Of a stretch of 64,000 nt of DNA, positions 1 through 64,000 are shown piece after piece; positions within the stretch are counted from its first letter, which is position 1, and every line of letters begins with the position of its first letter. The position numbers and the translations under genes are program-made. The stretch comes from Halobaculum saliterrae (GTDB lineage: Archaea > Halobacteriota > Halobacteria > Halobacteriales > Haloferacaceae): assembly GCF_009831625.1 (NCBI RefSeq), contig NZ_WUUS01000003.1, forward strand, positions 310,001-374,000, written 5' to 3'. The notes under the pieces are model-generated. The model did not search any database. It worked only from the letters and a program-made list of their open reading frames with translations, and was not told the DNA's origin.

Positions 1-702
1 GGTCGCGCGTGCCGGCTGTCCACCGAGGTGGACGACGATGGCGTCGTGGTCGACGTCGAAGCCGTTCTCGACGAGGCGGTCGCGCATGCCGCCGGTCTCG
101 ACGCAGAGGACGAACTCGGCGTCGTTGTCGAGGAACTCGATCGTGTCGGGGTTGTTCGGGATCTGGTATCCGCCCTGCCCGACGTCCTCCTGACAGTGGA
201 TGTCGCGGTCGCCGCGGCGGGTCTGCTCGCGGATCCGAAGCGGGCCCATCACCTTCGCGCCCGACTCCTCCGGGCGCATGTGGAAGTCCTCGCGGGTGAC
301 CCCCGAGACGATCTCGAGGTCCTCGATGAGCTGGTTCGACTCGTCCTGCGAGGTGAACTGCGCCTCTTCGGAGTCCCACGACTCCGAGAGGTAGTACAGC
401 TCACGAAGGGTGGACGACCGGTCCTCGTCCAGTTGCTGGGCGAGGAACTCGACGGCGTACACCGCCTTCAGGAGCTTCCGCGCGCCGCGCACGGAGTTGG
501 CCGAGCGGGTGGAGGTGCGATCGCCGTACACCCAGACGCCCGCCTCCTCGTCGAAGACGATGTTGCTCTTCGTCCGCGTGGGGAGCGTCATCTCGGGGAT
601 GTCCCCGTGCTCGAACTGGTCGTAGAACTCCTCCGCGAGGTCGATCAGCTGTTCGCGGGCCTTCTCCTCGTTCAGCTTGGTGTGGGGTGTGTCTGCGCTC
701 AT
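1..702 (-). CDS. top6A: DNA topoisomerase VI subunit A (3' end outside window)
   Basis: This is the catalytic Spo11-like subunit of type IIB topoisomerase VI, which cuts and rejoins both DNA strands through a tyrosine. Reading leftward from the ATG at 702, the protein starts [20 protein letters not shown]. It contains the [10 protein letters not shown] motif near residue 103, which carries the catalytic Tyr, and later a [10 protein letters not shown] stretch typical of the metal-binding toprim part. The C-terminus lies beyond base 1, so the gene is partial by truncation of the window. It follows top6B with a single base between stop and start, so the two are surely cotranscribed and translationally linked. 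Identification is firm. Confidence 0.95.
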
Positions 703-703
703 G

Positions 704-3109
704 TCAGGCGTTCACAGTCAGCTTCTCGGTCTCGACGCCGTCGACGTTCACGTCGAAGTCGGCGTCGCCGGCGACGGTGTATTCCAGCACCGCCTCCTCG
801 CCGCCGGGGACGCTCGGGTTCCACTTCACGAACCACTCGCCGTCGAGGTCGACGACGGTCGCCCCGTCGGGCACGTCCGTCGGCTCGACGCTCACGATGT
901 CGGTCACGTCGGGCTCCTCGGTGCGGTCGGAGTGGTTCTCGACGATCAGCCGCACGGTGTCGCCGTCGCGCTCGCGCTCGACGCCGACGTTGTTCATGAT
1001 GCGCGCCATCGCGCCGTCGATGTTCGGTCGATCGCGGCCGGTGACCTCCGACACCTTGTCGGCCATCTCCGGGAGGATACGCCCCAGTACGTCCTGTTTC
1101 TCGCGGCGCTTCTGCATCGAGCGGCGCTTGTTCAGGAAGCTCTTCAGCTCGCGGGCGGCCTCCCGCACCGCGAGCTCGATCTCGTCCTCGATGGCGGGGA
1201 TGTTCGCGATCGCGTCCTTCGACTCGCTCGTGAACGGCACGTTCGTCGACGCGACGTGGATCATGATCACCGCGGGGCCGTTGGGCATCCCCGAGCCGCC
1301 GGGCTGGTCCAGCCCGTAGTTGCGCCAGCCGATCTGTTTCACCACGTCGGTCGTCGCGCAGGCGCCGCGCTGGTAGACCAGCGGGACGCGGTTGGCGAAC
1401 CGGAGCAGGTCGACCTGCCCGCCGTCCTCCAGCTCGCCGCCGTAGGCGATGCCGGCCTCGACGATGAACGGGTCGCCGCCGTGGACCTCGGCGTCGCGGG
1501 TGGCGGCCGCGTAGAAGTCCGCGTCGAACTCCTTGCGGAGGCCGGCCTCGACGAGTTCGGCGGTGATCGGCGCGAGACAGTCCGTCGGCGGCGCGAGGAT
1601 GTCCGTCTCGCGCATCGCCTCCAGCAGCTCGCTGGCGGTGTCGCGGTCCGCGGCCGTCTCGCGCACCTTCGGCGGTTCGTCGGGGACGGTGATCATCCGT
1701 GACCACAGCGCCTCGACGACGTTCTCCCGCGCGGTGTCGCCGAAGGTGGCGTCGTCGAACTCCTCGGTGTCGTCGGCCGCCTCGTCGACGAGGCGGTGGA
1801 GGTCGTCGCGGGGGAGCCGGACCCGCTCGTCGCCGGCGGCGAACCGCCGGGCGAGCCGCTCGGCCATCCCGGCGACGACGGCGTCGTCCTTCCGGGTCGA
1901 GGTGGCATCGTCGACGAGGCCGTACAGGTCGTCGGTGAGTTCGTCCTCGTCGGCCTCCTCGTCGTAGGCGGTCATCGCCGCCCACGCGGCCCCGACGGCG
2001 TTGTCGCGGACGGTCGCGCCGAAGCGCGTGCCGTGCTCGTCCTCGGCGGCGTCGGCGACCTCGTCGACGATCCCGACGAGCTCGTGGTGGCTCGTGCGCT
2101 CGCGCCCGCCGAGGGTCCTCGCGACCTCGGTCGCGAAGAAGTCCGTCGCGTCCGCGCCCTTGTTCGAGACCGCCTCCGAGATGGCCGCCTCGACGGGTTC
2201 GGCGTCGGCGCTCCAGCCGAGTTCGCGGCCGAAGTGCCGGTCGCGGAAGTTGTCGAGCACCTTGTCGGCGGTCTTCTTGCCGACGCGGGTGAACTCCTCC
2301 TGCAGGAAGCCCGACACGGAGTAGCTCTCGGTCGCCTCCAGCATCTTGATCAGCGTCCCGAGCTCGACCCCGTGCGGGTGCGGGCGGATCTCCTTCGTCT
2401 CGGCGGGGAGCTGGTCGGTCCCGCGCTCGAACTTCAGCGGCTCCTCGAGCCCCGGCTCCCGGAGTTCGAGCCGCGCGTGGGGGTTGACGACCGCGGTGTG
2501 TTTGATGTAGTCGTGGAGCTGCTGGCGCGCACGCATGTTCGCCTCCATCTCCACCTCGATGCGCGTGCCGTGCGAGCGGTCCCACGAGGTGGTGCGCTCG
2601 GCCCTGATCTCCGGCTCGTTCGTGTCCGTGTCGATGATCAGCTCGAAGTACTGCGCGTCCGCCTGCCCCTTCGGGCGCGACGTGATCTTCGCGGGCTTCC
2701 CGGAGGTGAGCTGCGAGTAGAGGACGGCCGCGGAGATACCGATCCCCTGTTGCCCGCGCGACTGCTCCCGGGCGTGAAAGCGACTCCCGTACAGGAGCTT
2801 CCCGAAGACCTTCGGGAGCTGTTCCTTCGTGATCCCGGGACCGTTGTCCTCGACGATCAGGCGGTAGTAGTCGCCCACCTCCCTGATCTCGACGTAGATG
2901 TCCGGCCGGATCTCCGCCTCCTCGCAGGCGTCGAGCGCGTTGTCGACGGCCTCCTTGACGGCGGTGACCAGCCCGCGGGCGCCCGAGTCGAACCCGAGCA
3001 TGTGCTTGTTCTTCTCGAAGAACTCGGCGATGGAGATCTCCCGCTGGCCCTCGGCCAGCTCGTCGGCGATCCCCTGGTCCTCGCCGAGTTGCGACTGGAA
3101 CGACGTCAT
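704..3109 (-). CDS. top6B: DNA topoisomerase VI subunit B
   Basis: This is the ATPase subunit of topoisomerase VI (A2B2), which relaxes and decatenates DNA. The protein is 801 aa from the ATG at 3109 ([13 protein letters not shown]). The GHKL ATP fold shows in the first 200 residues: [13 protein letters not shown] (N box), VEDNGPGI (G1) and [12 protein letters not shown] (G2 and lid). The long acidic middle region is normal for haloarchaeal Top6B, which is larger than the ~530 aa of other archaea. An upstream in-frame extension to 3304 is rejected because it runs through the promoter. A ttataa on the minus strand around 3139-3144 lies about 30 bases upstream of the chosen start, fitting a leaderless mRNA. 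It is divergent from gyrB. Confidence 0.95.
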
Positions 3110-3144
3110 TCTCGTGGGAACCCCTATCCGACGCGGGGTTATAA

Positions 3145-5318
<2,174 letters not shown>

Positions 5319-5319
<1 letters not shown>

Positions 5320-5417
5320 TGCGAGAGACGACAATGACTGACGCGACACCGACCAGCGCGACACCGACGACGCGAGCGACGGGATCCGACCACGAAACGA
5401 CGGGGGTATCCCGATGA
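5319..5417 (+). CDS. 32-aa ORF bridging gyrB and gyrA
   Basis: A 32-aa reading frame ([20 protein letters not shown] and on) exactly fills the gap between gyrB and gyrA. Its ATG overlaps the gyrB stop as TGATG, and its stop overlaps the gyrA start as ATGA. The product is rich in Thr, Ala and Ser, with no membrane segment or recognisable domain. The double overlap suggests it keeps ribosomes moving from gyrB to gyrA, so the act of translation may matter more than the peptide. An internal Met at 5334 is an alternative start. Whether the peptide accumulates cannot be told from the sequence. Confidence 0.45.
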
Positions 5418-7942
5418 GTTCGGACGTACCGGACGTGGACCCAGAGGACGTCGGCGCGGCACGGGTCGAGCGCGTCCGCATCGAGGACGAGATGGAGCAG
5501 TCGTACATCGACTACGCGATGTCGGTCATCGCGGGTCGCGCGCTGCCCGACGTGCGGGACGGTCTCAAGCCGGTCCACCGGCGCATCCTCTACGCGATGC
5601 ACGAGATGGGCGTCACCAGCAACACCAGCCACCGGAAGTCCTCCTCGGTGATCGGGGAGACGATGGGCGATTACCACCCGCACGGCGACGCCGCGATCTA
5701 CGACACGCTCGTCAACATGGCCCAGACGTTCTCCATGCGCTACCCGTTGATCGACGGGCAGGGGAACTTCGGGTCGATGGACGGCGACCCCGCGGCGGCG
5801 ATGCGGTACACCGAGGCTCGCATGGCGAACATCGCGGAGGAGCTGCTGTCGGACATCGGGAAGGACACCGTCGACTTCTCGCCGAACTACGACGACCGGC
5901 TGACCGAGCCGGACGTGCTCCCGGCGGCGTACCCGAACCTGCTGGTCAACGGCTCGACCGGCATCGCGGTCGGCATGTCGACGAAGGTGCCGCCGCACAA
6001 CCTCGGGGAGGTGATCGACGCGACGATCGAGCTGATCGACGACCCCGACGCGACGGTCGCGGACCTGATGGAGCACGTGAAGGGGCCGGACTTCCCGACG
6101 GGCGCGAACATCGTCGGCCGAAACTCCGTGCGGAAGGCGTACAAAACGGGCCGCGGCCGCGTCCGCGTGCGCGCCGAGATGGAGGTAGAGGAACACGGCA
6201 ACGACCGACAGCGCATCGTCGTCACCGAGCTCCCGTATCAGGAGAACAAGGCGCGCATCGTCGAGCGCATCGCCAACGACGTGAACGAAGGGATCATCGA
6301 GGGGATCTCCGACCTGCGCGACGAGTCCGACCGCGAGGGCGTCCGCGTCGTCATCGAGCTGAAGCGCGGCGCGAACGTCGAGGTCGTGAAGAACCAGCTC
6401 CTGGAGCACCACCTGGAGTCGACGTTCGGCGTGATCAACCTCGCGCTGGTCGACGGGCAGCCGAAGGTCCTCACGCTGAAGGAGACGCTGGAGCACTACA
6501 TCGAGCACCGAAAGGAGGTCGTCACCCGGCGCTCCGAGTACGACCTGCAGGAGGCCGAGGACCGCGCGCACATCCTCGAGGGGCGCCTGAAGGCGCTGGA
6601 GAACGCCGAGGACGTCGTCGAGACGATCCGTGAGAGCGAGGACCGCGACGCCGCGAGGACGGCCCTCCGGAACGTCTTCGAGTTCAGCGAGGAGCAGGCC
6701 GAGCACATCGTCCGGATGCAGCTGGGCTCGCTCACCTCGATGGAGGCCGCCGAGATCGAGGACGAGTACGAGGACGTGCAGGCGCGGATCGAGCGCCTGA
6801 ACGAGATCCTCGACTCCGAGTCGGAGCTGCTCGAAGTGATCAAGGAGGAGCTTCGCGAGATCAAGGACACCTACGACGACGAGCGCCGCACCGGCTTCGT
6901 CGAGGACACAGGCACGGTCACCCACGAGGACCTCATCCCGGAGGAGGAGTCGGTGGTCGTCCTCTCGGAGGACGACTACATCAAGCGGATGCCCGCGGCC
7001 GACTTCCGCGCGCAGAACCGCGGCGGCAAGGGCATCATCGGCGCCGACCTGAAGGAGGGGGACCGCGTCTCCTCGGTGTTCCTCGCGTCGACGCACGACT
7101 ACCTGCTGTGTTTCACCGACAAGGGCCGCGTCTATCAGCTGAAGACGTACCAGGTGCCGGAGATGGGCCGTACCGCCCGCGGGAAGTCGGCGGTGAACGT
7201 GCTCGACCTGGACGGCGACGAGGAGCTGACGTCCGTCGTCAACACCGCCGACCTCACCGGCGACGAGTACCTCACGATGGTGACCGAGGGCGGCTACGTG
7301 AAGCGGACGGCCGGCGACGAGTTCGAGAACATCCTCTCGACGGGGATCCGGGCGATCAAGCTGGAGGACGGCGACGCCCTCGCCGACGTGGAGGTCACCG
7401 GCGGCGGACGCGACCTCGTTATCGGCACCCGCGACGGCATGGCGATCCGCTTCGACGAGAGCGGGGTCCGCGCGATGGGCCGCACCGCCCGCGGCGTCCG
7501 TGGGATCAAGCTCACGGGCGACGACCGCGTCGCCGGCCTCGCCGCCATCGACGAGGACGAGCACAACTGGGTGCTCACCGTGACCGAGAACGGGTACGGG
7601 AAGCGTACCGACCTCGACGAGTACCGTACCCAGAGCCGAAACGGCAAGGGGCTCATCGACATCAAGACCGACGACCGGAACGGTCAGGTGTGCGCCGTCG
7701 AGGCGGTCACGTACGGCGATCACCTGTTCGCGATGAGCGCGGATGGACAGATCATGCGCACCCGGGTCGAGGACATCTCGACGATCGGCCGCAACACGAT
7801 GGGCGTCACCGTGATGGATCTGGAGGAGGGCGACACGGTCGCCGCCGTCGACGTGCTCTCGGCCGAGCGCGTCTCGGCCGAGCGGAGCGACGGCGAGTCG
7901 GCGGGAGCGGCCACGGAGTCGACCGACGCCGAGGCGGAGTAG
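5414..7942 (+). CDS. gyrA: DNA gyrase subunit A
   Basis: This is the DNA-cleaving subunit of gyrase. The protein is 842 aa from the ATG at 5414, opening [20 protein letters not shown]. The N-terminal domain has [20 protein letters not shown] and VHRRILYAM, the quinolone-region segment [16 protein letters not shown], and the catalytic Tyr in [10 protein letters not shown] near residue 135. The C-terminal half carries the beta-pinwheel repeats that wrap DNA. Its GyrA-box-like strands include [20 protein letters not shown] and [12 protein letters not shown], and the acidic tail ends at TDAEAE. It is the last gene of the gyrBA unit and converges on the SprT-like gene with nine bases between stop codons. 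Confidence 0.97.
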
Positions 7943-7951
7943 CCCGCGCCG

Positions 7952-8617
7952 TCACTCCTCCGCCCGCGTGTCCTCCAGTTCGTAGAACGCTCCACAGCAG
8001 TCGGTCGGCCCCAGTCGCTCGCGCTGTTTCCGCCTCGACAGTCCCGCGAGCCGCGTCGTTCGACAGCGACGGCACCGATCCGCGACGACCTCCCCACAGT
8101 CCCGACACCGGATCAGGTAGCGCCCGCGATGGAAGGTCGGGCAGTGCCGGTCGGCGTTCACCGTCTCCGCTCGCCGACGGAACCACGCACCGTGGCCGGT
8201 GGCCCCGAACCGCGCGAACTGCTCGACGTGAACGAGTTCGTGTCGGAGCACCCGGCGCCACTCCGCCTCGTCGTAGGCGTCGGCCGCGCGGCGCGAACAG
8301 ACGAGGTGACACTCGCGGAGGGACCCGAACCGTGAGTCCGATCCCGGGAGCCGGTCGCCGTGTTCGCGGCGGACGGCGTCCCAATCGAGTCGCTCGCCGA
8401 CGCTGGCGTCGGGAACCCTCGGATGTTTCACGACCGCCGCGCGGCGCTTGGCCCGGCCGGAGACGGCCCAGTCGGCGACGACTGACAGCGACGGGAGGCG
8501 GTAGTCGTACGTCGCGACCGCCGACTCGGCGTAGTCGCGACTGTAGGCGAGGAGGTCGGCGTCGGTCGAGACGTCGCTCCAGCGGATGCGAGAGGGTGGA
8601 TCCGAGCGGACCGTCAA
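7952..8617 (-). CDS. SprT-like zinc metalloprotease family protein
   Basis: The protein is about 221 aa. The core is RHELVHVEQFARFGATGHGAWFRRRA, in which HELVH (HExxH) supplies two zinc ligands and the catalytic Glu and the downstream GHGAWF matches the SprT/Spartan arrangement. A C-terminal zinc ribbon follows with CRDC, CRRC and CC pairs. SprT relatives cut DNA-protein crosslinks; that role is inferred from family, not shown. No ATG or GTG fits the beginning. A TTG at 8617 is the best start, giving TVRSDPPSRIRWSDVSTD, but the true start is uncertain. The gene lies 41 bases downstream of arginase on the same strand and may be cotranscribed with it. Confidence 0.75.
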   Translation of the reverse strand: MTVRSDPPSRIRWSDVSTDADLLAYSRDYAESAVATYDYRLPSLSVVADWAVSGRAKRRAAVVKHPRVPDASVGERLDWDAVRREHGDRLPGSDSRFGSLRECHLVCSRRAADAYDEAEWRRVLRHELVHVEQFARFGATGHGAWFRRRAETVNADRHCPTFHRGRYLIRCRDCGEVVADRCRRCRTTRLAGLSRRKQRERLGPTDCCGAFYELEDTRAEE

Positions 8618-8658
8618 TCTGTCGGGGAGGGACCGCGGGTGGGGACGGAGCGGTCGCC

Positions 8659-9561
8659 TCAGAGAATGCGCTTTCCGAACGCGCTGGCGACGAGTTCGGT
8701 CGCGAGCGAGGCCGTCTCGTTCGACTCGTCGAGGACCGGGTTCACCTCGACGACCTCCATCGAGCGGAGGGCGTCCGCCTCGGCGACGAGTTCCATCGCG
8801 TGGTGGGCCTCGCGGTAGGTGACGCCGCCGCGGACGGGCGTGCCGACGCCGGGGGCGATCGTCGGGTCGAGCCAGTCCATGTCGAGGCTGACGTGGACGC
8901 CGTCGACGCCGTCGCGCGCGACCGACAGCGCCGCCTCGACCACGTCGGTGACCCCCCGCTCGTCGATGTCGGACATGGTATAGGCGGTCATCTCGGAGGC
9001 GCGGATCGCCTCGCGCTCGCTGTCGTCGAGCGCGCGCAGACCGACGTACGCGACGTTCTCCTCCCGGAGGCCGGGCGCGTTCGCCCAGTCGACGCCGTCC
9101 CACTCGGCGTGGCCGAGCGCGGCCGAGAGCGGCATCCCGTGGACGTTGCCGGAGGGCGACGTCGTCGGCGTGTTGTAGTCGCCGTGAGCGTCGAACCAAA
9201 CGGCGCCGATCTCGGCGTCGCGCGCGCTGCCGCGGAGCGATCCGATCGCGACCGAGTGGTCGCCGCCGAGCACGAGCGGCGTCTCCCCGGCGGCGACGCT
9301 GTCAGCGACGTCCCCGGAGAGGGCGGTCGTGACACCCTCGATCTCCTCCAGGAACTTCGCGTTCCCCTGGCTCGGCTGTCGGGCGTCCGGGTCGCGCTCC
9401 TCGGCGCGGGGAACCGTGAGGTCGCCCGCGTCGACGGCGTCGACGCCCGCGGACGCGAGCGCGTCCGAGAGGCCGGCGTACCGGATGGCGGACGGGCCCA
9501 TGTCGACCCCGCGACGGTCCTGCCCGTAGTCGGTCGGCGCGCCGATGATGCGAACGGTCAT
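8659..9561 (-). CDS. rocF: Arginase
   Basis: This is an arginine-hydrolysing ureohydrolase (arginine to ornithine and urea), a cytoplasmic dimanganese enzyme. The protein is 300 aa from ATG 9561 ([20 protein letters not shown]). Metal ligands are visible in [14 protein letters not shown] and SLDMDWLDP, and the C-terminal EVNPVLD is present. The DAHxDxNTP...GNVHGMP arrangement and EVNP favour arginase over agmatinase, which usually lacks the NTP/GN.HG pattern. An in-frame Met ten codons upstream lies in the spacer and is less likely. Ornithine produced here would feed amino-acid catabolism; no partner gene lies next to it. Confidence 0.9.
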
Positions 9562-9640
9562 GCGATCACGGGCGTCCGCGGGGGGCTTCAAACGGCTGGT
9601 TCCGCCCCGACCGATCCGGCGACCGGGTCGGAGCGGACGG

Positions 9641-10084
9641 TCACTCCTCGTCGGCGTCGTCAGCGTCGTCCGCTCCGTCGTCGGCGTCGTCAGCGGAGCC
9701 GTACGTCCCCGACGGGGAATCCAGCGGGAGGGCGATCAGCGACCGTTCGTCGTCGTCGGCCCACTCCGGATCGAACTGGGTCGTCACCTCCGGAACCAGG
9801 TCGTAGCGTTCGAGGAACGCCTTGGGCGCGATCGTCCCGCCGGAGTCGGTGACGGAGACGGTGTAGGCGGCCTCGTCGGCGTCCGTGTCCGGGACCGGCT
9901 CGATCCCGACGCGGTTCTCGTCCTCGTCGTAGTACATCACGGCCCCCTCGTCGTCGCCGAAGTACTCCTCGAGGGCCGGCCTGTTCACGCCGATGCTCGC
10001 GGACTTCCGCAGCGAGATCATCGGCTCCGTTCCGGCCGGCCGTCCTCGCCCCGCCCCGGACTCGTCGAACTTCTCGAATCCCAT
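9641..10084 (-). CDS. Conserved haloarchaeal hypothetical protein
   Basis: A 147-aa acidic protein starting MGFEKFDESGAGRGRPAGTE at 10084. The N-terminal half, with MISLRKSASIGVNRPALEEY then AVMYYDEDENRVGIEPV, has the strand pattern of a small swapped-hairpin (AbrB-like) fold, which would make it a possible DNA-binding or scaffold protein. The C-terminus is an Asp/Glu/Ala tail. I recognise it as a family common to haloarchaea but know no function. A GTG two codons upstream is an alternative start. The promoter gap to 10197 contains no other gene. Confidence 0.75.
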   Translation of the reverse strand: MGFEKFDESGAGRGRPAGTEPMISLRKSASIGVNRPALEEYFGDDEGAVMYYDEDENRVGIEPVPDTDADEAAYTVSVTDSGGTIAPKAFLERYDLVPEVTTQFDPEWADDDERSLIALPLDSPSGTYGSADDADDGADDADDADEE

Positions 10085-10196
10085 AGTCACTTCTTCACGG
10101 TTGTCTCTGTTAGGTTTTGTTATCGAAATTGTGTACGATCGAACGTGTGTCGAGAGCGCGGTCCCGGGCGTCTTTCCTCGCGGTCCACCCGGTCGT

Positions 10197-11459
10197 CTAC
10201 GCCGCGTCGTTCATCGCCTGCGCCGTGTCGTCCATATCCGCCAGCGCACACCACGCGTACACCGTCCGAAGCACGTCGGCGGCGGCGCCCGGAGCGAACA
10301 CCAGGTCGTCGGTCGCCCGGACGTGGTCCAACACGTTCCGTGAGGAGTGCTCGGGCGCGGCCGCGACGCCCGAGCCGGTCTCCTCGGCCCACTCCATCAC
10401 GCGGAGGTCGGACTTCGAGTCGCCCATCACGCAGACGAACGGGTCGTCGACGCCGAGCACGTCCAGCGACGCCTCGACGCCGGCGGCCTTGTGGAGCTCC
10501 GCGGCGGCGAGTTCGGCGGCGTCGGCGCGGTACAGCGCGACCTCGAGCCGGTCGAACAGCGCCGCCGCGGCGTCCGGCACGGTCGCCTCGGCGCTCGCGC
10601 CCGCTCGGTCGATGGCACCCGCGATCTCGGGGTCCTCGGCCGCGTAGTGCGCCCGCGCGGCCGCCGAACCGTCGTCGAGGTCGAGCCGCTCGCCCGCGGC
10701 GACGCCGACGAGGTCGAGCAGGTGGACCATCGCCTCGTCGATGACGGCCTCGGCGTCGTCGCTGCCGGTCTCGTAGTTGGGCTTGAGCGTGACGTTGAAC
10801 TCGTTGCCCTGCAGGTGACAGCCCCGGCGGACGCGCTCGGGCGCCTCCGTGAGCACGCCGTCGCGGACGCGGTCGACGACGCCCCGCACGTCGTCGTCCA
10901 GCCCGTCGTACAGGAGCCGCTTGGTGTCGGCACCGCTCCCCGGCGTGAACACGCCCGCGCCGGCCTCGTAGACGACCGACACGTCCCCCGAGTGGACCAG
11001 CTCGTTGCCCAGCCCCTGGATCAGGAACCCCTTCACGTTCTCCAGCGTCTGACCCGTGCAGATCACGAGGGGAACGCCGCGCTCGGCGAACTCGGTGAGC
11101 AGGTGGAGCGTCTCGCGGGGGATCTCGTTGTCCGTGTCGCCGGCCGAGCGCAGCGTCTCGTCCACGTCGAGCACGAGCGCGTTCGGGGCCCGGCCGTGCT
11201 TCCCGAGGAGGTCGAGCGCGGTGAACGCCGACTCGCGATCCGCGATGGCCGCCACCTCCGCGAGCGCGTCGCCCTCCTCTCCGAAGGCGCGCTCGATCCG
11301 TCCCCGGCGCTCGGCGAGGTCGGCGTTCGCGTCGTCCCAACTGTCGAGCGCGACGCGGGAGTCCAGCGGCGGGAACAGGTCGACGAACTCCCGATACGCG
11401 CGGAGGGTCTCGGTGTCGAACTCCGCGTATAGATCGTAGAGACGGTCGTATCGGTCCAT
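10197..11459 (-). CDS. HAD-superfamily hydrolase
   Basis: A 420-aa protein from ATG 11459 (MDRYDRLYDLYAEFDTETLR). The HAD phosphatase motifs are in order: LVLDVDETLR (motif I, nucleophile Asp and acid/base Asp) near residue 115, LVICTGQT (motif II), and VMGDSKSDLRVMEWAEE (motif IV) near residue 350. A helical N-terminal region of about 100 residues precedes the catalytic core and is unusual for simple Cof-type phosphatases. The substrate cannot be predicted, though sugar or small phosphorylated metabolites are usual. The upstream in-frame MSSRRCDG is the less likely start because it overlaps the spacer to the next gene. Confidence 0.85.
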   Translation of the reverse strand: MDRYDRLYDLYAEFDTETLRAYREFVDLFPPLDSRVALDSWDDANADLAERRGRIERAFGEEGDALAEVAAIADRESAFTALDLLGKHGRAPNALVLDVDETLRSAGDTDNEIPRETLHLLTEFAERGVPLVICTGQTLENVKGFLIQGLGNELVHSGDVSVVYEAGAGVFTPGSGADTKRLLYDGLDDDVRGVVDRVRDGVLTEAPERVRRGCHLQGNEFNVTLKPNYETGSDDAEAVIDEAMVHLLDLVGVAAGERLDLDDGSAAARAHYAAEDPEIAGAIDRAGASAEATVPDAAAALFDRLEVALYRADAAELAAAELHKAAGVEASLDVLGVDDPFVCVMGDSKSDLRVMEWAEETGSGVAAAPEHSSRNVLDHVRATDDLVFAPGAAADVLRTVYAWCALADMDDTAQAMNDAA

Positions 11460-11511
11460 ACCGTCGCAACGGCGGCTCGACAAAAAGAACGCTCGCTCTC
11501 GAGGGAACGGC

Positions 11512-12531
11512 TCACACGTCGAGCCAGTCGCCGATCACGTCCTCGTTCGGCGAGAAGAAGTAGACGAGGTCGCCCTCGATGACCGCGTACACCTCCAGCT
11601 CGCGGTCGTGGATCACGCGCTTGCTGGAGTCGATCGCGATGTCGACGAGGTCCTCCAGCGAGTCGGTCCGGACGTACTCCTTCTCGCGTTTCGTCGGGAT
11701 CTCGCCGTTGGAGATCCACTCGTCGTAGCGGTCGCGGGCGACCTCCGTCTCGATGGCGGTCACGTCCACCAGTTCGGGCGCCCGGCGGACGAGCACGCCG
11801 GCGACGAGCAGGAGGAGCCCGACGACTCCGAGGAGACCGACGAGCCCCATGTTCGGGGAGCCGACCTCCCGGGTGGTGACGGTCCTGCTGTGCGTTCTGC
11901 TGTCCGCGATGTCGCCGTCCACCCAGTAGGCGCCGCCGGTGATCACGAGCGGCGCGCTGGTGTTTAGATCGCCCGTGTAGTCGGTGGTGTTGTACGAGAC
12001 CTCGAGGACGACGAGCACGCGGAACGTCCCGATAGGTGCGGCGGACTGCACGGTGGCGACCTGCGATCGGAACCGCGAGACGTTCAGCGTCGCGTTCCGC
12101 GTGTAGTTCCCGTCCGAGACCGTCGTCCGTCCGCCCGAGAGCACGGTGCTGTTCTCGTAGAACACCTGATCGGCACGCGTCCCCCTGACGACGACCTGCA
12201 GTCGATGTTCGACGGTGACCTCCCGGTCGCCGGGGACCGAGGCCTCGACGTGGAACGTGAGGTCCGGGCTCGCGGACGTGAAGTACACCGGCATGTTCCG
12301 GAGCCGCGTCCCGCGGTCGTACAGCGTCTCGTTGCCGGTGACGACGGCGGTGGTGTCGACGCTCGTCGCCACTTGCTGTCGGTTCGTCTCCTCGGTCACC
12401 TGCTCGGTCGGCGGCGTCAGGTACACGTAGCCGGCGCCGGCGAGCGAGGCCGCACCGACGACGACGAGCACGGCCGCGATGATCGGGCCGTTGCGGGCGA
12501 GCTGGAGCTTGAGTTGGTCTCCGGCGGACAT
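11512..12531 (-). CDS. DUF5305-type membrane protein of the surface locus
   Basis: A 339-aa protein. A single membrane helix lies near residues 15-38 (NGPIIAAVLVVVGAASLAG). An extracellular beta-rich domain of about 180 residues follows with many N-glycosylation sequons (NYT, NAT, NVS, NTT, NTS). A second helix lies near 228-250, and a cytoplasmic tail of about 90 residues holds TKREKEYVRTDSLEDLVDIA. This matches the haloarchaeal DUF5305 family as I know it. It lies beside the PKD protein and in the same locus as a SipW signal peptidase, so a role in anchoring or assembling secreted beta proteins is likely. No enzymatic motif is seen. Confidence 0.75.
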   Translation of the reverse strand: MSAGDQLKLQLARNGPIIAAVLVVVGAASLAGAGYVYLTPPTEQVTEETNRQQVATSVDTTAVVTGNETLYDRGTRLRNMPVYFTSASPDLTFHVEASVPGDREVTVEHRLQVVVRGTRADQVFYENSTVLSGGRTTVSDGNYTRNATLNVSRFRSQVATVQSAAPIGTFRVLVVLEVSYNTTDYTGDLNTSAPLVITGGAYWVDGDIADSRTHSRTVTTREVGSPNMGLVGLLGVVGLLLLVAGVLVRRAPELVDVTAIETEVARDRYDEWISNGEIPTKREKEYVRTDSLEDLVDIAIDSSKRVIHDRELEVYAVIEGDLVYFFSPNEDVIGDWLDV

Positions 12532-12688
12532 CTACACGTGCCCTCCTCCCGCCGGAACGGTCGGCAGCGTGGTCGGCGAGCGTCGGTCGTCGGAGGGCGG
12601 CACCATTCGTCAAGCCCCACTCCTTCGGACAGCATATCGTTTTTGCATCACGTCGCGGGGCGGCGACGGCCGGTCCTCCCGTCCCCCG

Positions 12689-14821
12689 TCAGTCGGCCAC
12701 CTGGCCGAGCCCGACGCTCCCGTCGGCGGCCGAGTCCGGGGAGGGTACGACGACGCGGCTGACGACGTCCTCGGCGTTTCGGTCGTCGACCGCCCGGACG
12801 CGGACGGTGAACTCCGCGTGCGGCCGGACGGGGCGATCGGCGAAGCCGGGAACCAGCTCCGGCGCGGACTCGTACTCGTAGACGTCCCCGACGTCGATCC
12901 GTTTGCGCCCGAGCGTCTCGCCGGCCTCGTCGGTGATGTCGAGCTCCACCCGGTCGAGGCCCGCCCCGAGCGCCTCGATCTCCAGGCGACCGATCCGGAA
13001 CAGGTTCCGGTCGGCGTCCCAGGATACGTCCGCACAGACGATCACGTCGGGGCGGCGGCGCTGGTCGGCGAGTATCCACCGCCACAGCCGCCCCACCAGC
13101 GGCGCCGGCGAGGGGATGGCCGCAGGCAACTGGTAGTACGCGAGTACGCTGAACGCCGCCAGCGCGAGCGTGAGGACGACGAGCCACTCCAGCACGGGGA
13201 ACCCCTCGCCGACCATCGTCCCCCCGTCCCCGCCGCCGCCGCGAGCGGCGCCGCCGACGACGATCGCCGCCTCGTCGCTTCCGGTGGCGCCGTACTCGTC
13301 CTCGGCGACGGCGCGGACCGTCCACGCCCCCTCGGTGAACGTGTAGTTCACCGTCCGTCCGGTCGCCGTCGACCCGTCGGGGAGTTCCCACCGGACGGTG
13401 GCGTTGCCCACCTCGTCGGTCACGTTCGCCGTGAGCGTGACCTCCTCCCCGGGCGTGACGTTCTGCGGGCGGTCGATGGTGACGACGGGCTCGTCGTTGA
13501 CGACGATCCGGCGGGTCGTCGAGTCGCTGTCGCCGTCGGTGTCCGTCACGGTCAGCGAGACGGTGTAGATCCCGGGCTCGTCGAACGCCGTCCTGACGTT
13601 GTCGCCCTCCACGGTCGTGCCGTCCGGGAGCGTCCACGTGTAGGTGACGTCGGGACTCTGGAACACCGCGAACGTGCTGAAGCCCGGCGTCCGCGCCCGC
13701 AGGAGGACCGAGTCGTCCGTCTCGGAGACGACGGTCGTCTCGAGGAGCTGCCACCCGCGCGAGGTGAGCCGTCCGATCCGGGCGTCCTCCGGGGCGGTGT
13801 CGACGAGGCGGTCCTTCTCGACCCGCATGCTCACCGTCGCGGGGCGGTTCTCGAGCTGCCGCGGGACGGTGATGTTCATCGCCTTCACGATCCGCTCGTT
13901 CCGGTCGACCTCCCGAGTGGTTTCGACGAGCGACTCCGACCCGGTGAGTTCCACCGTCTCGTCCACCTCCGCGACGACGTCGGTCGCGGACGCGTTGGGC
14001 TGGTCGTTCTCGTCGAGGCCACCGAACGTGTTCCGGTCGCTGATGACCGCCGTCGGGCGGTCGTCCTCGGACGCGCCGCTGTCGTTCAGGCTCGCCGGGT
14101 CGACGTCCTCGGCGGACGCGTCGATCGCGGTGCCGTCGTCGTCCTCGACGGCCACGTCGTCGGCGCCGACGGGGACGTCCCCGATGGTGCCGTCGTCGGC
14201 GCCGCCGGTCTCGTTCCCGTCGTCCGAACTCGGGGCCGACCCCGTGCTCCCCGAGCCGCCCGACCCGCCCGACCCGCCCGACCCGCCGCCGGCGCCGCCC
14301 GCTTGCGTCTCGTTGATCCGGGTCTTCAGCGTGAGCGTCCGGAGGACGGTGTCGCCCGCGGCGGTGCCGCTCCCGCGGGTGTTGACGGCGATGGAGACGC
14401 TGATCTGCTCGCCCGGAGAGAGCGTGACCGCGCCCCCGGTGCCGTCGATGGCCCGCTGCCCGACGCTGAACTCGTTGACGAGTCCCCCCTCGATCGTCCG
14501 GTAGAGGGTGACGGAGTCGTTCGCGTCGTGGCTGATCCACACCGTCCGGTTCTCCGAGCCGGTGTTCTCCATGACGAACACGTCCTGAACCACGGTGAGC
14601 GCCTCGTCATTGACCCCGGGATCGGTGATGTCCACGGTGAGGTTGCCCTGATCGTCGATGTTGGCGTAGTCGCCGTTCGGCCCCTCGGCGGGCCGGAGCG
14701 TCACGCCCTCGTCGGAGAACACGTCGTCGGAGGAGCCGTCGACCACCACGGCACCCGTCGGGACGATGAGCCCGAGCAGGGTGATGACGACGAGACCGAT
14801 GACGAGTGCGGCGCGGTTCAT
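12689..14821 (-). CDS. PGF-pre-PGF and PKD domain membrane protein
   Basis: A 710-aa protein from ATG 14821 (MNRAALVIGLVVITLLGLIV, a signal segment). Residues about 25-165 form a beta domain like those of SipW-type substrates (NLTVDITDPG...VQDVFVMENTGSENRTVWIS). A Gly/Ser linker and an acidic stretch follow. A PGF-pre-PGF-like region lies near 290-400 and includes IVKAMNITVPRQLENRPATV. Then come two PKD-like domains near 410-545, a membrane helix near 565-590 and a cytoplasmic domain of about 110 residues. The cytoplasmic part after the helix is unusual for a surface adhesin and could signal inward. Transcription starts at the P1 promoter described at 14890. Confidence 0.8.
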   Translation of the reverse strand: MNRAALVIGLVVITLLGLIVPTGAVVVDGSSDDVFSDEGVTLRPAEGPNGDYANIDDQGNLTVDITDPGVNDEALTVVQDVFVMENTGSENRTVWISHDANDSVTLYRTIEGGLVNEFSVGQRAIDGTGGAVTLSPGEQISVSIAVNTRGSGTAAGDTVLRTLTLKTRINETQAGGAGGGSGGSGGSGGSGSTGSAPSSDDGNETGGADDGTIGDVPVGADDVAVEDDDGTAIDASAEDVDPASLNDSGASEDDRPTAVISDRNTFGGLDENDQPNASATDVVAEVDETVELTGSESLVETTREVDRNERIVKAMNITVPRQLENRPATVSMRVEKDRLVDTAPEDARIGRLTSRGWQLLETTVVSETDDSVLLRARTPGFSTFAVFQSPDVTYTWTLPDGTTVEGDNVRTAFDEPGIYTVSLTVTDTDGDSDSTTRRIVVNDEPVVTIDRPQNVTPGEEVTLTANVTDEVGNATVRWELPDGSTATGRTVNYTFTEGAWTVRAVAEDEYGATGSDEAAIVVGGAARGGGGDGGTMVGEGFPVLEWLVVLTLALAAFSVLAYYQLPAAIPSPAPLVGRLWRWILADQRRRPDVIVCADVSWDADRNLFRIGRLEIEALGAGLDRVELDITDEAGETLGRKRIDVGDVYEYESAPELVPGFADRPVRPHAEFTVRVRAVDDRNAEDVVSRVVVPSPDSAADGSVGLGQVAD

Positions 14822-14889
14822 TGTGAGAGATGTGGTGTGGTCAGTTGGCGACCGGGTTCTACTGTGATTGTGCCATACGGCTCTATGGT

Positions 14890-14961
14890 CTTTGTATGCG
14901 CGACCTACTCGTGCGGTAGCGCTCGTTACTAATCCTGGGCGCATGAGTAGGCCCGTCTACT
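14890..14961 (-). promoter_or_regulatory. Promoter P1 with twin inverted repeats
   Basis: This lies upstream of the PKD protein and reads leftward. The TATA-like ATACAAAG is at 14890-14897. Seven bases behind it is an inverted repeat CTAC-N7-GTAG (14905-14919), and 26 bases farther a second one, AGTAG-N6-CTACT (14946-14961). Promoter P2 at 16691 has the same parts at the same spacing, so both are probably bound by one regulator. The adjacent winged-helix gene at 16908 is the obvious candidate. Confidence 0.65.
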
Positions 14962-15037
14962 ACGCCGATTTCGAGACGGGAACCGGGAGAGATCGCGAAA
15001 GGAAGATCGAATCGGGGACTGGATCTCGGGGACCAGC

Positions 15038-15127
15038 TTAGTTGCTGGCCTCCACGAAGACGGTGAAGTCCGGGAAGGTCCCACTCACCGACTCAACGCG
15101 CAGGCCGATTCTGGATCCGACGGTCAC
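15038..15127 (-). pseudogene. 3' remnant of a SipW-type secreted protein
   Basis: About 30 codons from 15127 (GTG) to the stop at 15038 read VTVGSRIGLRVESVSGTFPD and on to FTVFVEASN. This resembles the last beta strands of the two neighbouring SipW-type proteins, where a FGLxLxVxxxSxxxxFxLxIEI pattern ends the protein. There is an in-frame stop just upstream and no N-terminal part, so it looks like the tail of a third paralogue lost by deletion. It could be chance because it is so short. Confidence 0.45.
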
Positions 15128-15144
15128 GGATCAGACGCCGTGGA

Positions 15145-15653
15145 TTACGATCCGTCGTCGTCCTCGGTGTTGATCTCCAGCGTGATCGTGAAGCTGTCTC
15201 TGTCGCTGAAGCTGTCGTCCAAGATCAGACGGAGGCCGAACTCCTGGTTCTGCCCCTGCGTGAGCACCGCGTTGCCGAACGTGACGTCGGTCGGATCGAC
15301 AACCACCACGGTCACACTTCCGTTGTCACTGGTGGCCGGGACGGTCAGGTTGACGGCTTCGTTCCCGTTGTTGGTCACGTTGACGATGGGTGTCAGCACC
15401 GTGGTCGCGTTCTCGTTCAGCCCGGTGGAACTCCCGATCGGGAAGCTGATTTCGCCACTGGAGCCGCCGGATGATCCGACGACTGACGGCGCGTTGCTGG
15501 ACTCGTCGATGACGAGCAGTGCGGAACTGTCTCCGCTGACTTGTACGTTCACGTCCGGTCCGCCTGCACAGTCGTGAACGCACCGGTAGCAGTCACCAGC
15601 CCGATGGTGGCGAACACTACGAGCAGCGCGAACAGCTTTCCTTTGGGTCTCAT
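15145..15653 (-). pseudogene. SipW-type secreted protein split by a frameshift after the signal peptide
   Basis: The signal peptide is encoded from ATG 15653 (MRPKGKLFALLVVFATIGLV, then GAFTTVQADRT) and ends at a TGA at 15549. The mature domain continues in another frame from a GTG at 15552 to 15145 (VNVQVSGDSSALLVIDESSN...EFGLRLILDDSFSDRDSFTI). Alignment to the intact paralogue at 16096 shows a net two-base loss at the junction. The stop and the GTG overlap as GTGA, so the mature part could still be translated by coupling, but without its export signal. Either a recent mutation, a sequencing error or phase variation would explain it. The product would be a DUF1102/camelysin-like surface subunit. 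Confidence 0.8.
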
Positions 15654-15770
15654 TATCAATTTGCTCCTTGTACGCCTGATCGGGTTGACTTCGCTGTTTG
15701 CTCCTCGGCGCTTACTATTCTATTGAGTGGGTGACAACATAGTATGGAAGTCCTACCGAGAAGAGAGGCA

Positions 15771-15925
15771 ATTCTCATAGTTCTCAAAATTATGTTACTT
15801 AAATATATTATATAAATTTATTATTTAATCTTAGTATATAATGTACTATATTATATCCTCATATATTCTTATCGCAATTTTTCTAAACTAAACATATTTA
15901 TATAAATTGCGTGATCGCATTTGAT
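15771..15925 (+). other. Extremely AT-rich island
   Basis: About 150 bases of nearly pure A and T (runs such as ttaaatatattatataaatt) lie in a genome that is otherwise GC-rich. No ORF, tRNA or clear repeat is seen here. It sits in the 440-base gap between the split and the intact secreted-protein genes, which otherwise contains only promoter sequence for the left gene (a ttactattc at 15712 resembles the P2 core). It may be a strongly melting promoter region, a nucleosome-like boundary or a scar of foreign DNA. Confidence 0.6.
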
Positions 15926-16095
15926 CCAGGATTCCCGCAGATATTCTAATCTGATATTAACCCGTAGCCTCCCTTTTCGTCAGAATGGGCGCTACGCGCT
16001 ATTCAAAAGGCAATAGGTATATGAGTTATCGCGGACGCGGTAGAAAGTGACAAATAGAGTATATTAAAAATGCCTAGTGGTGTCGCGCGCTATGT

Positions 16096-16587
16096 TTATG
16101 AATCGTCAGTATCGTTAGCATCGATCTCAATCACGAGATCGAACGACTGACCAACACTACCTCCCGGGACGTCAAGTTCCAAACCAAATTGGGTGGTATC
16201 ACCGGGACCGAGATCGGTCGAGCTCGCGTTCACCGCGCTTGCGCTGTTCAATCCATTGGAACTGCTAACGCTGACAGTCACTGTGACGTCCTCATTTCCA
16301 TTGTTAGTGATATTCGCGACTGGTGACAGAATTGTCGTGGCGTTACTGTTCAGCCCCGTTGAGGCGTTGCCGAGATTGATGACCGCTTCCCCACCGGTAT
16401 TACTCACATTGACACCAGCTGGAGCGTCAGCTGGCGTAGATATACTAATCAGTGCATTATTGTCGCCATTCACAGTAACAGTCGCCGTCCGATCCGCCTG
16501 CACAGTCGTGAAAGCGCCGGACGCAGTCACCAGCCCGATGGCGGCGAAGACTGCGAGCAGCGCGAACAGCTTTCCTTTGGGTCTCAT
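16096..16587 (-). CDS. SipW-type secreted beta-sandwich protein (DUF1102/camelysin-like)
   Basis: A 163-aa protein from ATG 16587. The signal segment MRPKGKLFALLAVFAAIGLV is followed by ASGAFTTVQADRTATVTV. The GAFT...ADR signature immediately after the hydrophobic stretch is the mark of substrates cut by SipW-type signal peptidases in haloarchaea. The mature part is a Thr/Ser/Asn/Val-rich beta sandwich with several sequons (NVS, NAS, NAT, NIT). Related bacterial SipW substrates (TasA, camelysin) form extracellular fibres by strand exchange. A role as fibre or sheath subunit here is inference. It is the only intact member of three in this locus and is driven by promoter P2. Confidence 0.82.
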   Translation of the reverse strand: MRPKGKLFALLAVFAAIGLVTASGAFTTVQADRTATVTVNGDNNALISISTPADAPAGVNVSNTGGEAVINLGNASTGLNSNATTILSPVANITNNGNEDVTVTVSVSSSNGLNSASAVNASSTDLGPGDTTQFGLELDVPGGSVGQSFDLVIEIDANDTDDS

Positions 16588-16690
16588 GTTGTTGTGTACC
16601 TCGTGTGTGCGATCTGTGAATCGCTTGGTCGCCCGTCGAATCCCACCACGGAACCCGTCGGGGCTTACTCCAGTAATGCACCCATTCCCC

Positions 16691-16764
16691 CTTTGTATCC
16701 CCGACCTACCGAGACGGTAGCCGGCGTTACTATTCGGCAACATGCGAGTAGGCCCGCCTACTCG
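16691..16764 (-). promoter_or_regulatory. Promoter P2 with twin inverted repeats
   Basis: This promoter reads leftward toward the intact SipW-type substrate. The TATA-like ATACAAAG lies at 16691-16698. Inverted repeat 1, CTACC-N5-GGTAG, is at 16706-16720. Inverted repeat 2, CGAGTAGG-CCCG-CCTACTCG, is at 16745-16764 and is perfect. Both repeats and the spacing match P1 at 14890. The 320-base gap up to 16908 also holds the rightward promoter of the regulator gene (acttaat near 16847), so the repeats sit between divergent transcripts and may also control the regulator. Confidence 0.7.
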
Positions 16765-16907
16765 GCCGAAATCGAGGGCGTTGCCTCAACGGCTACTGGC
16801 CCGCACGATCTTCGATCCCCGACACCGTCGCCGAACGCAAGGAGAACACTTAATTCAGAGACAACGACTGTATCGTGTAAGCCGATTCAGGTATCGGGTT
16901 CCCGAGG

Positions 16908-17507
16908 ATGTCGATCGAAGAAACTGATCACGTCGACGAGAGCGAGACCGCCGAGGACGATCTGTCGGAGGACACCCTCTACTCGGTGCTCTCGAACCGT
17001 CGCCGCCGGTACACCATCCACTACCTCAAGCAGCGCGAGGAGCCGGTGAGCGTGCAGGACCTCGCCGAGCGCGTCGCCGCGTGGGAGAACGACAAGCGGC
17101 CAAGCGAGATCACCTCACAAGAGCGGAAACGGGTGTACGTCTCGCTGTACCAGTCGCACCTCGACACGCTCGACGGCGAGGGGATCGTCGAGTACGACAG
17201 CGACGCCGGGACGGTCAGGCTCTCCGACCGGATGCGCGCGGTCGACATCTACCTCGAGGTCGTCCCGAAGGAGAGCGTCCCGTGGAGCCTCTACTACGCG
17301 GGGCTGTCGGCGGCGAACGCGCTCGTGCTCGCGCTGGCGTGGCTGGAGGTCCGCCCGTTCGACGCGGTGCCGGACCTGGCGTGGGGGGCGGTCGTGCTGG
17401 CGAGCTTCGCGCTGTCGGCGTTCGCGCAGCTGTACTCCAGCCGCCAGATGCGTCTCGGCGACGAGGGGCCGCCGCCGGACGTGAACCTGAGCGAAAGCGG
17501 GGCGTGA
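16908..17507 (+). CDS. Membrane-anchored winged-helix regulator (DUF7344-like)
   Basis: A 199-aa protein from ATG 16908. After an acidic leader, residues 25-115 form a winged helix typical of haloarchaeal DUF7344 proteins (TLYSVLSNRRRRYTIHYLKQ, DLAERVAAWEN, RKRVYVSLYQSHLDTLDGEG, IVEYD...GTVRLSD). Two membrane helices follow near 130-150 and 158-180. It is divergent from the SipW-type substrates and lies next to P2, so it is the prime candidate for binding the shared inverted repeats. A DNA-binding protein with two membrane helices could sense envelope state directly. Confidence 0.8.
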   Translation: MSIEETDHVDESETAEDDLSEDTLYSVLSNRRRRYTIHYLKQREEPVSVQDLAERVAAWENDKRPSEITSQERKRVYVSLYQSHLDTLDGEGIVEYDSDAGTVRLSDRMRAVDIYLEVVPKESVPWSLYYAGLSAANALVLALAWLEVRPFDAVPDLAWGAVVLASFALSAFAQLYSSRQMRLGDEGPPPDVNLSESGA

Positions 17508-17525
17508 GGGGGCCGGGACCGCGGC

Positions 17526-18458
17526 TCACGGGTCCCGCGAGGGTCGAAGGCCGTCGGTGTCCGTGACGTCCAACGTGTCGTCGAACACCTGCCGGAGCGT
17601 CCGGAGCGTCTCCTCGTCGCTCGACGCCGCGTCGGCGTGGTAGTGGGCGGACCCGCCGATGGTCCGAACCCGGCTCGTCAGCGTGGTGAGAAACCGGAAC
17701 AGCCGTTCCACGTCGACGTACTCCAACAGTTCCGTGATCGAGTCGAAACACAGGACGGGGGTGAGATCGTGGTCCTCCGCCTCGCCGAGCCGCCGGCTGA
17801 TCGAGATGCCGAGCCGGGTGAGGTCCGTGGGGCTCGTGACGCCGGTCCGCACGACCCGCGTCCGCCCCCGTTCGGTCGAGATCGTCTCGGTTCTGCGGTC
17901 CCGGGTGTACCCTCCGATCCGGATGAACGCCACCTCCTCCGGGAGGTCGCCGTACCGTGTCCGCCAGTCGGCGAGCCAGTCGCTCGCGGTGTCCTCGAAC
18001 GTGACGACGACGACACTCAACTCGCGGGAGGGAGCCCGGGCGAGACACTCGAAGCAGGGGTCCGGCGAGGAGTCCGTCCCCGAGTCGACGAGCAACACGT
18101 TCCGGGCTTCCGACAGCACCTCGTCCGCGCGGGGGCGCTCGTCCGACGCCGAGAGGTCCGAGGAGAGCCCCTCCCACGAGAACAGGTCGCCGGCGTCACC
18201 GGAGCCGGCCGGTCCGTCGGCGCTCGACTCGTGGGACGAGGAGTCGGACAGGGACAGGTCCAGTCCGACCCCGTCGTCCCCGTTCCCCTCGTCCGGCTCC
18301 GCTTCCGTTCGATCCCGCGGTTCTCCGTCCGGGTCTCCGTCGGCCCGCTCGCCCGCGGCGTCGCCGCCGGCGATGCGGTCCGCGAGCTCGGCGAGCGAAC
18401 TGCGCGGCCGCTCGTCGCCTCGTTCGTCCTCCTCGTCGGCTGTAGTCTCGTCGTCCAC
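17526..18458 (-). CDS. RecA/KaiC-like domain protein (DUF7504-type)
   Basis: A 310-aa protein from a GTG at 18458. The first 110 residues are acidic and disordered. The rest resembles the haloarchaeal DUF7504 fold (ARNVLLVDSGTDSSPDPCFE, ELSVVVVTFEDTASDW, ISISRRLGEAEDHDLTPVLC, FDSITELLEYVDVERLFRFL), a RecA-like beta-alpha core. A canonical Walker A is missing, since GTDSSPD replaces GxxxxGKT, so ATP hydrolysis is doubtful. A relative with a better P-loop is encoded at 43646. Its place between the regulator and a zinc-ribbon protein suggests a regulatory or signalling role in the surface locus, unproven. Confidence 0.65.
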   Translation of the reverse strand: MDDETTADEEDERGDERPRSSLAELADRIAGGDAAGERADGDPDGEPRDRTEAEPDEGNGDDGVGLDLSLSDSSSHESSADGPAGSGDAGDLFSWEGLSSDLSASDERPRADEVLSEARNVLLVDSGTDSSPDPCFECLARAPSRELSVVVVTFEDTASDWLADWRTRYGDLPEEVAFIRIGGYTRDRRTETISTERGRTRVVRTGVTSPTDLTRLGISISRRLGEAEDHDLTPVLCFDSITELLEYVDVERLFRFLTTLTSRVRTIGGSAHYHADAASSDEETLRTLRQVFDDTLDVTDTDGLRPSRDP

Positions 18459-18544
18459 GGTAGTCCCACGCTGATAGTCTGTGACCGCTCCCGCGGCCCG
18501 GCGACCGACATCGGTCGCCTCGGAGTGCCCGTGGGCCGGAGGCG

Positions 18545-19861
18545 TTATCGCTCCCAGTCGAAGCCCTCCCCGGCCGCCTCCCCGTCGTCGTCCTCGGCCG
18601 CATCGGCGTCCGTTCCGGGCCTCGTCTCCGTCCCGTCCTCGGCGTCGCCCCGACCTCCGTCGGCGTCGGGGTTCCCGTTCCCGCCGGCACGAATGTCGTC
18701 GCTCAGGTCGATCTCGCTCGCCATCCCCGAACGGCTCTCGCTCGCCTCCGCCGTCCGTTCGTCCGACTCGACGGTGCCGTCTCCCTCGTCGATCGCCTGT
18801 GGATCGTCAGGTCGGTCCGTCCTCGTCGACCCGTCGGTCGGCCCGGCGCTCTCCCCGGCCTCGACGGGGTTCCCTCGCTCCGGATCGAGCGGCTCGCGGC
18901 GGCCCGGGTCCCGGGACGCTCGGACCGAGAGGGTGTTCGTACCGAACAGCCACGACTTCGGTTCCAGCGAGCGGAACTCGGCGCCGCAGTGCGGACAGCG
19001 GGACTCCGGGAGGACGCCGAGGTCGACCGAGCCGCCGCACTCGTCGCACTCGGCCGAGCGAACGCCCGCGGCGCTCGCGGTCCGCTTCAGCTCCGTGAGC
19101 CGTTCGTCCACGCGGCTCCGCTCCCGGCGATCTCCACGACTGCGGACCCGTTCGAGGGACCGTTCGAGGTCGTCGGTCCGGTCGAGGAGGTGGCGAAGGA
19201 TACGTTCGACGTGGCCGAAGTCCTCGGAGATCTCCGAACGGAGCGTGTCGTGGTCCTCGCGGAGACGCTGTACCTCGCGGGCGACCTCCGGAACGGCGTC
19301 CTGAAGCCGTTCGACGGCGCCCGCGTCCGGCGTCTCGCTGTCCAGCTCCTCGACACGGTTCCGAAGGCGGTCGACCGTGTCGGCCAGCGCCTCGGTTCGA
19401 TCGTCGAGCGCGTCCAGTCGGTCGTCGAGCGCCTCGAACTCGGCGTCGATCCGCTCCTCGTCCGACTCGTCGTCCACCCCATCGTCGAGCAACTCGGCGA
19501 TACGGTCGATCTTCGCGGAGATCTGCGCCAGCTCAGGGTCGGGACCCCCCTGCCGGTCCCCGTCCGGTTTCGACGGGTCAGGATCGTCGCTCCCGAGCGT
19601 CGAAACCACGTGAGGAAGCAACTCGGCGTCGGGGTCGGGTCGGTCGCGTCCCTCGCCGAGCGGCTCGGGCCGATCGCGGCCCGCGTCGCGGGAGGGGTTC
19701 TCGAACTCGTCGATCAGCCAGTAGGCGGAGAGCATCCGATCGAGGACCTCCCGCTCGGTCGTCCCCGTTTCGTCGGCGACCTCCCGGACCCACGAGCCGA
19801 GCGCCTTCTCGTCGATCCGGCCGGGCTGACTTCCCCGGTCCGGATCCCCGTTCCCACTCAT
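18545..19861 (-). CDS. Coiled-coil zinc-ribbon protein
   Basis: A 438-aa, strongly acidic protein starting MSGNGDPDRGSQPGRIDEKA at 19861. Residues about 15-55 look like a small helical DNA- or protein-binding domain (LGSWVREVADETGTTEREVL). Residues 105-260 are a long coiled coil of Leu/Glu/Asp/Arg heptads. A zinc ribbon follows near 275-300 (CDECGG...CPHCGAEF), and the last 110 residues are disordered. I do not recognise a family. It is on the same strand as the SipW peptidase and the DUF7504-type gene and probably belongs to the same unit. Confidence 0.7.
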   Translation of the reverse strand: MSGNGDPDRGSQPGRIDEKALGSWVREVADETGTTEREVLDRMLSAYWLIDEFENPSRDAGRDRPEPLGEGRDRPDPDAELLPHVVSTLGSDDPDPSKPDGDRQGGPDPELAQISAKIDRIAELLDDGVDDESDEERIDAEFEALDDRLDALDDRTEALADTVDRLRNRVEELDSETPDAGAVERLQDAVPEVAREVQRLREDHDTLRSEISEDFGHVERILRHLLDRTDDLERSLERVRSRGDRRERSRVDERLTELKRTASAAGVRSAECDECGGSVDLGVLPESRCPHCGAEFRSLEPKSWLFGTNTLSVRASRDPGRREPLDPERGNPVEAGESAGPTDGSTRTDRPDDPQAIDEGDGTVESDERTAEASESRSGMASEIDLSDDIRAGGNGNPDADGGRGDAEDGTETRPGTDADAAEDDDGEAAGEGFDWER

Positions 19862-19956
19862 TTCAACCTATAGGGACAAATCGAACCGGACATTTAACAT
19901 TAGGTGTTCGTCACCCGCGATCCGAGCGGAATAAAAGTACCGCGGCAGGGAGCCGC

Positions 19957-21114
19957 TCACCTGAACCGACGCCTGAGACGGTCGAGCGTCGAGACGTTCG
20001 GGTTGCGCGAGTCGAGCCGGATCACGCCGGTCCCGACGATCGCGATCGCGACGAGGGCGAACAGTCCACAGACGAGCGCGTCGATCGCGAGGATCGGCGC
20101 CCACGGGTGGATCGCGTACAGCGCGTCCATGACGTCGGCCGGGAGCAGCGCGATGTACCGGTGTTCCACGAACGCGCGATCGTACACGCCGGTCCGGTCC
20201 GGGACGGAGATGGAGACGCTGACGTTCGCCTCCTCGCCGCCCGCCAGCCGGACCCGGCGCGGCTCGATACTCACCCCCTCGCTCGCCGGTTCCAGGTACA
20301 CGGCGACGGGCGTGATCCCCGGGTTCGGGATCCGATAGGTGAGCTCCTCCGTCCCGCCGACCGGGATGACGCGGACCCCGGCGGCGTCGCTCTGGGAGCT
20401 GACGACCTCGAAGGTCCGCTCGCCGCCGGTGAGGGTCATGCTCGCCGTGAGCACGAGCGCCAACACGAGCGCCAACACGAGGATCACCGTCCAGACGTTC
20501 GCTATCCCTGTCGATCTCCCGACAGCGCCGCGAACGCGCTCCCGGCTCCCCGCGCCGAGCACCGCGGTGACCGCGTACCCCGCGACGCCGACGGCGAACA
20601 GCAGATACGCCAAGCCCTGCGTACCGAGGAGCGCCCGGGTCCCGAGCGCCGCCGCCAACTGTCGCTGGGCTCCGGTGATGAGGTCGCCGATGCCCGTGAC
20701 GAGAACCCCCAGGTTCGGGATCACGACCACGTCGCCGCCGACCTGCCAGGCCACCGCGACGACCCGCGATCGCGACACCGGCGGCTCGGAGCCGTCCTGA
20801 TCGGTGACGGGGTTGGCGTCCCCCTTCGTGATGAACCCCTCCTCGGTTCGACCGACCACCCGATGGGTCGTGAGTCCGCCGCCGTCGAGCTCGCGGGCGT
20901 CGAAGGTGACGACGTCGCCCTCCTCGATCGGTCCGGCGAACGCGGGGGGGACGGCGACGAACCCGTCGCCGGGCTGGAGCGTCGGGGCCATACTGCCCGT
21001 GGAGACGTATCCGAGGAGCACGGGCTGACCCATGAGCTGCCCGACGAGCAGCAGGGCCACCACCACGAGGAGGGCTCCCCCGAGAAGGGTCCCGACGGCG
21101 CTTCGAACTCCCAT
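19957..21114 (-). CDS. SipW-type signal peptidase fused to an extracellular domain
   Basis: A 385-aa protein from ATG 21114. A membrane helix lies near residues 8-30. The S26B catalytic motifs are GYVSTGSMAPTLQPGD (nucleophile Ser), LTTHRVVGRTEEGFITKGDA (His in place of the bacterial Lys) and NPVTDQDG. Helices near 155-180 follow. The usual enzyme ends here, near residue 200. This one continues with another helix (~208-230), a beta-sandwich of about 110 residues (VSSQSDAAGVRVIPVGGTEE...NVSVSISVPDRTG) and a final membrane helix. The C-terminal domain could hold the substrate or the assembled fibre. It would mature the GAFT..ADR proteins in this locus. Confidence 0.85.
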   Translation of the reverse strand: MGVRSAVGTLLGGALLVVVALLLVGQLMGQPVLLGYVSTGSMAPTLQPGDGFVAVPPAFAGPIEEGDVVTFDARELDGGGLTTHRVVGRTEEGFITKGDANPVTDQDGSEPPVSRSRVVAVAWQVGGDVVVIPNLGVLVTGIGDLITGAQRQLAAALGTRALLGTQGLAYLLFAVGVAGYAVTAVLGAGSRERVRGAVGRSTGIANVWTVILVLALVLALVLTASMTLTGGERTFEVVSSQSDAAGVRVIPVGGTEELTYRIPNPGITPVAVYLEPASEGVSIEPRRVRLAGGEEANVSVSISVPDRTGVYDRAFVEHRYIALLPADVMDALYAIHPWAPILAIDALVCGLFALVAIAIVGTGVIRLDSRNPNVSTLDRLRRRFR

Positions 21115-21136
21115 CGCGGTGGACAACGTCGCCCGA

Positions 21137-21583
21137 TCAGATAAACAGTAGGCGGATCTCGAACAGCCGGGCGACGAGCAGCGCGTTGTTCACGGCCGCG
21201 AAGGCGTACACGGCCGAGAGGCTTCCGTACGCCCCGATCCGGAGCAGCGCCGGCAACGTGGGCGAGCCCGTGTGTCGGTACGCCTCACAGGCACAGAACT
21301 CGACGGCGAGTCCCGTCATCAGCACGACCCCCGTTCCGAGCGCGACGAGTCCGTCGACGGCTCCCATCTCCCCGAAGACGGCCGCCGCGATGGGGTTGAG
21401 CTCGGTGAGACGTGGGATCAGCGCCAGCCCGACGGCGGTCGTGAGGACGTCAGCCGCCTTCGTCGCCGACAGCAGCAGGAACCCGGGCACGAGGAACAGC
21501 CGGGTTCGACCCCGCTCGCGGTCATGGCTGTAGGCTCCCCCGTGGCCGACCGGGCCGTCACCGAAGCGCTGCGACACGTTCAC
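21137..21583 (-). CDS. Small polytopic membrane protein (DUF5658-like)
   Basis: A 148-aa protein from a GTG at 21583. Three to four membrane helices follow a short basic N-terminus: FLVPGFLLLSATKAADVLTT, AVDGLVALGTGVVLMTGLA and AYGSLSAVYAFAAVNNALLV. The DVLTT...LNPIAAAVF pattern is that of DUF5658 proteins. It is 22 bases upstream of the SipW peptidase gene on the same strand, so cotranscription is likely. Function unknown; a membrane partner of the peptidase is a reasonable guess. Confidence 0.7.
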   Translation of the reverse strand: MNVSQRFGDGPVGHGGAYSHDRERGRTRLFLVPGFLLLSATKAADVLTTAVGLALIPRLTELNPIAAAVFGEMGAVDGLVALGTGVVLMTGLAVEFCACEAYRHTGSPTLPALLRIGAYGSLSAVYAFAAVNNALLVARLFEIRLLFI

Positions 21584-21721
21584 ACACCAAACGTTCGGTT
21601 CGTCTGACAGAACAAATATGTTCCTATCATCGGTTCTTGCTTCGAGAGGAGTTCGGGAGGGCCGACCCGCGCGAGCGACGGTCGGCGGGAGGTCTATGTG
21701 TCGGCGACCCCTCGATAGTGT

Positions 21722-21847
21722 ATGGCCGATCAGGGGCAGAAGAAGGAGACCGGCGGGATGCTGTTCGTCCTCGCCGGCGTCGCCGGGTTCGTCTTCCTAC
21801 TGACGATCGTCGTCGTCTGGGCGCTCGCCTACGGCCCGCTGTCGTAG
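21722..21847 (+). CDS. 41-aa single-helix membrane protein
   Basis: ATG 21722 to TAG 21847 encodes 41 residues: a charged head MADQGQKKETGG, one membrane helix MLFVLAGVAGFVFLLTIVVV, and a short tail. Codon use is GC-rich like real genes, and the start lies in a promoter-sized gap between two divergent genes. It is too short for normal calling. I see no known name; single-helix proteins of this kind often attach to larger membrane complexes. Confidence 0.6.
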   Translation: MADQGQKKETGGMLFVLAGVAGFVFLLTIVVVWALAYGPLS

Positions 21848-21858
21848 GCCACGAGCAG

Positions 21859-22767
21859 TCACGCGGACTCGTCGGGGGTCGCGTCCCCTCGACCACCGTC
21901 CTCCCGTTCGCTCACGTCCTCGGGATCGTCCCCGCCGTAGCTGCGGCCCTCGCGGGCGTCGGCCTTCATCCGTCGCAGCGCCGCCACTGACTGGCTCGCG
22001 TCGTAGCCGAAGAACACGTCCTCGCCGTAGGCGGCGGCGACCTCCGCGGCGTGGTTCAGGTCGTCGACGTCGACGTTCACGGCGTACAGCTCCACGGAGA
22101 ACGTCACGTTCAGGTCCGCGAGCCGGCTCTCGAACCCCTTCGCGATCGTCTCCAGCCAGTAGGTCGTCGCGTAGTGGGTGTCGTACAGCGGAACGACGAA
22201 CTCGTCGACGTGGGGGGCCAGCGCGTCCAGGTCGAGCCCGGCGCGGTCGTACAGATGTCCCGGATAGGGGTCGGGGTACAGGGTGAGGTAGGCCGTTCCG
22301 GGGATCCGCTCGGTCGCCTCCGCGACGAACTCGGTGATCACCTCGGCGCGCCAGTCGGCCCACTCCTCGTGGTCGCTGGCCTCGAACAGGCCCTCGCACC
22401 GGTCGCACCGACAGAACCCCTCCCGGGGGAAGCCGACGTCGTCGAGGCGCACGTCGCCGTTGACGGCCGCGCAGTCCTCGACGATCTCCAGCAGTCCACG
22501 GCGGTACTCCTCGTGCGTCGGACAGACGTACGCCCAGTCGAAGTACGACAGGTCGCGGGTCGCCGAGCGGCCGTCGGCGTCGACGGGGACGAGCTCGGGG
22601 TTCGCCTCGGCGGCGGCGTTGTCGCCGAAACACGACACCATGTTCACGGCCGTCTCGACCGGTTCCGCCGACCGGCCGGTCACGTCCTTCACCTCGTAGA
22701 AGGCCAGATCGAAGTCGGGCCACTCCGTCTCCTCCGCGTTGCGGGTGACGACGCCGTACTCGGTCAT
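21859..22767 (-). CDS. Conserved protein with a glycoside-hydrolase-like TIM-barrel pattern
   Basis: A 302-aa protein from ATG 22767 (MTEYGVVTRNAEETEWPDFD). Its strands and motifs alternate as in a beta/alpha barrel: YFDWAYVCPTHEEYRRGLLE, VRLDDVGFPREGFCRCDRCE, YLTLYPDPYPG, VDEFVVPLYDTHYATTYWLE, and VELYAVNVDVDDLNHA. The DVGFPREGFCRCDRCE stretch (Asp, then a CxC..C knuckle) recalls predicted glycosyl hydrolases with a surface zinc site. No catalytic pair can be assigned. The C-terminal 40 residues are acidic and disordered. The gene stands alone, convergent with the microprotein at 21722. Confidence 0.6.
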   Translation of the reverse strand: MTEYGVVTRNAEETEWPDFDLAFYEVKDVTGRSAEPVETAVNMVSCFGDNAAAEANPELVPVDADGRSATRDLSYFDWAYVCPTHEEYRRGLLEIVEDCAAVNGDVRLDDVGFPREGFCRCDRCEGLFEASDHEEWADWRAEVITEFVAEATERIPGTAYLTLYPDPYPGHLYDRAGLDLDALAPHVDEFVVPLYDTHYATTYWLETIAKGFESRLADLNVTFSVELYAVNVDVDDLNHAAEVAAAYGEDVFFGYDASQSVAALRRMKADAREGRSYGGDDPEDVSEREDGGRGDATPDESA

Positions 22768-22852
22768 GGGATGGCTTGGCCGCTCGCGAGGGTACGTGTT
22801 TCGGAAGAAGGGTGAAGCGGATCGAGTCGTCGGCGATCGGCCGCCGCGGCGT

Positions 22853-22963
22853 TCAGTCCTCGCTTTCGACCTCGACCTCGACCGGCTCGGTGTCGGAGCT
22901 GAAGAGCACGTACAGGAGCACGACGATACCGAACAGGACGACGAGTTTGGACTTTCCGGACAT
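22853..22963 (-). CDS. 36-aa membrane microprotein
   Basis: ATG 22963 to TGA 22853 encodes MSGKSKLVVLFGIVVLLYVL followed by FSSDTEP and an acidic VEVEVESED tail. One membrane helix with a positively charged head predicts an N-in topology and an external acidic tail. It is likely expressed as its own unit; no function is known. Confidence 0.55.
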   Translation of the reverse strand: MSGKSKLVVLFGIVVLLYVLFSSDTEPVEVEVESED

Positions 22964-23190
22964 ACGATATGGCACGGTCGGCGGGCACTAATCGTTTCCG
23001 ACCCCGGCCGCGCCCGTCGCCGAGTTCGGCGCCCGAACCGACCCGGGATCGGACGAGGAATCGACCTCGACCTCGACCCGGGATCGATCCGCACGCGTCG
23101 GACGCGCCGTCGACGCCGCCCTCCTCGATCACGCCGTGGCAGAACATCGCCGCCAACAGCCTCTGCAGGTCCCTGACGGCGACGAGGTCG

Positions 23191-23385
23191 TCACTCGCGA
23201 CCGCGTTCGGGGTCGCCGGCGGCGGCGACGTGGAGAAAGCGGTCCTCGAGACCCAGCGATCGATGGCGTACCGCGGCGACCACGACCGCCGCGACGACGA
23301 TGACGGCCGCGTTGACGGCGGTACACGGCCCACAGCGGTTCCCACCGGTGTACTCCGGACGGCGGAGCGTGTCGATCGACAGCAC
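23191..23385 (-). CDS. Small CxxC membrane protein
   Basis: From a GTG at 23385 the frame encodes about 64 aa: LSIDTLRRPEYTGGNRCGPC, then TAVN and a hydrophobic segment AAVIVVAAVVVAAV, then a basic tail. The EYTGGNRCGPCTAVN block, with a CxxC just before a membrane helix, looks like a conserved motif and argues that this frame is real. The same frame stays open upstream into thiC, so the start is uncertain, and the C-terminus may be frameshifted because related proteins I recall are longer. The remaining gap from 22964 to 23190 shows no gene. Confidence 0.45.
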   Translation of the reverse strand: MLSIDTLRRPEYTGGNRCGPCTAVNAAVIVVAAVVVAAVRHRSLGLEDRFLHVAAAGDPERGRE

Positions 23386-23443
23386 GGGGGTGAATGGAGT
23401 GAGGGCCCACGATAGCCGTTCGCTCGCCGTCGTTCCGGGGCCG

Positions 23444-24901
23444 TCAGTCGTCGGCCTCGCCGTTCCCCTCCGCGCTCCCGTGCATCGCGTCGACGGGATC
23501 CGGCGGCCACGCAGGGAGGCGCTCGGTGTCATGGGTCCCTACCGGCGGTCGGTTCGTCGCCGCCGCCGGAGACGCGTCGAGATCGATCTCGGTGGCGGTC
23601 CGAGTCATCTCGCCGTCCCCCTCACGAGCGTCCTGATCGATCCGCATCGAGCAGAACTCGACGCCGCACATCGAGCAGAAACGCGCCTCCTTGTAGTTGT
23701 CGCCCGGAAGCGTCTGATCGTGGAAGTCGCGGGCGCGCTCGGGGTCGAGCGCGAGGTCGAACTGTCGCCGCCAGTCGAACTCGTAGCGGGCCGACGAGAG
23801 CGCGTCGTCCCAGTCGCGCGCGCCGGGGAGCCCGTTCGCCACGTCGGCCGCGTGCGCGGCGATCCGGTAGGCGGCCAGTCCGTCGCGGACGTCGTCCGCG
23901 TCGGGGAGCCCGAGGTGCTCCTTCGGCGTCACGTAACACAGCATCGCGGCGCCCGCACGGGCCGCCTCGGTCGCGCCGATGGCCGAGGTGATGTGGTCGT
24001 ACCCGGGCGCGATGTCGGTGACGAGCGGCCCCAGCACGTAGAAGGGCGCGCCGTCGCACACCTCGCGCTGTCGCTCGACGTTCGCGGCCACCTGATCCAG
24101 CGGGACGTGCCCCGGCCCCTCGACCATGACCTGCACGCCCGCCGACTGTGCGCGCTCGGTCAGTTCCCCGAGCGTCTCCAGTTCGGCGAACTGCGCGGCG
24201 TCGGAGGCGTCGGCGACGCTCCCGGGCCGGAGCCCGTCGCCCAAGGAGACAGTCACGTCGTGCTCGCGGAGGACCTCGCAGATCTCGTCGAAGGCGACGT
24301 ACAGCGGGTTCTGCTCGCCGTGTGCCTCCATCCACTCCGCGAGGATCGACCCGCCCCGGGAGACGATCCCCGTGATCCGCCCGTCCGTGAGGGGGAGGTG
24401 CTCCATGAGCACGCCCGCGTGGATCGTCATGTAGTCGACGCCCTGTTCGGCCTGTTCGCGGATGACCTCCAGCAGGAGGTCCGTCGTGAGCGCCTCGGGT
24501 GACTCCGCCCGAGTCACCGCCTCGTAGATCGGAACGGTCCCGACCGGCACCGGCGAGTGATCGAGGATCGACCCGCGGATCTCCGCGAGCGGACCGCCCG
24601 TCGACAGGTCCATCACCGTGTCCGCTCCGTGGTGGACCGCGGTGTGGAGCTTCTCCAACTCGCCGGCCGGGTCGCTCGCGTCCTCGCTCGCGCCGATGTT
24701 CGCGTTCACCTTCGTCGCGAAGTCCGCGCCGATGACCATCGGGTCGAGCGCCTCGTGTGCGTGGTTCGCGGGGATCACCGCCTCCCCGTCCGCGACGGCC
24801 GTTCGGACCGTCTCGGCCTCCCGGTTCTCCCGCTCGGCGACGCGGTCCATCGCCGGCGTCGTCTCGCCGGCACGCGCCCGTTCGAGCTGTGTTCTCGACA
24901 T
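23444..24901 (-). CDS. thiC: Phosphomethylpyrimidine synthase
   Basis: This radical SAM enzyme makes HMP phosphate from aminoimidazole ribotide for thiamine synthesis. The protein is 485 aa from ATG 24901 ([20 protein letters not shown]). Family blocks are present: [70 protein letters not shown] and [10 protein letters not shown]. The C-terminal cluster site CSMCGVEFC binds the [4Fe-4S]. A longer in-frame start reaching 25087 overlaps the promoter and is rejected; gtatattat sits about 27 bases upstream of 24901 on the minus strand. The leader is too short for a TPP riboswitch. Confidence 0.96.
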
Positions 24902-25028
24902 GCGACTACCTAGTAATACAACTGGATAATATACTTGACGACCGCCGACCGCGGGCAACGGAGACGACGGACGGGAGCAGTGAACGACGATACCGAGAAC
25001 TGTCGTCAGGGGGACGCGGTGGACCGGA

Positions 25029-25499
25029 TCAGTGAACCGCCAGGTGGTCGCCGATGTCCTCGCGGACGATCTCGCCGCAGAACTCACAGCGCACGCCGTC
25101 GTCGACGACCTCGAAGGCGGACTCCACGGGTTCGTCGGCGTTCGTGATGCAGTTGTGGTTCGGGCAGGTGAGCAGTCCGACGACGCGCCCGGGGCGCTCC
25201 ACGCGCTTCTTCTCCACCACCTCGAACTCGCGGACGATGTTGACCGTCGCCTCCGGCGCGAGCAGCGAGAGCACGTCGACCTCCCCCTGACTCAGCTCCC
25301 GGTCCTCGACCTTCACGACGTCCTTCGTGCCGAGCTTGTCCGAGGGGACGTTCATCCCGATCGACACCCCCATCCCCTCGTCGCCGCCGATGCCGAGGAT
25401 CGCGAGGACGTTCAGCGCCTGCCCGCCGGTGATGTGGTCGATGACGGTGCCGTCGCGGATCTTCGAGATCCGGAGCTCCCGGTCGGGGGCGTCGCTCAT
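25029..25499 (-). CDS. pyrI: Aspartate carbamoyltransferase regulatory chain
   Basis: This is the nucleotide-binding regulatory subunit of aspartate transcarbamoylase. The protein is 156 aa. The N-terminal effector domain shows [20 protein letters not shown] and VLAILGIGG. The C-terminal zinc domain has CPNHNC and CEFCG, the four Cys that hold the interface with PyrB. The start ATG (25499) overlaps the pyrB stop by four bases as ATGA, so the subunits are made together. Confidence 0.96.
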
Positions 25500-26437
25500 C
25501 GGGCGTCACCTCCGTCGGTCGCCGCGTCCTCGCCCAACAGCCCGTCCAACAGCGCCATCCTGACGGGAACGCCGTTGTGCGCCTGCGCGAAGTAGGCGGC
25601 GTGGTCGGTCGCGTCCACGTCGGGCGCGATCTCGTCGACCCGCGGAAGCGGGTGCATCACCGTGAGGTCGTCGCGGGCGCGCTCCAGCGTGTCGGCGTCG
25701 ATCTGGTACTCGCCGGCGACCTGCTGGTACTCGTTCTCGTCGGGGAACCGCTCGCGCTGGATCCGGGTGACGTACAGCACGTCCAACTCCTCGAGCACCT
25801 CGTCGAGGTCCGTGTGTTCACGGAGTCTGGCGCCCGCGTCGTGGAGGTCGAACCGGACGCCCCGCGGGAGCCGCAGCGACTCGGGGCTGATGAAGTGCAT
25901 CCGCGCGTCGAAGTTGGTGAGCGCCGACGCCAGCGAGTGGACCGTCCGCCCGTACTTCAGGTCGCCCATGATCCCGACGGTCAGGTCGTCGAGGCCCGCC
26001 CGCTCGCGCATCGTGTACAGGTCGAGCAGGGTCTGGCTCGGGTGCTGGCCCGCGCCGTCGCCGGCGTTGATCACCGGCACGTCGACGAACTGGGAGGCGA
26101 GCTTCGCGGCGCCCTCGCTGGGGTGTCTGAGGACGATCCCGTCGGCGTAGCCCTCGATGACGCGGACGGTGTCGGCCAGCGACTCCCCCTTCTTCACCGA
26201 CGACGACTCGACGGAGCCCATGTCGACGGTGTCGCCGCCGATGCGCTTCATGGCGGTGTCGAACGACATCTTCGTGCGCGTGCTCGGCTCGAAGAAGCAC
26301 AGCGCGAGCAGGCGGTCGGCGTGGCGCTCGCCGACGGCCCCCGGGTCGTCGGCGAGGTCGGCCGCGCGGTCCAGGACGGCCTCGATGTCCTCCCGGGTGA
26401 GCTGGCCCGCCGAGAGGAGGTGGTCGTGTCGCATCAT
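25496..26437 (-). CDS. pyrB: Aspartate carbamoyltransferase catalytic chain
   Basis: This makes carbamoyl-aspartate from carbamoyl phosphate and aspartate, the committed pyrimidine step. The protein is 313 aa ([20 protein letters not shown]). Carbamoyl phosphate binding is in [15 protein letters not shown], and [20 protein letters not shown] and [11 protein letters not shown] are all as in the family. The second Met (26434) is an equally good start. It is the first gene of pyrBI. Confidence 0.96.
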
Positions 26438-26746
26438 CGAATACGCCGTCGCCGGTTCCCTTCAATCGCTCGGCTCGGTTATCCGGTCGCTGTCGGGCGG
26501 TTTTGCATGGGCGTGCACCCCGGCGGCGACGCGGTTTCGAGATTCGAAACGGCGGGCCGCCGACGCGGCGCGACGCGTTCGCCGGACCCGCCGGAGGACG
26601 CCGCGTGCGGGTGCCGGGAGAACGACGATCCGCGACCCACGCTCGGTTCGTCGCGCCCGTCGAGTGTCCGGCCCGAAGGGATCCGCCCCCGGGCGATCCG
26701 TCTCCACCGCGCCGTTCGGAGACGGGCGGTCAGTGTCGCGGCCCCG
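26438..26746. other. 309-base gap upstream of pyrB with a short perfect palindrome
   Basis: No convincing gene lies here. At 26534-26550 the sequence GTTTCGA-GAT-TCGAAAC is a perfect inverted repeat with 7-bp arms, about 100 bases upstream of the pyrB start. It could be an operator or a hairpin in the pyrB leader. The rest is GC-rich with no repeat or RNA gene that I can support. Confidence 0.45.
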
Positions 26747-26953
26747 TCACCGTTGGAGCTGGAAGGAGACGTGGAGGACGGTCTTGTACTGGTCTATCTG
26801 CCCGTTCTCCACGCTCGCCGTCTGCGAGATGATCTTGATCCCGGTGATGTCCTCCAGCGTCTCGTCCGCGTCGTCCAAGGCGCTTTGGGCGGCGTGTTCC
26901 CACGACTCGTTCGAGTTGCCCACCAGCTCGATCACCTTTGCAGTGGTTGACAT
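26747..26953 (-). CDS. Dodecin (flavin-binding)
   Basis: A 68-aa protein (MSTTAKVIELVGNSNESWEH). Dodecins assemble as twelve-subunit shells that store riboflavin or FAD. The Trp in SNESWEHAAQSAL stacks on the flavin, and the region VENGQIDQYKTVLHVSFQLQ supplies the Gln pairing residue and the last strand. Length and sequence match the halophilic dodecin well. Single-gene unit. Confidence 0.93.
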   Translation of the reverse strand: MSTTAKVIELVGNSNESWEHAAQSALDDADETLEDITGIKIISQTASVENGQIDQYKTVLHVSFQLQR

Positions 26954-27081
26954 GTGCGGTCGTGATCGTCGGTACAGCCGACAATAAGTCGTCCCACGGT
27001 TCCAGCCGGCCGACTATCGCGACCCACCCCGGCGGTGGAGACGCGACGACCCGCCGACCGTGTGGAGGCCCACCACACCCG

Positions 27082-27744
27082 TCAACACACCGGCTTCACG
27101 TCGATGCCCATCCCGGTCAGTGCGTCGGCGTAGTCGTCGTAGGCGATCCGGATCACGTACTCGGCGACCATGCGAGCGCGCTCCCAGTCCTCCTCGGTCT
27201 CGCAGGCGTCCTCCAACAGGGTCAGCCCCCGCTTCAGTTCCTCCTCGGTCTCCGCCCGGAGGTCCCGAAAGAGGTCCGCGCGCGGCTCGTCGCCCTCGTT
27301 GACGAAGAACGAGACGATCTGGAGGTGCGACCGATCGCTGACGAGCCCGCGACCGACGGTCCCGGCGGCGACGCGCTCGACGGGGTCCTCGCGGGCGCGG
27401 AGGTACTCGTGCATGGTACCACCGTCGACTGGGTCGTGGTCGACGCCCAGATCCGCGAGGGAGTCGAGCACGCGCTCGCGGTGGTCGCGCTCGCGCTCGG
27501 CGAGCCACTCGAACAGCTCCGCGGCGCCCTCGTCGCCAACGTCGTCGTCTCCGCCGCCGGCCTCGTCGGCCCACGCCGCGAACGTGTTGTGGGCGGCGTG
27601 CTCGGAGTCGGCCGCGGCCCGAAGCACCGCGTCGGACTCCAGCGTCGCGTCGGTGAGCGCGATGAGCAGCTTGTTCGAGCCGATCCGGTCCAGCTCGGTC
27701 GCCTTCGCCGACTCGACGCGCTCGCGAAAGGCCTCGCCGTCCAT
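27082..27744 (-). CDS. Ferritin-like helical protein
   Basis: A 220-aa protein from ATG 27744 (MDGEAFRERVESAKATELDR). It is all-helical. The block AVLRAAADSEHAAHNTFAAW has the E...H spacing of ferritin-like or rubrerythrin-like helices, and a second carboxylate-rich helix is ERERDHRERVLDSLADLG. A complete four-helix di-iron site is not clearly visible, so the metal may be absent. It is divergent from the ASCH gene, with 60 bases between the two starts. Function unknown. Confidence 0.55.
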   Translation of the reverse strand: MDGEAFRERVESAKATELDRIGSNKLLIALTDATLESDAVLRAAADSEHAAHNTFAAWADEAGGGDDDVGDEGAAELFEWLAERERDHRERVLDSLADLGVDHDPVDGGTMHEYLRAREDPVERVAAGTVGRGLVSDRSHLQIVSFFVNEGDEPRADLFRDLRAETEEELKRGLTLLEDACETEEDWERARMVAEYVIRIAYDDYADALTGMGIDVKPVC

Positions 27745-27804
27745 GACCGATCCGTCGCCGAGCGCGGCGTTAACGTTTCCCCCGCGCGACACGACCGATC
27801 CGGT

Positions 27805-28119
27805 ATGGCACACATCGACGCCTCGGAGATCCTGCCGAACGGTCACGTTCAACAGATGGCCGCGGAGGGCGCGGTGACACAGCTCCACCGCGGGCACGCG
27901 TACGCCGAGGAGGGCGACACCTTCGATATCGACGGGACGACGTTCGAGGTGACGGCGATCGAGCACCGCACGCTCGGCGACCTCACCGACGAGGACGCCC
28001 GCGCCGAGGGCTCGGAGGACCTAGAGGCGTACAGGGAGCGACTGAACCGCGTCCACGACGAGTTCGAGTGGGACGACGACAGCGAGGTCGTCAGACACGC
28101 GTTCGAGCCGCGGGAGTGA
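27805..28119 (+). CDS. ASCH/PUA-like domain protein
   Basis: A 104-aa protein (MAHIDASEILPNGHVQQMAA). The central stretch TQLHRGHAYAEEGDTFDIDG then TTFEVTAIEHRTLGDLTDED resembles the ASCH beta barrel related to PUA RNA-binding domains. Such proteins are thought to bind RNA or nucleotides. It is followed nine bases later by the MBL/rhodanese gene and may share its transcript. Confidence 0.7.
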   Translation: MAHIDASEILPNGHVQQMAAEGAVTQLHRGHAYAEEGDTFDIDGTTFEVTAIEHRTLGDLTDEDARAEGSEDLEAYRERLNRVHDEFEWDDDSEVVRHAFEPRE

Positions 28120-28128
28120 GCCGTCGCG

Positions 28129-29460
28129 ATGCGCGACCACGACCGCGGAAGCGGTGACGACGAGACGACCGCCGGCGACGACAACGCCTCGACCGCCGCC
28201 GGCGAGCCGACCGGCGACGATCCGGCCGCTGACGACACCGCCGCCGGCGACGGCGAGGAACCCGGCCGTGGCACCACGCTCGGGCTGCCGGCGGGCGGCG
28301 AACTCGCGCCCGAGGTGCTCGCGCGTCGTCTCCGCGCGGGCGACCCGGTGTCGGTGCTCGACGTGCGTGACCGACCGGAGTTCGAGGCGTGGCACGTCGA
28401 CGGCCGCGCCGTGACCGCTCGCCACGTCCCCCACGTGAAGTTCATCGCCGCCGGCGCGAGGGGCGACGCGACCGAGCCGCTCCCGGACGACCTCCCCGAA
28501 CCGATCGTCGTCGTCTGCGGGCGCGGGAAGGCCAGCGCCGAGGTCGCGCGCGACCTCGCGGACGCCGGGGTCGACGCGGTGAACCTCGCGGGCGGCATGG
28601 ACGCGTGGGCGGAGACGTACCTCGCGGAGCCGCTCGTCCGCGACGACGACGTGACCGTGATCCAGTACCAACGACCCTCCTCGGGCTGTCTGGCGCACCT
28701 CGTCGTCGCCGACGGTCCCGACGGGCGCGAGGCCGCCGTCGTCGATCCGCTCCGCGCGTTCGCCGACCGGTACGTCGCCGACGCGGCTGCCCGCGACGCC
28801 TCCCTTCGATACGCGGTCGACACGCACGTCCACGCCGACCACGTCAGCGGCGTCCGCGCGGTCCGCGAGGCGACCGACGGCGACGCGGCCGTCGTGCTCC
28901 CCGCGGGCGCGACCGACCGCGGGCTGGCGTTCGACGCGAGCCTGCTGTCGGACGGGGACGCGTTCCGCGTCGGCGACGTCGATATCAGGGCGATCCACGC
29001 GCCGGGCCACACGACCGAACTGACGTGTCTCCGGCTCCGCCGACCCGACCGGGAGGACGCGGACACGCTCCTCACGGGCGACGCGCTGTTCCTGCGGGGC
29101 GTCGGCCGGCCGGACCTGGAGGCGGGCGACGATGGCGCCCGTGACCTCGCGGCGACCGCGTACGACACGCTCCACGACCGGCTGCTCGCGCTCCCCGTCG
29201 ACACGCGCGTCGCGCCGGGACACTTCGCCGATCTGGCCGACGCTCGCGCGGACGACTACGTCGCGCCGCTGGCACGGATCGCGGACCTCGAGGTGTGTGC
29301 GCTCGACCGGGCGGCGTTCGTCGACCGGATCGCCGGGGAGCTTCCCCCGCGTCCCGCGAACTTCGAGCGCATCGTCGCCACGAACCTCGGGACCGAGTCG
29401 ATGGACGACGAGGAGGCGTTCGAGGCCGAGCTCGGCCCGAACAACTGTGCGGTCGAGTAG
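28129..29460 (+). CDS. Rhodanese/metallo-beta-lactamase protein (persulfide dioxygenase-like)
   Basis: A 443-aa protein. After a disordered head of about 55 residues, a rhodanese domain (about 60-165) contains SVLDVRDRPEFEAWHVDGRA and the active-site loop CGRGKA with its Cys. The MBL domain (about 170-390) has THVHADHVSGVRAV (metal ligands), HAPGHTTELTCL, and LLTGDALFLRGVGRPDL; the last is typical of ETHE1-type persulfide dioxygenases. A C-terminal segment ends ELGPNNCAVE. This order (rhodanese first) is the reverse of the common ETHE1-rhodanese fusion. It probably handles sulfane sulfur. Confidence 0.87.
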   Translation: MRDHDRGSGDDETTAGDDNASTAAGEPTGDDPAADDTAAGDGEEPGRGTTLGLPAGGELAPEVLARRLRAGDPVSVLDVRDRPEFEAWHVDGRAVTARHVPHVKFIAAGARGDATEPLPDDLPEPIVVVCGRGKASAEVARDLADAGVDAVNLAGGMDAWAETYLAEPLVRDDDVTVIQYQRPSSGCLAHLVVADGPDGREAAVVDPLRAFADRYVADAAARDASLRYAVDTHVHADHVSGVRAVREATDGDAAVVLPAGATDRGLAFDASLLSDGDAFRVGDVDIRAIHAPGHTTELTCLRLRRPDREDADTLLTGDALFLRGVGRPDLEAGDDGARDLAATAYDTLHDRLLALPVDTRVAPGHFADLADARADDYVAPLARIADLEVCALDRAAFVDRIAGELPPRPANFERIVATNLGTESMDDEEAFEAELGPNNCAVE

Positions 29461-29504
29461 CACGCTCCCGGAGCAGTTTTCATCCTCGGTGCCGCCGTCG
29501 TTCC

Positions 29505-30308
29505 ATGAGCGAACGCGAGGTCGTCAAGCGCACCGACGCGCCGCTGACGACCGACGGACTGCGTGCGGACCTGCACGAGCTGGGCGTGACGCCCGGGGAG
29601 ACCGCGCTCGTCCACTCGTCGCTGTCGGCGATCGGGTGGGTCGCCGGCGGCGCGCCGACCGTGGTCGACGCGCTGCTGGGGGCGGTGACCGAGAGCGGGA
29701 CCCTCGCGGTGCCGACCCACTCGACGCAGCTGTCGGACCCCACGAGCTGGGAGAACCCGCCCGTTCCCGACGAGTGGGTGGAGGAGATCAAGGCGGAGGC
29801 GGCGCCGTACCGCCCCGCGTTGACGCCGACTCGGGGCGTCGGTGCGATCCCCGAATGCCTCCGTGACTACCCCGGCGCGCGGCGGAGTCGCCACCCGACC
29901 ACGTCGTTCGCCGCGTGGGGCGCCGACGCCGAGGCGGTGACGGCGGATCACGCGTACGACTCGCCGATGGGCGAGGACTCGCCGCTCGCGCGGCTGTACG
30001 ACCGCGACGCGTTGATCGTCCGGATCGGCGTCGACGCCAACACCTCGCTGCACCTCGCGGAGTACCGCGCCGACTACGGCGGGGAGCCCGAGATCGACGG
30101 CGGGCCGGTGCTCGTCGACGGCGAGCGCGAGTGGGTCGAGTTCGCCGAGCCGGAGTCCCGCGACGACTTCCGCGAGATCGAGGCGGCCTTCGAGTCCGCC
30201 CACGGGAACCAGGTGTGGCGGGGACCCGTCGGCGACGCCGAGGCCACCGTCTGTCGGATGCGGCCGCTCGTCGACTTCGCGGTCGAGTGGATGGCGGACC
30301 ACCGCTGA
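29505..30308 (+). CDS. AAC(3)-family N-acetyltransferase
   Basis: A 267-aa protein from ATG 29505. The family signature is ETALVHSSLSAIGWVAGGAP, followed by TVVDALLGAVTESGTLAVPT, TPTRGVGAIPECLRDYPGA, SRHPTTSFAAWG and SLHLAEYRA. The His and acidic residues of the acetyl-CoA site are in place. Members include aminoglycoside resistance enzymes, but the natural substrate in archaea is not known. It stops one base before the convergent histidine kinase stop. Confidence 0.85.
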   Translation: MSEREVVKRTDAPLTTDGLRADLHELGVTPGETALVHSSLSAIGWVAGGAPTVVDALLGAVTESGTLAVPTHSTQLSDPTSWENPPVPDEWVEEIKAEAAPYRPALTPTRGVGAIPECLRDYPGARRSRHPTTSFAAWGADAEAVTADHAYDSPMGEDSPLARLYDRDALIVRIGVDANTSLHLAEYRADYGGEPEIDGGPVLVDGEREWVEFAEPESRDDFREIEAAFESAHGNQVWRGPVGDAEATVCRMRPLVDFAVEWMADHR

Positions 30309-30309
30309 G

Positions 30310-31434
30310 TCACGTTCGGCGAACGTCGTCGGGGAGGTCGACGTCGCCCTCCGATACCGTGGACGTCGAGCGGGCGCGACCCTCCGACCGGAAGCGCAGC
30401 TCGACGCGGACGCCGCGGGGGTCGCGGTTCTCGATCTCCAGCCGCCCCCCGGAGAGCTCGACGACCCAGTAGATGACCCACAGCCCCAGCCCCGTGACGT
30501 GTTTGAGCGGGAACTCGTGCAGCTCCGAGAGCGCGTCGAGCTCCTCCCCCGGGATGTGCGATCCGTCGTCGACCACGGTCACGGTCGTCCACGACTCCCC
30601 CTCGTCGACGGTGAGGCTGACGGCGACCGTGTCGTCGTTGTGCTGTGCCGCGTTGCCCAGCGCCTCGCGGATCGCCACCTCCACCGACGGGTGGACGACC
30701 GCCGTGGCGCGGTCCGGGATCGACGCGTCCACCTCGACCGCGGGATGCTGGTCGCGGAAGCGACGAAGCTCGGCGCGCGCGACGGCCGCGAGGTCCGTCT
30801 CGACGGAGTCACCAGCGTTCCACAGGTCTGCGAGGGTCTGGGCCTTCTCGGAGAGCTCGTGGACCCGATCGACGTGGTCGATCAGCGTCCGCAGGTCGGT
30901 CGCGACGTCGGGGTCCTCGGTCGTCTCGGCGGCCGAGTCTGCGATCCCCCGAATGACGCCGACCTCGTTGCGGATGTTGTGGCGAAGCACCCGGTGGAGC
31001 ACGGTGAGCCGCCCCGTCAACTGCACCTGCGCGGCTCGCTCCGCGCGAACTCGCTCGACGTAGTAGCCGACGAGCCCGCCCGAACTCGTCCCGAGGCTCC
31101 AGCCGATCGAGAGGACGAACCACCCCTCGGTGACGGGCTCGGCGCTCGCGTAGCGGGAGGCGGCGTACACCGCCGACAGCCCGCCGACGACGACGCCGGC
31201 CCCGAGGCTCGTCGCGACGAGCCGGCACACCCGGTCGGGGGCGAGCCGCTCGCGACGGACGCGGTGGGCGACGAACGCGAGGACCGCGGCGAACACGAGG
31301 AGGATCGACGCCTCGGCGAGTTCGATCGCGGGCGAGTCGTCGTCCACGACGACGTGCGCGATCGCGAGCGTCAGGACCGCCGCTGCCAACGCCGCGGGGA
31401 AGAGCTTGGCACCTCGGTCCCGTATCACGGCCAC
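30310..31434 (-). CDS. Membrane histidine kinase
   Basis: A 374-aa protein from a GTG at 31434. Four membrane helices lie in the first 125 residues (for example FPAALAAAVLTLAIAHVVV and ASILLVFAAVLAFVAHRV). The phosphoacceptor box is LHRVLRHNIRNEVGVIRGIA near residue 150, a form typical of haloarchaeal kinases. The HATPase core shows REALGNAAQHND (N box), VDDGSHIPGEE and HVTGLGLWVIYWVVELSGG. No dedicated sensor domain is seen, so it may sense the membrane. No response regulator lies nearby. Confidence 0.88.
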   Translation of the reverse strand: MAVIRDRGAKLFPAALAAAVLTLAIAHVVVDDDSPAIELAEASILLVFAAVLAFVAHRVRRERLAPDRVCRLVATSLGAGVVVGGLSAVYAASRYASAEPVTEGWFVLSIGWSLGTSSGGLVGYYVERVRAERAAQVQLTGRLTVLHRVLRHNIRNEVGVIRGIADSAAETTEDPDVATDLRTLIDHVDRVHELSEKAQTLADLWNAGDSVETDLAAVARAELRRFRDQHPAVEVDASIPDRATAVVHPSVEVAIREALGNAAQHNDDTVAVSLTVDEGESWTTVTVVDDGSHIPGEELDALSELHEFPLKHVTGLGLWVIYWVVELSGGRLEIENRDPRGVRVELRFRSEGRARSTSTVSEGDVDLPDDVRRT

Positions 31435-31473
31435 CGGTTTCGCCCCGACCGTGGAAACCCTTGCGGCAGGGCG

Positions 31474-31821
31474 TCAGTCGTCGTCGGCGGCGGCGCCCGC
31501 GGTCGTCGCGGCGTCGTCCTCGATGCTCGGCGGGTACTTGCCCCGGTCGAGCTTCAGGTCCGACTGCGCGCGCGCCATGCAGGTGAGCGCGTAGTCCTCC
31601 GCCTCCTCCTCGGTGAGCGCGCGGGCGACGGCCGCCTGCTGGGCCACCTCGCCCTCGACGATCTCGGCGGTGCACGCGAGACACATCCCGACGCGACAGG
31701 AGTACTCCTGTGCGATCCCCTCCTCGATACAGGCGTTCAGGATGGTCTGCTTGCCGGACACCTCGATCGTCTCGCCGGTGCCGACGAACTCCACCGTGTA
31801 CTCGGCGTCGGAGTCGCTCAT
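31474..31821 (-). CDS. [2Fe-2S] ferredoxin
   Basis: A 115-aa protein from ATG 31821. The cluster ligands are in YSCRVGMCLACTAEIVEG (C-x4-C-x2-C) and in YALTCMARAQ (the fourth Cys). The sequence between gives a plant-type ferredoxin fold, with an acidic, Ala-rich tail. It lies 39 bases upstream of the histidine kinase in the leftward direction but is probably an independent unit. Confidence 0.92.
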   Translation of the reverse strand: MSDSDAEYTVEFVGTGETIEVSGKQTILNACIEEGIAQEYSCRVGMCLACTAEIVEGEVAQQAAVARALTEEEAEDYALTCMARAQSDLKLDRGKYPPSIEDDAATTAGAAADDD

Positions 31822-32091
31822 TGTCCGCCACATCCCCCGTGACCCGCTTATAGCTCTCGGTTCGGCGAGCCGGTCGACCCGACCGCCGCACGTGGTGATC
31901 GACTGTCCGAACGACCGTTGCCGTCGCGAGTCGCCCGCGCGGACCGCGCCACCGCGCATCCGAGCACGACCCTCCTGTTTTTATCGTCGGAGCCGCTACA
32001 CGTCGCATATGTGGCATGAGACCGTCCAGATCCGAATCCGACCGACAGACGGCGGTCGGCGGACTCGGACGGTCGACGGGGGTGCACACCC

Positions 32092-32886
32092 GTGCCGTTG
32101 AGCAGACGCGCGACCCTGCTGAAGCTCGGGAGCGCGGCGGCCGTCGCGACCGGCGTCGCCGCCGGCGTCACCGGGACCGGAGCGTACACGTCGGTTCGCG
32201 GCGACCGCGGCGTCGACGTGTCGGTGGCCGACGGGACCGGCGGGCTCGTCGGCATCGTCCCGCAGGGACCGGTGAAGAAGAACAGCCGCGACCCCCTGGT
32301 TGAACTGACGAACAACACCGACCGATCGCTCACCATCACCGTCGCGCTCGCCGACTGCGCGGCCGGCACGCTGTACGACAACGACGGAGAGTCGGGCTGC
32401 TCCGTGTCGATCACCCTCGGGGCCGGGAACAGCCAGTTCATCGACGTCGTGGCGTCGACGACCGGAACGATCGGCTTCTCGGTCGACGTCGAGGGGCCGA
32501 GCCTCTCGCTGGCCGCCGACCGAAGCGTCGAGGCGGAGTCGGGCAACTCCCCGGGCGCGGTTCGCATCCAGAAGCCGAGCAAGGACAAGGACTTCGGCGC
32601 CCGTGCGAACAAGAACGAGTGGACCGCGAAGGCGGACGTCCGCGACGACGACGGCGACGGCGACCTCGACCGCGTCGAGTTCGAGGTCACGGAGGGCGAC
32701 TCCGGCGGGACGCTCGTCGCGTCGCGGACGGTCTCGACCCCGCCCACCCGGTACAAGGAGAACGTCACGCTGTCCCCGGACGACCCGACGTACGACATCA
32801 GGCGGGGCCAGCAGTACACGCTCGTGGTCAGGGCCTACGACGTCGACGGGAACGTCGCCACCGCGACCGTCCAGACGACCGCCTGA
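32092..32886 (+). CDS. Secreted SipW-type protein
   Basis: A 264-aa protein from a GTG at 32092. The leader PLSRRATLLKLGSAAAVATG has twin arginines, and after it comes GTGAYTSVRGDRGVDVSVAD. The GAYTSVRGDR block is the same kind of site as the GAFT..ADR of the proteins at 15.1-16.6 kb, so a SipW enzyme is the likely processor. The mature part has an N-terminal beta domain of about 120 residues and a C-terminal region of about 95 residues (WTAKADVRDDDGDGDLDRVE...YTLVVRAYDVDGNVATATVQ) like an extracellular Ig or PKD fold. The 270-base gap before it (31822-32091) holds no gene. Confidence 0.78.
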   Translation: MPLSRRATLLKLGSAAAVATGVAAGVTGTGAYTSVRGDRGVDVSVADGTGGLVGIVPQGPVKKNSRDPLVELTNNTDRSLTITVALADCAAGTLYDNDGESGCSVSITLGAGNSQFIDVVASTTGTIGFSVDVEGPSLSLAADRSVEAESGNSPGAVRIQKPSKDKDFGARANKNEWTAKADVRDDDGDGDLDRVEFEVTEGDSGGTLVASRTVSTPPTRYKENVTLSPDDPTYDIRRGQQYTLVVRAYDVDGNVATATVQTTA

Positions 32887-32929
32887 GCGGCCGTCGGGAC
32901 GGATCCGACGGATCGACGTGGCTCCGGCC

Positions 32930-33742
32930 CTACCGTCCCTCGAACTCCGGCTGTCGCTTCTCGGTGAACGCCGACACTCCCTCGTCGTGGTCGTGCGTGT
33001 CGAAGACCGCAGCCTGCGCGCCCGCCTCGTGTTCGATCGCCTCACCCAGCGTCGCGAACTCCGAGCGCAGCAGGCGCTTGGAGGTCCGCAGCGCGACCGT
33101 CGGCCCCGACGCGATCCGGTCGATCAGCATCGAGACCCTCGCGTCGAACTCGTCGTCCGCGACGGCGTGGTTCACGACGCCCAGCTCCTCGGCACGTTCG
33201 GCATCGAGCAGTTCGCCGGTGTAGACCAGCTCCTTCGCGACGTTCTCGCCGACGAGCCGCGGGAGGAGGTAGGAGGTGCCGGAGTCGACCGCGAGGCCGA
33301 CCTCCCGGAAGCCGAACCCGATCTGTGCGTCCTCGTGGAGCGCGGTCACGTCGCAGGCGATGGCGAGGTTCGCGCCCGCGCCGAACGCGGCGCCGTCGAT
33401 CCTCGCGACGGTCGGGAACTCGCACTCGTACACCCGCTTCACGCAGCGGCCGATCTCCTGGATCACGTGACGGACCGCGTCGTCCACCGGCTCGTCGGAC
33501 GCCTGACGCTCCAGCATGGAGTCGATGTCGCCGCCCGCACAGAACGCGGGCCCCTCGCCCTCGAACACGACACAGCGGGCGTCGCCGCCCTCCAGTTCGT
33601 CGAGCGCCGCCTCGATGCCGTCGGTCATCGCGACCGACAGCGCGTTGCGTCGGTCGGGGTCGTTCAAGACGATACGCGCCAGCCCGTCGTCGTCGCGTTC
33701 GAGCCGCACGATGCCGTCGGAGAACTGCGTCGTGTCCGCCAT
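32930..33742 (-). CDS. Enoyl-CoA hydratase/isomerase family protein
   Basis: A 270-aa crotonase. Typical blocks are IVLNDPDRRNALSVAMTDGI, VFEGEGPAFCAGGDIDSML (oxyanion hole), RIDGAAFGAGANLAIACDVT and IGFGFREVGLAVDSGTSYLL. The C-terminal FTEKRQPEFEGR is the usual end. The Glu in FREVGLAVDSG is one of the catalytic carboxylates, and the second position is Asp. Start at ATG 33742; the two codons before it are less likely. It lies next to an acyl-CoA ligase on the same strand, which suggests fatty or aromatic acid degradation. Confidence 0.9.
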   Translation of the reverse strand: MADTTQFSDGIVRLERDDDGLARIVLNDPDRRNALSVAMTDGIEAALDELEGGDARCVVFEGEGPAFCAGGDIDSMLERQASDEPVDDAVRHVIQEIGRCVKRVYECEFPTVARIDGAAFGAGANLAIACDVTALHEDAQIGFGFREVGLAVDSGTSYLLPRLVGENVAKELVYTGELLDAERAEELGVVNHAVADDEFDARVSMLIDRIASGPTVALRTSKRLLRSEFATLGEAIEHEAGAQAAVFDTHDHDEGVSAFTEKRQPEFEGR

Positions 33743-33867
33743 ACCCACACGACGGCGGCCCGGGGTTTGGTCGTTTCCCCGGGTCGTTCCGGGGTCGACG
33801 CGGACGCGCCTGCCGGGCGACGATCCGGAGACGATCCGGATCAGTGGGCGGGGCCCGATGGGGCCGC

Positions 33868-35424
33868 CTACTCCCCGCGGAGCTCGAACTTCTGGACCTT
33901 CCCGGTCGTCGTGCGCGGGAGCTCATCCACGAACTCGACCTCCCGTGGGTGTTTGTACTCCGCGAGGTTGTCGAGGCAGAACTGCCTGATATCGTCGGGC
34001 GTCACGTCCGAGCCGGGGGTCGGAACGATGAACGCCTTCACCGTCTCCCCCCTGCGCTCGTCCGGGATACCGACCACCGCCGCGTCGGCGACTGCCTCGT
34101 GCTCGAAGAGCAACTCCTCGACCTCCCGCGGGTAGACGTTGTACCCGGCGGTGTTGATCATGTGCTTCTCGCGGTCGACGATGTAGAAGTAGCCGTCCGC
34201 GTCGTGGTAGCCGATGTCGCCGGTGTGGAACCACCGCTTGCCGCCCGACTCGGTGAACACCTCCTCGTTCGCCTCCGGACGGTCGTGATACCCCTTCATC
34301 ACGTTCCGGCCGCTGACGACGACCTCGCCCGTGACGTCGTCCAGATCCACCTCGTCCTCGTCGACCGGGCCCTCGTCGACCGGCGCGACCTCCTCGAACC
34401 CGTCGTCGACGATCATCGCCGAGACGCCGGGGAGCGTCTTCCCGATCGAGCCGACGCGCCGGCCCTTCTCTGGCGTGTTGAAGTGCGTGACCGGGCTGGT
34501 CTCCGTGAGGCCGTACCCCTCGTAGATCTTCGCGTCGAACAGCTCCTCGAAGCGGCGCAGCACCTCGACGGGGATGCCGGAGCCGCCGACGCCGCACAGC
34601 CGGAGCGACGAGAGGTCGCGCTCGGCGGCGTCGGGCTGGTTGATCGCGTCGTTGTACATCGCGGGGACGCCGTGCATCAGCGTCAGCTCCTGTGACTCGA
34701 TGAGGTCGAACGCCTGCTGGGCGTCCCACGCCGGCAGCGGGTAGTAGGCGCCGCCGTCGAACAGGGTCGCGTTCATCACGACCGTCATCCCGTAGATGTG
34801 GAACAGCGGGAGGACGCCGAGCTGTCTGTCGTCGGTCGTGATCCCGTCCGGGACGAGCGAGGCGGACATCTCCGCGTTCGACGCGAGGTTGTCGTGCGTC
34901 AGCAGGACGCCCTTCGGCGTCCCGGTCGTCCCCGAGGTGTACGGCTGGCAGGCGATGTCGTCGTCCGCGCGGTCGACGGTCTCGAACGCCGGGTCGCCGC
35001 AGAACTCCTCGAAGGAGACGGTCCCCTCGACCGCCTGGCCGATGGTTACGACGGTGTGTACGTCCGTGTCCTCGCGTACCTCCGCGACGTGTTCCGCCAG
35101 ATCCGGCAGCGTGACGACCACCTCGGCGCCGGAGTCGGCGAGCATGTGCTCGATCTCGCGGGACTTGTACTGCGGGTTCATCGGGACGACGACGCCCCCG
35201 GCTCGCAGCGTCCCGTGGAAGCCGATCACGAACTGCGGGAGGTTCGGCAGGTAGATCCCCACCCGACCGCCGACGTCGATCCCGGCGTCGTCGAGCCCCG
35301 ACGCGAACGCGCCGATCTGGCCCCACAGTTCTCGATAGCTGATGTCGGTCCCGTCGTACCACACCGCCGTCTCGTCCGGATGTTCCTCCACGGTCGAACC
35401 GACGTTCGTAACGAGGTTTGTCAT
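33868..35424 (-). CDS. Acyl-CoA synthetase (AMP-forming)
   Basis: A 518-aa protein from ATG 35424. The AMP-binding signature is YTSGTTGTPKGVLLTHDNLA. Further motifs are YGLTETSPVTHFN, TGDIGYHDADGYFYIVDREK and INTAGYNVYPREVEELLFEH, and the catalytic Lys lies near the end in LPRTTTGKVQKFELRGE. It activates a fatty or other organic acid as the acyl-CoA. It precedes the enoyl-CoA hydratase in the direction of transcription, with 125 bases between them. Confidence 0.92.
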   Translation of the reverse strand: MTNLVTNVGSTVEEHPDETAVWYDGTDISYRELWGQIGAFASGLDDAGIDVGGRVGIYLPNLPQFVIGFHGTLRAGGVVVPMNPQYKSREIEHMLADSGAEVVVTLPDLAEHVAEVREDTDVHTVVTIGQAVEGTVSFEEFCGDPAFETVDRADDDIACQPYTSGTTGTPKGVLLTHDNLASNAEMSASLVPDGITTDDRQLGVLPLFHIYGMTVVMNATLFDGGAYYPLPAWDAQQAFDLIESQELTLMHGVPAMYNDAINQPDAAERDLSSLRLCGVGGSGIPVEVLRRFEELFDAKIYEGYGLTETSPVTHFNTPEKGRRVGSIGKTLPGVSAMIVDDGFEEVAPVDEGPVDEDEVDLDDVTGEVVVSGRNVMKGYHDRPEANEEVFTESGGKRWFHTGDIGYHDADGYFYIVDREKHMINTAGYNVYPREVEELLFEHEAVADAAVVGIPDERRGETVKAFIVPTPGSDVTPDDIRQFCLDNLAEYKHPREVEFVDELPRTTTGKVQKFELRGE

Positions 35425-35598
35425 GCCATCGAACCGGTCGGTCGGTCCCGGCTAAAGTCTTTCCCGGTCGTTCACGAAGGTGGGCGGCGCTGGGCGGTTC
35501 GCGCGACGGCGATTCGCTCGCCGGCCGCGGGCCGATCCAGTGACGCGACGCGAGCACGAGTCGGTGGAGCCATTGCGGTGCGGAACCGACGGGCGCCC

Positions 35599-36099
35599 AT
35601 GAGCGATCCGACGACAGCCGGACGCGACCGCGATCGCCCGGCGGCGACGCGCAGACGACTCCTCGCGGCGGTCGGAGCCGGAGCGACCGCGGCCCTCGCG
35701 GGCTGTTCCGCCAGCGGCGACGGCGGCGGGAGCGGATCCGACGGCGACGGGACCGACCGGTACGACGGCTGGCTCGCGGACGCCAACGGCTACGACGGCG
35801 AGGTCGCGGACCGAACGGGCGCCGACGAGGTGACGGTCGCGGTCGGCGCGGGCGACGGACTCGCCTACGACCCCGCGGCCGTCCGCGTCTCGCCGGGGAC
35901 GACCGTCACGTGGGAGTGGACCGGGATGGGGAGCCGCCACAACGTCGTCGACGACGCGGGCGGGTTCGAGAGTTCGTATTACGCGACCGAGGGCGAGACG
36001 TTCTCCCACGAGTTCGCGGAGCCGGGCGTCGCGAAGTACTACTGCACCCCCCACGAGAACCTCGGGATGGTCGGCGTCGTCGAGGTCGTCGACGGGTAA
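35599..36099 (+). CDS. Halocyanin-like blue copper lipoprotein
   Basis: A 166-aa protein from ATG 35599. The leader has RRRLLAAVGAGATAALAGCS, a Tat-type motif ending in a lipobox with lipidated Cys. The cupredoxin domain ends with SRHNVVDDAG (His ligand), YYCTPHENLGM (Cys, His, Met ligands) and VGVVEVVDG. It would be an electron carrier on the outer face of the membrane. Convergent with menC. Confidence 0.93.
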   Translation: MSDPTTAGRDRDRPAATRRRLLAAVGAGATAALAGCSASGDGGGSGSDGDGTDRYDGWLADANGYDGEVADRTGADEVTVAVGAGDGLAYDPAAVRVSPGTTVTWEWTGMGSRHNVVDDAGGFESSYYATEGETFSHEFAEPGVAKYYCTPHENLGMVGVVEVVDG

Positions 36100-36126
36100 C
36101 GCACCGGCTGCTGGCCGCGGATCGCT

Positions 36127-37170
36127 TCAGACGACGCCGCCGAACGCGTCGCCGGCGAGTCCCGGTCCAGCGGGCACCCCGATCCGTCCGTTCTCGACGG
36201 GGACCGGGTCCGTGGCGACGATATCATCGGCCAACAGTCCGCCCGTCGCGAGCCCGTGTGCGCGCTCGCCGCCCCCGGGGAGCGCCGCCGCGACGTGGAC
36301 GGCCGCCGTTCGCGCGACGGCCGCGTCGACAGTCGTCGTGACGACCGGGTCGATCCCGACGTGAGCGGCCGCACAGCCCGCCGCGAGCGCCCGCGAGGGA
36401 CCGCCCAACGCCATCGGCTTGAGGACGACCGCGTCGGCGGCGTCCGCGGAGACCACCTCGCCGATCCCGTATCGGGCCAGCGACTCGTCGACCGCGATCG
36501 GGGCGCCGACCCCGCGGAGCGCGGCGTGCCCGGCGAGGTCGTCCGCGGGAAGCGGCTGTTCGACGTACTCGACGAGGCCGTCGAACGCGGCGACGGCCTC
36601 CCGCGCGGTCCCGTGGTCCCACGCGCCGTTGGCGTCGACCCGGAGCGAGACGGCCTCGTCGCCCGACCGCGGTTCGTCGACCGCGTCCGCGACTGCCCGA
36701 ACCCGCCGGAGGTCCTCGTCGATCGACCTCGTGCCGACCTTCAGTTTCACCGTTCGGTAGCCCGTCTCGACTGCCGTCGCCGCGGACGCGACGGTCTCAT
36801 CGACGCTCCCGTCGCCGACGGTCGCGTTCGCGGGGACCGACGCCGGGGCCGTGTCCTGCGCGAGCGACGCGGCGACGGACCGGCCGGCGCGTCGCGCGAA
36901 CGCGTCGCGGTACGCGAGCGTGACCGCGTGGCGCGCGGCGGGCGTCTCCGCCCCCGGCGGGATGCCCTCGTCGCGAGCACGCCGGAGCGCCGCCCGACAC
37001 TCCGTCGCGGATTCGGTCCATGCCGGCAGCGGCGTCGCCTCGCCGATTCCCGTGGTCCCGTCGAGGTCGACGCGGACGAGTACGCCCGTTCTGTTCTCGA
37101 TGTCGCCGGCGGCCGTCGACAGCGGCGCCGCGAGGTCGAGCGCGAACCCGCGGAGCGCGACGACGGTCAC
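36127..37170 (-). CDS. menC: o-Succinylbenzoate synthase
   Basis: An enolase-superfamily enzyme of menaquinone synthesis. The protein is 347 aa from a GTG at 37170 (TVVALRGFALDLAAPLSTAA). Features are TVKLKVG (catalytic Lys), SLRVDANGAWD (metal Asp), VEYVEQPLP (metal Glu), APIAVDESLA (metal Asp) and VVLKPMALGG (catalytic Lys). Related dipeptide epimerases share the fold, but the menA partner settles it. The start overlaps the menA stop by four bases (GTGA). Confidence 0.92.
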   Translation of the reverse strand: MTVVALRGFALDLAAPLSTAAGDIENRTGVLVRVDLDGTTGIGEATPLPAWTESATECRAALRRARDEGIPPGAETPAARHAVTLAYRDAFARRAGRSVAASLAQDTAPASVPANATVGDGSVDETVASAATAVETGYRTVKLKVGTRSIDEDLRRVRAVADAVDEPRSGDEAVSLRVDANGAWDHGTAREAVAAFDGLVEYVEQPLPADDLAGHAALRGVGAPIAVDESLARYGIGEVVSADAADAVVLKPMALGGPSRALAAGCAAAHVGIDPVVTTTVDAAVARTAAVHVAAALPGGGERAHGLATGGLLADDIVATDPVPVENGRIGVPAGPGLAGDAFGGVV

Positions 37171-38114
37171 AGCGCCAGCCCGACCGCGAACAGCGCCGCG
37201 AACGCGGCGAGCAGTTTCCCGGTGCGCTCCAGGGCGGGGTTGAGCGCGTCGCCCGCGGTCTCGGTGAGGACGGTCCGCGTAAGTGGGACGGCCAACAGCA
37301 GCGTCGCCATCGGCAGCAACACCGTGAGATCGCCCGTCGACGCGGCGAACACCGGCGGGATCGTGTACGCCATCCCCAGCAACAGGACGAACTGTGCCCG
37401 CGAGAAGGCGTAGCCGAACCGGACCGTGAGGGTGTTCTTGCCCGTCTCGGCGTCCTCCTCTCTGTCCCGCAGATTGTTGACCACGAGGATGTTCGTCGAG
37501 ATGGCGGCGATCGGTAGCGAGGCGACGACAGCCGCGAGCGGGACCAGTTCGGCGCGCGGGACGAGCGTGAGGAACTCGACGCCCAGCGCGGCCGCCGCCT
37601 GCACGTAGTAGGTGCCCGTGACGGCGACGAGCCCGAAGAAGACGAACACGAACACGTCGCCGAGCCCGTGGTACGCCAGCGGGTACGGCCCGCCGGTGTA
37701 GGCGACCCCCATCGCCACCGAGACGAGCCCGACGATCATGATCGGCAGGCCCGCGACGGCAACGAGGTACGCTCCCACGAGGATCGCCGCGAGGAAGGTG
37801 AGCCACATCGCCCGCTTCACCTCGGCGGGATCGATGAGGCCGCCGGCGGTCACCCGAGTGAACCCCTCGCGGTCCGCGGTGTCAGCGCCCTTCTCGGCGT
37901 CGTAGTAGTCGTTCGCGAAGTTCGTCCCGATCTGGATCAGCGCCGCGCCCACCAGCGCCACGAGCGCCGGCAGGGGCGCGAACACGCCGTCGCGGACGGC
38001 CAGCCCGGTCCCGACGAGAACGGGGGCCAGCGCCGCCGGCATCGTCTGCGGGCGCGCGGCGATCACCCACGCCCGCCGTCTGGAGATGTCCGCCTGTCCC
38101 GTCTCCGTGCTCAT
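37167..38114 (-). CDS. menA: 1,4-Dihydroxy-2-naphthoate polyprenyltransferase
   Basis: A UbiA-family membrane enzyme that attaches the isoprenoid tail to the naphthoate ring. The protein is 315 aa from ATG 38114 (MSTETGQADISRRRAWVIAA). It has about eight helices. The first Asp-rich motif is NFANDYYDAEKGAD and the second is NNLRDREEDAETGKNTLTVR. It is followed by the overlapping menC and preceded by menB about 310 bases upstream. Confidence 0.94.
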   Translation of the reverse strand: MSTETGQADISRRRAWVIAARPQTMPAALAPVLVGTGLAVRDGVFAPLPALVALVGAALIQIGTNFANDYYDAEKGADTADREGFTRVTAGGLIDPAEVKRAMWLTFLAAILVGAYLVAVAGLPIMIVGLVSVAMGVAYTGGPYPLAYHGLGDVFVFVFFGLVAVTGTYYVQAAAALGVEFLTLVPRAELVPLAAVVASLPIAAISTNILVVNNLRDREEDAETGKNTLTVRFGYAFSRAQFVLLLGMAYTIPPVFAASTGDLTVLLPMATLLLAVPLTRTVLTETAGDALNPALERTGKLLAAFAALFAVGLAL

Positions 38115-38178
38115 TGTCGGAGGCAGGGACCCGCGGGGCATGAAGGGTGGGCTTCGCGACCGTACCCCGACCGGCCGT

Positions 38179-38325
38179 TCACCGCGTCCGTGCCGTCGGA
38201 CTCCGGCCTTCGGGGTCGTTCGCAGGCGGGACGCGGGTCACGGTCGCGATCGGGTCTGTCGACTCGTCCGCGGGCGGGAGGCGAGTCGCGGTCGCGATCG
38301 GGTCGTCCTCGACGTCGGTTGTCAT
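38179..38325 (-). CDS. 48-aa protein with an internal repeat
   Basis: A small frame from ATG 38325 contains a tandem repeat: DPIATATRLPPADEST then DPIATVTRVPPANDPE. The DNA repeat is also close, so it is recent or selected. The repeats are predicted unstructured, with no membrane helix. It sits in the 313-base gap between menB and menA and reads toward menA. It may be only a tandem duplication in noncoding DNA. Nothing else is seen in 38326-38427. Confidence 0.35.
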   Translation of the reverse strand: MTTDVEDDPIATATRLPPADESTDPIATVTRVPPANDPEGRSPTARTR

Positions 38326-38427
38326 ACGGTACCAACCACCACTTGAACGGAGAAATAGTTGGTGCAATGAAATGAACACGATCGTTCGCCGCGGCGGCGG
38401 GTCCTCGTTCGCCGCCGATCGGCGGCT

Positions 38428-39393
38428 TCAGTAGTGCCAGGGGAACTCGCTGAAGTCCTGCTCGCGTCCCTCGAGGAACGCGTCCCGGCCCTCCCGCGCC
38501 TCGGGCGTCATGTACGCCAGCCGGGTCGCCTCCCCGGCGAACACCTGCTGGCCGACCATCCCGTCGTCGGTCATGTTGAACGCGTACTTCAGCATCCGCA
38601 TCGCCGTCGGCGACTTGCTCGTCATCTCGTCGGCCCATTCCAGCGCCACGTCCTCCAGTTCCTCGTGGGGGATCGCCTCGTTCGCCATTCCCATGTCCAC
38701 CGCCTCCTCGGCGGAGTAGGTCTTCCCGCGGAAGAACACCTCCCGCGCCTTCTTCTGGCCGACCTGCTTGGCGAGGTACGCCGAGCCGAAGCCGCCGTCG
38801 AAGCTCGCCACGTCCGGGTCCGTCTGGAGGAACTTCGCGTGCTCCTCGCTGGCGAGCGTGAGGTCGCAGATCACGTGCAGCGAGTGGCCGCCGCCGACCG
38901 CCCATCCGGGGACGACGGCGACGACGGGTTTGGGCATGAAGCGAATGAGCCGCTGTACTTCGAGGATGTGGAGGCGGCCCGCCTTGGCATCCCGGACCAG
39001 CTGGTCGTCGGACTCATCGGCCTCGTCGTCGTCGCGGTACTCGTAGCCCGAGTCGCCGCGGACGGACTGGTCGCCGCCCGAGCAGAACGCCCAGCCGCCG
39101 TCCGTGGACGACGGGCCGTTCCCGGTGAGGAGGACGCAGCCGATGTCGGCACGTTTGCGGGCGTCGTCGAGGGCGGCGTACAGCTCGTCGACGGTGCCGG
39201 GGCGGAACGCGTTTCGCTTCTCCGGGCGGTCGAACGCGATCCGGACGGTCGGCGAGTCGGCCGCGCGGTGGTAGGTGATGTCGTCGAACGCCTCGCTGCC
39301 GTCGACCGGCTCCCACCGATCGGGGTCGAATATCTCCGAGACCGCGTCGCCGTCGCTGTCGATCGCGTCGTCCGCTTCGTCGCTATCGCTCAT
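38428..39393 (-). CDS. menB: 1,4-Dihydroxy-2-naphthoyl-CoA synthase
   Basis: A crotonase-fold enzyme that closes the second ring of the menaquinone head group. The protein is 321 aa from ATG 39393. Typical blocks are RIAFDRPEKRNAFRPGTVDE, DGGWAFCSGGDQSVRG, VVPGWAVGGGHSLHVICDLT, TDPDVASFDGGFGSAYLAKQ and FFRGKTYSAEEAVDMGMAN. The SGGDQ and DGGFGS loops are specific to MenB rather than other crotonases. An acidic N-terminal head is typical of halophiles. Confidence 0.95.
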   Translation of the reverse strand: MSDSDEADDAIDSDGDAVSEIFDPDRWEPVDGSEAFDDITYHRAADSPTVRIAFDRPEKRNAFRPGTVDELYAALDDARKRADIGCVLLTGNGPSSTDGGWAFCSGGDQSVRGDSGYEYRDDDEADESDDQLVRDAKAGRLHILEVQRLIRFMPKPVVAVVPGWAVGGGHSLHVICDLTLASEEHAKFLQTDPDVASFDGGFGSAYLAKQVGQKKAREVFFRGKTYSAEEAVDMGMANEAIPHEELEDVALEWADEMTSKSPTAMRMLKYAFNMTDDGMVGQQVFAGEATRLAYMTPEAREGRDAFLEGREQDFSEFPWHY

Positions 39394-39522
39394 ACTCGAA
39401 CGCGGGGCGGGAACCCGCAAAAAGGTGCGCGGTGCGCGCGACTGGCCGCGGTGTCGGCGGACGACGGCGGTCCCCGGTCGCCCCCACAAAACCCATGCGT
39501 CGCCGCCGGACCCATCCGAACG

Positions 39523-40857
39523 ATGCCCTCCAGACGCGACGTGCTCGGCCTCTGCGGCGGCGCGCTCCTCGGACTCGCCGGCTGTGTCGGCCCCGAGGGC
39601 GGACGCACGGGGACCGCGGGGACCGACGACCGGACGGACGGGCCGGACAGCGACTCGACCACCGCGGATCGGGACACCGACTCGCCGGAGCCCGGAACCG
39701 GCATCGAGGTCGAGGGCGGGTCGCTCGCGTGGGAGCGGTCCCTCGGCGACGACCTCGTCTCCGAGCCGGCGTTCGTCGACGGGACCGTCGCGGTCGCCGT
39801 CGGCACCGACGTGGTCGGCCTCGACGCGGCCACCGGCGAGACCGCGTGGACGTTCGAGACGGCCGTCTCGATCGGCGACGAGTACGAGTACGGTCGCCCC
39901 ACTGCCGACCTCCGCGTCCACGAGGGAACGCTGTACGCGCTCGTCGGGATCAGCGTCGGAACCGGCGCCCACGACCACGTGCTCCACGCGCTGACGGCCG
40001 ACGGCGACGAGCGCTGGCGCTTCGGCACCCGCGTCGCCGGCTTCCACTCGTTCCTCGGCTTCGGCGACGGCGCCGTCGTCGTGGGCACCAACGACGACGC
40101 GATCAGTGACGAACTGGACCACGCCGTCTTCGCGATCGAGACGGCAGACGGCTCCCGCCGGTGGACGGCCGAGAGCGGCGACGCGATGGACGGCACGGTC
40201 GCCGACGGCGTCGCGCTCGTGGAGGCGGACACGGCGGTCGACTGCTTCGACCTCGAGACGGGCGAGCGGCGCTTCCGCTCGGAGGCCCCGGACGACGCAC
40301 GCGTGACCGCAACGGCCGCCGGCGACGGTCGGGCCTTCCTCGTGTTCGACCGCTACGACCCGGAGCCGGATCAGCCGACGATGGCGGCGGTGTCGACGGC
40401 CGACGGGAGCGCGGCGTGGGACCTCGCGGGGGAAGTCGTCACCTCGGTGCGGTACCTCGACGACTGCTACGTCGGCGGCGAGCGCGTCGCCCGCCTCGGT
40501 CCCGACGGGAACGAGCGCTGGTCGTACGACGGTGGCGGCCTGATCCACGACGTGCCCTTCGACGCGGACGCCCTCTACACGAACCCGGACTCGCGGATCG
40601 TCTCGCTGGCCCGCGACTCGGCAACCGAGCGGTGGACCGCCGAGGCGACCGATCTCGCCGTCCCCCGCGTCCGCGCCGGCGACGCGCTCGTCTCCTCGGA
40701 CGGCGACGCGCGGACCGTGTTCGCCCACGCCGTCGACGACGGGACCGAACTGTGGCGCGCGACGCTTCCCGGCGGCTACCCCCCGGACCCGGCGGCCGGT
40801 CCCGACGGCGCGTACGTCGCCACCACCGCGGGCGGTGTCGGGCGGGTCGACCTCTGA
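39523..40857 (+). CDS. PQQ-like beta-propeller lipoprotein
   Basis: A 444-aa protein. The leader SRRDVLGLCGGALLGLAGCV is Tat-like with a lipobox Cys. Residues about 70-440 carry repeats of the PQQ-binding/BamB propeller type, such as VVGLDAATGETAWTFET, LHALTADGDERWRFGTR, VFAIETADGSRRWTAES, CFDLETGERRFRSEAP and AAVSTADGSAAWDLAGE. No PQQ-dehydrogenase residues are evident, so it is more likely a structural or binding protein on the cell surface. It is placed between menB and menD but on the opposite strand. Confidence 0.85.
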   Translation: MPSRRDVLGLCGGALLGLAGCVGPEGGRTGTAGTDDRTDGPDSDSTTADRDTDSPEPGTGIEVEGGSLAWERSLGDDLVSEPAFVDGTVAVAVGTDVVGLDAATGETAWTFETAVSIGDEYEYGRPTADLRVHEGTLYALVGISVGTGAHDHVLHALTADGDERWRFGTRVAGFHSFLGFGDGAVVVGTNDDAISDELDHAVFAIETADGSRRWTAESGDAMDGTVADGVALVEADTAVDCFDLETGERRFRSEAPDDARVTATAAGDGRAFLVFDRYDPEPDQPTMAAVSTADGSAAWDLAGEVVTSVRYLDDCYVGGERVARLGPDGNERWSYDGGGLIHDVPFDADALYTNPDSRIVSLARDSATERWTAEATDLAVPRVRAGDALVSSDGDARTVFAHAVDDGTELWRATLPGGYPPDPAAGPDGAYVATTAGGVGRVDL

Positions 40858-40891
40858 AGAACGGGGACCGAAGAACCAGTCGGGCCTCGGA

Positions 40892-42682
40892 TCAGTCGAT
40901 CTCGGCGACGCGCTCGGCCACCTCGTCGGCGAGCTCCTCGCGCACGAGGTGGCTCGCCTCGGCGTCGCTCGTCACCTCGATCACGTCCGTTCCCGCGCTT
41001 GCGACGCTCTCGCGATACAGCTCGCGGAACCCCTCGCGGTCGTCGCCGTCGACGCGGGCGAACGAGAGGTCGTACAGCTCCCCCGTCGGCTCGAAGTCGA
41101 GGCCGTGTGGCGTCTTGAACTGCCCCGTGAACGGTGGGTCGAACTCCTCGATGGGCAGCATGTGGAAGATGCCGCCGCCGTCGTTGTTGATCAGGACGAC
41201 CGTCGCGTCCACGTCACACCGCTCCAGGGCGAGCAGGCCGTTCATGTCGTGATAGTAGGCCAGATCGCCGGTGACGAGCGTCAGGTCGTCCGTCGTCGCC
41301 GACCCAGCACCGAGCGCCGTGGAGACGATACCGTCGATGCCGGAGGCGCCGCGGTTCCCGAGCATCGTGAGTCCCTTCGCGGCGGGTGCGGCGAAGCGGT
41401 CGGCGTCCCGGACGGGCATGGAGTTCGAGACGAACACGGTCGACGGCTCGGGGGCCAACTCGGCGACGTCCGCGAGGACGCGTCCCTCGAAGAAGCCGCC
41501 ATCGCCGGCGGCGGCGTCGACGGCGTCCCAGTGGGCCGCCTCGGCGGCCTCCCAGCGCTCGCGCCACGCCGTCGAGTCGGAACCGCTCGCGACCTGCTCC
41601 ACCTGCCGCGAGAGCGCGCCGCACAGTCGGGAGGGGTCGGCGACGACGAGGTCCGTGGCGGCGAACTCCGCCTCGCGCCAGCCACCGGCGGGATCGACGA
41701 GGAGTTGGCGCGCGTCGGTGCCCGCGAGGTACTTTCGCAGCGGCTTGGAGGTCGGCGAGGCGCCGAACCGGAGGACGACCTCGGGGTCGGGCCACCCCTC
41801 GGAGACGCCGGCGGCGAGGAAGCCGTCGTAGCCGCCGAGGACGGGTGCGACCCGGACGGACGACCCGAACCGGAGCCCCGAGAGGGGATCCGCGAGAACG
41901 GGGAACCCCGTCGCGTGCGCCAGCGCGGTGACCGCCTGCGGGTCCGGGCCCGGCGGGTCCGCGGGGCCGGCGACGATCAGCCCGCGTTCGACCGCGAGCG
42001 CGCGCGCCAGTCGCTGGAGGTCCCGGTCGTCCGGCATCGGGTGACCGGCGGTCGTGGAGACGAACGGGCGATCCCCGTCGCGACCCCCGGCGGCGAGTTC
42101 CGGGAGGTCGTCAGGTACGTCGCCCTCCACCTCGACGGGCTCCAACGGTTTGCGGAACGGAACGTTCAGGTGGACCGGCCCGGCCGGCGTTCCCTCCGCG
42201 GTCGAGACCGCGCGGGCGAGGTCGGTTCGCAGCGATCTGAGCTTCCGATCGTCGGCCTCGGGCTCGGGGAGGTCCTTGTACCACCGGACCGCGTCGCCGT
42301 AGAGCTTCTCCTGGTCGACGGTCTGGTTGGCGCCCGAGTCACGCAGTTCCGGCGGGCGGTCGGCCGTGAGGAGGAGCATCGGCACCCTGGACTGAGCGGC
42401 CTCCATCACCGCCGGGTGGAAGTTCGCGGCGGCGGTGCCGGAGGTGCACACCAGGGGCGTCACCTCGCCGGTTCTGCGGGCGCGGCCCAGCGCGAAGAAC
42501 GCGGAGGCGCGCTCGTCGAGGTGTGAGAACACGCGGATGTCCGGGTGTTCAGCGAGCGCGACCGTCAGCGGCGTCGAACGCGAACCGGGGGTGACGCAGA
42601 CGGCGCCGACGCCGGCGGCAGCGAGCTCGTCGGCGACGGCGCGACCCCACAGCGTGTTCCGGTTCGGGGCGCGTGTGGTCAT
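40892..42682 (-). CDS. menD: SEPHCHC synthase (2-succinyl-5-enolpyruvyl-6-hydroxy-3-cyclohexene-1-carboxylate synthase)
   Basis: A thiamine diphosphate enzyme of menaquinone synthesis, joining isochorismate and 2-oxoglutarate. The protein is 596 aa from ATG 42682 (MTTRAPNRNTLWGRAVADEL). It shows AVCVTPGSRSTPLTVALAEH, HLDERASAFFALGRAR, CTSGTAAANFHPAVMEA and TADRPPELRDSGANQTVDQ. The ThDP motif is TGDLAYYHDMNGLLALERC with VLINNDGGGIFHMLPIEEF. Together with menB, menA and menC it accounts for much of the pathway; menF and menE are not in the window, although the acyl-CoA ligase at 33868 is a distant relative of MenE. Confidence 0.95.
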   Translation of the reverse strand: MTTRAPNRNTLWGRAVADELAAAGVGAVCVTPGSRSTPLTVALAEHPDIRVFSHLDERASAFFALGRARRTGEVTPLVCTSGTAAANFHPAVMEAAQSRVPMLLLTADRPPELRDSGANQTVDQEKLYGDAVRWYKDLPEPEADDRKLRSLRTDLARAVSTAEGTPAGPVHLNVPFRKPLEPVEVEGDVPDDLPELAAGGRDGDRPFVSTTAGHPMPDDRDLQRLARALAVERGLIVAGPADPPGPDPQAVTALAHATGFPVLADPLSGLRFGSSVRVAPVLGGYDGFLAAGVSEGWPDPEVVLRFGASPTSKPLRKYLAGTDARQLLVDPAGGWREAEFAATDLVVADPSRLCGALSRQVEQVASGSDSTAWRERWEAAEAAHWDAVDAAAGDGGFFEGRVLADVAELAPEPSTVFVSNSMPVRDADRFAAPAAKGLTMLGNRGASGIDGIVSTALGAGSATTDDLTLVTGDLAYYHDMNGLLALERCDVDATVVLINNDGGGIFHMLPIEEFDPPFTGQFKTPHGLDFEPTGELYDLSFARVDGDDREGFRELYRESVASAGTDVIEVTSDAEASHLVREELADEVAERVAEID

Positions 42683-42850
42683 GCGCCCGGCTTCGACCGG
42701 CGAGCGGATAAACGGCCTGTCCCGCGTCGGCCGCCGTGGCCGTCCGCGACAGCCCGCGGAACCGCGATGGTACTCGCGGCCGTTCGACGGTAGCCACTCG
42801 AAACGCATTCCGAAACCAGACACTTCCCGCGGTGTCGTGTATGTGGACCC

Positions 42851-43135
42851 GTGCGACTCTCCGAGACTCGCAGGGCGTTCGAAACCCAGATCTCGTTCCC
42901 GGCCGACCACGAGGCCGTCGTCGAACAGGTCGGCGGCGTGACCCTCGAGGCACCGAACGGCGACGACACGACCGTCGCGGCGGTGCTCGAACGGGTTGAC
43001 GACGCCGAGTTCGACTCCCCGGACGAACTGTACGACAGCCTCGTGACGTTCGTCGACGACGCGTTCATCGGCCGGAAGTTCTACGACGACCGCGGCAGCC
43101 AGAGCGGGATGCGGAACGAGGAGCAGTCGTTCTGA
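42851..43135 (+). CDS. DUF5789-family small protein
   Basis: A 94-aa protein from a GTG at 42851 (RLSETRRAFETQISFPADHE). An alpha/beta pattern with AVVEQVGGVTLEAPNGDDTT, then VAAVLERVDDAEFDSPDELY, matches the haloarchaeal DUF5789 family, whose function is unknown. It is divergent from menD with a 168-base promoter region between them. No further motif is seen. Confidence 0.75.
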   Translation: MRLSETRRAFETQISFPADHEAVVEQVGGVTLEAPNGDDTTVAAVLERVDDAEFDSPDELYDSLVTFVDDAFIGRKFYDDRGSQSGMRNEEQSF

Positions 43136-43171
43136 GCGAGCACTCGGGCGATCGAGTGCGGGACGGCCGCG

Positions 43172-43594
43172 CTACGCGATCAGTCGCCCGTGTTCGACCT
43201 TCATGCACCGGTCCTGGGTGGTCGCCAGCCCGGCGCCCTCGGCGCGCGCGAGCGCCTCGTCGTCGGTGATCCCGAGCTGGAGCCACACCCCGTCCACGTC
43301 GCCGCGGTCCTCGTGGCGCGCGAGCACGTCGTCGACGATACCCTCCACCTCCTCGCTCGGGCGGAACACGTCGACCAATGCGATCTCCTCGTCGACGTCG
43401 GCCAGCGAGTCGTACGCCTCGCGCCCGAGGACCTCATCGGCGTAGGGGTTCACGGGGATCACCTCGCACCCGTGATCCTGCAGGTACGCCGGGATGTCGT
43501 GGGCGGCCTTACCCGGCGTGGTCGAACAACCGACGACCGCGACGGGGTCCATCGAGAGCAGTTCGCGCAGGCCGTCGTCGTCGGTGACAGGCAT
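43172..43594 (-). CDS. CoA-binding domain protein
   Basis: A 140-aa Rossmann-like protein from ATG 43594. The signature is AVVGCSTTPGKAAHDIPAYL, followed by VIPVNPYADEVLGREAYDSL, ALVDVFRPSEEVEGIVDDVL, VWLQLGI and CMKVEHGRLI. This is the short YccU-type CoA-binding family. Function unknown, perhaps a CoA-dependent scaffold or regulator. Confidence 0.88.
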   Translation of the reverse strand: MPVTDDDGLRELLSMDPVAVVGCSTTPGKAAHDIPAYLQDHGCEVIPVNPYADEVLGREAYDSLADVDEEIALVDVFRPSEEVEGIVDDVLARHEDRGDVDGVWLQLGITDDEALARAEGAGLATTQDRCMKVEHGRLIA

Positions 43595-43645
43595 GCTCGG
43601 GGATGCGGCGTCTCGGGGCAAAAGGGTTCGTGCGCCGAGCCGAGT

Positions 43646-44254
43646 TCAGGCGTTCGCCAGCCTGACCGTCGGCTCGCCGTCCTCGGTGGTCTCGATGATC
43701 CCGTCGAACAGCTGCTTCAGCGTGTTCATCGTCTGGTCGTCGTGGGCCGTCGAGTCGATGCAGTACAGTCCGAGCCCGTCGACGCTCTGGATCCGACCGG
43801 TGAACACGTGCAGGAACCGGAACACGGTCTGGAGGTCGGAGTACATGAGAAGCGTCGACAGCGAGTGGACCATGACGCGGTTCTGCCGGATGCCGCGGTC
43901 CTTGTAGAACGCCTCCAGGAACGACGAGAGCTTGATCCCGATCCCGGTCATGTCGACCGGCGAGGAGGTGTACTTGATGCGGTCGCTGTCGCGCACCTCG
44001 TTGACCCCCTGCTGACGGGAGACCGTGTCGACGACGGCGACCGGCCGGCCCTCGTACGGCTCGCGCTTGGCGAACTGCTTGAGGAGCCGGTCGGCGGAGT
44101 CCTTGGTCGTCACCATGATCGCGCCCTCGCCGCGGCGTGTTCCCTCCGCGAGCACGTCGAGCGCGAGATCTCGCTTTCCGCTCAGGGCCGGCCCGGTGAG
44201 CAGCACGTTCGATCCGGGCTCGATCTCGGCCCCGAGCGTCTCTACCTCATACAT
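43646..44254 (-). CDS. RecA/KaiC-like ATPase (HTR-like)
   Basis: A 202-aa protein (MYEVETLGAEIEPGSNVLLT). The P-loop is GPALSGKRDLALDVLAEG, close to but not a full Walker A consensus (SGKRD replaces GKT). Other blocks are GEGAIMVTTKDSADRLLKQF and GIRQNRVMVHSLSTLLMYSD. The last positions the strand of the Walker B. It is a single-domain member of the family of KaiC-like regulators common in haloarchaea. The DUF7504-type protein at 17526 is a divergent relative with an added acidic head. Confidence 0.7.
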   Translation of the reverse strand: MYEVETLGAEIEPGSNVLLTGPALSGKRDLALDVLAEGTRRGEGAIMVTTKDSADRLLKQFAKREPYEGRPVAVVDTVSRQQGVNEVRDSDRIKYTSSPVDMTGIGIKLSSFLEAFYKDRGIRQNRVMVHSLSTLLMYSDLQTVFRFLHVFTGRIQSVDGLGLYCIDSTAHDDQTMNTLKQLFDGIIETTEDGEPTVRLANA

Positions 44255-44407
44255 ACGGCGCCCCCACGAACCGGTCGGCGCAGACGGCGCGCTCTCGCGG
44301 GCTCGTCGGTCGCTCCGTCTCGCCGAGAGTCATCCAACTACGGGTTGGTTGCCGTGAGCCGGTATTATTCTTTATGATTGATTGGGCGACGTGACGCGTG
44401 TCCACGG

Positions 44408-45253
44408 TCATCCGATCACCGTCACGAGGCGACCCGCGACGAACGCCGCCGCCGCGAGGAAGGTCCCGCGTTTGATCCATCGCTGGGCCGTCGACGGGTC
44501 CCGGAACCCCCAAGCTGTCGCGCCGAACATCGTCGCGTCCGCGGGTACGACGACGGCGAGGTACGCCGGACCGAACGTTCCGTCGACGTACGGGACGACG
44601 CTCCCGAGCGCCGCCGCCGCCATCGCGACCGTCGCGAGCGCGAGCGCGGGGCCCTCGCCGACGACGATCGGAAGCGTTCGAAGCCCCTCCTCGCGGTCAC
44701 CGGCCACGTCCTCCACGTCCTTCACCACCTCGCGGGCGAACGTCGCGGTCGCGGCCAGCCCGAACAGCGTCCACGTCGGCGGCGCGATCGGACCGACCGC
44801 GGCCGCCCCGAACAGGAACGTCGAGCCGGTGAGGTACGCGACGACGACGTTTCCCACGACGGGCAACCCCTTGAACAGTTGCGTGTACGCCAGCAGCGCC
44901 AGCAGGTTCACGACCGCGATCGCCAGCGCCAGCGGCGGCAGCGACAGCGCCGCCGCGGTCGCGACGGCGAACAGCGTCGCCGCGAACCCGGCGGCCGCAC
45001 GGGCCGACACCCGACCGCTCGGGATCGGGCGATTCGGACGGTTCACGGCGTCGATATCGCGGTCGAAGTAGTCGTTGACCGCGTTGCCCGCGCCCGTCGC
45101 CGCCGCGGTCGCGATCACCGCGAACGCGACCGCCCAGGGCGTGCCGAGCCCTCCCGCGACGAACGAGCCGACGAAGGTGAGCGCGCCCGCCGCGACTGCG
45201 TTGCCGACGCGGGCGAGTTCGAGGAAGCCGCCGATCGTCCGGGTCGCGTTCAT
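44408..45253 (-). CDS. Geranylgeranylglycerol-phosphate geranylgeranyltransferase
   Basis: This is the digeranylgeranylglyceryl phosphate synthase that adds the second isoprenoid chain to archaeal lipids. The protein is 281 aa (MNATRTIGGFLELARVGNAV), a UbiA-family enzyme with about eight helices. The Asp motifs are NAVNDYFDRDIDAVNRPNRP and KDVEDVAGDREEGLRTLPI. The IPSG after NRPNRP is characteristic of this branch. Essential membrane-lipid gene, single unit, ending 153 bases from the KaiC-like gene. Confidence 0.92.
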   Translation of the reverse strand: MNATRTIGGFLELARVGNAVAAGALTFVGSFVAGGLGTPWAVAFAVIATAAATGAGNAVNDYFDRDIDAVNRPNRPIPSGRVSARAAAGFAATLFAVATAAALSLPPLALAIAVVNLLALLAYTQLFKGLPVVGNVVVAYLTGSTFLFGAAAVGPIAPPTWTLFGLAATATFAREVVKDVEDVAGDREEGLRTLPIVVGEGPALALATVAMAAAALGSVVPYVDGTFGPAYLAVVVPADATMFGATAWGFRDPSTAQRWIKRGTFLAAAAFVAGRLVTVIG

Positions 45254-45590
45254 CGTTCGCGGTCACCGGCCGGTCGGAGATAAAGGACGCGGGACGACCG
45301 CGGTGCCGGCGAGCGGGGCCGCCGGATGTTCACAGACCTGTGGGAGTGATCGGACGGTGGCGCACGAACGTTCCGGTGCCACTGTCCAGTCGGTGGAACT
45401 GCGACCACACGGACCGCCCAACACCGGAATCCGACACGGAACCGATACTCGCCCGACTTCCCGAATCCGCCCCGACCGTTGGTGGCAGTCGTTGTCCATC
45501 GGAGACTATCAACTGGTGTATATGTTTTCGCCCCGGACGAGCGTTCCAAAGCGCGGGACTTAAGCGGACCTGTCGGCTATGAATGGACAC
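45254..45590. other. 337-base gap upstream of tRNA-Arg
   Basis: No coding sequence is supported here; short frames on both strands lack codon bias and starts. A tatatgtttt near 45517 and an acttaag near 45559 are AT-richer elements that could serve as the promoter of the tRNA gene; the second lies 30 bases before it. Confidence 0.5.
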
Positions 45591-45665
45591 GGGCGCTTAG
45601 CTCAGCCTGGACAGAGTACTTGGCTTCGGACCAAGCTGCCGCGGGTTCAAATCCTGCAGCGCCCA
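45591..45665 (+). tRNA. tRNA-Arg (anticodon TCG)
   Basis: A complete cloverleaf of 74 bases plus the discriminator A. The acceptor arm is GGGCGCT...AGCGCCC, the D arm starts GCTCAG, and the anticodon stem CTTGG/CCAAG encloses CTTCGGA (TCG at loop positions 34-36). The T arm is GCGGG-TTCAAAT-CCTGC. No CCA is encoded and there is no intron. Its last 13 bases coincide with the left attachment site of the provirus, which rebuilds the tRNA 3' end. Confidence 0.97.
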
Positions 45666-45666
45666 T
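45653..45666 (+). repeat. attL, left copy of the provirus repeat
   Basis: The 14-base core cctgcagcgcccat covers part of the T-stem 3' strand and the acceptor 3' strand of tRNA-Arg plus its discriminator A and one more base. It is identical to attR at 59573-59586; the bases on each side differ. Integration at a tRNA 3' end is the usual habit of archaeal tyrosine recombinases. The stretch 45667-45841 after it holds no gene I can support. Confidence 0.85.
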
Positions 45667-45841
45667 TCCTTCGCCGCCCGTTTCACCTCCAACCGAAGGT
45701 TCGGGGTACAGACCCTCTCGATACCGAATTCGTCGTTTAGGTCCCTCCGGAATACATCACTTTCTGAGGAGCTAAACGGGGGACACGTTGCGGCCCCTTG
45801 CAGTCACGCGATTTTGTTCGCAAACACGGGGGTGATCGCCC

Positions 45842-45970
45842 GTGCGTGAGCTGCGGTTTGTTCCTGCGAGCGATCTCTACGACCCAGCGACTCGCGCACG
45901 GTTCCCGCACCCCTCGATCGAGGCGACCGACGCCGACGTTCGGGAGGCCATCGAGGAGGTGGAACGATGA
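45842..45970 (+). CDS. 42-aa first ORF of the provirus
   Basis: From a GTG at 45842 the frame reads MRELRFVPASDLYDPATRAR and ends EEVER at TGA 45970. It has normal halophilic codon use and a mixed helix pattern but no recognised domain. The stop overlaps the next ATG (ATGA), which makes it the first of a chain of five overlapping genes leading into rep. Too short for standard gene calling. Confidence 0.5.
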   Translation: MRELRFVPASDLYDPATRARFPHPSIEATDADVREAIEEVER

Positions 45971-46113
45971 ACGGCACCGAGTACCGGTGTCGACGCTGCG
46001 GCGTTCGGATGGTCGAACCCGACCCGCCCCGGACCGATCGATGCCCGGTCTGTCGTCGACGTGGTGACGGCGGGAACCGCCCGGCGATCTCCGACGTTCG
46101 AGGTGACTACTGA
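45967..46113 (+). CDS. 48-aa zinc-ribbon protein
   Basis: ATG 45967 to TGA 46113. Two Cys pairs, YRCRRCGVRM and DRCPVCRRRG, form a compact zinc ribbon with a basic surface. It is probably nucleic-acid binding. Overlaps both neighbours by a few bases (ATGA before, TGATG after), so it is translated in series with them. Confidence 0.65.
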   Translation: MNGTEYRCRRCGVRMVEPDPPRTDRCPVCRRRGDGGNRPAISDVRGDY

Positions 46114-46337
46114 TGGCGCCTCGCCTCCCGGGCGATCCGCCGAACCCCGGCAGTCAGTGGAACCCCTCGGTTCCCCTCCCGTCGGTCGCGATCGTCCTCC
46201 GCTGCAAGGGATGCAACCAGAAGTTCGTCACTCGCGAGCAGCATCCTTCAGCTCGTCTCGGGATGTGTCGCTACTGCGCGCCTCCCGAGTGGTACGCTGA
46301 GTACATCCCCCGCGGTCGCTGGAGGGCCGACGGATGA
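46113..46337 (+). CDS. 74-aa zinc-finger protein
   Basis: ATG 46113. The Cys pairs are VLRCKGCNQKFV and GMCRYCAPPEWY, again a single zinc site. The N-terminal 25 residues are Pro-rich and likely flexible (MAPRLPGDPPNPGSQWNPSV). The end overlaps the next gene by four bases. Related to no family that I can name; probably DNA binding. Confidence 0.65.
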   Translation: MAPRLPGDPPNPGSQWNPSVPLPSVAIVLRCKGCNQKFVTREQHPSARLGMCRYCAPPEWYAEYIPRGRWRADG

Positions 46338-46789
46338 CCTCCGACGGACCGGAGTTCATCGAGTACCAGTGTCGCGGCTGCCAAGAGCTAACGCTCGCGG
46401 ACGAACGCGCGGATCACGCCCGATACCGGGAATGCCTCAGCTGTTTCGCCGTCCCCGATCTCAAACGGCAACCCGTCGACCACCGACTCCCGTCGCTCCG
46501 CTGGGCGATCGCCACCGCTCCGCTCGACCTCACGAACCCTCAAAGCGAGGGACAGGCGGAGGCCGCCCGCGGCGCCGCGAGCGCCCCGAGCGGCGCCGAG
46601 GCCAGAGCCGACGCGGAGCGGGGGCTCGCCCCCGACCGCGGAGCCCGAGCGCATGAGGGAGTCCCGACCGGGACGACCGAAAACGAGCGGCGGTCGCCTC
46701 CCGACACCCGCGCGCGAGCAACGCGTGCGGATGGCGGTTCCCGGGTAGCCACGCAGCAAGCCGCACTCACTCGGTGGTCCAGTGAGTAG
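46334..46789 (+). CDS. 151-aa protein with an N-terminal zinc finger
   Basis: ATG 46334. Residues 10-40 hold EYQCRGCQELTLADERADHA and ECLSCFAVPDL, the third Cys-pair unit in a row. Residues 65-151 are low in complexity, rich in Ala, Glu and Arg, and likely disordered. The last eight bases overlap rep, whose GTG start lies inside this gene. The three consecutive zinc proteins look like duplications that diverged. Confidence 0.65.
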   Translation: MTSDGPEFIEYQCRGCQELTLADERADHARYRECLSCFAVPDLKRQPVDHRLPSLRWAIATAPLDLTNPQSEGQAEAARGAASAPSGAEARADAERGLAPDRGARAHEGVPTGTTENERRSPPDTRARATRADGGSRVATQQAALTRWSSE

Positions 46790-48725
46790 CGACCAGCCAA
46801 CCGGCGGGGACGCATCCACCCAAACCAGCGGTGAGTCTTGGCCTTCCAAGGAGACTAACTCTGTAACGCCCGCTACTCCCGAATCTCCCGAAGATAGCGT
46901 TCCCGCGATCGTCCACAAACGCGTTTCCGAGTTCCGTCGGGAGTACCCTGATCTGGCCGATCTTCCGCTCTCCAGATCGCACGGTCGCAGCCTTCGCCGG
47001 ATCGTCACCGATGCCGACTGGTCCGACGAGTGGGTCGAACCCGACACCTTCGGAGAATCGGCCTTCCGTACGACCTCGCTCGTGAAGCGCGAAGCCTCAA
47101 CGTGGAGCGATGCGCTCGCGGCGTTCCTCACTGCACATCTCGAATACGACGGGATGCTCGCGCGGTTCTCGAACGGGGAGGACTCGTTCGAACTCCCACT
47201 GACCGACGCTTGGGGCAAGGAGTATCACGCGAAACAGTACGCCCGTGCTCGGGCACTCGAACGCCAAATGGGCGGCGGTGAACGCCCGTCTGGGGGCGAA
47301 GCCGTCGCCGCGTGGGACCGACCAGCGACCGCCATGATCACCCTCTCTGCGTCTTCGATGCCCGGCCGTACTCGACTGTCTCCTGTTGATCACCTCGACG
47401 CCGTACACGACTCATTCTCGTACGATGGTGTCCGGGACACCCTCCGTAACGTAATGGAGTATCACCTCGGATTGGACTCCGACCAGTGGGGATACTGGTT
47501 ACAGGCGGAGCCCCACGGACTCGGCGATAGTTCCGGAGTGAACGCCTGTTATACGCATATTCACATCGGGACGTACCTCGACGCATCAGGGCTCGACGCC
47601 GAACGCATCGGCGGCGAGTTGGAGCGTGTCGTCGACAAACACCTGGAGGTGTGCGAACCGGCCGGGAAGAGCGCCCACAACTACGAGGCGATCGACTCCT
47701 ACGAGGAGGAAGACGACGGCTGCATCTCCGTGAACATGGAGGTCGGCAACCTTGGGTCATACCTCGCCGCGTACATGGGCGGTTCATACGACGAACGGCT
47801 CGAAGAACGGCCGATCGAATACCTCGCGTGGGGGACGCTCTACTGGTCGACCGCTCGCCAGCGAACGACTCGCTCACAGACAGTCAACCAGGCGATCGCT
47901 GCCGATGCCTGCCAGCAACGTGCTGAGTCCGAATCGTCGGCGCAATCGGACGAGCATGGAGAGACTGTCCGCTGGTCGGAAGCTAACGGGCCGGATGTCG
48001 TATGTACCAACTGCGGTTCGGGCTGGGCGATCGACCAATCACGGATAGAAGCCCCCATCCTCGATGCCGACCTCCGCGAGCTGCTGCCCGACAAACCGCC
48101 CGATATTGACAGTTCGCCGTCGCTCTCAGAGCTGTGGGCCGATGCTGACGCCGCCGGTCGTGCTGGTGAAAGCCTCGGTCGTGCTCACGCTCGCGAACGA
48201 GTCAATCGCTGGCTCGACGCGCACCCGTCAGCCTCGGTCTCCCCGGTCGCGCTGCTCGGACGATTGGACCTCAATCCGGAGCACATCGAGTTAGTGAGCG
48301 ATCTTCTCGACGGTGACGAGTCCGGCCCCGAACCGGAAGGGTTCGTCCGGCCGCAGTCACTCGAACCCGAGTGGGAACTGGAAGCGATCATCGGCGCTGA
48401 CGGTCAGGAACATACGCCCGGCGATGGCGGCGTCGACATGGTGACCCTGCACCTCCCGAAGAAACAAATCCGTGAGGAAACTCGTCTGTCCAAGCCGTTA
48501 CGGAGTGGCGAGATATGGCGCTGTGGGAAGTGCAACTTCGCAACGCACAACTCGCGGATGATGGCTGACCATCTCGTTGACCACGGGCTCGAGGATCCCG
48601 ATGCCGCCGATCACGTGCTGATGTATCACCCCCTGAGCAAACAACGCGATCTCCGGAATGGGATGAAGTACACCGGCCATCGCCCGGATCCACCCGAAAA
48701 AAGATATTACTCAGGAGAACGGTAG
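46782..48725 (+). CDS. rep: HUH-type replication initiation protein
   Basis: A 647-aa protein from a GTG at 46782. It has three motifs in rolling-circle order: MITLSASSMPG (motif 1) near residue 185, THIHIGTYL (HUH motif, His259 and His261), and GSYLAAYMGG with two Tyr (327 and 331) as candidate nucleophiles. Downstream are a Cys pair CTNCGSGWAI and a C2H2 finger CGKCNFATHNSRMMADHLVD near the C-terminus. It would nick the viral origin and start replication. The N-terminal 180 residues are unassigned. Rep of this size, with added zinc fingers, is larger than most alphapleolipovirus Reps. Confidence 0.75.
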   Translation: MSSDQPTGGDASTQTSGESWPSKETNSVTPATPESPEDSVPAIVHKRVSEFRREYPDLADLPLSRSHGRSLRRIVTDADWSDEWVEPDTFGESAFRTTSLVKREASTWSDALAAFLTAHLEYDGMLARFSNGEDSFELPLTDAWGKEYHAKQYARARALERQMGGGERPSGGEAVAAWDRPATAMITLSASSMPGRTRLSPVDHLDAVHDSFSYDGVRDTLRNVMEYHLGLDSDQWGYWLQAEPHGLGDSSGVNACYTHIHIGTYLDASGLDAERIGGELERVVDKHLEVCEPAGKSAHNYEAIDSYEEEDDGCISVNMEVGNLGSYLAAYMGGSYDERLEERPIEYLAWGTLYWSTARQRTTRSQTVNQAIAADACQQRAESESSAQSDEHGETVRWSEANGPDVVCTNCGSGWAIDQSRIEAPILDADLRELLPDKPPDIDSSPSLSELWADADAAGRAGESLGRAHARERVNRWLDAHPSASVSPVALLGRLDLNPEHIELVSDLLDGDESGPEPEGFVRPQSLEPEWELEAIIGADGQEHTPGDGGVDMVTLHLPKKQIREETRLSKPLRSGEIWRCGKCNFATHNSRMMADHLVDHGLEDPDAADHVLMYHPLSKQRDLRNGMKYTGHRPDPPEKRYYSGER

Positions 48726-48950
48726 GCTGCGTTCGTTTCTCTGGGTAGGCTGGACATCTGGTCCGTTCTCCTGTGTATTTCTGGTAGAAATCTTGATTCG
48801 TGCTAGAGGGGTTCTGTGTCCCCAAAGGTGCCGTGTGGCTTTCATTTCCGATATTTTGACCCGTATGTTTAACCCATACCGACGGTTAGTAGAGTATATC
48901 ACAGGCACCAGGGGGAGTTAGCCCACTCGCGTGGCTGTGTGGACCACAAC

Positions 48951-49364
48951 ATGGAATTCAAGCAACTACTCGACGACGATCGTGCCGTGTCTCCAGTCAT
49001 TGGAGTCATCCTTATGGTCGCGATCACCGTGATCCTCGCGGCCGTCATCGGTTCGTTCGTCCTCGGCCTCGGCAACTCCGTGCAGCAGACCGCACCGAAC
49101 GCGAACTTCCAGTTCGAATTTGGCCAAGACGGTGCTGGCAACGATGTCGTCAACGTCACGCACACTGGTGGAGACACAATCCCCGCGAATGAGCGCGTCT
49201 CACTGAATACTAGCGTCGGTTCTACTGCGTTCAGTGGCGGTGAGATGAGCGCCGGGGATAGTATCACTGGGGTGCAGTACTCTTCAGGCGAGACTGTCCG
49301 CGTGCTTTGGGTCTCGCAAAATGGAGATACTTCCCAAGCACTCGCCGAGGAGACGGCGCCCTAA
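48951..49364 (+). CDS. Type IV pilin-like protein 1
   Basis: A 137-aa protein from ATG 48951. The N-terminus [20 protein letters not shown] is followed by a hydrophobic stretch [19 protein letters not shown]: a class III signal that prepilin peptidase (PibD) would cut before VSPVIG, leaving the helix as the filament core. The rest is a small Gly/Ser/Thr-rich beta domain. The first 50 residues are nearly identical to those of the next gene. The 225-base gap in front contains a TATA-like gagtatatc near 48892. Confidence 0.9.
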
Positions 49365-49370
49365 CCAGAA

Positions 49371-49817
49371 ATGAAGTTTAAGCAACTTCTCGACGACGAC
49401 CGCGCTGTCTCCCCTGTCATCGGAGTCATCCTTATGGTCGCGATCACCGTGATCCTCGCGGCCGTCATCGGCTCGTTCGTCCTCGGCCTCGGGAACAGCG
49501 TTCAACAAACGACGCCGAACGCGAACTTCCAGTTCGACTACGCGGAGAACGAAACGACGGGGCTCTACAATGTCACCGCTACGCACACTGGTGGTGCGAC
49601 GCTTGACTCCACAAACACAGGGAGTCTCACGCTGAACGCATCTGCCGGAAACAACCTCGGTGTTGCATTTGGCCCACTGCCGGTTAGTGCTGGTAGTTCG
49701 CAGGAACTCAACGCTTCAGGTGGAGCCGTTGACCCCGGTGCGACGGTACGAGTGATCTGGAACTCCCAAAACGGGGAGACATCCCAAGCACTCGCGACGG
49801 ATCAAGCGCCGAACTAA
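49371..49817 (+). CDS. Type IV pilin-like protein 2
   Basis: A 148-aa protein starting six bases after pilin 1 ([20 protein letters not shown]). Identity to pilin 1 is high through the signal and hydrophobic helix and in the last ~15 residues ([20 protein letters not shown] against [20 protein letters not shown]). The middle beta domain differs, so this is a tandem duplication with a diverging exposed part. A role in host attachment, superinfection control or host filament change is possible. Confidence 0.9.
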
Positions 49818-49839
49818 GGCTACTAACCAGTAGCCGTTT

Positions 49840-50658
49840 TTGTCAACGACAGTGCCAGAGGATCAGACAACCCCACTTGTCGACCCGCAGTCCCTCGCCC
49901 GTACGTACAACCCGCAGTCGTATCCAGACCCAGCAAATCTACTCGAGGACTACGATCGCGTGATGGAGTACGCCTCGAAGCATCCAGACCACGGCCGGAC
50001 TCGAGTCGGAACGGCGCTTGAACTCCCGCCAAGTCGCGTCCGGACATGGATCGAGGGCGGGAAGCCCGATGCCGTTCACGCTGTGGAAACCGCTCAGGAA
50101 TTGGGCTGGCTCGATACAACACCCCAAGACCCGCTTGGCGACGCGTGTGCCGTACTCGCCGCGGGGATCTACACGTGCGGTAGTATCGACACCGCTCGCG
50201 TCGTCCCAGCGTGGAATCCAACTACACGAATCGCTAGGAGCCTCATCACGCACGCTCTGGACGTCGTCGGGACTGGAGTCACCCTCCGTCATGCTGACGA
50301 GCCCGATCGACCCACCGAGATCATCCCCGCCACGAACGCGAGCGTCTTCGGTCGGATTCTCGTGTGTCTCGGTGTCCCCCAAGGCGATTTCACGATGGTC
50401 GAATCACTCCCGAACTGGATCGACCAGCTCTCGACGGGGACTCGCCGGACACTCGCGCTTCTGTGGATGTGTGAGCGCGCCACGGTACATCAGGAGAAAG
50501 ACACGCTCGTAATCCAAGGGAGATCACGGGGCGAGTTCTATCGCCGGACCGTCGCTTCTCTCATTCGCGAGATCGTCGACGAGCCCGTCAACGTCACGGA
50601 TCACAATGTGATCATCAGCGCTGCCGCAGCTCGATCACTTCCCACCGTCTTCCGGTAA
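49840..50658 (+). CDS. HTH-containing protein of the provirus
   Basis: About 272 aa. A TTG at 49840 is the first start; a GTG at 49852 is about as good. Residues 30-90 resemble an HTH: DYDRVMEYASKHPDHGRTRV, GTALELPPSRVRTWIEGGKP, DAVHAVETAQELGWL. The remaining 180 residues read as an alpha/beta domain (SLITHALDVVGTGVTLRHAD, VFGRILVCLGVPQGDFTMVE) of unknown type. The order HTH plus intein/homing-like second domain is common in haloarchaeal viral regulators, but I do not recognise a specific family. Confidence 0.6.
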   Translation: MSTTVPEDQTTPLVDPQSLARTYNPQSYPDPANLLEDYDRVMEYASKHPDHGRTRVGTALELPPSRVRTWIEGGKPDAVHAVETAQELGWLDTTPQDPLGDACAVLAAGIYTCGSIDTARVVPAWNPTTRIARSLITHALDVVGTGVTLRHADEPDRPTEIIPATNASVFGRILVCLGVPQGDFTMVESLPNWIDQLSTGTRRTLALLWMCERATVHQEKDTLVIQGRSRGEFYRRTVASLIREIVDEPVNVTDHNVIISAAAARSLPTVFR

Positions 50659-50695
50659 TAGGTGGGCTTTTGTGACCTGATAGCGAAGCACAAGT

Positions 50696-50713
50696 GAACA
50701 CCCCGAGGTGTTC
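50696..50713. promoter_or_regulatory. Inverted repeat upstream of the structural module
   Basis: GAACACC-CCGA-GGTGTTC, perfect 7-bp arms and a four-base loop. It sits 38 bases after the HTH gene stop and 140 bases before the first structural gene. It could be a terminator stem or an operator for the late promoter. The rest of the 197-base gap has no gene. Confidence 0.5.
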
Positions 50714-50855
50714 CCACACAGCTGGCGCGGACTAGTTGCCCGTGCCACCCCTTTTTACTGCAGAGCGGTTGCTCTCTCAGAGCTGTCCGTCGATATTCCA
50801 CTTTCACCGAACCGTGTTCTCGGCTAAGTGAGTATGTCTAGTACTAGAAACTGCA

Positions 50856-51191
50856 ATGGCGTCCAAAAGCGAACCGGCGTTCGACGATCTCGACCCGGTG
50901 AACACGGATGAGGAATCGAGCGGAAGCAACTGGCTGAATCCCAACCCGGGCGAGACCGTCAGCGGGACGATCACCGGTTGGAATCCCGACGCGGGCCACA
51001 ACGGTGTGATCGAGCTGGATGGGAATCCGATGTACATGAACCGGACCCTCCAGCGCCAGCTGATCGCTGCGCTCGTCGAGGGCAACCAGATGTTCGTCCG
51101 CGTCGACGAGAACTCCCAGACGTTCACCAACGACGACGGTGAGGAGACCGAGTACCACCCGAAGGAGGCGCGGTTCGCGAGGGACGACTGA
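50856..51191 (+). CDS. 111-aa soluble acidic protein
   Basis: ATG 50856 (MASKSEPAFDDLDPVNTDEE). After an acidic head of about 25 residues, GETVSGTITGWNPDAGHNGV then IELDGNPMYMNRTLQRQLIA has an OB-fold-like strand pattern, so single-strand nucleic acid binding is possible. It is the first gene of the structural block and overlaps the next gene at its stop (TGATGG). Confidence 0.6.
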   Translation: MASKSEPAFDDLDPVNTDEESSGSNWLNPNPGETVSGTITGWNPDAGHNGVIELDGNPMYMNRTLQRQLIAALVEGNQMFVRVDENSQTFTNDDGEETEYHPKEARFARDD

Positions 51192-51589
51192 TGGCGTACT
51201 CGAACCGCATGAGCAGCGTCCTCGGTGACTACGCGAACATCCGCACCATCCCCGCGTACCTCTCCGCGGCGTACCTGCTCGCGGGCCTCTACCAGTTCGG
51301 AGGGATCGCCACGGTCGAACTCTCATGGCTATCGTACACTCTCGGCGCCGAGCACGCCGTACTTGTGTCGATGGGCGCGTTCGTCATCGCCTTCGCGGGC
51401 TCGTCGACGCGCCAGTTCGAGAACTACGAGCCCTGGGAACAGGCCGCGATCGCAATCGGCCCTGTGGTGATCCTCGGTGAGCACCTGACCGCGGAAGCGA
51501 CCGACTTCCTGATCGGCCTCGGCGACCCGCTGGGAATGCAGCTCGCGTTCCTCGCGACGGTCGTCTCTTGGGCCGTCGCCGTGAGGTGA
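51191..51589 (+). CDS. Four-helix membrane protein (VP3-like)
   Basis: A 132-aa protein with about four membrane helices (AYLSAAYLLAGLYQFGGIAT, LGAEHAVLVSMGAFVIAFAG, AAIAIGPVVILGEHLT and LGMQLAFLATVVSWAVAV). Its size, topology and place just before the spike gene match the internal membrane protein VP3 of pleolipoviruses. This identity rests on order and shape, since sequence similarity in this group is low. Confidence 0.7.
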   Translation: MAYSNRMSSVLGDYANIRTIPAYLSAAYLLAGLYQFGGIATVELSWLSYTLGAEHAVLVSMGAFVIAFAGSSTRQFENYEPWEQAAIAIGPVVILGEHLTAEATDFLIGLGDPLGMQLAFLATVVSWAVAVR

Positions 51590-51596
51590 TTCGGTC

Positions 51597-53126
51597 GTGA
51601 ACCTCCCGAATCGCTCGCAGGTCCTCGCGCCCGTCTTCGCGTTCCTGCTCGTGTTCTCCGCATTCGCTGGCGGTGTCGGGGTCCAACCAGCTGCCGCGAC
51701 CCACGACTGCGATAACCTCGACAGTCTGGTGTTCTTCGCCTCGCTGACGATCGCGAACTACGACAAGTGCGCTCAGAATCACAACACGGGTGATATCGAC
51801 GAGTTGCGCGAGCTACAAGCCGAACAGACAGAGCAGGACATCTACGACGCTGCGGTCAATCAGAAGGCCGCGACAGAGTCACAGAGAGCTGTCTACGAGA
51901 ACTATCTCAACGACACGCAATCCGCCGCGTGGATGCAAGCTGAGATTGCGATCGCTGAGGCATACGAGAATGGATCCTCGAAGGCACTTGCTCGTTCCAA
52001 AGCCAAGCAGGCAATCGCGGACTACTACGCTGTCAAGCAAAGGAACCTCATCGAGTCCTACAACGTGTCTGCGACGGCGACACACGTGATGGCTCACCGT
52101 GCCGATAACGAGTCAAACGTCAGTGAATCGTTCGTTGATATGCGAGGCAGCGGCCTCGGTGACAACGTCGAGATCACGTCCGGTGACTACCAAGACACGT
52201 ACATCAAAGAGAACAGCAGCACGTACACTGTCGAGTTAGCGAATGGTTCGTCAGCTGTCTCGAAGACGATAGAGTACCGCGGAGCCGTTTCGAACGGTGG
52301 GAGCACAGACACCGGCACCGCGAGTGCGTACGTTTCGGGAGTCGACTCCGACATATGGGGCGGTCATGACAACGCTCAGGCGTATGTCCGGGTCAATCCT
52401 CCGAACGATAACTTCGATGAGGTACGGTTCATGCAACCCTCGAACTACTGGGACCTCTGGACGAGAATCGAGACCCAGAACAGCGCCCTACAAGACGAAG
52501 CTGGCGCGTACGTGAACGCCACTTGGGACGACTACGAGGCGGGTACGATCAACTCTTCGGACGTGATCAGCGGGCACACCGCGATGTTCCGCTACAGCGA
52601 CCAGACGATGAACGGCTCGGGCGACCTCTACTCGTCGGTTGCTGCGTTGTCGACGCTCGGGCTCGATACACCCGAGCTGAACGGTACGGGGACCATGGAG
52701 TTGATGTACAACGGTGCGACCTACCACGGGCTACCGATGGCGCGCAACGCGCCGAACGGCTCCTGGGAGGCCAACACTACCTACAACACTTCCGACATCG
52801 ACGGCCCGGTCTTCATGGTGACTACCGGAGGCGACCGGATCGAACTCGACGGCGAGTTTACGATCGGCTCGATCTCCGACACTGATGGTAAGTCCATCGA
52901 GGTTGTGGAAACGCGGAAGGTCGTCTACAAGTCCGCGAACACCTCGGAGTACCTGGCCATGCAGGAGGAGATTTCCGAGCTGCGCTCAGAAGTCGAAGCC
53001 AAACAGCAGGCAGTCGGTGACGGCTCTTCCTCGGGGCCTGACATCGACCCCATGTACCTGCTTGGCGCGCTCGCGGTGATCGGCCTGCTCGCCTACGGTA
53101 AGGGCCAGCAGTCGAAGGGGAACTGA
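51597..53126 (+). CDS. Spike protein (VP4-like)
   Basis: A 509-aa protein from a GTG at 51597. A signal peptide of about 33 residues ends near VQPAAATHDC. The ectodomain is rich in Asn/Thr/Ser with many sequons, and an early disulfide pair (CDNLDSLVFFASLTIANYDK then C) is likely. Near the C-terminus is a coiled coil, YLAMQEEISELRSEVEAKQQ, then a short linker and a membrane anchor YLLGALAVIGLLAYGK. That layout, ectodomain, coiled coil, single helix, short tail, is that of the pleolipovirus spike. It would mediate receptor binding and membrane fusion. Confidence 0.82.
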   Translation: MNLPNRSQVLAPVFAFLLVFSAFAGGVGVQPAAATHDCDNLDSLVFFASLTIANYDKCAQNHNTGDIDELRELQAEQTEQDIYDAAVNQKAATESQRAVYENYLNDTQSAAWMQAEIAIAEAYENGSSKALARSKAKQAIADYYAVKQRNLIESYNVSATATHVMAHRADNESNVSESFVDMRGSGLGDNVEITSGDYQDTYIKENSSTYTVELANGSSAVSKTIEYRGAVSNGGSTDTGTASAYVSGVDSDIWGGHDNAQAYVRVNPPNDNFDEVRFMQPSNYWDLWTRIETQNSALQDEAGAYVNATWDDYEAGTINSSDVISGHTAMFRYSDQTMNGSGDLYSSVAALSTLGLDTPELNGTGTMELMYNGATYHGLPMARNAPNGSWEANTTYNTSDIDGPVFMVTTGGDRIELDGEFTIGSISDTDGKSIEVVETRKVVYKSANTSEYLAMQEEISELRSEVEAKQQAVGDGSSSGPDIDPMYLLGALAVIGLLAYGKGQQSKGN

Positions 53127-53129
53127 GCC

Positions 53130-53321
53130 ATGTGGTGGCTCCTGCTGCGACTGCTTCCGCGGCCGGGGCTCGTCAGCTACGGCGTTCTCGCTGCGCTCGT
53201 CCTCCTACAACTCGGCGGCGTCGACGTGCTCGGAATGGGTCTCGACCTCGCCGACCAACTCGCTGGAGACGTGCTCGACTGGATCGAGGAGGTGATCGCT
53301 GACCAACTGAACCCGCTGTGA
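53130..53321 (+). CDS. 63-aa membrane protein
   Basis: Starts three bases after the spike stop. Hydrophobic segments are MWWLLLRLLPRPGLVSYGVL and AALVLLQLGGVDVLGMGLDL, followed by an amphipathic acidic tail DWIEEVIADQ. It may assist in budding or spike anchoring. No family known. Confidence 0.65.
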   Translation: MWWLLLRLLPRPGLVSYGVLAALVLLQLGGVDVLGMGLDLADQLAGDVLDWIEEVIADQLNPL

Positions 53322-53342
53322 GCTGTCATGGTTTCTGCCTCG

Positions 53343-53387
53343 ACGCGCCCGCGGTCGGTATACGCCGGTTCGACTCCGGCGGCGCGT
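53343..53387 (+). ncRNA. tRNA-like acceptor/T-arm minihelix
   Basis: Acceptor-like strand ACGCGCC (53343-53349) pairs perfectly with GGCGCGT (53381-53387). Between them lies a full T arm, GCCGG-TTCGACT-CCGGC (53364-53380), directly abutting the 3' acceptor strand as in a real tRNA. The T loop TTCGACT fits the conserved TTCRANY. D arm and anticodon arm are missing, replaced by 14 bases. It lies between two structural genes. It is either a tRNA deletion relic or a viral tRNA mimic. Confidence 0.55.
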
Positions 53388-53390
53388 CCT

Positions 53391-53957
53391 ATGGTCCGCA
53401 CCATACTGGTCGGCCTGCTACTGGTATCCCTGCTCGTCGTCCCCGCGACGACAGTCGCCAAAGAGTCGCCGACCGCGACCCCGACAACTGAAACCACGCC
53501 GGGGCCTGCCGACGATGAGCGGCCCGGTGAAGCTGAGGTCTTCGGTGACCCGGCCGTCTACATCGAGAGCTGGTCGTACTCCGACGGCGTGTTTCGCATC
53601 GTCTTCAACAGCAGCGCCTACCGCCCGTCGCTCACGCTGACCGCGCCCGTCGAACACTCTCAGAAGGGAGCCAATCGCGGCGCCGTCATCTCCCGTGAGC
53701 TGCTTCGCGGCTCGACCGTCGTCGAGATCGCCTCGCCGACCGGAGAGGTCTCCATCACGACCTCTACCTCCATCCGATCGGGCGTTTATACCAAGCTCGA
53801 CGCCGACGAAGGCGGCGCACTCGTCGCCGGGCCATGGGACGGCACCGACGTGAGAGACGCCGGGATCGGGGGCTCCCTTGGTGTCGCTCTCGCCGTCGTC
53901 CTCGGCGCGCTGTCAGTCGTCTCTGGCGACTCCAACGAGGGTGAGCGCATCGCATGA
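53391..53957 (+). CDS. 188-aa secreted/anchored protein
   Basis: ATG 53391 is preferred, because the in-frame upstream extension to 53328 runs through the tRNA-like element. The signal peptide is VRTILVGLLLVSLLVVPATT; the mature part has a Thr/Pro linker, a beta domain of about 100 residues (VYIESWSYSDGVFRIVFNSS, GSTVVEIASPTGEVSITTST) and a C-terminal membrane helix (GIGGSLGVALAVVLGALSVV). A second envelope protein of the virion is likely. Overlaps the next mini-ORF by four bases. Confidence 0.7.
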   Translation: MVRTILVGLLLVSLLVVPATTVAKESPTATPTTETTPGPADDERPGEAEVFGDPAVYIESWSYSDGVFRIVFNSSAYRPSLTLTAPVEHSQKGANRGAVISRELLRGSTVVEIASPTGEVSITTSTSIRSGVYTKLDADEGGALVAGPWDGTDVRDAGIGGSLGVALAVVLGALSVVSGDSNEGERIA

Positions 53958-54040
53958 CGCCTGTCCTCGAAGCCGTCGCCGGCCTGCTCGTCGTTGGTGG
54001 CTCCATGCTCGTCCTCGCGTGGGAGGTGACCCATGCCTGA
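53954..54040 (+). CDS. 28-aa single-helix peptide
   Basis: ATG 53954 to TGA 54040. MTPVLEAVAGLLVVGGSMLV continues LAWEVTHA. One membrane helix. It overlaps the gene before (ATGA) and after (by eight bases), which supports it as a real member of the operon despite its size. Confidence 0.55.
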   Translation: MTPVLEAVAGLLVVGGSMLVLAWEVTHA

Positions 54041-54893
54041 AGATCGCTCGGACGGCGCCAGCGACGCCGACCGCCGGACGCAGGCGAACCGCGCGGGAAC
54101 CTCCGACCACCTGCAAAGCGACCCGCGACAGTCGACGTTCTGGACGACCGTCGGCTTTGTCGCCTCGCGCTGGCCCTACCTCGTCGCTGCGGGCCTCGCT
54201 GGCTTCCTCGTTGCCTCGCTCGCCCTCGGAGTCACTTTCCCCCGCAACGCCCGCATCATCGGCCTGAGCGCCGGCCTGTCGGCCCTGCTGCTCGGGCGTC
54301 CAGTCTGGTCCCGCGTCAAGTCGCTGCTGTGGAACCCGTCGAACCTGCTGCTCGTCGACCTCGACGCCGACGATCGTTCCGGCGGCGGCGCGTGGCTCGT
54401 TCCGACTTCGGCTTACCGTGATAAGTGGAAGTGCATCGAGGGCTCGCCCTACTGGCTCACACCAAATCTGATCGTTACTCGAGGCGTCGACTTCGCGGAG
54501 AAGGAGTTCCGCGGCACCTGGCGCGGCACGCTCTCGGACGCCGAGCTGCTCCAGGCGATCGAAGCGATCCGGACCTGCCGCGACCAGCTCGAAGAAGACG
54601 CCCAGAAGGGCCGACGCCTCGACGCTCAGGGATGGATCATCATCCAGCGCGCGGCACACGCAGGTGTTCGCAAGGTGATCGAGACGTTCGAAGCGGGCAC
54701 GCTGCCCGACGAAGGCGACGGGCTCGACGCTGCGATCTCCGACGCACTCGATGACCTCGGGCTCGAACGTGGGCTCTCGCGCGTCGACGAAGACTCGCCG
54801 GAGGACTTCATCACCGAATTGGACCTGGACGTGAGCGACGTTACTGGCGGCGGCCTGCCCCGACAGGGGCCGGAGGCACCCGCCGATGACTGA
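54033..54893 (+). CDS. 286-aa membrane protein of the structural module
   Basis: ATG 54033. Two membrane helices lie at residues about 48-70 and 75-95 (PYLVAAGLAGFLVASLALGV and ARIIGLSAGLSALLLGRPVW), followed by a large cytoplasmic part with a beta segment (NLLLVDLDADDRSGGGAWLV) and a helical segment (ELLQAIEAIRTCRDQLEEDA) and an acidic tail. It corresponds in position to ORF6/7 of pleolipoviruses. Overlaps the zinc mini-ORF by eight bases. Confidence 0.7.
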   Translation: MPEDRSDGASDADRRTQANRAGTSDHLQSDPRQSTFWTTVGFVASRWPYLVAAGLAGFLVASLALGVTFPRNARIIGLSAGLSALLLGRPVWSRVKSLLWNPSNLLLVDLDADDRSGGGAWLVPTSAYRDKWKCIEGSPYWLTPNLIVTRGVDFAEKEFRGTWRGTLSDAELLQAIEAIRTCRDQLEEDAQKGRRLDAQGWIIIQRAAHAGVRKVIETFEAGTLPDEGDGLDAAISDALDDLGLERGLSRVDEDSPEDFITELDLDVSDVTGGGLPRQGPEAPADD

Positions 54894-55008
54894 GGCCGTC
54901 TGCGCGACGTGCGCGACACCCGTCCGCGTTCGCGTCGTCGACGACTGGCACCTCGGCGAGTACACGGAAGTGATCTGCCCGACCTGCGACGGCGGTGATC
55001 TCCGATGA
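54886..55008 (+). CDS. 40-aa zinc-ribbon peptide
   Basis: ATG 54886 to TGA 55008: MTEAVCATCATPVRVRVVDD, then WHLGEYTEVICPTCDGGDLR. Two CxxC pairs about 26 residues apart form a rubredoxin-like zinc knuckle. Overlaps neighbours at both ends, ATG of the NTPase lying inside its stop (GATGA). Confidence 0.65.
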   Translation: MTEAVCATCATPVRVRVVDDWHLGEYTEVICPTCDGGDLR

Positions 55009-55937
55009 CCGACGTGGACGAGCAGGTATTCACCGCGGCGAAGCTCGCCGAACAGGCGCGCGGTGACCTCGATACCACGCTCGACCTCCACCGGCACGCG
55101 GGCGTGATGGCTGATACTGACCACGCGAACGCGCTCTCGTTCCTCGCAGACGTCGACGGCTGGTCCCGGTCGTCGCTCCGTGCGTCGGTCGAACCGACAC
55201 TAAACACGGCCGAGGCGACCCGCGCGGTGATGGACGGCCGTCGCGAACAGCTGGCGACGATCGTCGGTCTGACAGAAGCCGAGTTGACTGCCTCCCAAAT
55301 GCGACTACTCGCGCAGCTCTCCGACGCGCTCGACAACCACGGCGCCCCCGCGTTCGTCTCGGTCGGCGGGAACCCGGAGACGGGCAAGACGAACGCCGGG
55401 TGGCTCCTGATCGAACTGCGAAAGCAGCTCGTCGACAATCTCTTGGTCCTCTCGAACGCAGCCGGGTCGCTGACCGACATACGTGTGACATCGATGCACG
55501 AGTTGACCGAGCTGCTGATCAAACATCGCGACCGCCCGAAGGCCGTGCTACTCGACGAGTGCTCCACGCACATGGACGCACGGACACACAGTCGCGAGGT
55601 CGCCACGCAGTGGACACCGGTCGCCAAGCGGATGGCGAAGCTCGGCGTCGACGTGCAGTTGAACGTGGTCCACTCGGGGAAAGACTATCACCCGGAAGGA
55701 AAGCGACTGACGACGCTCGGTGTCTGGAAATCAGAGAAGACGGAAGCAGAGTTCTTCTCGAACTGGGCGGCTGACGCCGACCGTCCGTCGAACCCGATCT
55801 TCTCTGCCCCAGTCGGCGATCTGGAGCCAACGAGTATTGAATACGATCCCGACGATACCGCGCCGTGGTCTTGGAATCTCGAAGACGGACTGTTCGAGGC
55901 CGATCGAGATTGGGATGGTTACCTTGAGATATTATAG
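55005..55937 (+). CDS. P-loop NTPase (VP8-like)
   Basis: A 310-aa protein. The N-terminal 115 residues are helical. Walker A is GNPETGKTNAGWLLIE near residue 122, Walker B is KAVLLDECSTHMDA near 178, and a sensor-like segment is DVQLNVVHSGKD. It resembles the last gene (VP8) of the pleolipovirus block, whose NTPase may package or process DNA. It overlaps head-on with the leftward gene by six bases, the end of the late operon. Confidence 0.78.
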   Translation: MTDVDEQVFTAAKLAEQARGDLDTTLDLHRHAGVMADTDHANALSFLADVDGWSRSSLRASVEPTLNTAEATRAVMDGRREQLATIVGLTEAELTASQMRLLAQLSDALDNHGAPAFVSVGGNPETGKTNAGWLLIELRKQLVDNLLVLSNAAGSLTDIRVTSMHELTELLIKHRDRPKAVLLDECSTHMDARTHSREVATQWTPVAKRMAKLGVDVQLNVVHSGKDYHPEGKRLTTLGVWKSEKTEAEFFSNWAADADRPSNPIFSAPVGDLEPTSIEYDPDDTAPWSWNLEDGLFEADRDWDGYLEIL

Positions 55938-56810
55938 AACTTCCTCGGATTCCGGGTTGCCAGGATAGTTAGTTGGATAGTTCTTTGTAAAGTCTGCTGC
56001 TAAAATTGCTTTATCGACCAATTCAGCGACTGTCATCCCTTCCGAATACTCTGCAACGACTGCGAGGGGTACAATATAAAATTCATTCCCTGCTTTGTCT
56101 TCAAATGTTATTTTTAAACTTACTAGTAATACTTCTCCATCGTCAAAATTATATGTATAGTCGTCATTTAAATGGTTGGCAACTACGTAGTCTACACCTT
56201 CCTTCTCTGAATGACCATATATCGCATTACTAAAGGTGAACAGATCCGTCTCTCCTGGTCGAATAATTGAGGGAGGACTACCAATACCCATACTTTCCCG
56301 GTTTAATGATGAAACGGCTTGCTTATTCTCAATTATTGGTTTAACATGTTCATAACCAGGATTTTCTGGTATCCTTAGTTCATTAGTTGAATCTATATTC
56401 AAAGTGTAGCAAATATTTAATGCTTCACCTTGGCCATCATTTTTTAAATTGATATATACCTTGGTAAAGTTGACAGGCTCTTCAACACCTTCTGTAGTTG
56501 TTGTTTTTACAAAGAAAGGCTTTGAGTGTGTTATAATTGGCCTTATTTCTCGTTCTTTCATCACTTGTTGACTTCTCATTATCTCCTCCTGGTTTCTAGC
56601 AATGTCTGATTGCTGTCTATAAAAATATATTAGTAATAAAGACAAACTTCCAGAAATAATGACACTCCCCGCGTCCAAGGCTCTCTCCCCGAATATCTCT
56701 ACAACAATTTGTATTAGTACGACGGAAAAAAGAGCGAAAAACACCAAAATCAATCCGATGTCTATTAAGTCTCTTTTTTCATGCATTACTATGTCTTTAG
56801 AAGCGATCAT
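55932..56810 (-). CDS. Low-GC membrane-anchored protein of unknown function
   Basis: About 292 aa (MIASKDIVMHEKRDLIDIGL). The Met at residue 9 is an alternative start. Two membrane helices lie near residues 17-40 and 48-65, then a short coiled coil (DIARNQEEIMRSQQVMKERE) and a beta-rich domain of about 190 residues (IYINLKNDGQGEALN-like strands). GC content and codon use are far below those of every neighbour, a sign of recent import. It ends inside the NTPase stop. It has the look of a viral moron, perhaps for host defence or exclusion; no motif decides. Confidence 0.7.
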   Translation of the reverse strand: MIASKDIVMHEKRDLIDIGLILVFFALFSVVLIQIVVEIFGERALDAGSVIISGSLSLLLIYFYRQQSDIARNQEEIMRSQQVMKEREIRPIITHSKPFFVKTTTTEGVEEPVNFTKVYINLKNDGQGEALNICYTLNIDSTNELRIPENPGYEHVKPIIENKQAVSSLNRESMGIGSPPSIIRPGETDLFTFSNAIYGHSEKEGVDYVVANHLNDDYTYNFDDGEVLLVSLKITFEDKAGNEFYIVPLAVVAEYSEGMTVAELVDKAILAADFTKNYPTNYPGNPESEEVL

Positions 56811-56963
56811 CCAGGCTAATATACAGTTCTTATGATATCTCTACACAAGGAATCAACCTCAAGCGACCTGTCGTGCATCCTTCCTTCTCTCCTCGTAAGG
56901 AGCGAGCCGATGGGAGGTGGCGCGCGAGTGGCCCCCTGTGGGTTCGAGCGCGCCCCGACCCGG
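56811..56963. other. 153-base intergenic region
   Basis: Promoter-size gap between two leftward genes. It is AT-rich toward the low-GC gene and GC-rich toward the nuclease. I see no ORF or structure I can support. Confidence 0.4.
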
Positions 56964-57755
56964 CTATTCGACGAACTCCAAGTTCTCGGGCTTGTACGTG
57001 TAGAGCTTGATCCCCTGATCGTCGCAGTACGACGAGAGCAACGCCTTGCTGAATCCCTGCCAGTCTCCTGGTCCCTCGTCCAACGAGCTGGGGAACGCTA
57101 CCCGGACTGCCTCGCCATCGAGTTCCTGACCGTAGAGTTCGACCTTCGTCTCCGGCGGCAGCACCTCGACGACGACCGCCTCTGACGCCTCCTCGTCGTC
57201 GGCCCGCTTCACCCGATCGCCCGGGTGGAACGGGTTGTCCGGCTTCTGATTCATGTGCGCCGTGTTCGGTCCGAGGTCCTGCAGGCTGTTCATCGGCTGC
57301 GCCGCCAAGTGTTGCAATTTCTCGGGCTCGTCGCCGGAGTACGCCTCGCCCGTTCGTACCTTCGATTTCAGAACTGCCATGTGCTCCCATCCAAGGAGGA
57401 TCAGCGAGTCCTCGTTGTCGCGGTGCCACGCCATCACGATGATATCGTCCTCCGAATCGTTCTCGACGAGTGTTTGCGGAAGGAAGGCAGACACGTCACG
57501 CGAGGTCTTCACGTCGATCTTGTATCCAAACACCTCGAAGTCGTGTCCAGAGAAGCTCTCGGGGTTACATCGCCGCATCGCGTCCTCGTTCTCCCACTCC
57601 CACATCTCCGCCGGGACGTACTCTCGACAGAACTGCTCGAACGCGATCTCCCCGAGGTTCCCCACACGCTTCTTTCCGATATCCTCCGCACCCTGCTGTT
57701 TCGCCTGGTAGTCAGCTCGGGAGCGATCGATCTCGTCTGGCGTGAACTGATACAC
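56964..57755 (-). CDS. PD-(D/E)XK nuclease-like protein
   Basis: A 263-aa protein (MYQFTPDEIDRSRADYQAKQ). The core is GNLGEIAFEQFCREYV (acidic helix residue) then SGHDFEVFGYKIDVKTSRDV, in which D...DVK is the catalytic PD-(D/E)XK pattern. Residues 155-263 form a second domain of strands (VVVEVLPPETKVELYGQELD). It may resolve viral DNA or cut foreign DNA. There is no methyltransferase or other restriction partner nearby, so a plain nuclease is preferred over a restriction system. Confidence 0.7.
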   Translation of the reverse strand: MYQFTPDEIDRSRADYQAKQQGAEDIGKKRVGNLGEIAFEQFCREYVPAEMWEWENEDAMRRCNPESFSGHDFEVFGYKIDVKTSRDVSAFLPQTLVENDSEDDIIVMAWHRDNEDSLILLGWEHMAVLKSKVRTGEAYSGDEPEKLQHLAAQPMNSLQDLGPNTAHMNQKPDNPFHPGDRVKRADDEEASEAVVVEVLPPETKVELYGQELDGEAVRVAFPSSLDEGPGDWQGFSKALLSSYCDDQGIKLYTYKPENLEFVE

Positions 57756-57841
57756 TATTCACCGCACTGCAGAGTTGTAATTTATACTTACCTGTCCAAA
57801 TTTCCTGTTTCAATATTCAGGGCGATCCTGTCGCCGAGCCC

Positions 57842-58150
57842 TTAGAGATCGTCCTCGTTGAGTTCACCGACCAGATACGCCTCTCCTTTTTCGGTGATCC
57901 GGTAGTGCCCTTGGCCGGTGTCGGTTTTCTCCACCATGTCGTGGTCAAGAAGTTCTGAAAGACGAGAAGAGATGTGTTGTCGCGTGAGATCGAGGTTCGC
58001 ACTCATTATTGAGGGCGACAGAATGAGGCCGGATTCCTCTAATAGTTCGAGAATCCGGTCGTCGCTCGGATATTGCATCCAGTCTGCCCTCGCTCGCATT
58101 GAATAGAGTATCTTTAACCAGCCTGTTAGCAACTCCGGACGGTCGCTCAT
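57842..58150 (-). CDS. PhiH1-type winged-helix repressor
   Basis: A 102-aa protein (MSDRPELLTGWLKILYSMRA). The winged helix is ADWMQYPSDDRILELLEESG then LILSPSIMSANLDLTRQHIS (recognition helix) and SRLSELLDHDMVEKTDTGQG, HYRITEKGEAYLVG. This is the arrangement of haloviral PhiH1-like repressors. It is divergent from the integrase with a 327-base control region between them, the classic lysogeny switch layout. Confidence 0.88.
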   Translation of the reverse strand: MSDRPELLTGWLKILYSMRARADWMQYPSDDRILELLEESGLILSPSIMSANLDLTRQHISSRLSELLDHDMVEKTDTGQGHYRITEKGEAYLVGELNEDDL

Positions 58151-58477
58151 TGGTTTTCAGAAAGTCAGAATAATCTGACTCTACGTTAAGATAGAACTAA
58201 GTGCCTTCCTTTCATCGCCTCGTAGCAACGGAAGCACTTCCGGACGCGTCGCTGCTCGACGAGTCCTCGAAGGAAAGCGGGCCGCGCTGTTGACGCAGCC
58301 GGCCCGCACGGGCTTCCTGCCGTGACAGAAAGCCATGTACGACCATTCGAACCGCGGTAATGAATCCGCCGAATCGCATATAAAGAACTCCACCCCGTAT
58401 GCGGAGCGGAAGTGGTTCCACTTTCACTCCGGACAAGGCTCGCTCTCAAATAACCATCCGGCGTCAGGGTGGAATGC
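58151..58477. promoter_or_regulatory. Lysogeny control region between repressor and integrase
   Basis: Two hairpins are visible. The first is 58277-58307: arms GCGGGCCG / CGGCCCGC with inner GCTG/CAGC. The second is 58403-58430: arms GGAGCGGAAGTGG / CCACTTTCACTCC with a two-base loop, matching at 11 of 13 positions. A TATA box, catataaag, near 58378 points rightward; the first bases of its transcript would form the second hairpin. The integrase ATG is 90 bases beyond. No ORF is supported in this stretch. Likely operators or a structured leader. Confidence 0.6.
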
Positions 58478-59521
58478 ATGAGCGACGAGTTGCAGCCGAT
58501 CACGCCCTCCGAAGCTCGCGATCTCCACCTGGAGGCCATGAAGGAGAACGCGGCCGAGTGGACTCGGGTTTCCCACCGGAGCCACCTGCGCGCCTTCGTA
58601 GAGTGGTGTCGGACCGAGGCAGGCATCGACAACATGAACGAGCTGACCGGACGCGACCTCTACCAGTTCCGCGTCTGGCGCCGCGAAGGCGGCTACAGTA
58701 AAGGCAAAAACGACACGCTGGCCCCGAAGACACTCGACTCCGCGCTCACAACGGCGCGTTCGTTTCTCCGCTTCTGCGCGCAGATCGAGGCGGTCGAAGA
58801 CGGCCTGCACGAGAAGGTGATCCTCCCGACGCTCTCCGCGTCCTCTGAGGTGAGCGATTCGACGATCGCACCCGAACGCGTCCCGCCGATCATTGACTAC
58901 CTCGAACGCTACGAGTACGCGAGTCGGGATCACGTAGTCTGGACGTTGGTCTGGCACACCGGCGCCCGACTCGGAGCCGTCCGCGCGCTCGATCTCGAAG
59001 ACTGTGACCTCGACGGTCGGAAGCCGGGGATCGAGTTCGTCCATCGGCCGGAGACTGAGACCCCGCTGAAGAACGACGAACGCGGAGAGCGGTTCAACCG
59101 CGTCAGCGATCACGTTGCGGCCACGCTCCAGGACTACATCGACGGACCGCGGATCAACGCTCGCGACGAACACGGTCGCTTCCCGCTGGTCACGACTGAG
59201 AACGGGCGAATCTCTCGAACTGCGGTCCGGGATACGTTCTACCGGTGGACTCGTCCGTGCCACTTGGGCGATGAGTGCCCGCATGATGAGGATCCGGAGA
59301 CGTGCGAGGCGACGATGTTCAATAAGATGAGCAAGTGTCCGTCAGCTCGCTCGCCCCACGACGTTCGCAAGGCACGCGTGACGAAGTATCGGAACGACGG
59401 CGTTCCTCGAGGCGTGGTCTCGGACCGGCTGGATACCTCCGAGGCGGTGCTGGACAAGCACTACGATCGGGCGTCGAAGCGTGAGAAGGCCGACCGTCGC
59501 TGGAGGATGATTCAGGAATGA
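58478..59521 (+). CDS. int: Tyrosine recombinase (integrase)
   Basis: A 347-aa protein from ATG 58478 (MSDELQPITPSEARDLHLEA); a GTG three codons earlier is possible. The N-terminal SAM-like domain (about 20-110) precedes the catalytic domain. Active-site residues are R in HTGARLGAVRALD near 166, the H-x-x-R in SPHDVRKARVT near 293, and the nucleophile Y in KHYDRAS near 329. It integrates the virus at the tRNA-Arg 3' end and lies 52 bases from attR. A Cys/His cluster (CHLGDECPHDEDPETC) is inserted before the HxxR and may bind zinc, a feature of haloarchaeal viral integrases. Confidence 0.93.
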   Translation: MSDELQPITPSEARDLHLEAMKENAAEWTRVSHRSHLRAFVEWCRTEAGIDNMNELTGRDLYQFRVWRREGGYSKGKNDTLAPKTLDSALTTARSFLRFCAQIEAVEDGLHEKVILPTLSASSEVSDSTIAPERVPPIIDYLERYEYASRDHVVWTLVWHTGARLGAVRALDLEDCDLDGRKPGIEFVHRPETETPLKNDERGERFNRVSDHVAATLQDYIDGPRINARDEHGRFPLVTTENGRISRTAVRDTFYRWTRPCHLGDECPHDEDPETCEATMFNKMSKCPSARSPHDVRKARVTKYRNDGVPRGVVSDRLDTSEAVLDKHYDRASKREKADRRWRMIQE

Positions 59522-59572
59522 CGGGCGACCCGTTGCATCCCGTTGCTCTCACGAGGTCGGAATCGGCGAAGG

Positions 59573-59586
59573 CCTGCAGCGCCCAT
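59573..59586 (+). repeat. attR, right copy of the provirus repeat
   Basis: cctgcagcgcccat, identical to 45653-45666. It lies 52 bases downstream of the integrase stop. The sequence after it (59587-59729) looks like broken chromosomal DNA with no gene. Confidence 0.85.
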
Positions 59587-59729
59587 CCGTTTTCCACTCG
59601 TTCCGGCGCCAAACTCGTCACCTGCGAACGTGACGTGCTAGTCGATCGCATCGATGATGGCGCGGACGAGTCGCCCGATCGATGGTGTTACCGCACCGTC
59701 GTCCAAGGTCGGGCGGTGAGTGCATGTAG

Positions 59730-60131
59730 GATGTCGACCGCGACGGCGCGATCACCCTCGTCGAGGAAGCCGAATCCGAGGGCGTCGAAGAGTTCGCGAT
59801 GCTCAGCTCGATCAACGCCGATCGGCCCGAGAACAGCCCGGAAGAGCTGCAGGAGTACCTCCAAGTGAAGGCCGAGGCCGACGAGTACCTGCAGGAGAGC
59901 GACCTGACGTACACGATCGTCCGACCCGGCCCGCTGACGAACGAGGCCGGCACCGGACGGATCAGAACCGGCACCGATCTCGACGGAGATGACCTCGATA
60001 TCCCGCGTGAGGACGTCGCCCGGACGTTGGTCACGGCGCTCGGAGCTGAAAGCACGCACGGCGAACCGTTCGAACTCGTGGCCGGCGACGAGGCGATCGA
60101 GGAGGCGTTGCGGGAGCCGCTGGAGGGGTGA
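59730..60131 (+). pseudogene. Truncated SDR/NmrA-type NAD(P)-binding protein
   Basis: The frame begins right after a TAG at 59727 and reads DVDRDGAITLVEEAESEGVE...FAMLSSINADRP, then YLQVKAEADEYLQESDLTYT, IVRPGPLTNEAGTGRIRTGT and PREDVARTLVTALG. This is the C-terminal 134 residues of an atypical short-chain dehydrogenase. The N-terminal GxxGxxG dinucleotide-binding part, about 80 residues, is missing. An ATG at 59799 could start a still shorter product. Deletion probably occurred at or near the provirus border. Confidence 0.75.
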
Positions 60132-60293
60132 TCGCTCGATTCGGCGCGACACGCGAACGGCCACCAGCCTTCCGACGCGGAGGATACCGCGACGTCGCCC
60201 GTCGAGACTCCGAGAAGAGACCGATCGGCGGTTGGGTTCCGACCCCGTGGTGACGCTCTCCTGTCGTTGGATCGCTATGCGAACGTGTTCACA

Positions 60294-60655
60294 CTACCAT
60301 TCGGCGTACCGCTCGATCTGTGAACGCAATCGCTCCTCGCCCTGCATCCCGACGACCTCCTCGGCCTGCTCACCGTCCGTGAACAGGACGAGCGTCGGAA
60401 CGCCCCGGACGCCGTACGACTGAGCGAGTTGCTGGTCGGCGTCGACGTCGACTTTCGTGACGGTCGCGACAGGCTCTGCGGCCAGCGTCTCGACGACCGG
60501 ATCGAGCATCCGGCAGGGGCCACACCAGTCGGCGTGGAAGTCCGCGAGAACGACGTCGTGTTCCGCGACGATGTCGTCGAGCTGTGACTGCCCGTCGACG
60601 TGGAGCGGTTCGTTCGTGGGTGCGGTGCCAGCGTCGGATGGGGTTCAGTTGCCAT
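60294..60655 (-). pseudogene. Thioredoxin with a frameshift near the start
   Basis: The frame ending at 60294 contains EHDVVLADFHADWCGPCRML (active site WCGPC) and VDADQQLAQSYGVRGVPTLV, LFTDGEQAEEVVGMQGEERL, a full thioredoxin. It lacks any ATG, GTG or TTG before the active site. An ATG at 60655 (MATEPH) reads in a different frame into it. Adding one C to the CCCC run there would join the two frames, so a one-base deletion is likely. Either the gene is dead or the base is a sequencing error. Confidence 0.8.
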
Positions 60656-60691
60656 CAAGAGTACGGACGCACTGGCAGTACGTAAGAAATG

Positions 60692-60703
60692 TGTGTGATC
60701 TAT
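60692..60703 (+). promoter_or_regulatory. Candidate operator upstream of thioredoxin
   Basis: The 12-mer TGTGTGATCTAT occurs here, 37 bases upstream of the thioredoxin ATG, and again in inverted orientation at 61267-61278 upstream of the HTH gene. Both sites lie next to AT-rich TATA-like DNA. Shared use by the HTH protein is inferred. Confidence 0.5.
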
Positions 60704-60816
60704 GCAATACTATACAATATAGATCGGCCCGAGAACTGTATCCCTGCCTCCGTTGCACGCAGGAATTAGCCCGTCGTCGCGACTGGTGGGTGGCGACGCC
60801 GAGTGGAGAGGGAACG

Positions 60817-61221
60817 TCAGCTTTCGGCGGCAGGGGCCGGGGTCTCGGACTGCTCGTACTTGGTCTCGAACTCCTGGATGAGCTGGCCCATCTTCGCGTA
60901 CCAGTCGTTGAGCATCCGCTGCATGTCGTCGGTGATCTGACTGGGGTCGTTCGGCGAGTAGACGTGGTAGTAGCCGCCCTGATCGTAGTTCACCTGCTCT
61001 TTCTCGATGAATCCCGTCTGGAGGAGTCGCTGGACGGCCCGGTACGCCGTCGAGCGCTCGCGGTCGACGGCCTCAGCGAGCTCGTCGACGGTCAGTGGCT
61101 CTTCGGCCTCGACGAGCGTCCGAAAGCACTCCTTGTCGAGTTCCTTGAGGCCGTGGAAACACTCCAACAGCCCTTCGCACTCCATATCCTGTCGGAGTTG
61201 TTCGGACATCGAATCTGGCAT
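60817..61221 (-). CDS. TrmB/ArsR-like HTH regulator
   Basis: A 134-aa protein (MPDSMSEQLRQDMECEGLLE). The winged helix is FRTLVEAEEPLTVDELAEAV, DRERSTAYRAVQRLLQTGFI then EKEQVNYDQGGYYHVYSPND. Cys15, in MECEG, and a later Cys in KECFR give it thiols that could respond to redox or reactive sulfur, fitting its neighbours. A helical tail of about 40 residues may dimerise. A second Met at residue 5 is an alternative start. The TATA box cttataac is about 30 bases upstream. Confidence 0.85.
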   Translation of the reverse strand: MPDSMSEQLRQDMECEGLLECFHGLKELDKECFRTLVEAEEPLTVDELAEAVDRERSTAYRAVQRLLQTGFIEKEQVNYDQGGYYHVYSPNDPSQITDDMQRMLNDWYAKMGQLIQEFETKYEQSETPAPAAES

Positions 61222-61266
61222 CTGTATTGCTCGATCGTACGGACTGTGCGGTTATAAGATTTTTGT

Positions 61267-61278
61267 ATAGATCACACA
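61267..61278 (-). promoter_or_regulatory. Candidate operator upstream of the HTH regulator
   Basis: The 12-mer TGTGTGATCTAT on the minus strand, about 46 bases upstream of the HTH start and just upstream of its TATA box. The same 12-mer is upstream of thioredoxin (60692). A related palindrome TGTGT-TAG-ACACA lies at 62511-62523 just before the DUF302 gene. This suggests autoregulation and a small regulon. Confidence 0.5.
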
Positions 61279-61333
61279 ATCGCGCGCTATAGTGGGTCGA
61301 GAGACGAGATCGAGTCGTGAGATACCCTCCGTT

Positions 61334-62005
61334 CTATGTCGCCGAGAGCCGACACCAGAAGCCGGTGTCGTCGTCGCGAAGTTGGCAGACGGCAGCGAGA
61401 ACGATCGTCCCACTCACGATGACGGTCGCGCCGAAGATCAGCGCGACACTCAGAGTGGTGAGTACGCCGATATCGTATACGGTGCCGACGCGCTTGGCGG
61501 CGACGGCGACGCTGCCCGCGAGCAGCATCGTCGCGAAGTACCCCTTGATATCGTCTTCGTCGACGACGTTGGAAGACGCCCGCACCGATGCGCGCGCCGA
61601 ACGCGCTTCCGGCGAGCAGCGTCGCTACGACGGGTACCGCGACGAACCCCGACTGGTCGCCGACACCGTGGAACGTGTTCGCAACGACGAGCGTGTCGAC
61701 CGGATCGGGGAGGACTTCGGTCAGGTCCCCGGCGTCACCGTGATCGGGACGACGTTCTCGATAGCCTGTCGTCCGGCGATACGATCGAGTTCCGCGAGAA
61801 GTGTCTCGTCCAAGTCAACCGCGTATACCGGCTTCGGCTCGACGATCCGGGCGGCCGGGAGCGCGAAGTAGCCGCTACCACAGCCGACCTCGGCGACCGA
61901 CTCCCCGGACTCGAGGCCGAGTTCCCGGAGCGTCTCGCCCGGGGTCGGCCAGAGCTTGCTCCACCAGTCCCAGTCGGGCTGGCCGGTGTTCTGGAACCGG
62001 CCCAT
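61334..62005 (-). pseudogene. Methyltransferase / TSUP permease chimera, frameshifted
   Basis: From ATG 62005 the frame reads MGRFQNTGQPDWDWWSKLWP, then SVAEVGCGSGYFALPAARIV and AVDLDETLLAELDRIAGRQA, a class I SAM methyltransferase. It stops at 61721 after a frame change. The next frame continues DLTEVLPDPVDTLVVANTFH, then passes abruptly into VPVVATLLAGSAFGARIGAG, a sulfite-exporter (TSUP/TauE-like) helix. A further shift leads to NVVDEDDIKGYFATMLLAGS...TLSVALIFGATVIVSGTIVL, ending at 61334. Both genes have lost a half each; the deletion joined them near 61655. Assignment of the permease part is from memory of the family. Confidence 0.65.
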
Positions 62006-62007
62006 CC

Positions 62008-62226
62008 TCAGCGAGAGCCCGACGTGTCGATCCCGAGCAGGCGATAGACGAGACAGAGTCGGACGATCCCGGTCCCGACGAGAACGAGCGCCAGCAGCAG
62101 CAGGACCGCGCCGACTGTCGTTCCGAGTCCGAGCAGGCCGCCGAGCGTCGCCGATCCGACGACCGCCGATCCCAGTCCGAGGGCGATTCGAGTTCGACTG
62201 TCTGTCGCGCCCATATTGTTTTTCAT
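62008..62226 (-). CDS. DUF2892-type small membrane protein
   Basis: A 72-aa protein from ATG 62226 (MKNNMGATDSRTRIALGLGS). Two membrane helices, AVVGSATLGGLLGLGTTVGA and VLLLLALVLVGTGIVRLCLV, then YRLLGIDTSG. The ending Y.LLGIxT is the mark of the DUF2892 (YgaP membrane domain) family, often near sulfur-transfer genes. It is two bases upstream of the methyltransferase remnant, so they shared an operon. Confidence 0.82.
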   Translation of the reverse strand: MKNNMGATDSRTRIALGLGSAVVGSATLGGLLGLGTTVGAVLLLLALVLVGTGIVRLCLVYRLLGIDTSGSR

Positions 62227-62536
62227 ACCCACTACTACACCATACGACCACCTAACTCTTTGCTGACAGCCCCCGCACCGATGACGACAGGAGATCCGGC
62301 TCAACGACCGCGTCTGTGGACTGGTACTGGTCTGTCCGGGACTGCCACCTCGCTGGAAGCTGAATGAGGAGAGCCCGCGTCGTCGACGTGTAGTTCCCGG
62401 TCGACGTACTCGTCGGGTGCGTTGACTGCGTCGGTTGTACTCGAGAGAGGTATGGGGGATCGCCTATCGACCTTCCGGCGTGGTTCGACCGACCATCCGA
62501 AGGAAATTTGTGTGTTAGACACAATATAAGGCACGA
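62227..62536. other. 310-base gap upstream of the DUF302 gene
   Basis: No intact gene. On the minus strand a short stretch around 62350-62440 (VNAPDEYVDRELHVDD) could be a relic of a coding sequence but has no start or extension. A palindrome TGTGT-TAG-ACACA at 62511-62523, fused to an AT-rich atataag, lies 13 bases before the DUF302 ATG. Confidence 0.4.
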
Positions 62537-62977
62537 ATGACGCTCCCTATCGACCCGACCCAGATCGACCCTGAGGACATCGGCGAGGAACGGACGACCC
62601 TCGAGATGAGCCACGAGGACGCGATCGAACACGTCCGCGACGTGTTCACGGACGCCGGATTCGGCGTCCCGGTGGAGTTCTCACCCTCCGAGATGCTCAA
62701 CGAGAAGGTCGACGCGGGGCGCGATCCGTACTACGTGCTGGGCGCGTGCAACCCCGAGGTCGCCGACCGAGCGCTCGACGCGACTGACAACAAACTCGGG
62801 GCGCTCATGGCCTGCAACGTCGTCGTCTGGGAGGAGGAACCCGGCACGCAGGTCGTCTACCACGTCTCGATCATGCGCATCGCGCGACTGGTCGGGATGG
62901 CGCCCGACGACGATGAGATGGCGGACATCGTCGCCGACACGGGCGAACTCGTCGAGGAAGCGTTCCGGAACCTCTGA
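62537..62977 (+). CDS. DUF302-family protein
   Basis: A 146-aa protein (MTLPIDPTQIDPEDIGEERT). The DUF302 fold shows in SHEDAIEHVRDVFTDAGFGV, PVEFSPSEMLNEKVDAGRDP, YYVLGACNPEVADRALDATD and MACNVVVWEEEPGTQVVYHV. The ACNP and ACNV blocks are family landmarks with conserved Cys. Members accompany sulfur-transfer and heavy-metal genes; the biochemical role is not known. Intact, unlike its neighbours. Confidence 0.9.
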   Translation: MTLPIDPTQIDPEDIGEERTTLEMSHEDAIEHVRDVFTDAGFGVPVEFSPSEMLNEKVDAGRDPYYVLGACNPEVADRALDATDNKLGALMACNVVVWEEEPGTQVVYHVSIMRIARLVGMAPDDDEMADIVADTGELVEEAFRNL

Positions 62978-63081
62978 GACGGGTTCCACGCGTTGGACGC
63001 CGACAGCACCGAGAGGTCGACGCCCTCGGATCTCCCGACCGGTCGAGCGCGTCGATCGAACACGGTGCGTCGGTGAATCGA

Positions 63082-63984
63082 CTATCGGCGCCACCCGGAC
63101 GGCACGTACTGTTCGAAGTCCGGCTCGCGGGTTACCCCCGCCGGTCGGAACGCACGCGATCCGCCGATCCGAAACTCCTCGATCCGGTCCTGTCCGGGAC
63201 CGGTAACGTAGCCCACGTACGCCATGGCGAGCTGATACGCGGTGTCGTTCCTCGCCGGATCGACCGGGATCAGCCCGTACTCGTTCCGCAGGAGCGGCGG
63301 CGGGTTCCGGATGCCGCGATCGACGTGTGCGACCAGCCCGCCGTCGACGACGTTCAGGAACGTCCCGCGGTCGGTCAGCGTGTACGCGTTCGTCTGGGCG
63401 GCCGTGACGAGGGTGTTGCCCATCCCCTGTCCGGTCTCGCTGTACCACGAGCCCGACGGGGAAACGCCCGTCTCCTCCCAGATCTCCAGTTCCCGGATGT
63501 GAGTACCGGACCGATCGCCGCGTGAGACGAACGTGGCCTCGGCCTCGGCGATCGCCTCGAACGCCGAGACCGGGTCCCGGCCCGCTATTCCCGCGGGGTC
63601 GTCCGGCGGACCGACGACGAGGAAGTCGTTGGCCATGAGCGACCGGCGATTGATCCCGTGGCCGGCTCGGAGGAACTCGTCCTCGAGGAGGCGGGCGTGA
63701 ACGAGAACGACGTCACAGTCGCCGTTGCGCGCCGTTTCGAGCGATCCGCCGGTTCCCCGGGCTATCGCCTCGACCGAGACGCCGAAGCGGTCCTCGAACC
63801 CCGGGTTGAGGGCATCGAGCAGTCCGCTGTCGTACGCCGTCGTCGCCGTCGCGAGCGTCAGCGAGTCGCCGGCGATGGCGCCGCCCCCGTCCCCGTCCTC
63901 GTTCGAGGAGGCGTCGCCGAGGCAGCCCGCGAGCGAGACCACGGTGCCGCCGCCAACTGCCTCCATGTATCGCCGACGGTCCAT
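63082..63984 (-). CDS. tupA: Tungstate-binding lipoprotein (TupA-like)
   Basis: A 300-aa solute-binding protein of a tungstate ABC importer. The leader MDRRRYMEAVGGGTVVSLAG is followed by Cys, a twin-arginine lipoprotein signal. The binding fold shows TLATATTAYDSGLLDALNPG (oxyanion-binding TT/S loop), DCDVVLVHARLLEDEFLRAG, NDFLVVGPPDDPAGI and FVSRGDRSGTHIRELEIWEE. These are the TupA landmarks, which distinguish it from the molybdate ModA and from WtpA. The permease and ATPase genes must lie beyond the right end or elsewhere. Confidence 0.88.
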   Translation of the reverse strand: MDRRRYMEAVGGGTVVSLAGCLGDASSNEDGDGGGAIAGDSLTLATATTAYDSGLLDALNPGFEDRFGVSVEAIARGTGGSLETARNGDCDVVLVHARLLEDEFLRAGHGINRRSLMANDFLVVGPPDDPAGIAGRDPVSAFEAIAEAEATFVSRGDRSGTHIRELEIWEETGVSPSGSWYSETGQGMGNTLVTAAQTNAYTLTDRGTFLNVVDGGLVAHVDRGIRNPPPLLRNEYGLIPVDPARNDTAYQLAMAYVGYVTGPGQDRIEEFRIGGSRAFRPAGVTREPDFEQYVPSGWRR

Positions 63985-64000
63985 GTCCGGCGTGTTCGGC

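Follow-up and report, generated by a model that had tools for sequence, protein, structure and literature searches.

Haloarchaeal fibres of the kind considered here are represented by the Tafi pilus of Natrinema sp. J7-2 (PDB entry 9p0a, released 2025-07-23) and by the NCBIfam families TafA, TafC, TafE and TafF. Because our literature search found no open-access paper describing the Tafi pilus, haloarchaeal donor-strand pili or the domains DUF7344, DUF7504 and DUF5305, the name Tafi rests on PDB and NCBIfam titles. Donor-strand fibres are usually regarded as anchored and as passive after assembly. The Bacillus subtilis tapA-sipW-tasA system (PMC9674648) resembles the haloarchaeal locus analysed here in having a dedicated SipW peptidase, few SipW-cut beta-sandwich substrates and a donor-strand fibre (predicted in our case). 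The haloarchaeal locus differs in that it lacks TapA, its SipW is about twice as long and has an extra extracellular domain, its membrane base carries a cytoplasmic tail, and a membrane-bound winged helix is found instead of SinR. Pyrobaculum bundling pili of AbpA (PDB 7ueg) and Sulfolobus threads of Saci_0406 (PMC9715654) are also archaeal donor-strand filaments with Ig-like subunits. In the available part of that study, Saci_0406 is reported to have an ordinary signal peptidase I site and no cytoplasmic module like that of the present locus is reported for either filament.

Results

The locus spans positions 11512 to 21583 of the window, the whole 64-kb stretch of DNA that was analysed. It is one of the haloarchaeal fimbria loci of SipW/Tafi type, encoding a kind of fibre that is already known, and the Tafi pilus of haloarchaea is its nearest counterpart, nearer than bacterial TasA. 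No Pfam or NCBIfam match to TasA/camelysin was found at E 0.01, nor was a Type IV pilus secretion ATPase or platform protein found among the called genes and in family scans of the locus. With the Tafi comparison loci (the taf operon of the genus Halorubrum, L042, and L070, L072 and L075 for 9p0a-like pilins) it shares a homologous pilin, the SipW-type GAF[ST]..A.R leader, a TafF-like partner and the co-occurrence of SipW and DUF7344. Unlike them, it has no TafC and stays below the curated NCBIfam equivalog cut-offs, both for TafE (54.2 vs 155 bits for the pilin subA) and for TafF (69.6 vs 420 bits). Its TafF-like protein is twice as long, with added PGF-pre-PGF, PKD, transmembrane (TM) and cytoplasmic parts, and the locus has additional genes for DUF7504, a coiled-coil zinc-ribbon protein (ccZnR) and a small TM protein.

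A neighbourhood survey of 80 haloarchaeal SipW loci placed DUF5305 (76/80), substrates (68/80), a DUF7344 winged helix (67/80) and a TafF-like protein (52/80) within 10 kb of the peptidase gene. The neighbourhood recurs in tens of genera, beyond chance, which refutes restriction to one strain. An earlier note, made from the sequence of this stretch, had proposed a self-contained SipW-dependent fibre system whose non-secreted members may be new. Conservation far past the strain and the relationship of the substrates to a solved fibre-forming pilin support the former proposal; a complete fibre system, as predicted from the genes, is well supported. Novelty held for a part of the locus. Because of the recurrence counts and the match to the Tafi pilin, the core genes count as already known (PDB 9p0a ‘Tafi pilus’; NCBIfam TafA/C/E/F), and DUF7344 is a standard member of haloarchaeal SipW loci; what marks this subset is only the pair of DUF7504 and zinc-ribbon genes, together with the cytoplasmic domain of TafF. 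The present copy is apparently an undescribed variant of the known core.

Another arrangement, widespread in haloarchaea and here labelled type II, consists of substrates, a TafF-like protein of ~500 aa, a rhomboid-like gene, SipW and DUF5305, with a divergent DUF7344. Core genes and a base protein with a pilin domain are common to type II and the present locus. The type II base protein, however, stops immediately past its TM helix, and type II loci have a rhomboid/rhombosortase-like gene and RRKF-type leaders and are mostly without DUF7504 and ccZnR.

The major pilin candidate, subA (163 aa; 16096 to 16587, minus strand), has a SipW-type leader (MRPKGKLF...GAFTTVQA) followed by a ~130-aa mature beta-sandwich related to PDB 9p0a. 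The solved Natrinema J7-2 pilin was matched by the single sequence (E 1.3e-5), by a profile (E 2.2e-32) and by a leader-free profile (E 1.2e-14); pilin homology thus extends outside the leader. An N-terminal strand is conserved immediately past the cleavage site. The AF2 model of subA is a beta-sandwich, and its Foldseek matches include FimA, Pyrobaculum AbpA (7ueg) and 9p0a, at a TM score of only ~0.4. While the leader is frozen, mature pilins are 33-68% identical, as against 85-98% for the TafF pilin domain. The second SipW-type substrate, subB (15145 to 15653, minus strand), is frameshifted directly past its leader (MRPKGKLF...GAFTTVQADRT-stop), with the mature part open, and is a candidate silent pilin cassette or pseudogene. 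In the leader that it shares with subA, 93/101 nt are the same. Upstream of it lies an AT-rich spacer (15700 to 16090) without a TACAAAG core promoter. Three substrates with GAFT..ADR signals had been counted in the earlier note; only these two genes carry the GAFTTVQADR leader, and a search of the 11512-21583 interval found no third. What was taken for a third substrate is best explained by the TafF-like protein, whose N-terminal domain matches the leader-free pilin profile (8.5e-15) but has an ordinary leader.

For the TafF-like protein (710 aa; 12689 to 14821, minus strand), 14821 is the most likely start, since the longer 751-aa ORF would enclose the shared operator and promoter. The protein comprises a pilin domain without donor strand (~42-158), a disordered linker (173-310), PGF-pre-PGF (~311-428), PKD/Ig (429-546), a TM helix (543-561) and a cytoplasmic beta domain (592-691). 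When the model of all 710 aa (pTM 0.35) was compared with known folds, the matches were mixed and no more than Ig/C2-like. TafF N-terminal domains from 84 genes matched the mature-pilin profile, which matched no unrelated genes; in 69 of these genes the median first matched profile position is 16, vs 1 in 162 pilins. The domain, lacking the N-terminal donor strand, is a putative base acceptor and would therefore only be able to receive a strand, that of the first pilin.

The other membrane and cytoplasmic proteins had all been recognised in the earlier note, and our searches agree with it on each. Its PGF-pre-PGF/PKD membrane protein has a single C-terminal TM helix, and the large cytoplasmic end comprises ~130-150 residues. 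The SipW-type signal peptidase (385 aa; 19957 to 21114, minus strand) has no other match in the genome. It belongs to S26, with the noted SM and HR motifs at Ser41 (TGSM) and His84 (TTHRVV), which are invariant, like Asp99/Asp105, in 12 haloarchaeal relatives; the catalytic residues are Ser and His (not Lys). Its score lies just above the TIGR02228 cut-off (52.0 vs 51.85 bits) and below that of the Bacillus SipW equivalog NF046067 (32.3 vs 190 bits). An extra extracellular beta domain is located between TM4 and TM5. The anchor-like protein (339 aa; 11512 to 12531, minus strand) matches DUF5305 (E 1e-43) and has a TM helix at each end of its extracellular part and a conserved, cytoplasmic C-terminus. 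The small polytopic protein (148 aa; 21137 to 21583, minus strand) has four TM helices, and in several type I loci relatives of it adjoin the gene for SipW or that for DUF5305. The membrane-bound winged helix is DUF7344 with two C-terminal TM helices (16908 to 17507, plus strand), divergent from the pilin gene. The CsmR paper was considered as a possible study of DUF7344 and set aside, the domain being unmentioned in the available part of its text.

The pilin promoter (16681 to 16720, minus strand) combines a palindrome, CTACCGTCTCGGTAG, with a core, ATACAAAGGGGGAATGGG, that has no other perfect match in the genome. The core was found upstream of 10/25 type I substrates, 6/154 type II substrates and none of 1169 unrelated genes. 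A further operator palindrome, CGAGTAGG-CGGG-CCTACTCG, lies upstream (16745 to 16764), and the promoter of the TafF-like gene (14890 to 14919, minus strand) has the same layout, with palindrome CTACCGCACGAGTAGG followed by CATACAAAG. By position and motif only, DUF7344 is a candidate regulator acting on these palindromes. The membrane-to-DNA signalling suggested earlier is thus plausible, with DUF7344 divergent beside a pilin gene whose promoter has dedicated palindromes and core, and it stays unproven.

The RecA-like protein without a Walker A is DUF7504 (17526 to 18458, minus strand), which has an acidic N-terminus. It lacks the GxxxxGK[ST] motif, the P-loop lysine being absent from every aligned locus copy (12+). 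Next to it, ccZnR (438 aa; 18545 to 19861, minus strand) has a coiled coil with CxxC...CPxC. The pair stands beside SipW in at least nine genera, and ccZnR adjoins DUF7504 in all loci with a locus-type ccZnR, including three predicted by score and then confirmed; these counts leave out a conserved chromosomal paralogue, which accounts for most genome-wide ccZnR-like matches and is separated by a bit-score gap. A long TafF tail accompanies the pair in 9/11 cases vs 1/52 without it (Fisher 2e-8, a statistic that ignores relatedness). In two copies from Halopenitus malekzadehii the tail is present and no pair lies within ~10 kb. Conversely, some SipW loci (L057, L080, L160, L188-L190) have the pair and no TafF-like protein; the TafF tail can therefore not be its only partner.

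Discussion

The best explanation of the whole, to which we give a probability of roughly 0.6, is one thin Tafi-type surface fibre with a base, a cytoplasmic foot and DUF7344 control. Prepilin subA would be exported through its frozen Sec-type leader, and SipW, a Ser-His peptidase, would, judging from family and motif, cleave past ...TTVQA and release the N-terminal beta strand. Fold family, Tafi pilin homology and the strand-less base domain suggest that mature subA chains extend by donor-strand complementation. The TafF-like protein would be the membrane base, its pilin domain taking up the first pilin's strand and its linker, PGF-pre-PGF/PKD/Ig domains and TM helix securing it to the membrane. 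The cytoplasmic beta domain of this protein may touch, directly or indirectly, a complex formed by the RecA-like DUF7504 pseudo-ATPase and ccZnR, which would give a cytoplasmic foot for positioning the fibre or reporting on its state. DUF7344 would control the pilin and TafF promoters via TAGG..CCTA-type palindromes, and DUF5305 and the small TM protein may be partners of SipW or the base. The mature pilin would be quickly replaced or diversified behind a constant leader, with subB as a possible silent donor. A stronger version, less likely than not, is an archaeal donor-strand fibre with a transmembrane foot: the base pilin TafF would dock by its cytoplasmic beta domain on a dedicated KaiC/ArlH-like pseudo-ATPase and coiled-coil scaffold, coupling the placement or load of the fibre to the inside of the cell and, via the membrane-bound winged helix, to pilin transcription, and the pilin would be diversified by cassette replacement behind the fixed leader.

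It is possible, though we would not favour it, that the role of DUF7504 and ccZnR is purely regulatory, the pair setting expression of the locus, perhaps with receiver-domain proteins, and not being physically connected to the base of the fibre. Their persistence at TafF-less loci agrees with this, as do the receiver-domain genes adjoining DUF7504 in L189 and lying near the pilin in Halopenitus loci, and the location of the chromosomal ccZnR paralogue, whose array includes transcription factor S. Against it stand the strong co-occurrence of the pair and the cytoplasmic domain of TafF, and the family scans, which recognised no DNA-binding domain in either protein.

A non-polymerising role for the substrates, as isolated surface domains of Ig-like fold or as decorations of the S-layer, is much less probable: they are short and the subA monomer superposes poorly on known pilins, but the leader-free match to a solved pilus subunit, the conserved strand past the cleavage site and a base protein with a pilin domain without that strand speak for a fibre. 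Decay of the locus, so that no fibre is made in this strain, seems equally improbable. The subB frameshift, the AT-rich spacer and the low GC3 of the substrates (~0.5 vs ~0.9 in TafF) point that way; however, subA, TafF, SipW, DUF5305, DUF7344, DUF7504 and ccZnR are all intact, low-GC3 pilins are usual in relatives (median 0.70 vs 0.89), and the same cluster is retained in a sister species, where most of the encoded proteins are 75-91% identical.

With a conserved cytoplasmic module at SipW loci and a base that has a domain in the cytoplasm, inside-outside coupling of a donor-strand fibre becomes directly testable in archaea. The frozen leader and fast-changing pilin make a case for asking if viruses or neighbours drive haloarchaeal surface variation, the locus-specific promoter element is a simple handle for a regulator search, and the variant might reveal ways in which archaea change and regulate their surface display.

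DUF7504 is RecA/KaiC-related, but unlike ArlH/KaiC-like proteins it has lost the Walker A lysine and itself has no ArlH match. The chromosomal ccZnR paralogue is paired with a KaiC/ArlH-like protein in 8/11 sampled arrays, plus one more; this partner matches ArlH (1.5e-10), and its hhalign match to DUF7504 is weak (probability 17). Elsewhere in the window, a DUF7504 paralogue at 43646 keeps the lysine (SGKR).

The window locus is a Tafi-type fimbria locus

The locus at 11512-21583 is of an ordinary kind, a Tafi-type fimbria locus, with an unusual build. The major pilin candidate subA (16587-16096, minus strand) matched PDB entry 9p0a ('Structure of Natrinema sp. J7-2 Tafi pilus') with a single sequence (1.3e-5), in a profile search (2.2e-32) and in a leader-removed control (1.2e-14) that spanned the entire mature domain. 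Its AF2 model is a beta-sandwich (mean pLDDT 77), for which Foldseek matches included FimA, Pyrobaculum AbpA (7ueg) and 9p0a (TM about 0.4). The core of the locus is therefore a known kind of fibre. By NCBIfam models, the substrates fall close to TafE and the 710-aa multidomain protein (TafF-like; 14821-12689, minus) close to TafF, both below the curated cut-offs. A closer taf operon, with SipW and DUF7344, is found in a Halorubrum-genus genome; there TafA, TafC and TafE exceed their cut-offs and TafF scores 299 bits against a cut-off of 420.

The minus strand also encodes a small 4-TM protein (21583-21137), the SipW-type signal peptidase presumed to cleave the substrates (21114-19957), the coiled-coil zinc-ribbon protein ccZnR (19861-18545), DUF7504 (18458-17526), a second substrate, subB (15653-15145), and DUF5305 (12531-11512); the divergent gene (16908-17507, plus) encodes a DUF7344 winged-helix protein that has two TM helices. 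The earlier note had counted three SipW-type substrate genes or remnants with GAFT..ADR signals in this locus; two genes have the GAFTTVQADR leader. The frame of subB is broken directly after the leader and, because the break is not in a homopolymer and the remaining mature frame is open, subB is a pseudogene or else a silent cassette.

Compared with Bacillus SipW, the haloarchaeal protein (window 19957-21114 and relatives) is roughly double in length; between its TM4 and TM5 lies a conserved extracellular beta domain, which might be a pilin chaperone. Another SipW-type substrate lies outside the locus (32092-32886, plus) and has a twin-arginine-like start (SRRATLLKL...TGTGAYTSVRGDR); many type II substrates (see below) combine RRKF with the SipW motif.

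Conservation and two types of SipW loci

Of the order's 45 genera, 42 contain relatives of the SipW protein, as do 79 of 116 genomes. The proposed co-occurrence of genes was borne out: within 10 kb of SipW, 76 of 80 named haloarchaeal loci have DUF5305, 68 have substrates, 67 have DUF7344, 52 have a TafF-like gene and 45 have a rhomboid/rhombosortase-like gene. Type I loci, which have DUF7504 and ccZnR as in the window, are a minority, found in the window genus (G000, G165, G167), G014, G025 and G004, and also in Halopenitus, Halobellus captivus, Halobellus clavatus and Natronomonas. The ccZnR profile score set apart nine genomes; in all three newly opened ones (G018, G020, G059) ccZnR adjoins DUF7504 and SipW, and a low-scoring match in G003 is a chromosomal paralogue.

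In the widespread type II loci, a rhomboid/rhombosortase-like membrane protein, absent from type I, lies between TafF and SipW (L043:7859-8794, L077:8451-9284) and could cleave TafF at its C-terminal anchor. Within one genus, loci of both types occupy related chromosomal slots (L077-L080 and L076 compared with the window flanks), near a 412-aa MSRNYDSLHDPNAEYTMREL gene or the genes at 10197-11459 and 21859, which suggests whole-locus exchange or relocation. Type I loci also encode long SipW-leader proteins with beta-helix-like repeats (L121:4768-6051, L122:3160-4365, L057:15323-17119, L080:7123-8691, L160:3573-5276); one matches Pfam Bactofilin (1.6e-16), and they are candidate exported bactofilin-like polymers or tips.

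A probable base protein and a recurrent cytoplasmic pair

A leader-free pilin profile searched against all called genes found 181 substrates, 84 TafF-like genes and no others. Its match begins at position 1 in pilins (162 genes) and at position 16 in TafF-like proteins (median of 69); the missing segment is the strand after the cleavage site. If the subunits polymerise by strand donation, the natural inference is thus that the TafF-like protein is the membrane-fixed terminal subunit, accepting but unable to give a donor strand: the fibre base.

Type I TafF-like proteins continue for 75-158 residues beyond the TM helix, and type II proteins end within about 20 residues of it. DUF7504 and ccZnR accompany a long tail in 9 of 11 loci and a short tail in 1 of 52, counts that ignore kinship. 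In the AF2 model the tail forms a beta domain (pLDDT about 70-84), which might serve in docking or sensing. Because the pair is also found at SipW loci that lack a TafF-like gene, the tail is not its sole possible partner.

Every locus copy of DUF7504 lacks the Walker A lysine, but the RecA-like core, which carries an H[YF]H.DP-type motif, is retained. Over its full length, ccZnR is homologous to a chromosomal protein (hhalign 3.6e-38). In 8 of the 11 arrays sampled, and in one further genome, this paralogue adjoins a 278-aa KaiC/ArlH-like protein (ArlH match 1.5e-10; canonical P-loop missing), often followed by transcription factor S. A RecA-like protein with a ccZnR-type coiled coil is thus a recurrent pair, one version of which was recruited to fimbria loci. 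The chromosomal array is itself conserved in haloarchaea (L175-L185, L191; G000:C1 about 138,300-140,100 in the window genome), includes a short acidic protein, and could be a cytoplasmic scaffold.

Shared promoter elements and divergent pilins

The promoters of the pilin and of the TafF-like gene have a palindrome and a ATACAAAG core in common; in type I relatives, the region upstream of the pilin contains TAGG..CCTA palindromes and [AT]TACAAAG.GGG. The core precedes 10 of 25 type I and 6 of 154 type II substrates but none of 1169 unrelated genes; in extended form it matches the 3.8-Mb genome perfectly at a single site. Being adjacent and divergent, DUF7344 is the obvious candidate regulator and would bind these sites as operators.

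Between the window and a sister species, identity is 94% in the leader, 45% in the mature pilin, 85% in the TafF pilin domain and 91% in SipW; for Halopenitus pairs the first three values are 100%, 33-68% and 93-98%. Similarly, subA and subB share 93 of 101 leader nucleotides and 44% of mature residues, and the solved Natrinema pilin compared with a relative likewise shows a fixed leader and a fast-diverging mature part. GC3 is low in pilin genes (median 0.70 versus 0.89). Selection by viruses and cassette exchange are both possible causes of the divergence.

Elsewhere in the window, 45591-62000 is a probable integrated element, with a tRNA-Arg followed by a low-GC stretch containing an integrase-like gene (58478-59521).

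Follow-up and report, generated by a model that had tools for sequence, protein, structure and literature searches.

The GvpE UAS adjoins the BRE at haloarchaeal gas-vesicle promoters and comprises two 8-nt elements with a 4-nt spacer (PMC4390858). Two further points of comparison are the haloarchaeal Tat-fimbriae (tafi; TafA/C/E/F; Galeva et al., 2025, iScience 28:111793, as cited in PMC12687288) and the TasA/SipW biofilm-fibre systems. Here we describe candidate control regions of a gene cluster in the window (the whole 64,000-nucleotide stretch of Halobaculum saliterrae DNA that was analysed), whose genes, by homology, appear fimbria-like. As in the GvpE system (PMC4390858), this is a haloarchaeal cell-structure locus with divergent promoters and a candidate regulator encoded in the cluster. 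The genes are as follows:

11512–12531, minus strand: DUF5305 protein, conserved cluster member
12689–14821, minus strand: PKD-domain/TafF-like surface protein of 710 aa (Pfam PKD), downstream of the putative promoter P1
15145–15654, minus strand: second TasA-like copy, frameshifted and split over two frames, with a stop after ADRT
16096–16587, minus strand: TasA/Taf-like secreted fimbrial subunit of 163 aa, downstream of the putative promoter P2
16908–17507, plus strand: DUF7344 protein of 199 aa (Pfam DUF7344, PF24035), candidate regulator, divergent from P2
17526–18458, minus strand: DUF7504 protein, conserved cluster member
18545–19861, minus strand: coiled-coil protein, conserved cluster member
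19957–21126, minus strand: SipW/archaeal-type signal peptidase I with a C-terminal extension, conserved cluster member (TIGR02228, at its cut-off)

We found that the 163-aa subunit matched the NCBIfam family TafE (NF052522; E=3.5e-14, 52.9 bits) and the pilin of PDB 9p0a, the latter both by profile (E=6.4e-11 over 145 positions) and as a single sequence (E=1.3e-5), and from these matches it is judged a distant relative of both. Its structural model (pLDDT 52) could be described only as beta-rich, the fold being too uncertain for a structure search. The 710-aa PKD protein in turn matched NCBIfam TafF (E=2e-19, 69.8 bits). Compared with the tafi as they are represented in the citing paper, the subunit and the PKD protein would thus be relatives of TafE and TafF, but with scores that fall far short of the family cut-offs (52.9 vs 155 and 69.8 vs 420 bits, respectively), and the signal of the subunit suggests a SipW type rather than a Tat type. 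Likeness to the TasA/SipW systems, drawn here from sequence, extends to two features: the subunit is small, secreted and probably beta-rich, with a cleavage region of the GAFTTVQADRT type, and the cluster encodes a dedicated signal peptidase of the archaeal/SipW type. The archaeal promoter architecture and the candidate regulator are different. Two observations on TasA-like genes elsewhere were also recorded. A stand-alone receiver-domain gene lies immediately upstream of a TasA-like gene at L056 (4601–4960), and G181 and G243 have similar sequence ahead of their TasA-like genes; near P2 in the window none was seen. At L116 (10021–11304, minus strand), a TasA-like signal region is followed by a long GD.D.EG...G..A.IKGD-type repeat resembling a bactofilin-like polymer.

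The sequence-only reading had proposed that P1 (14890–14961) and P2 (16691–16764), both on the minus strand, share a promoter element, and local alignment bore this out (score 44.5, compared with at most 20 for P1 against any unrelated place in the window). Each promoter had been described as a pair of twin repeats; because of the comparison with orthologous promoters given below, we replaced this parsing with one of three palindromes of about 16 bp each (IR1, IR2 and IR3), which follow the motif GKTAGG-N4-CCTAMC, with half-sites GTTAGG or GTAGG and a 4-bp spacer:

14890–14897, minus strand: P1 TATA-like box ATACAAAG, 75 bp before the ATG
14894–14909, minus strand: P1 IR3, AGTAGGTCGCGCATAC
14915–14930, minus strand: P1 IR2, AGTAACGAGCGCTACC
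14946–14961, minus strand: P1 IR1, AGTAGACGGGCCTACT
16691–16698, minus strand: P2 TATA-like box ATACAAAG, 110 bp before the ATG
16695–16710, minus strand: P2 IR3, promoter-proximal palindrome GGTAGGTCGGGGATAC, whose right half merges with the TATA-like box, register kept in 16 of 16 promoters
16716–16731, minus strand: P2 IR2, degenerate palindrome AGTAACGCCGGCTACC, 21 bp from IR3
16747–16762, minus strand: P2 IR1, distal palindrome AGTAGGCGGGCCTACT, perfect with flanks to 16764, unique in the genome together with P1

In both promoters IR1 and IR3 are spaced by 52 bp and IR2 and IR3 by 21 bp, which places IR1 and IR2 31 bp apart. The stretch CGAGTAGG-CCCG-CCTACTCG is, as claimed, a perfect palindrome, in P2. 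With the new parsing the TAGTAAC core becomes the left half of IR2, the supposed repeat CTAC-N7-GTAG dissolves into the right half of IR2 and the left half of IR3, and ATACAAAG, also listed in that reading, combines the right end of IR3 with a TATA-like box. We read ATACAAAG as such a box, with a putative core promoter role, because in all promoters it follows IR3 at a constant position and lies 69–110 bp from the start codon.

A third promoter had been placed at a ttactattc core (15707–15720), which is out of register and was rejected. The middle, frameshifted TasA-like copy has the following element upstream:

15738–15757, minus strand: P3 remnant, a decayed IR3 and TATA (GGTAGGACTTCCATACTATG), with IR1 and IR2 lost

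This remnant lies 90 bp from its ATG (91 bp in an orthologue). A dead copy fits both P3 and the frameshifted gene; alternatively, the frameshift at 15145–15654 may be a sequencing error. About 300 bp of very AT-rich DNA (~15780–16080; the window is 67% GC), possibly an insertion remnant, occupies the place where IR2 and IR1 of P3 would be expected.

The shared element, about 70 bp long, is restricted to this locus in the genome. P1 and P2 hold the only exact copies of AGTAGRCGGGCCTACT in the 3.78-Mb sequence, and across 392 genomes of the order the paired pattern as originally proposed was found only at P1, P2 and one match in a coding sequence; the paired motif is thus not widespread in unrelated promoters. 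A looser pattern for the array occurred at 13 places in the 392 genomes, 11 of them these fimbrial promoters, and its specificity rests on those 11 of 13 locations, since a reversed control gave about as many matches as the real pattern. Pattern matches in G109 (within a coding sequence and not an array promoter), G030 (at an unrelated gene) and G158 (taken as chance) were set aside. When two mismatches were allowed in a two-site pattern, control matches outnumbered real ones, which made it useless as a regulon detector. A DNA search with the 131-bp P2 region gave nothing useful in 60 relatives because conservation is confined to the bases of the palindromes.

Eleven other haloarchaeal genomes have orthologous arrays, again upstream of fimbrial genes of the TasA/Taf-like kind. 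As a single query the window's TasA protein found one relative among the genome contigs; an alignment search with the TasA-like protein and longer regions overcame this and yielded 16 promoters in 12 genomes across two families (the second represented by G264), some of them close kin, so that the effective n is below 16. Around the array the cluster of DUF7344, DUF7504, coiled-coil, S26 peptidase, DUF5305, PKD and TasA genes is kept wholly or largely, including in the other family. Promoters were chosen as belonging to orthologues of the TasA-like gene and having the IR3 and TATA register; sites upstream of IR3 are therefore unselected. Each promoter carries 2–7 sites, with a palindrome at −21/−22 from IR3 in all 16, at −52 to −54 in 12, and further sites at −42, −74, −85/86, −107, −117, −149 and −171, against a background rate of 0.19% per position for such palindromes. 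The longest array, in G014 (L093, upstream of 3699), has seven palindromes (0, −21, −53, −85, −117, −149 and −171), and that of Haloquadratum (G434) has five. Spacings in the core array are nearly always 21–22 or 31–32 bp, which correspond to two or three helical turns, and core sites fall at multiples of ~10.6 bp, on one face of the DNA. The best period among those tried was ~10.75 bp (R=0.85, strong sites), and the phasing observed at 10.25–10.5 bp was matched by none of 5000 random sets. Separately, upstream of 9170 in L097 and of 7476 in L099, we noted, at divergent second TasA-like genes, one palindrome that continues into a box of the TAA(C)TAA type, similar to IR3.

This arrangement resembles the GvpE UAS (PMC4390858) in that its half-sites come in pairs, 4 nt apart, immediately upstream of the BRE/TATA. 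GvpE promoters, however, carry one UAS of two 8-nt elements adjacent to the BRE, and GvpE is leucine-zipper-like, whereas arrays of the P1/P2 type consist of 2–7 phased palindromes, of which the final one overlaps the TATA-like box, and their candidate regulator is a predicted winged-helix protein; a single-copy UAS of the GvpE type does not describe them.

The candidate is the product of 16908–17507, the sole recognised HTH protein of the conserved cluster, which matched DUF7344 (PF24035) well above its cut-off of 27.8 (E=1.6e-31, 108.9 bits). A single-sequence model predicted three successive helices and a hairpin, forming a winged-helix domain (pLDDT 76–87 in the domain); Foldseek matches of this model to known winged-helix regulators were not significant (E>0.05). 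Two C-terminal hydrophobic helices were weakly predicted, at low confidence. We found no mention of DUF7344 in the literature searched. In a tree of 37 DUF7344 genes, the array-linked ones group together (1 change, compared with a mean of 9.6 for shuffled labels), with a weak support of 69/40. In most of the clusters seen whole a DUF7504 gene (17526–18458 in the window) adjoins the DUF7344 gene, and by analogy DUF7504 could be a partner protein of DUF7344, as GvpD is for GvpE.

A sister DUF7344 clade (clade B), also beside TasA-like genes, provided a comparison of operators. Fifteen clade B promoters carry the palindrome GTTCAAG-N5-CTTGAAC and keep both the TATA-like box (typically CTCAATACAAAG) and a phasing of ~21 bp, with sites at about −15, −36/37, −57/59 and −78. 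The two operator types separated by clade: an A score of at least 10 was reached by 16/16 clade A and 0/15 clade B promoters, and a B score of at least 9 by 13/15 clade B and 0/16 clade A promoters. One genome (G271) has both: its clade A cluster carries the array of GTTAGG type, and TTCAAG half-sites stand in corresponding places at its clade B cluster, the clade B copy being the weaker (B score 8.1). Other clade B loci examined were rearranged or had no clear array. In a third DUF7344 clade (same genus; L036, L038, L039 and L041), divergent to TasA-like genes, CTCAG-like elements precede ATACAG boxes (CAATACAGTAA), with too few promoters to define a palindrome. Most likely, and most parsimoniously given this covariation, the linked DUF7344 reads the array; it is also possible that operator and regulator co-vary through joint inheritance of the whole cluster, without binding.

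Together, these observations suggest that P1 and P2 are probably the control regions of a TasA/Taf-like fimbria cluster, in which a same-face array of palindromes would be bound cooperatively by the cluster's own DUF7344, which would set fimbrial transcription. Each promoter would be an array of ~16-bp operators on one helix face, with a weak TATA-like box (TTACAAAG/ATACAAAG) joined to the last copy; one DUF7344 dimer would occupy each palindrome, with neighbouring dimers side by side on one DNA face, and from the shared intergenic region DUF7344 may control itself too. The proposal that a specific regulator binds several sites at once gains support from the helical-step spacing in two families and the lack of spread over unrelated promoters, and the choice of the adjacent DUF7344 as that regulator from the change of operator sequence with DUF7344 clade. 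As for a dimer or tetramer bridging two repeats, the sequence-only reading appears right about multiple sites and wrong about two repeats, which are better described as a phased array of 2–7 dimer sites.

We infer binding, cooperativity and the direction of control, and for the last of these we lean somewhat towards activation over repression. The TATA-like box has a central C and no good BRE-like sequence before it, and sites lie far upstream, as in activator-dependent haloarchaeal promoters; far-upstream sites and weak core elements would favour activation by analogy with GvpE (PMC4390858). Were DUF7344 to bind the array as a repressor, IR3 would cover the TATA-like box, which it overlaps in 16/16 promoters, and the upstream sites would strengthen repression cooperatively. 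Repression in archaea commonly works by sterically blocking TBP/TFB, and we regard repression here as a real, though lesser, possibility, as the arrays reach 171 bp upstream, beyond what steric repression needs, and the core promoter elements seem weak, like those of promoters that depend on an activator.

The array could also be bound by a factor encoded elsewhere, either another DUF7344 paralogue or an unlinked regulator. There is no shortage of paralogues, with several copies in most haloarchaea searched and up to ~29 DUF7344 matches per genome, and in G014, G434, G271 and G432 the cluster's DUF7344 gene lies several kb from the array (none was found in G412 on its short contig). Yet operator type follows the clade of the cluster-linked DUF7344, and in G271 each type stands at its own cluster, which makes an unlinked binder rather unlikely.

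TTAGG-N4-CCTAA is a DtxR-type palindrome known from bacteria, and the array sites have this core in common with DtxR/IdeR/Idr boxes. The palindromes might then be DtxR/Idr/SirR-type boxes that place the fimbria genes in an iron or manganese regulon; such palindromes occur genome-wide in 10/10 genomes tested, and regulators of the SirR/DtxR family function in haloarchaeal iron homeostasis (PMC11349517). In the same genomes, however, the array sites depart from the DtxR/Idr consensus T/A-TTAGG-Y-N-N-R-CCTAA-A/T in flank and spacer. An outer flanking A was present in 10/76 array half-sites compared with 77/98 genome-wide sites (p=2e-18), 49/76 array half-sites ending in C instead, and the pyrimidine..purine spacer (Y..R) in 8/38 array sites compared with 74/98 (p=9e-9). 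In the window genome and G009 the left half has moreover drifted, the distal array palindrome reading GTAGG-N4-CCTAC, while the DtxR-like sites there stay TTAGG. These differences in flank and spacer, and the drift, make a separate regulator likely; clade B promoters use an unrelated palindrome, 21/32-bp phased arrays were found only at fimbria promoters, and we consider membership in a metal regulon improbable. DtxR-like TTAGG[Y]NN[R]CCTAAA sites are themselves often paired 34–36 bp apart (G020:C1:1888740/1888775, G271:C1:2940575/2940609, G243:C27:199791/199826 and others). Finally, P1 and P2 are paralogous, lie 1.8 kb apart and sit among adjacent genes with a decayed tandem copy, yet a recent promoter duplication of no regulatory meaning was rejected as extremely improbable, the architecture being kept in 11 other genomes of two families with the helical register held despite sequence drift.

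Cooperative control of the fimbria cluster by its DUF7344, if correct, may have a wider bearing. Tentatively, and with slightly less than even confidence, we suggest that DUF7344 could be a large family of haloarchaeal regulators, each specific to its cluster and possibly anchored in the membrane, in which every clade has a palindrome of its own; through phased operators and a common weak TATA-like box these regulators would provide separate cooperative switches for many fimbria and pilus clusters. The two operator types, clade A with GTTAGG and clade B with GTTCAAG, offer a testable protein–DNA recognition code, and, for an archaeal promoter, an array of up to seven same-face sites ending in a TATA-like box would be unusually elaborate. 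The fibre itself probably serves adhesion or biofilm formation, and the array, with a DUF7344 that changes along with it, points to DUF7344 as a candidate switch for fibre production.
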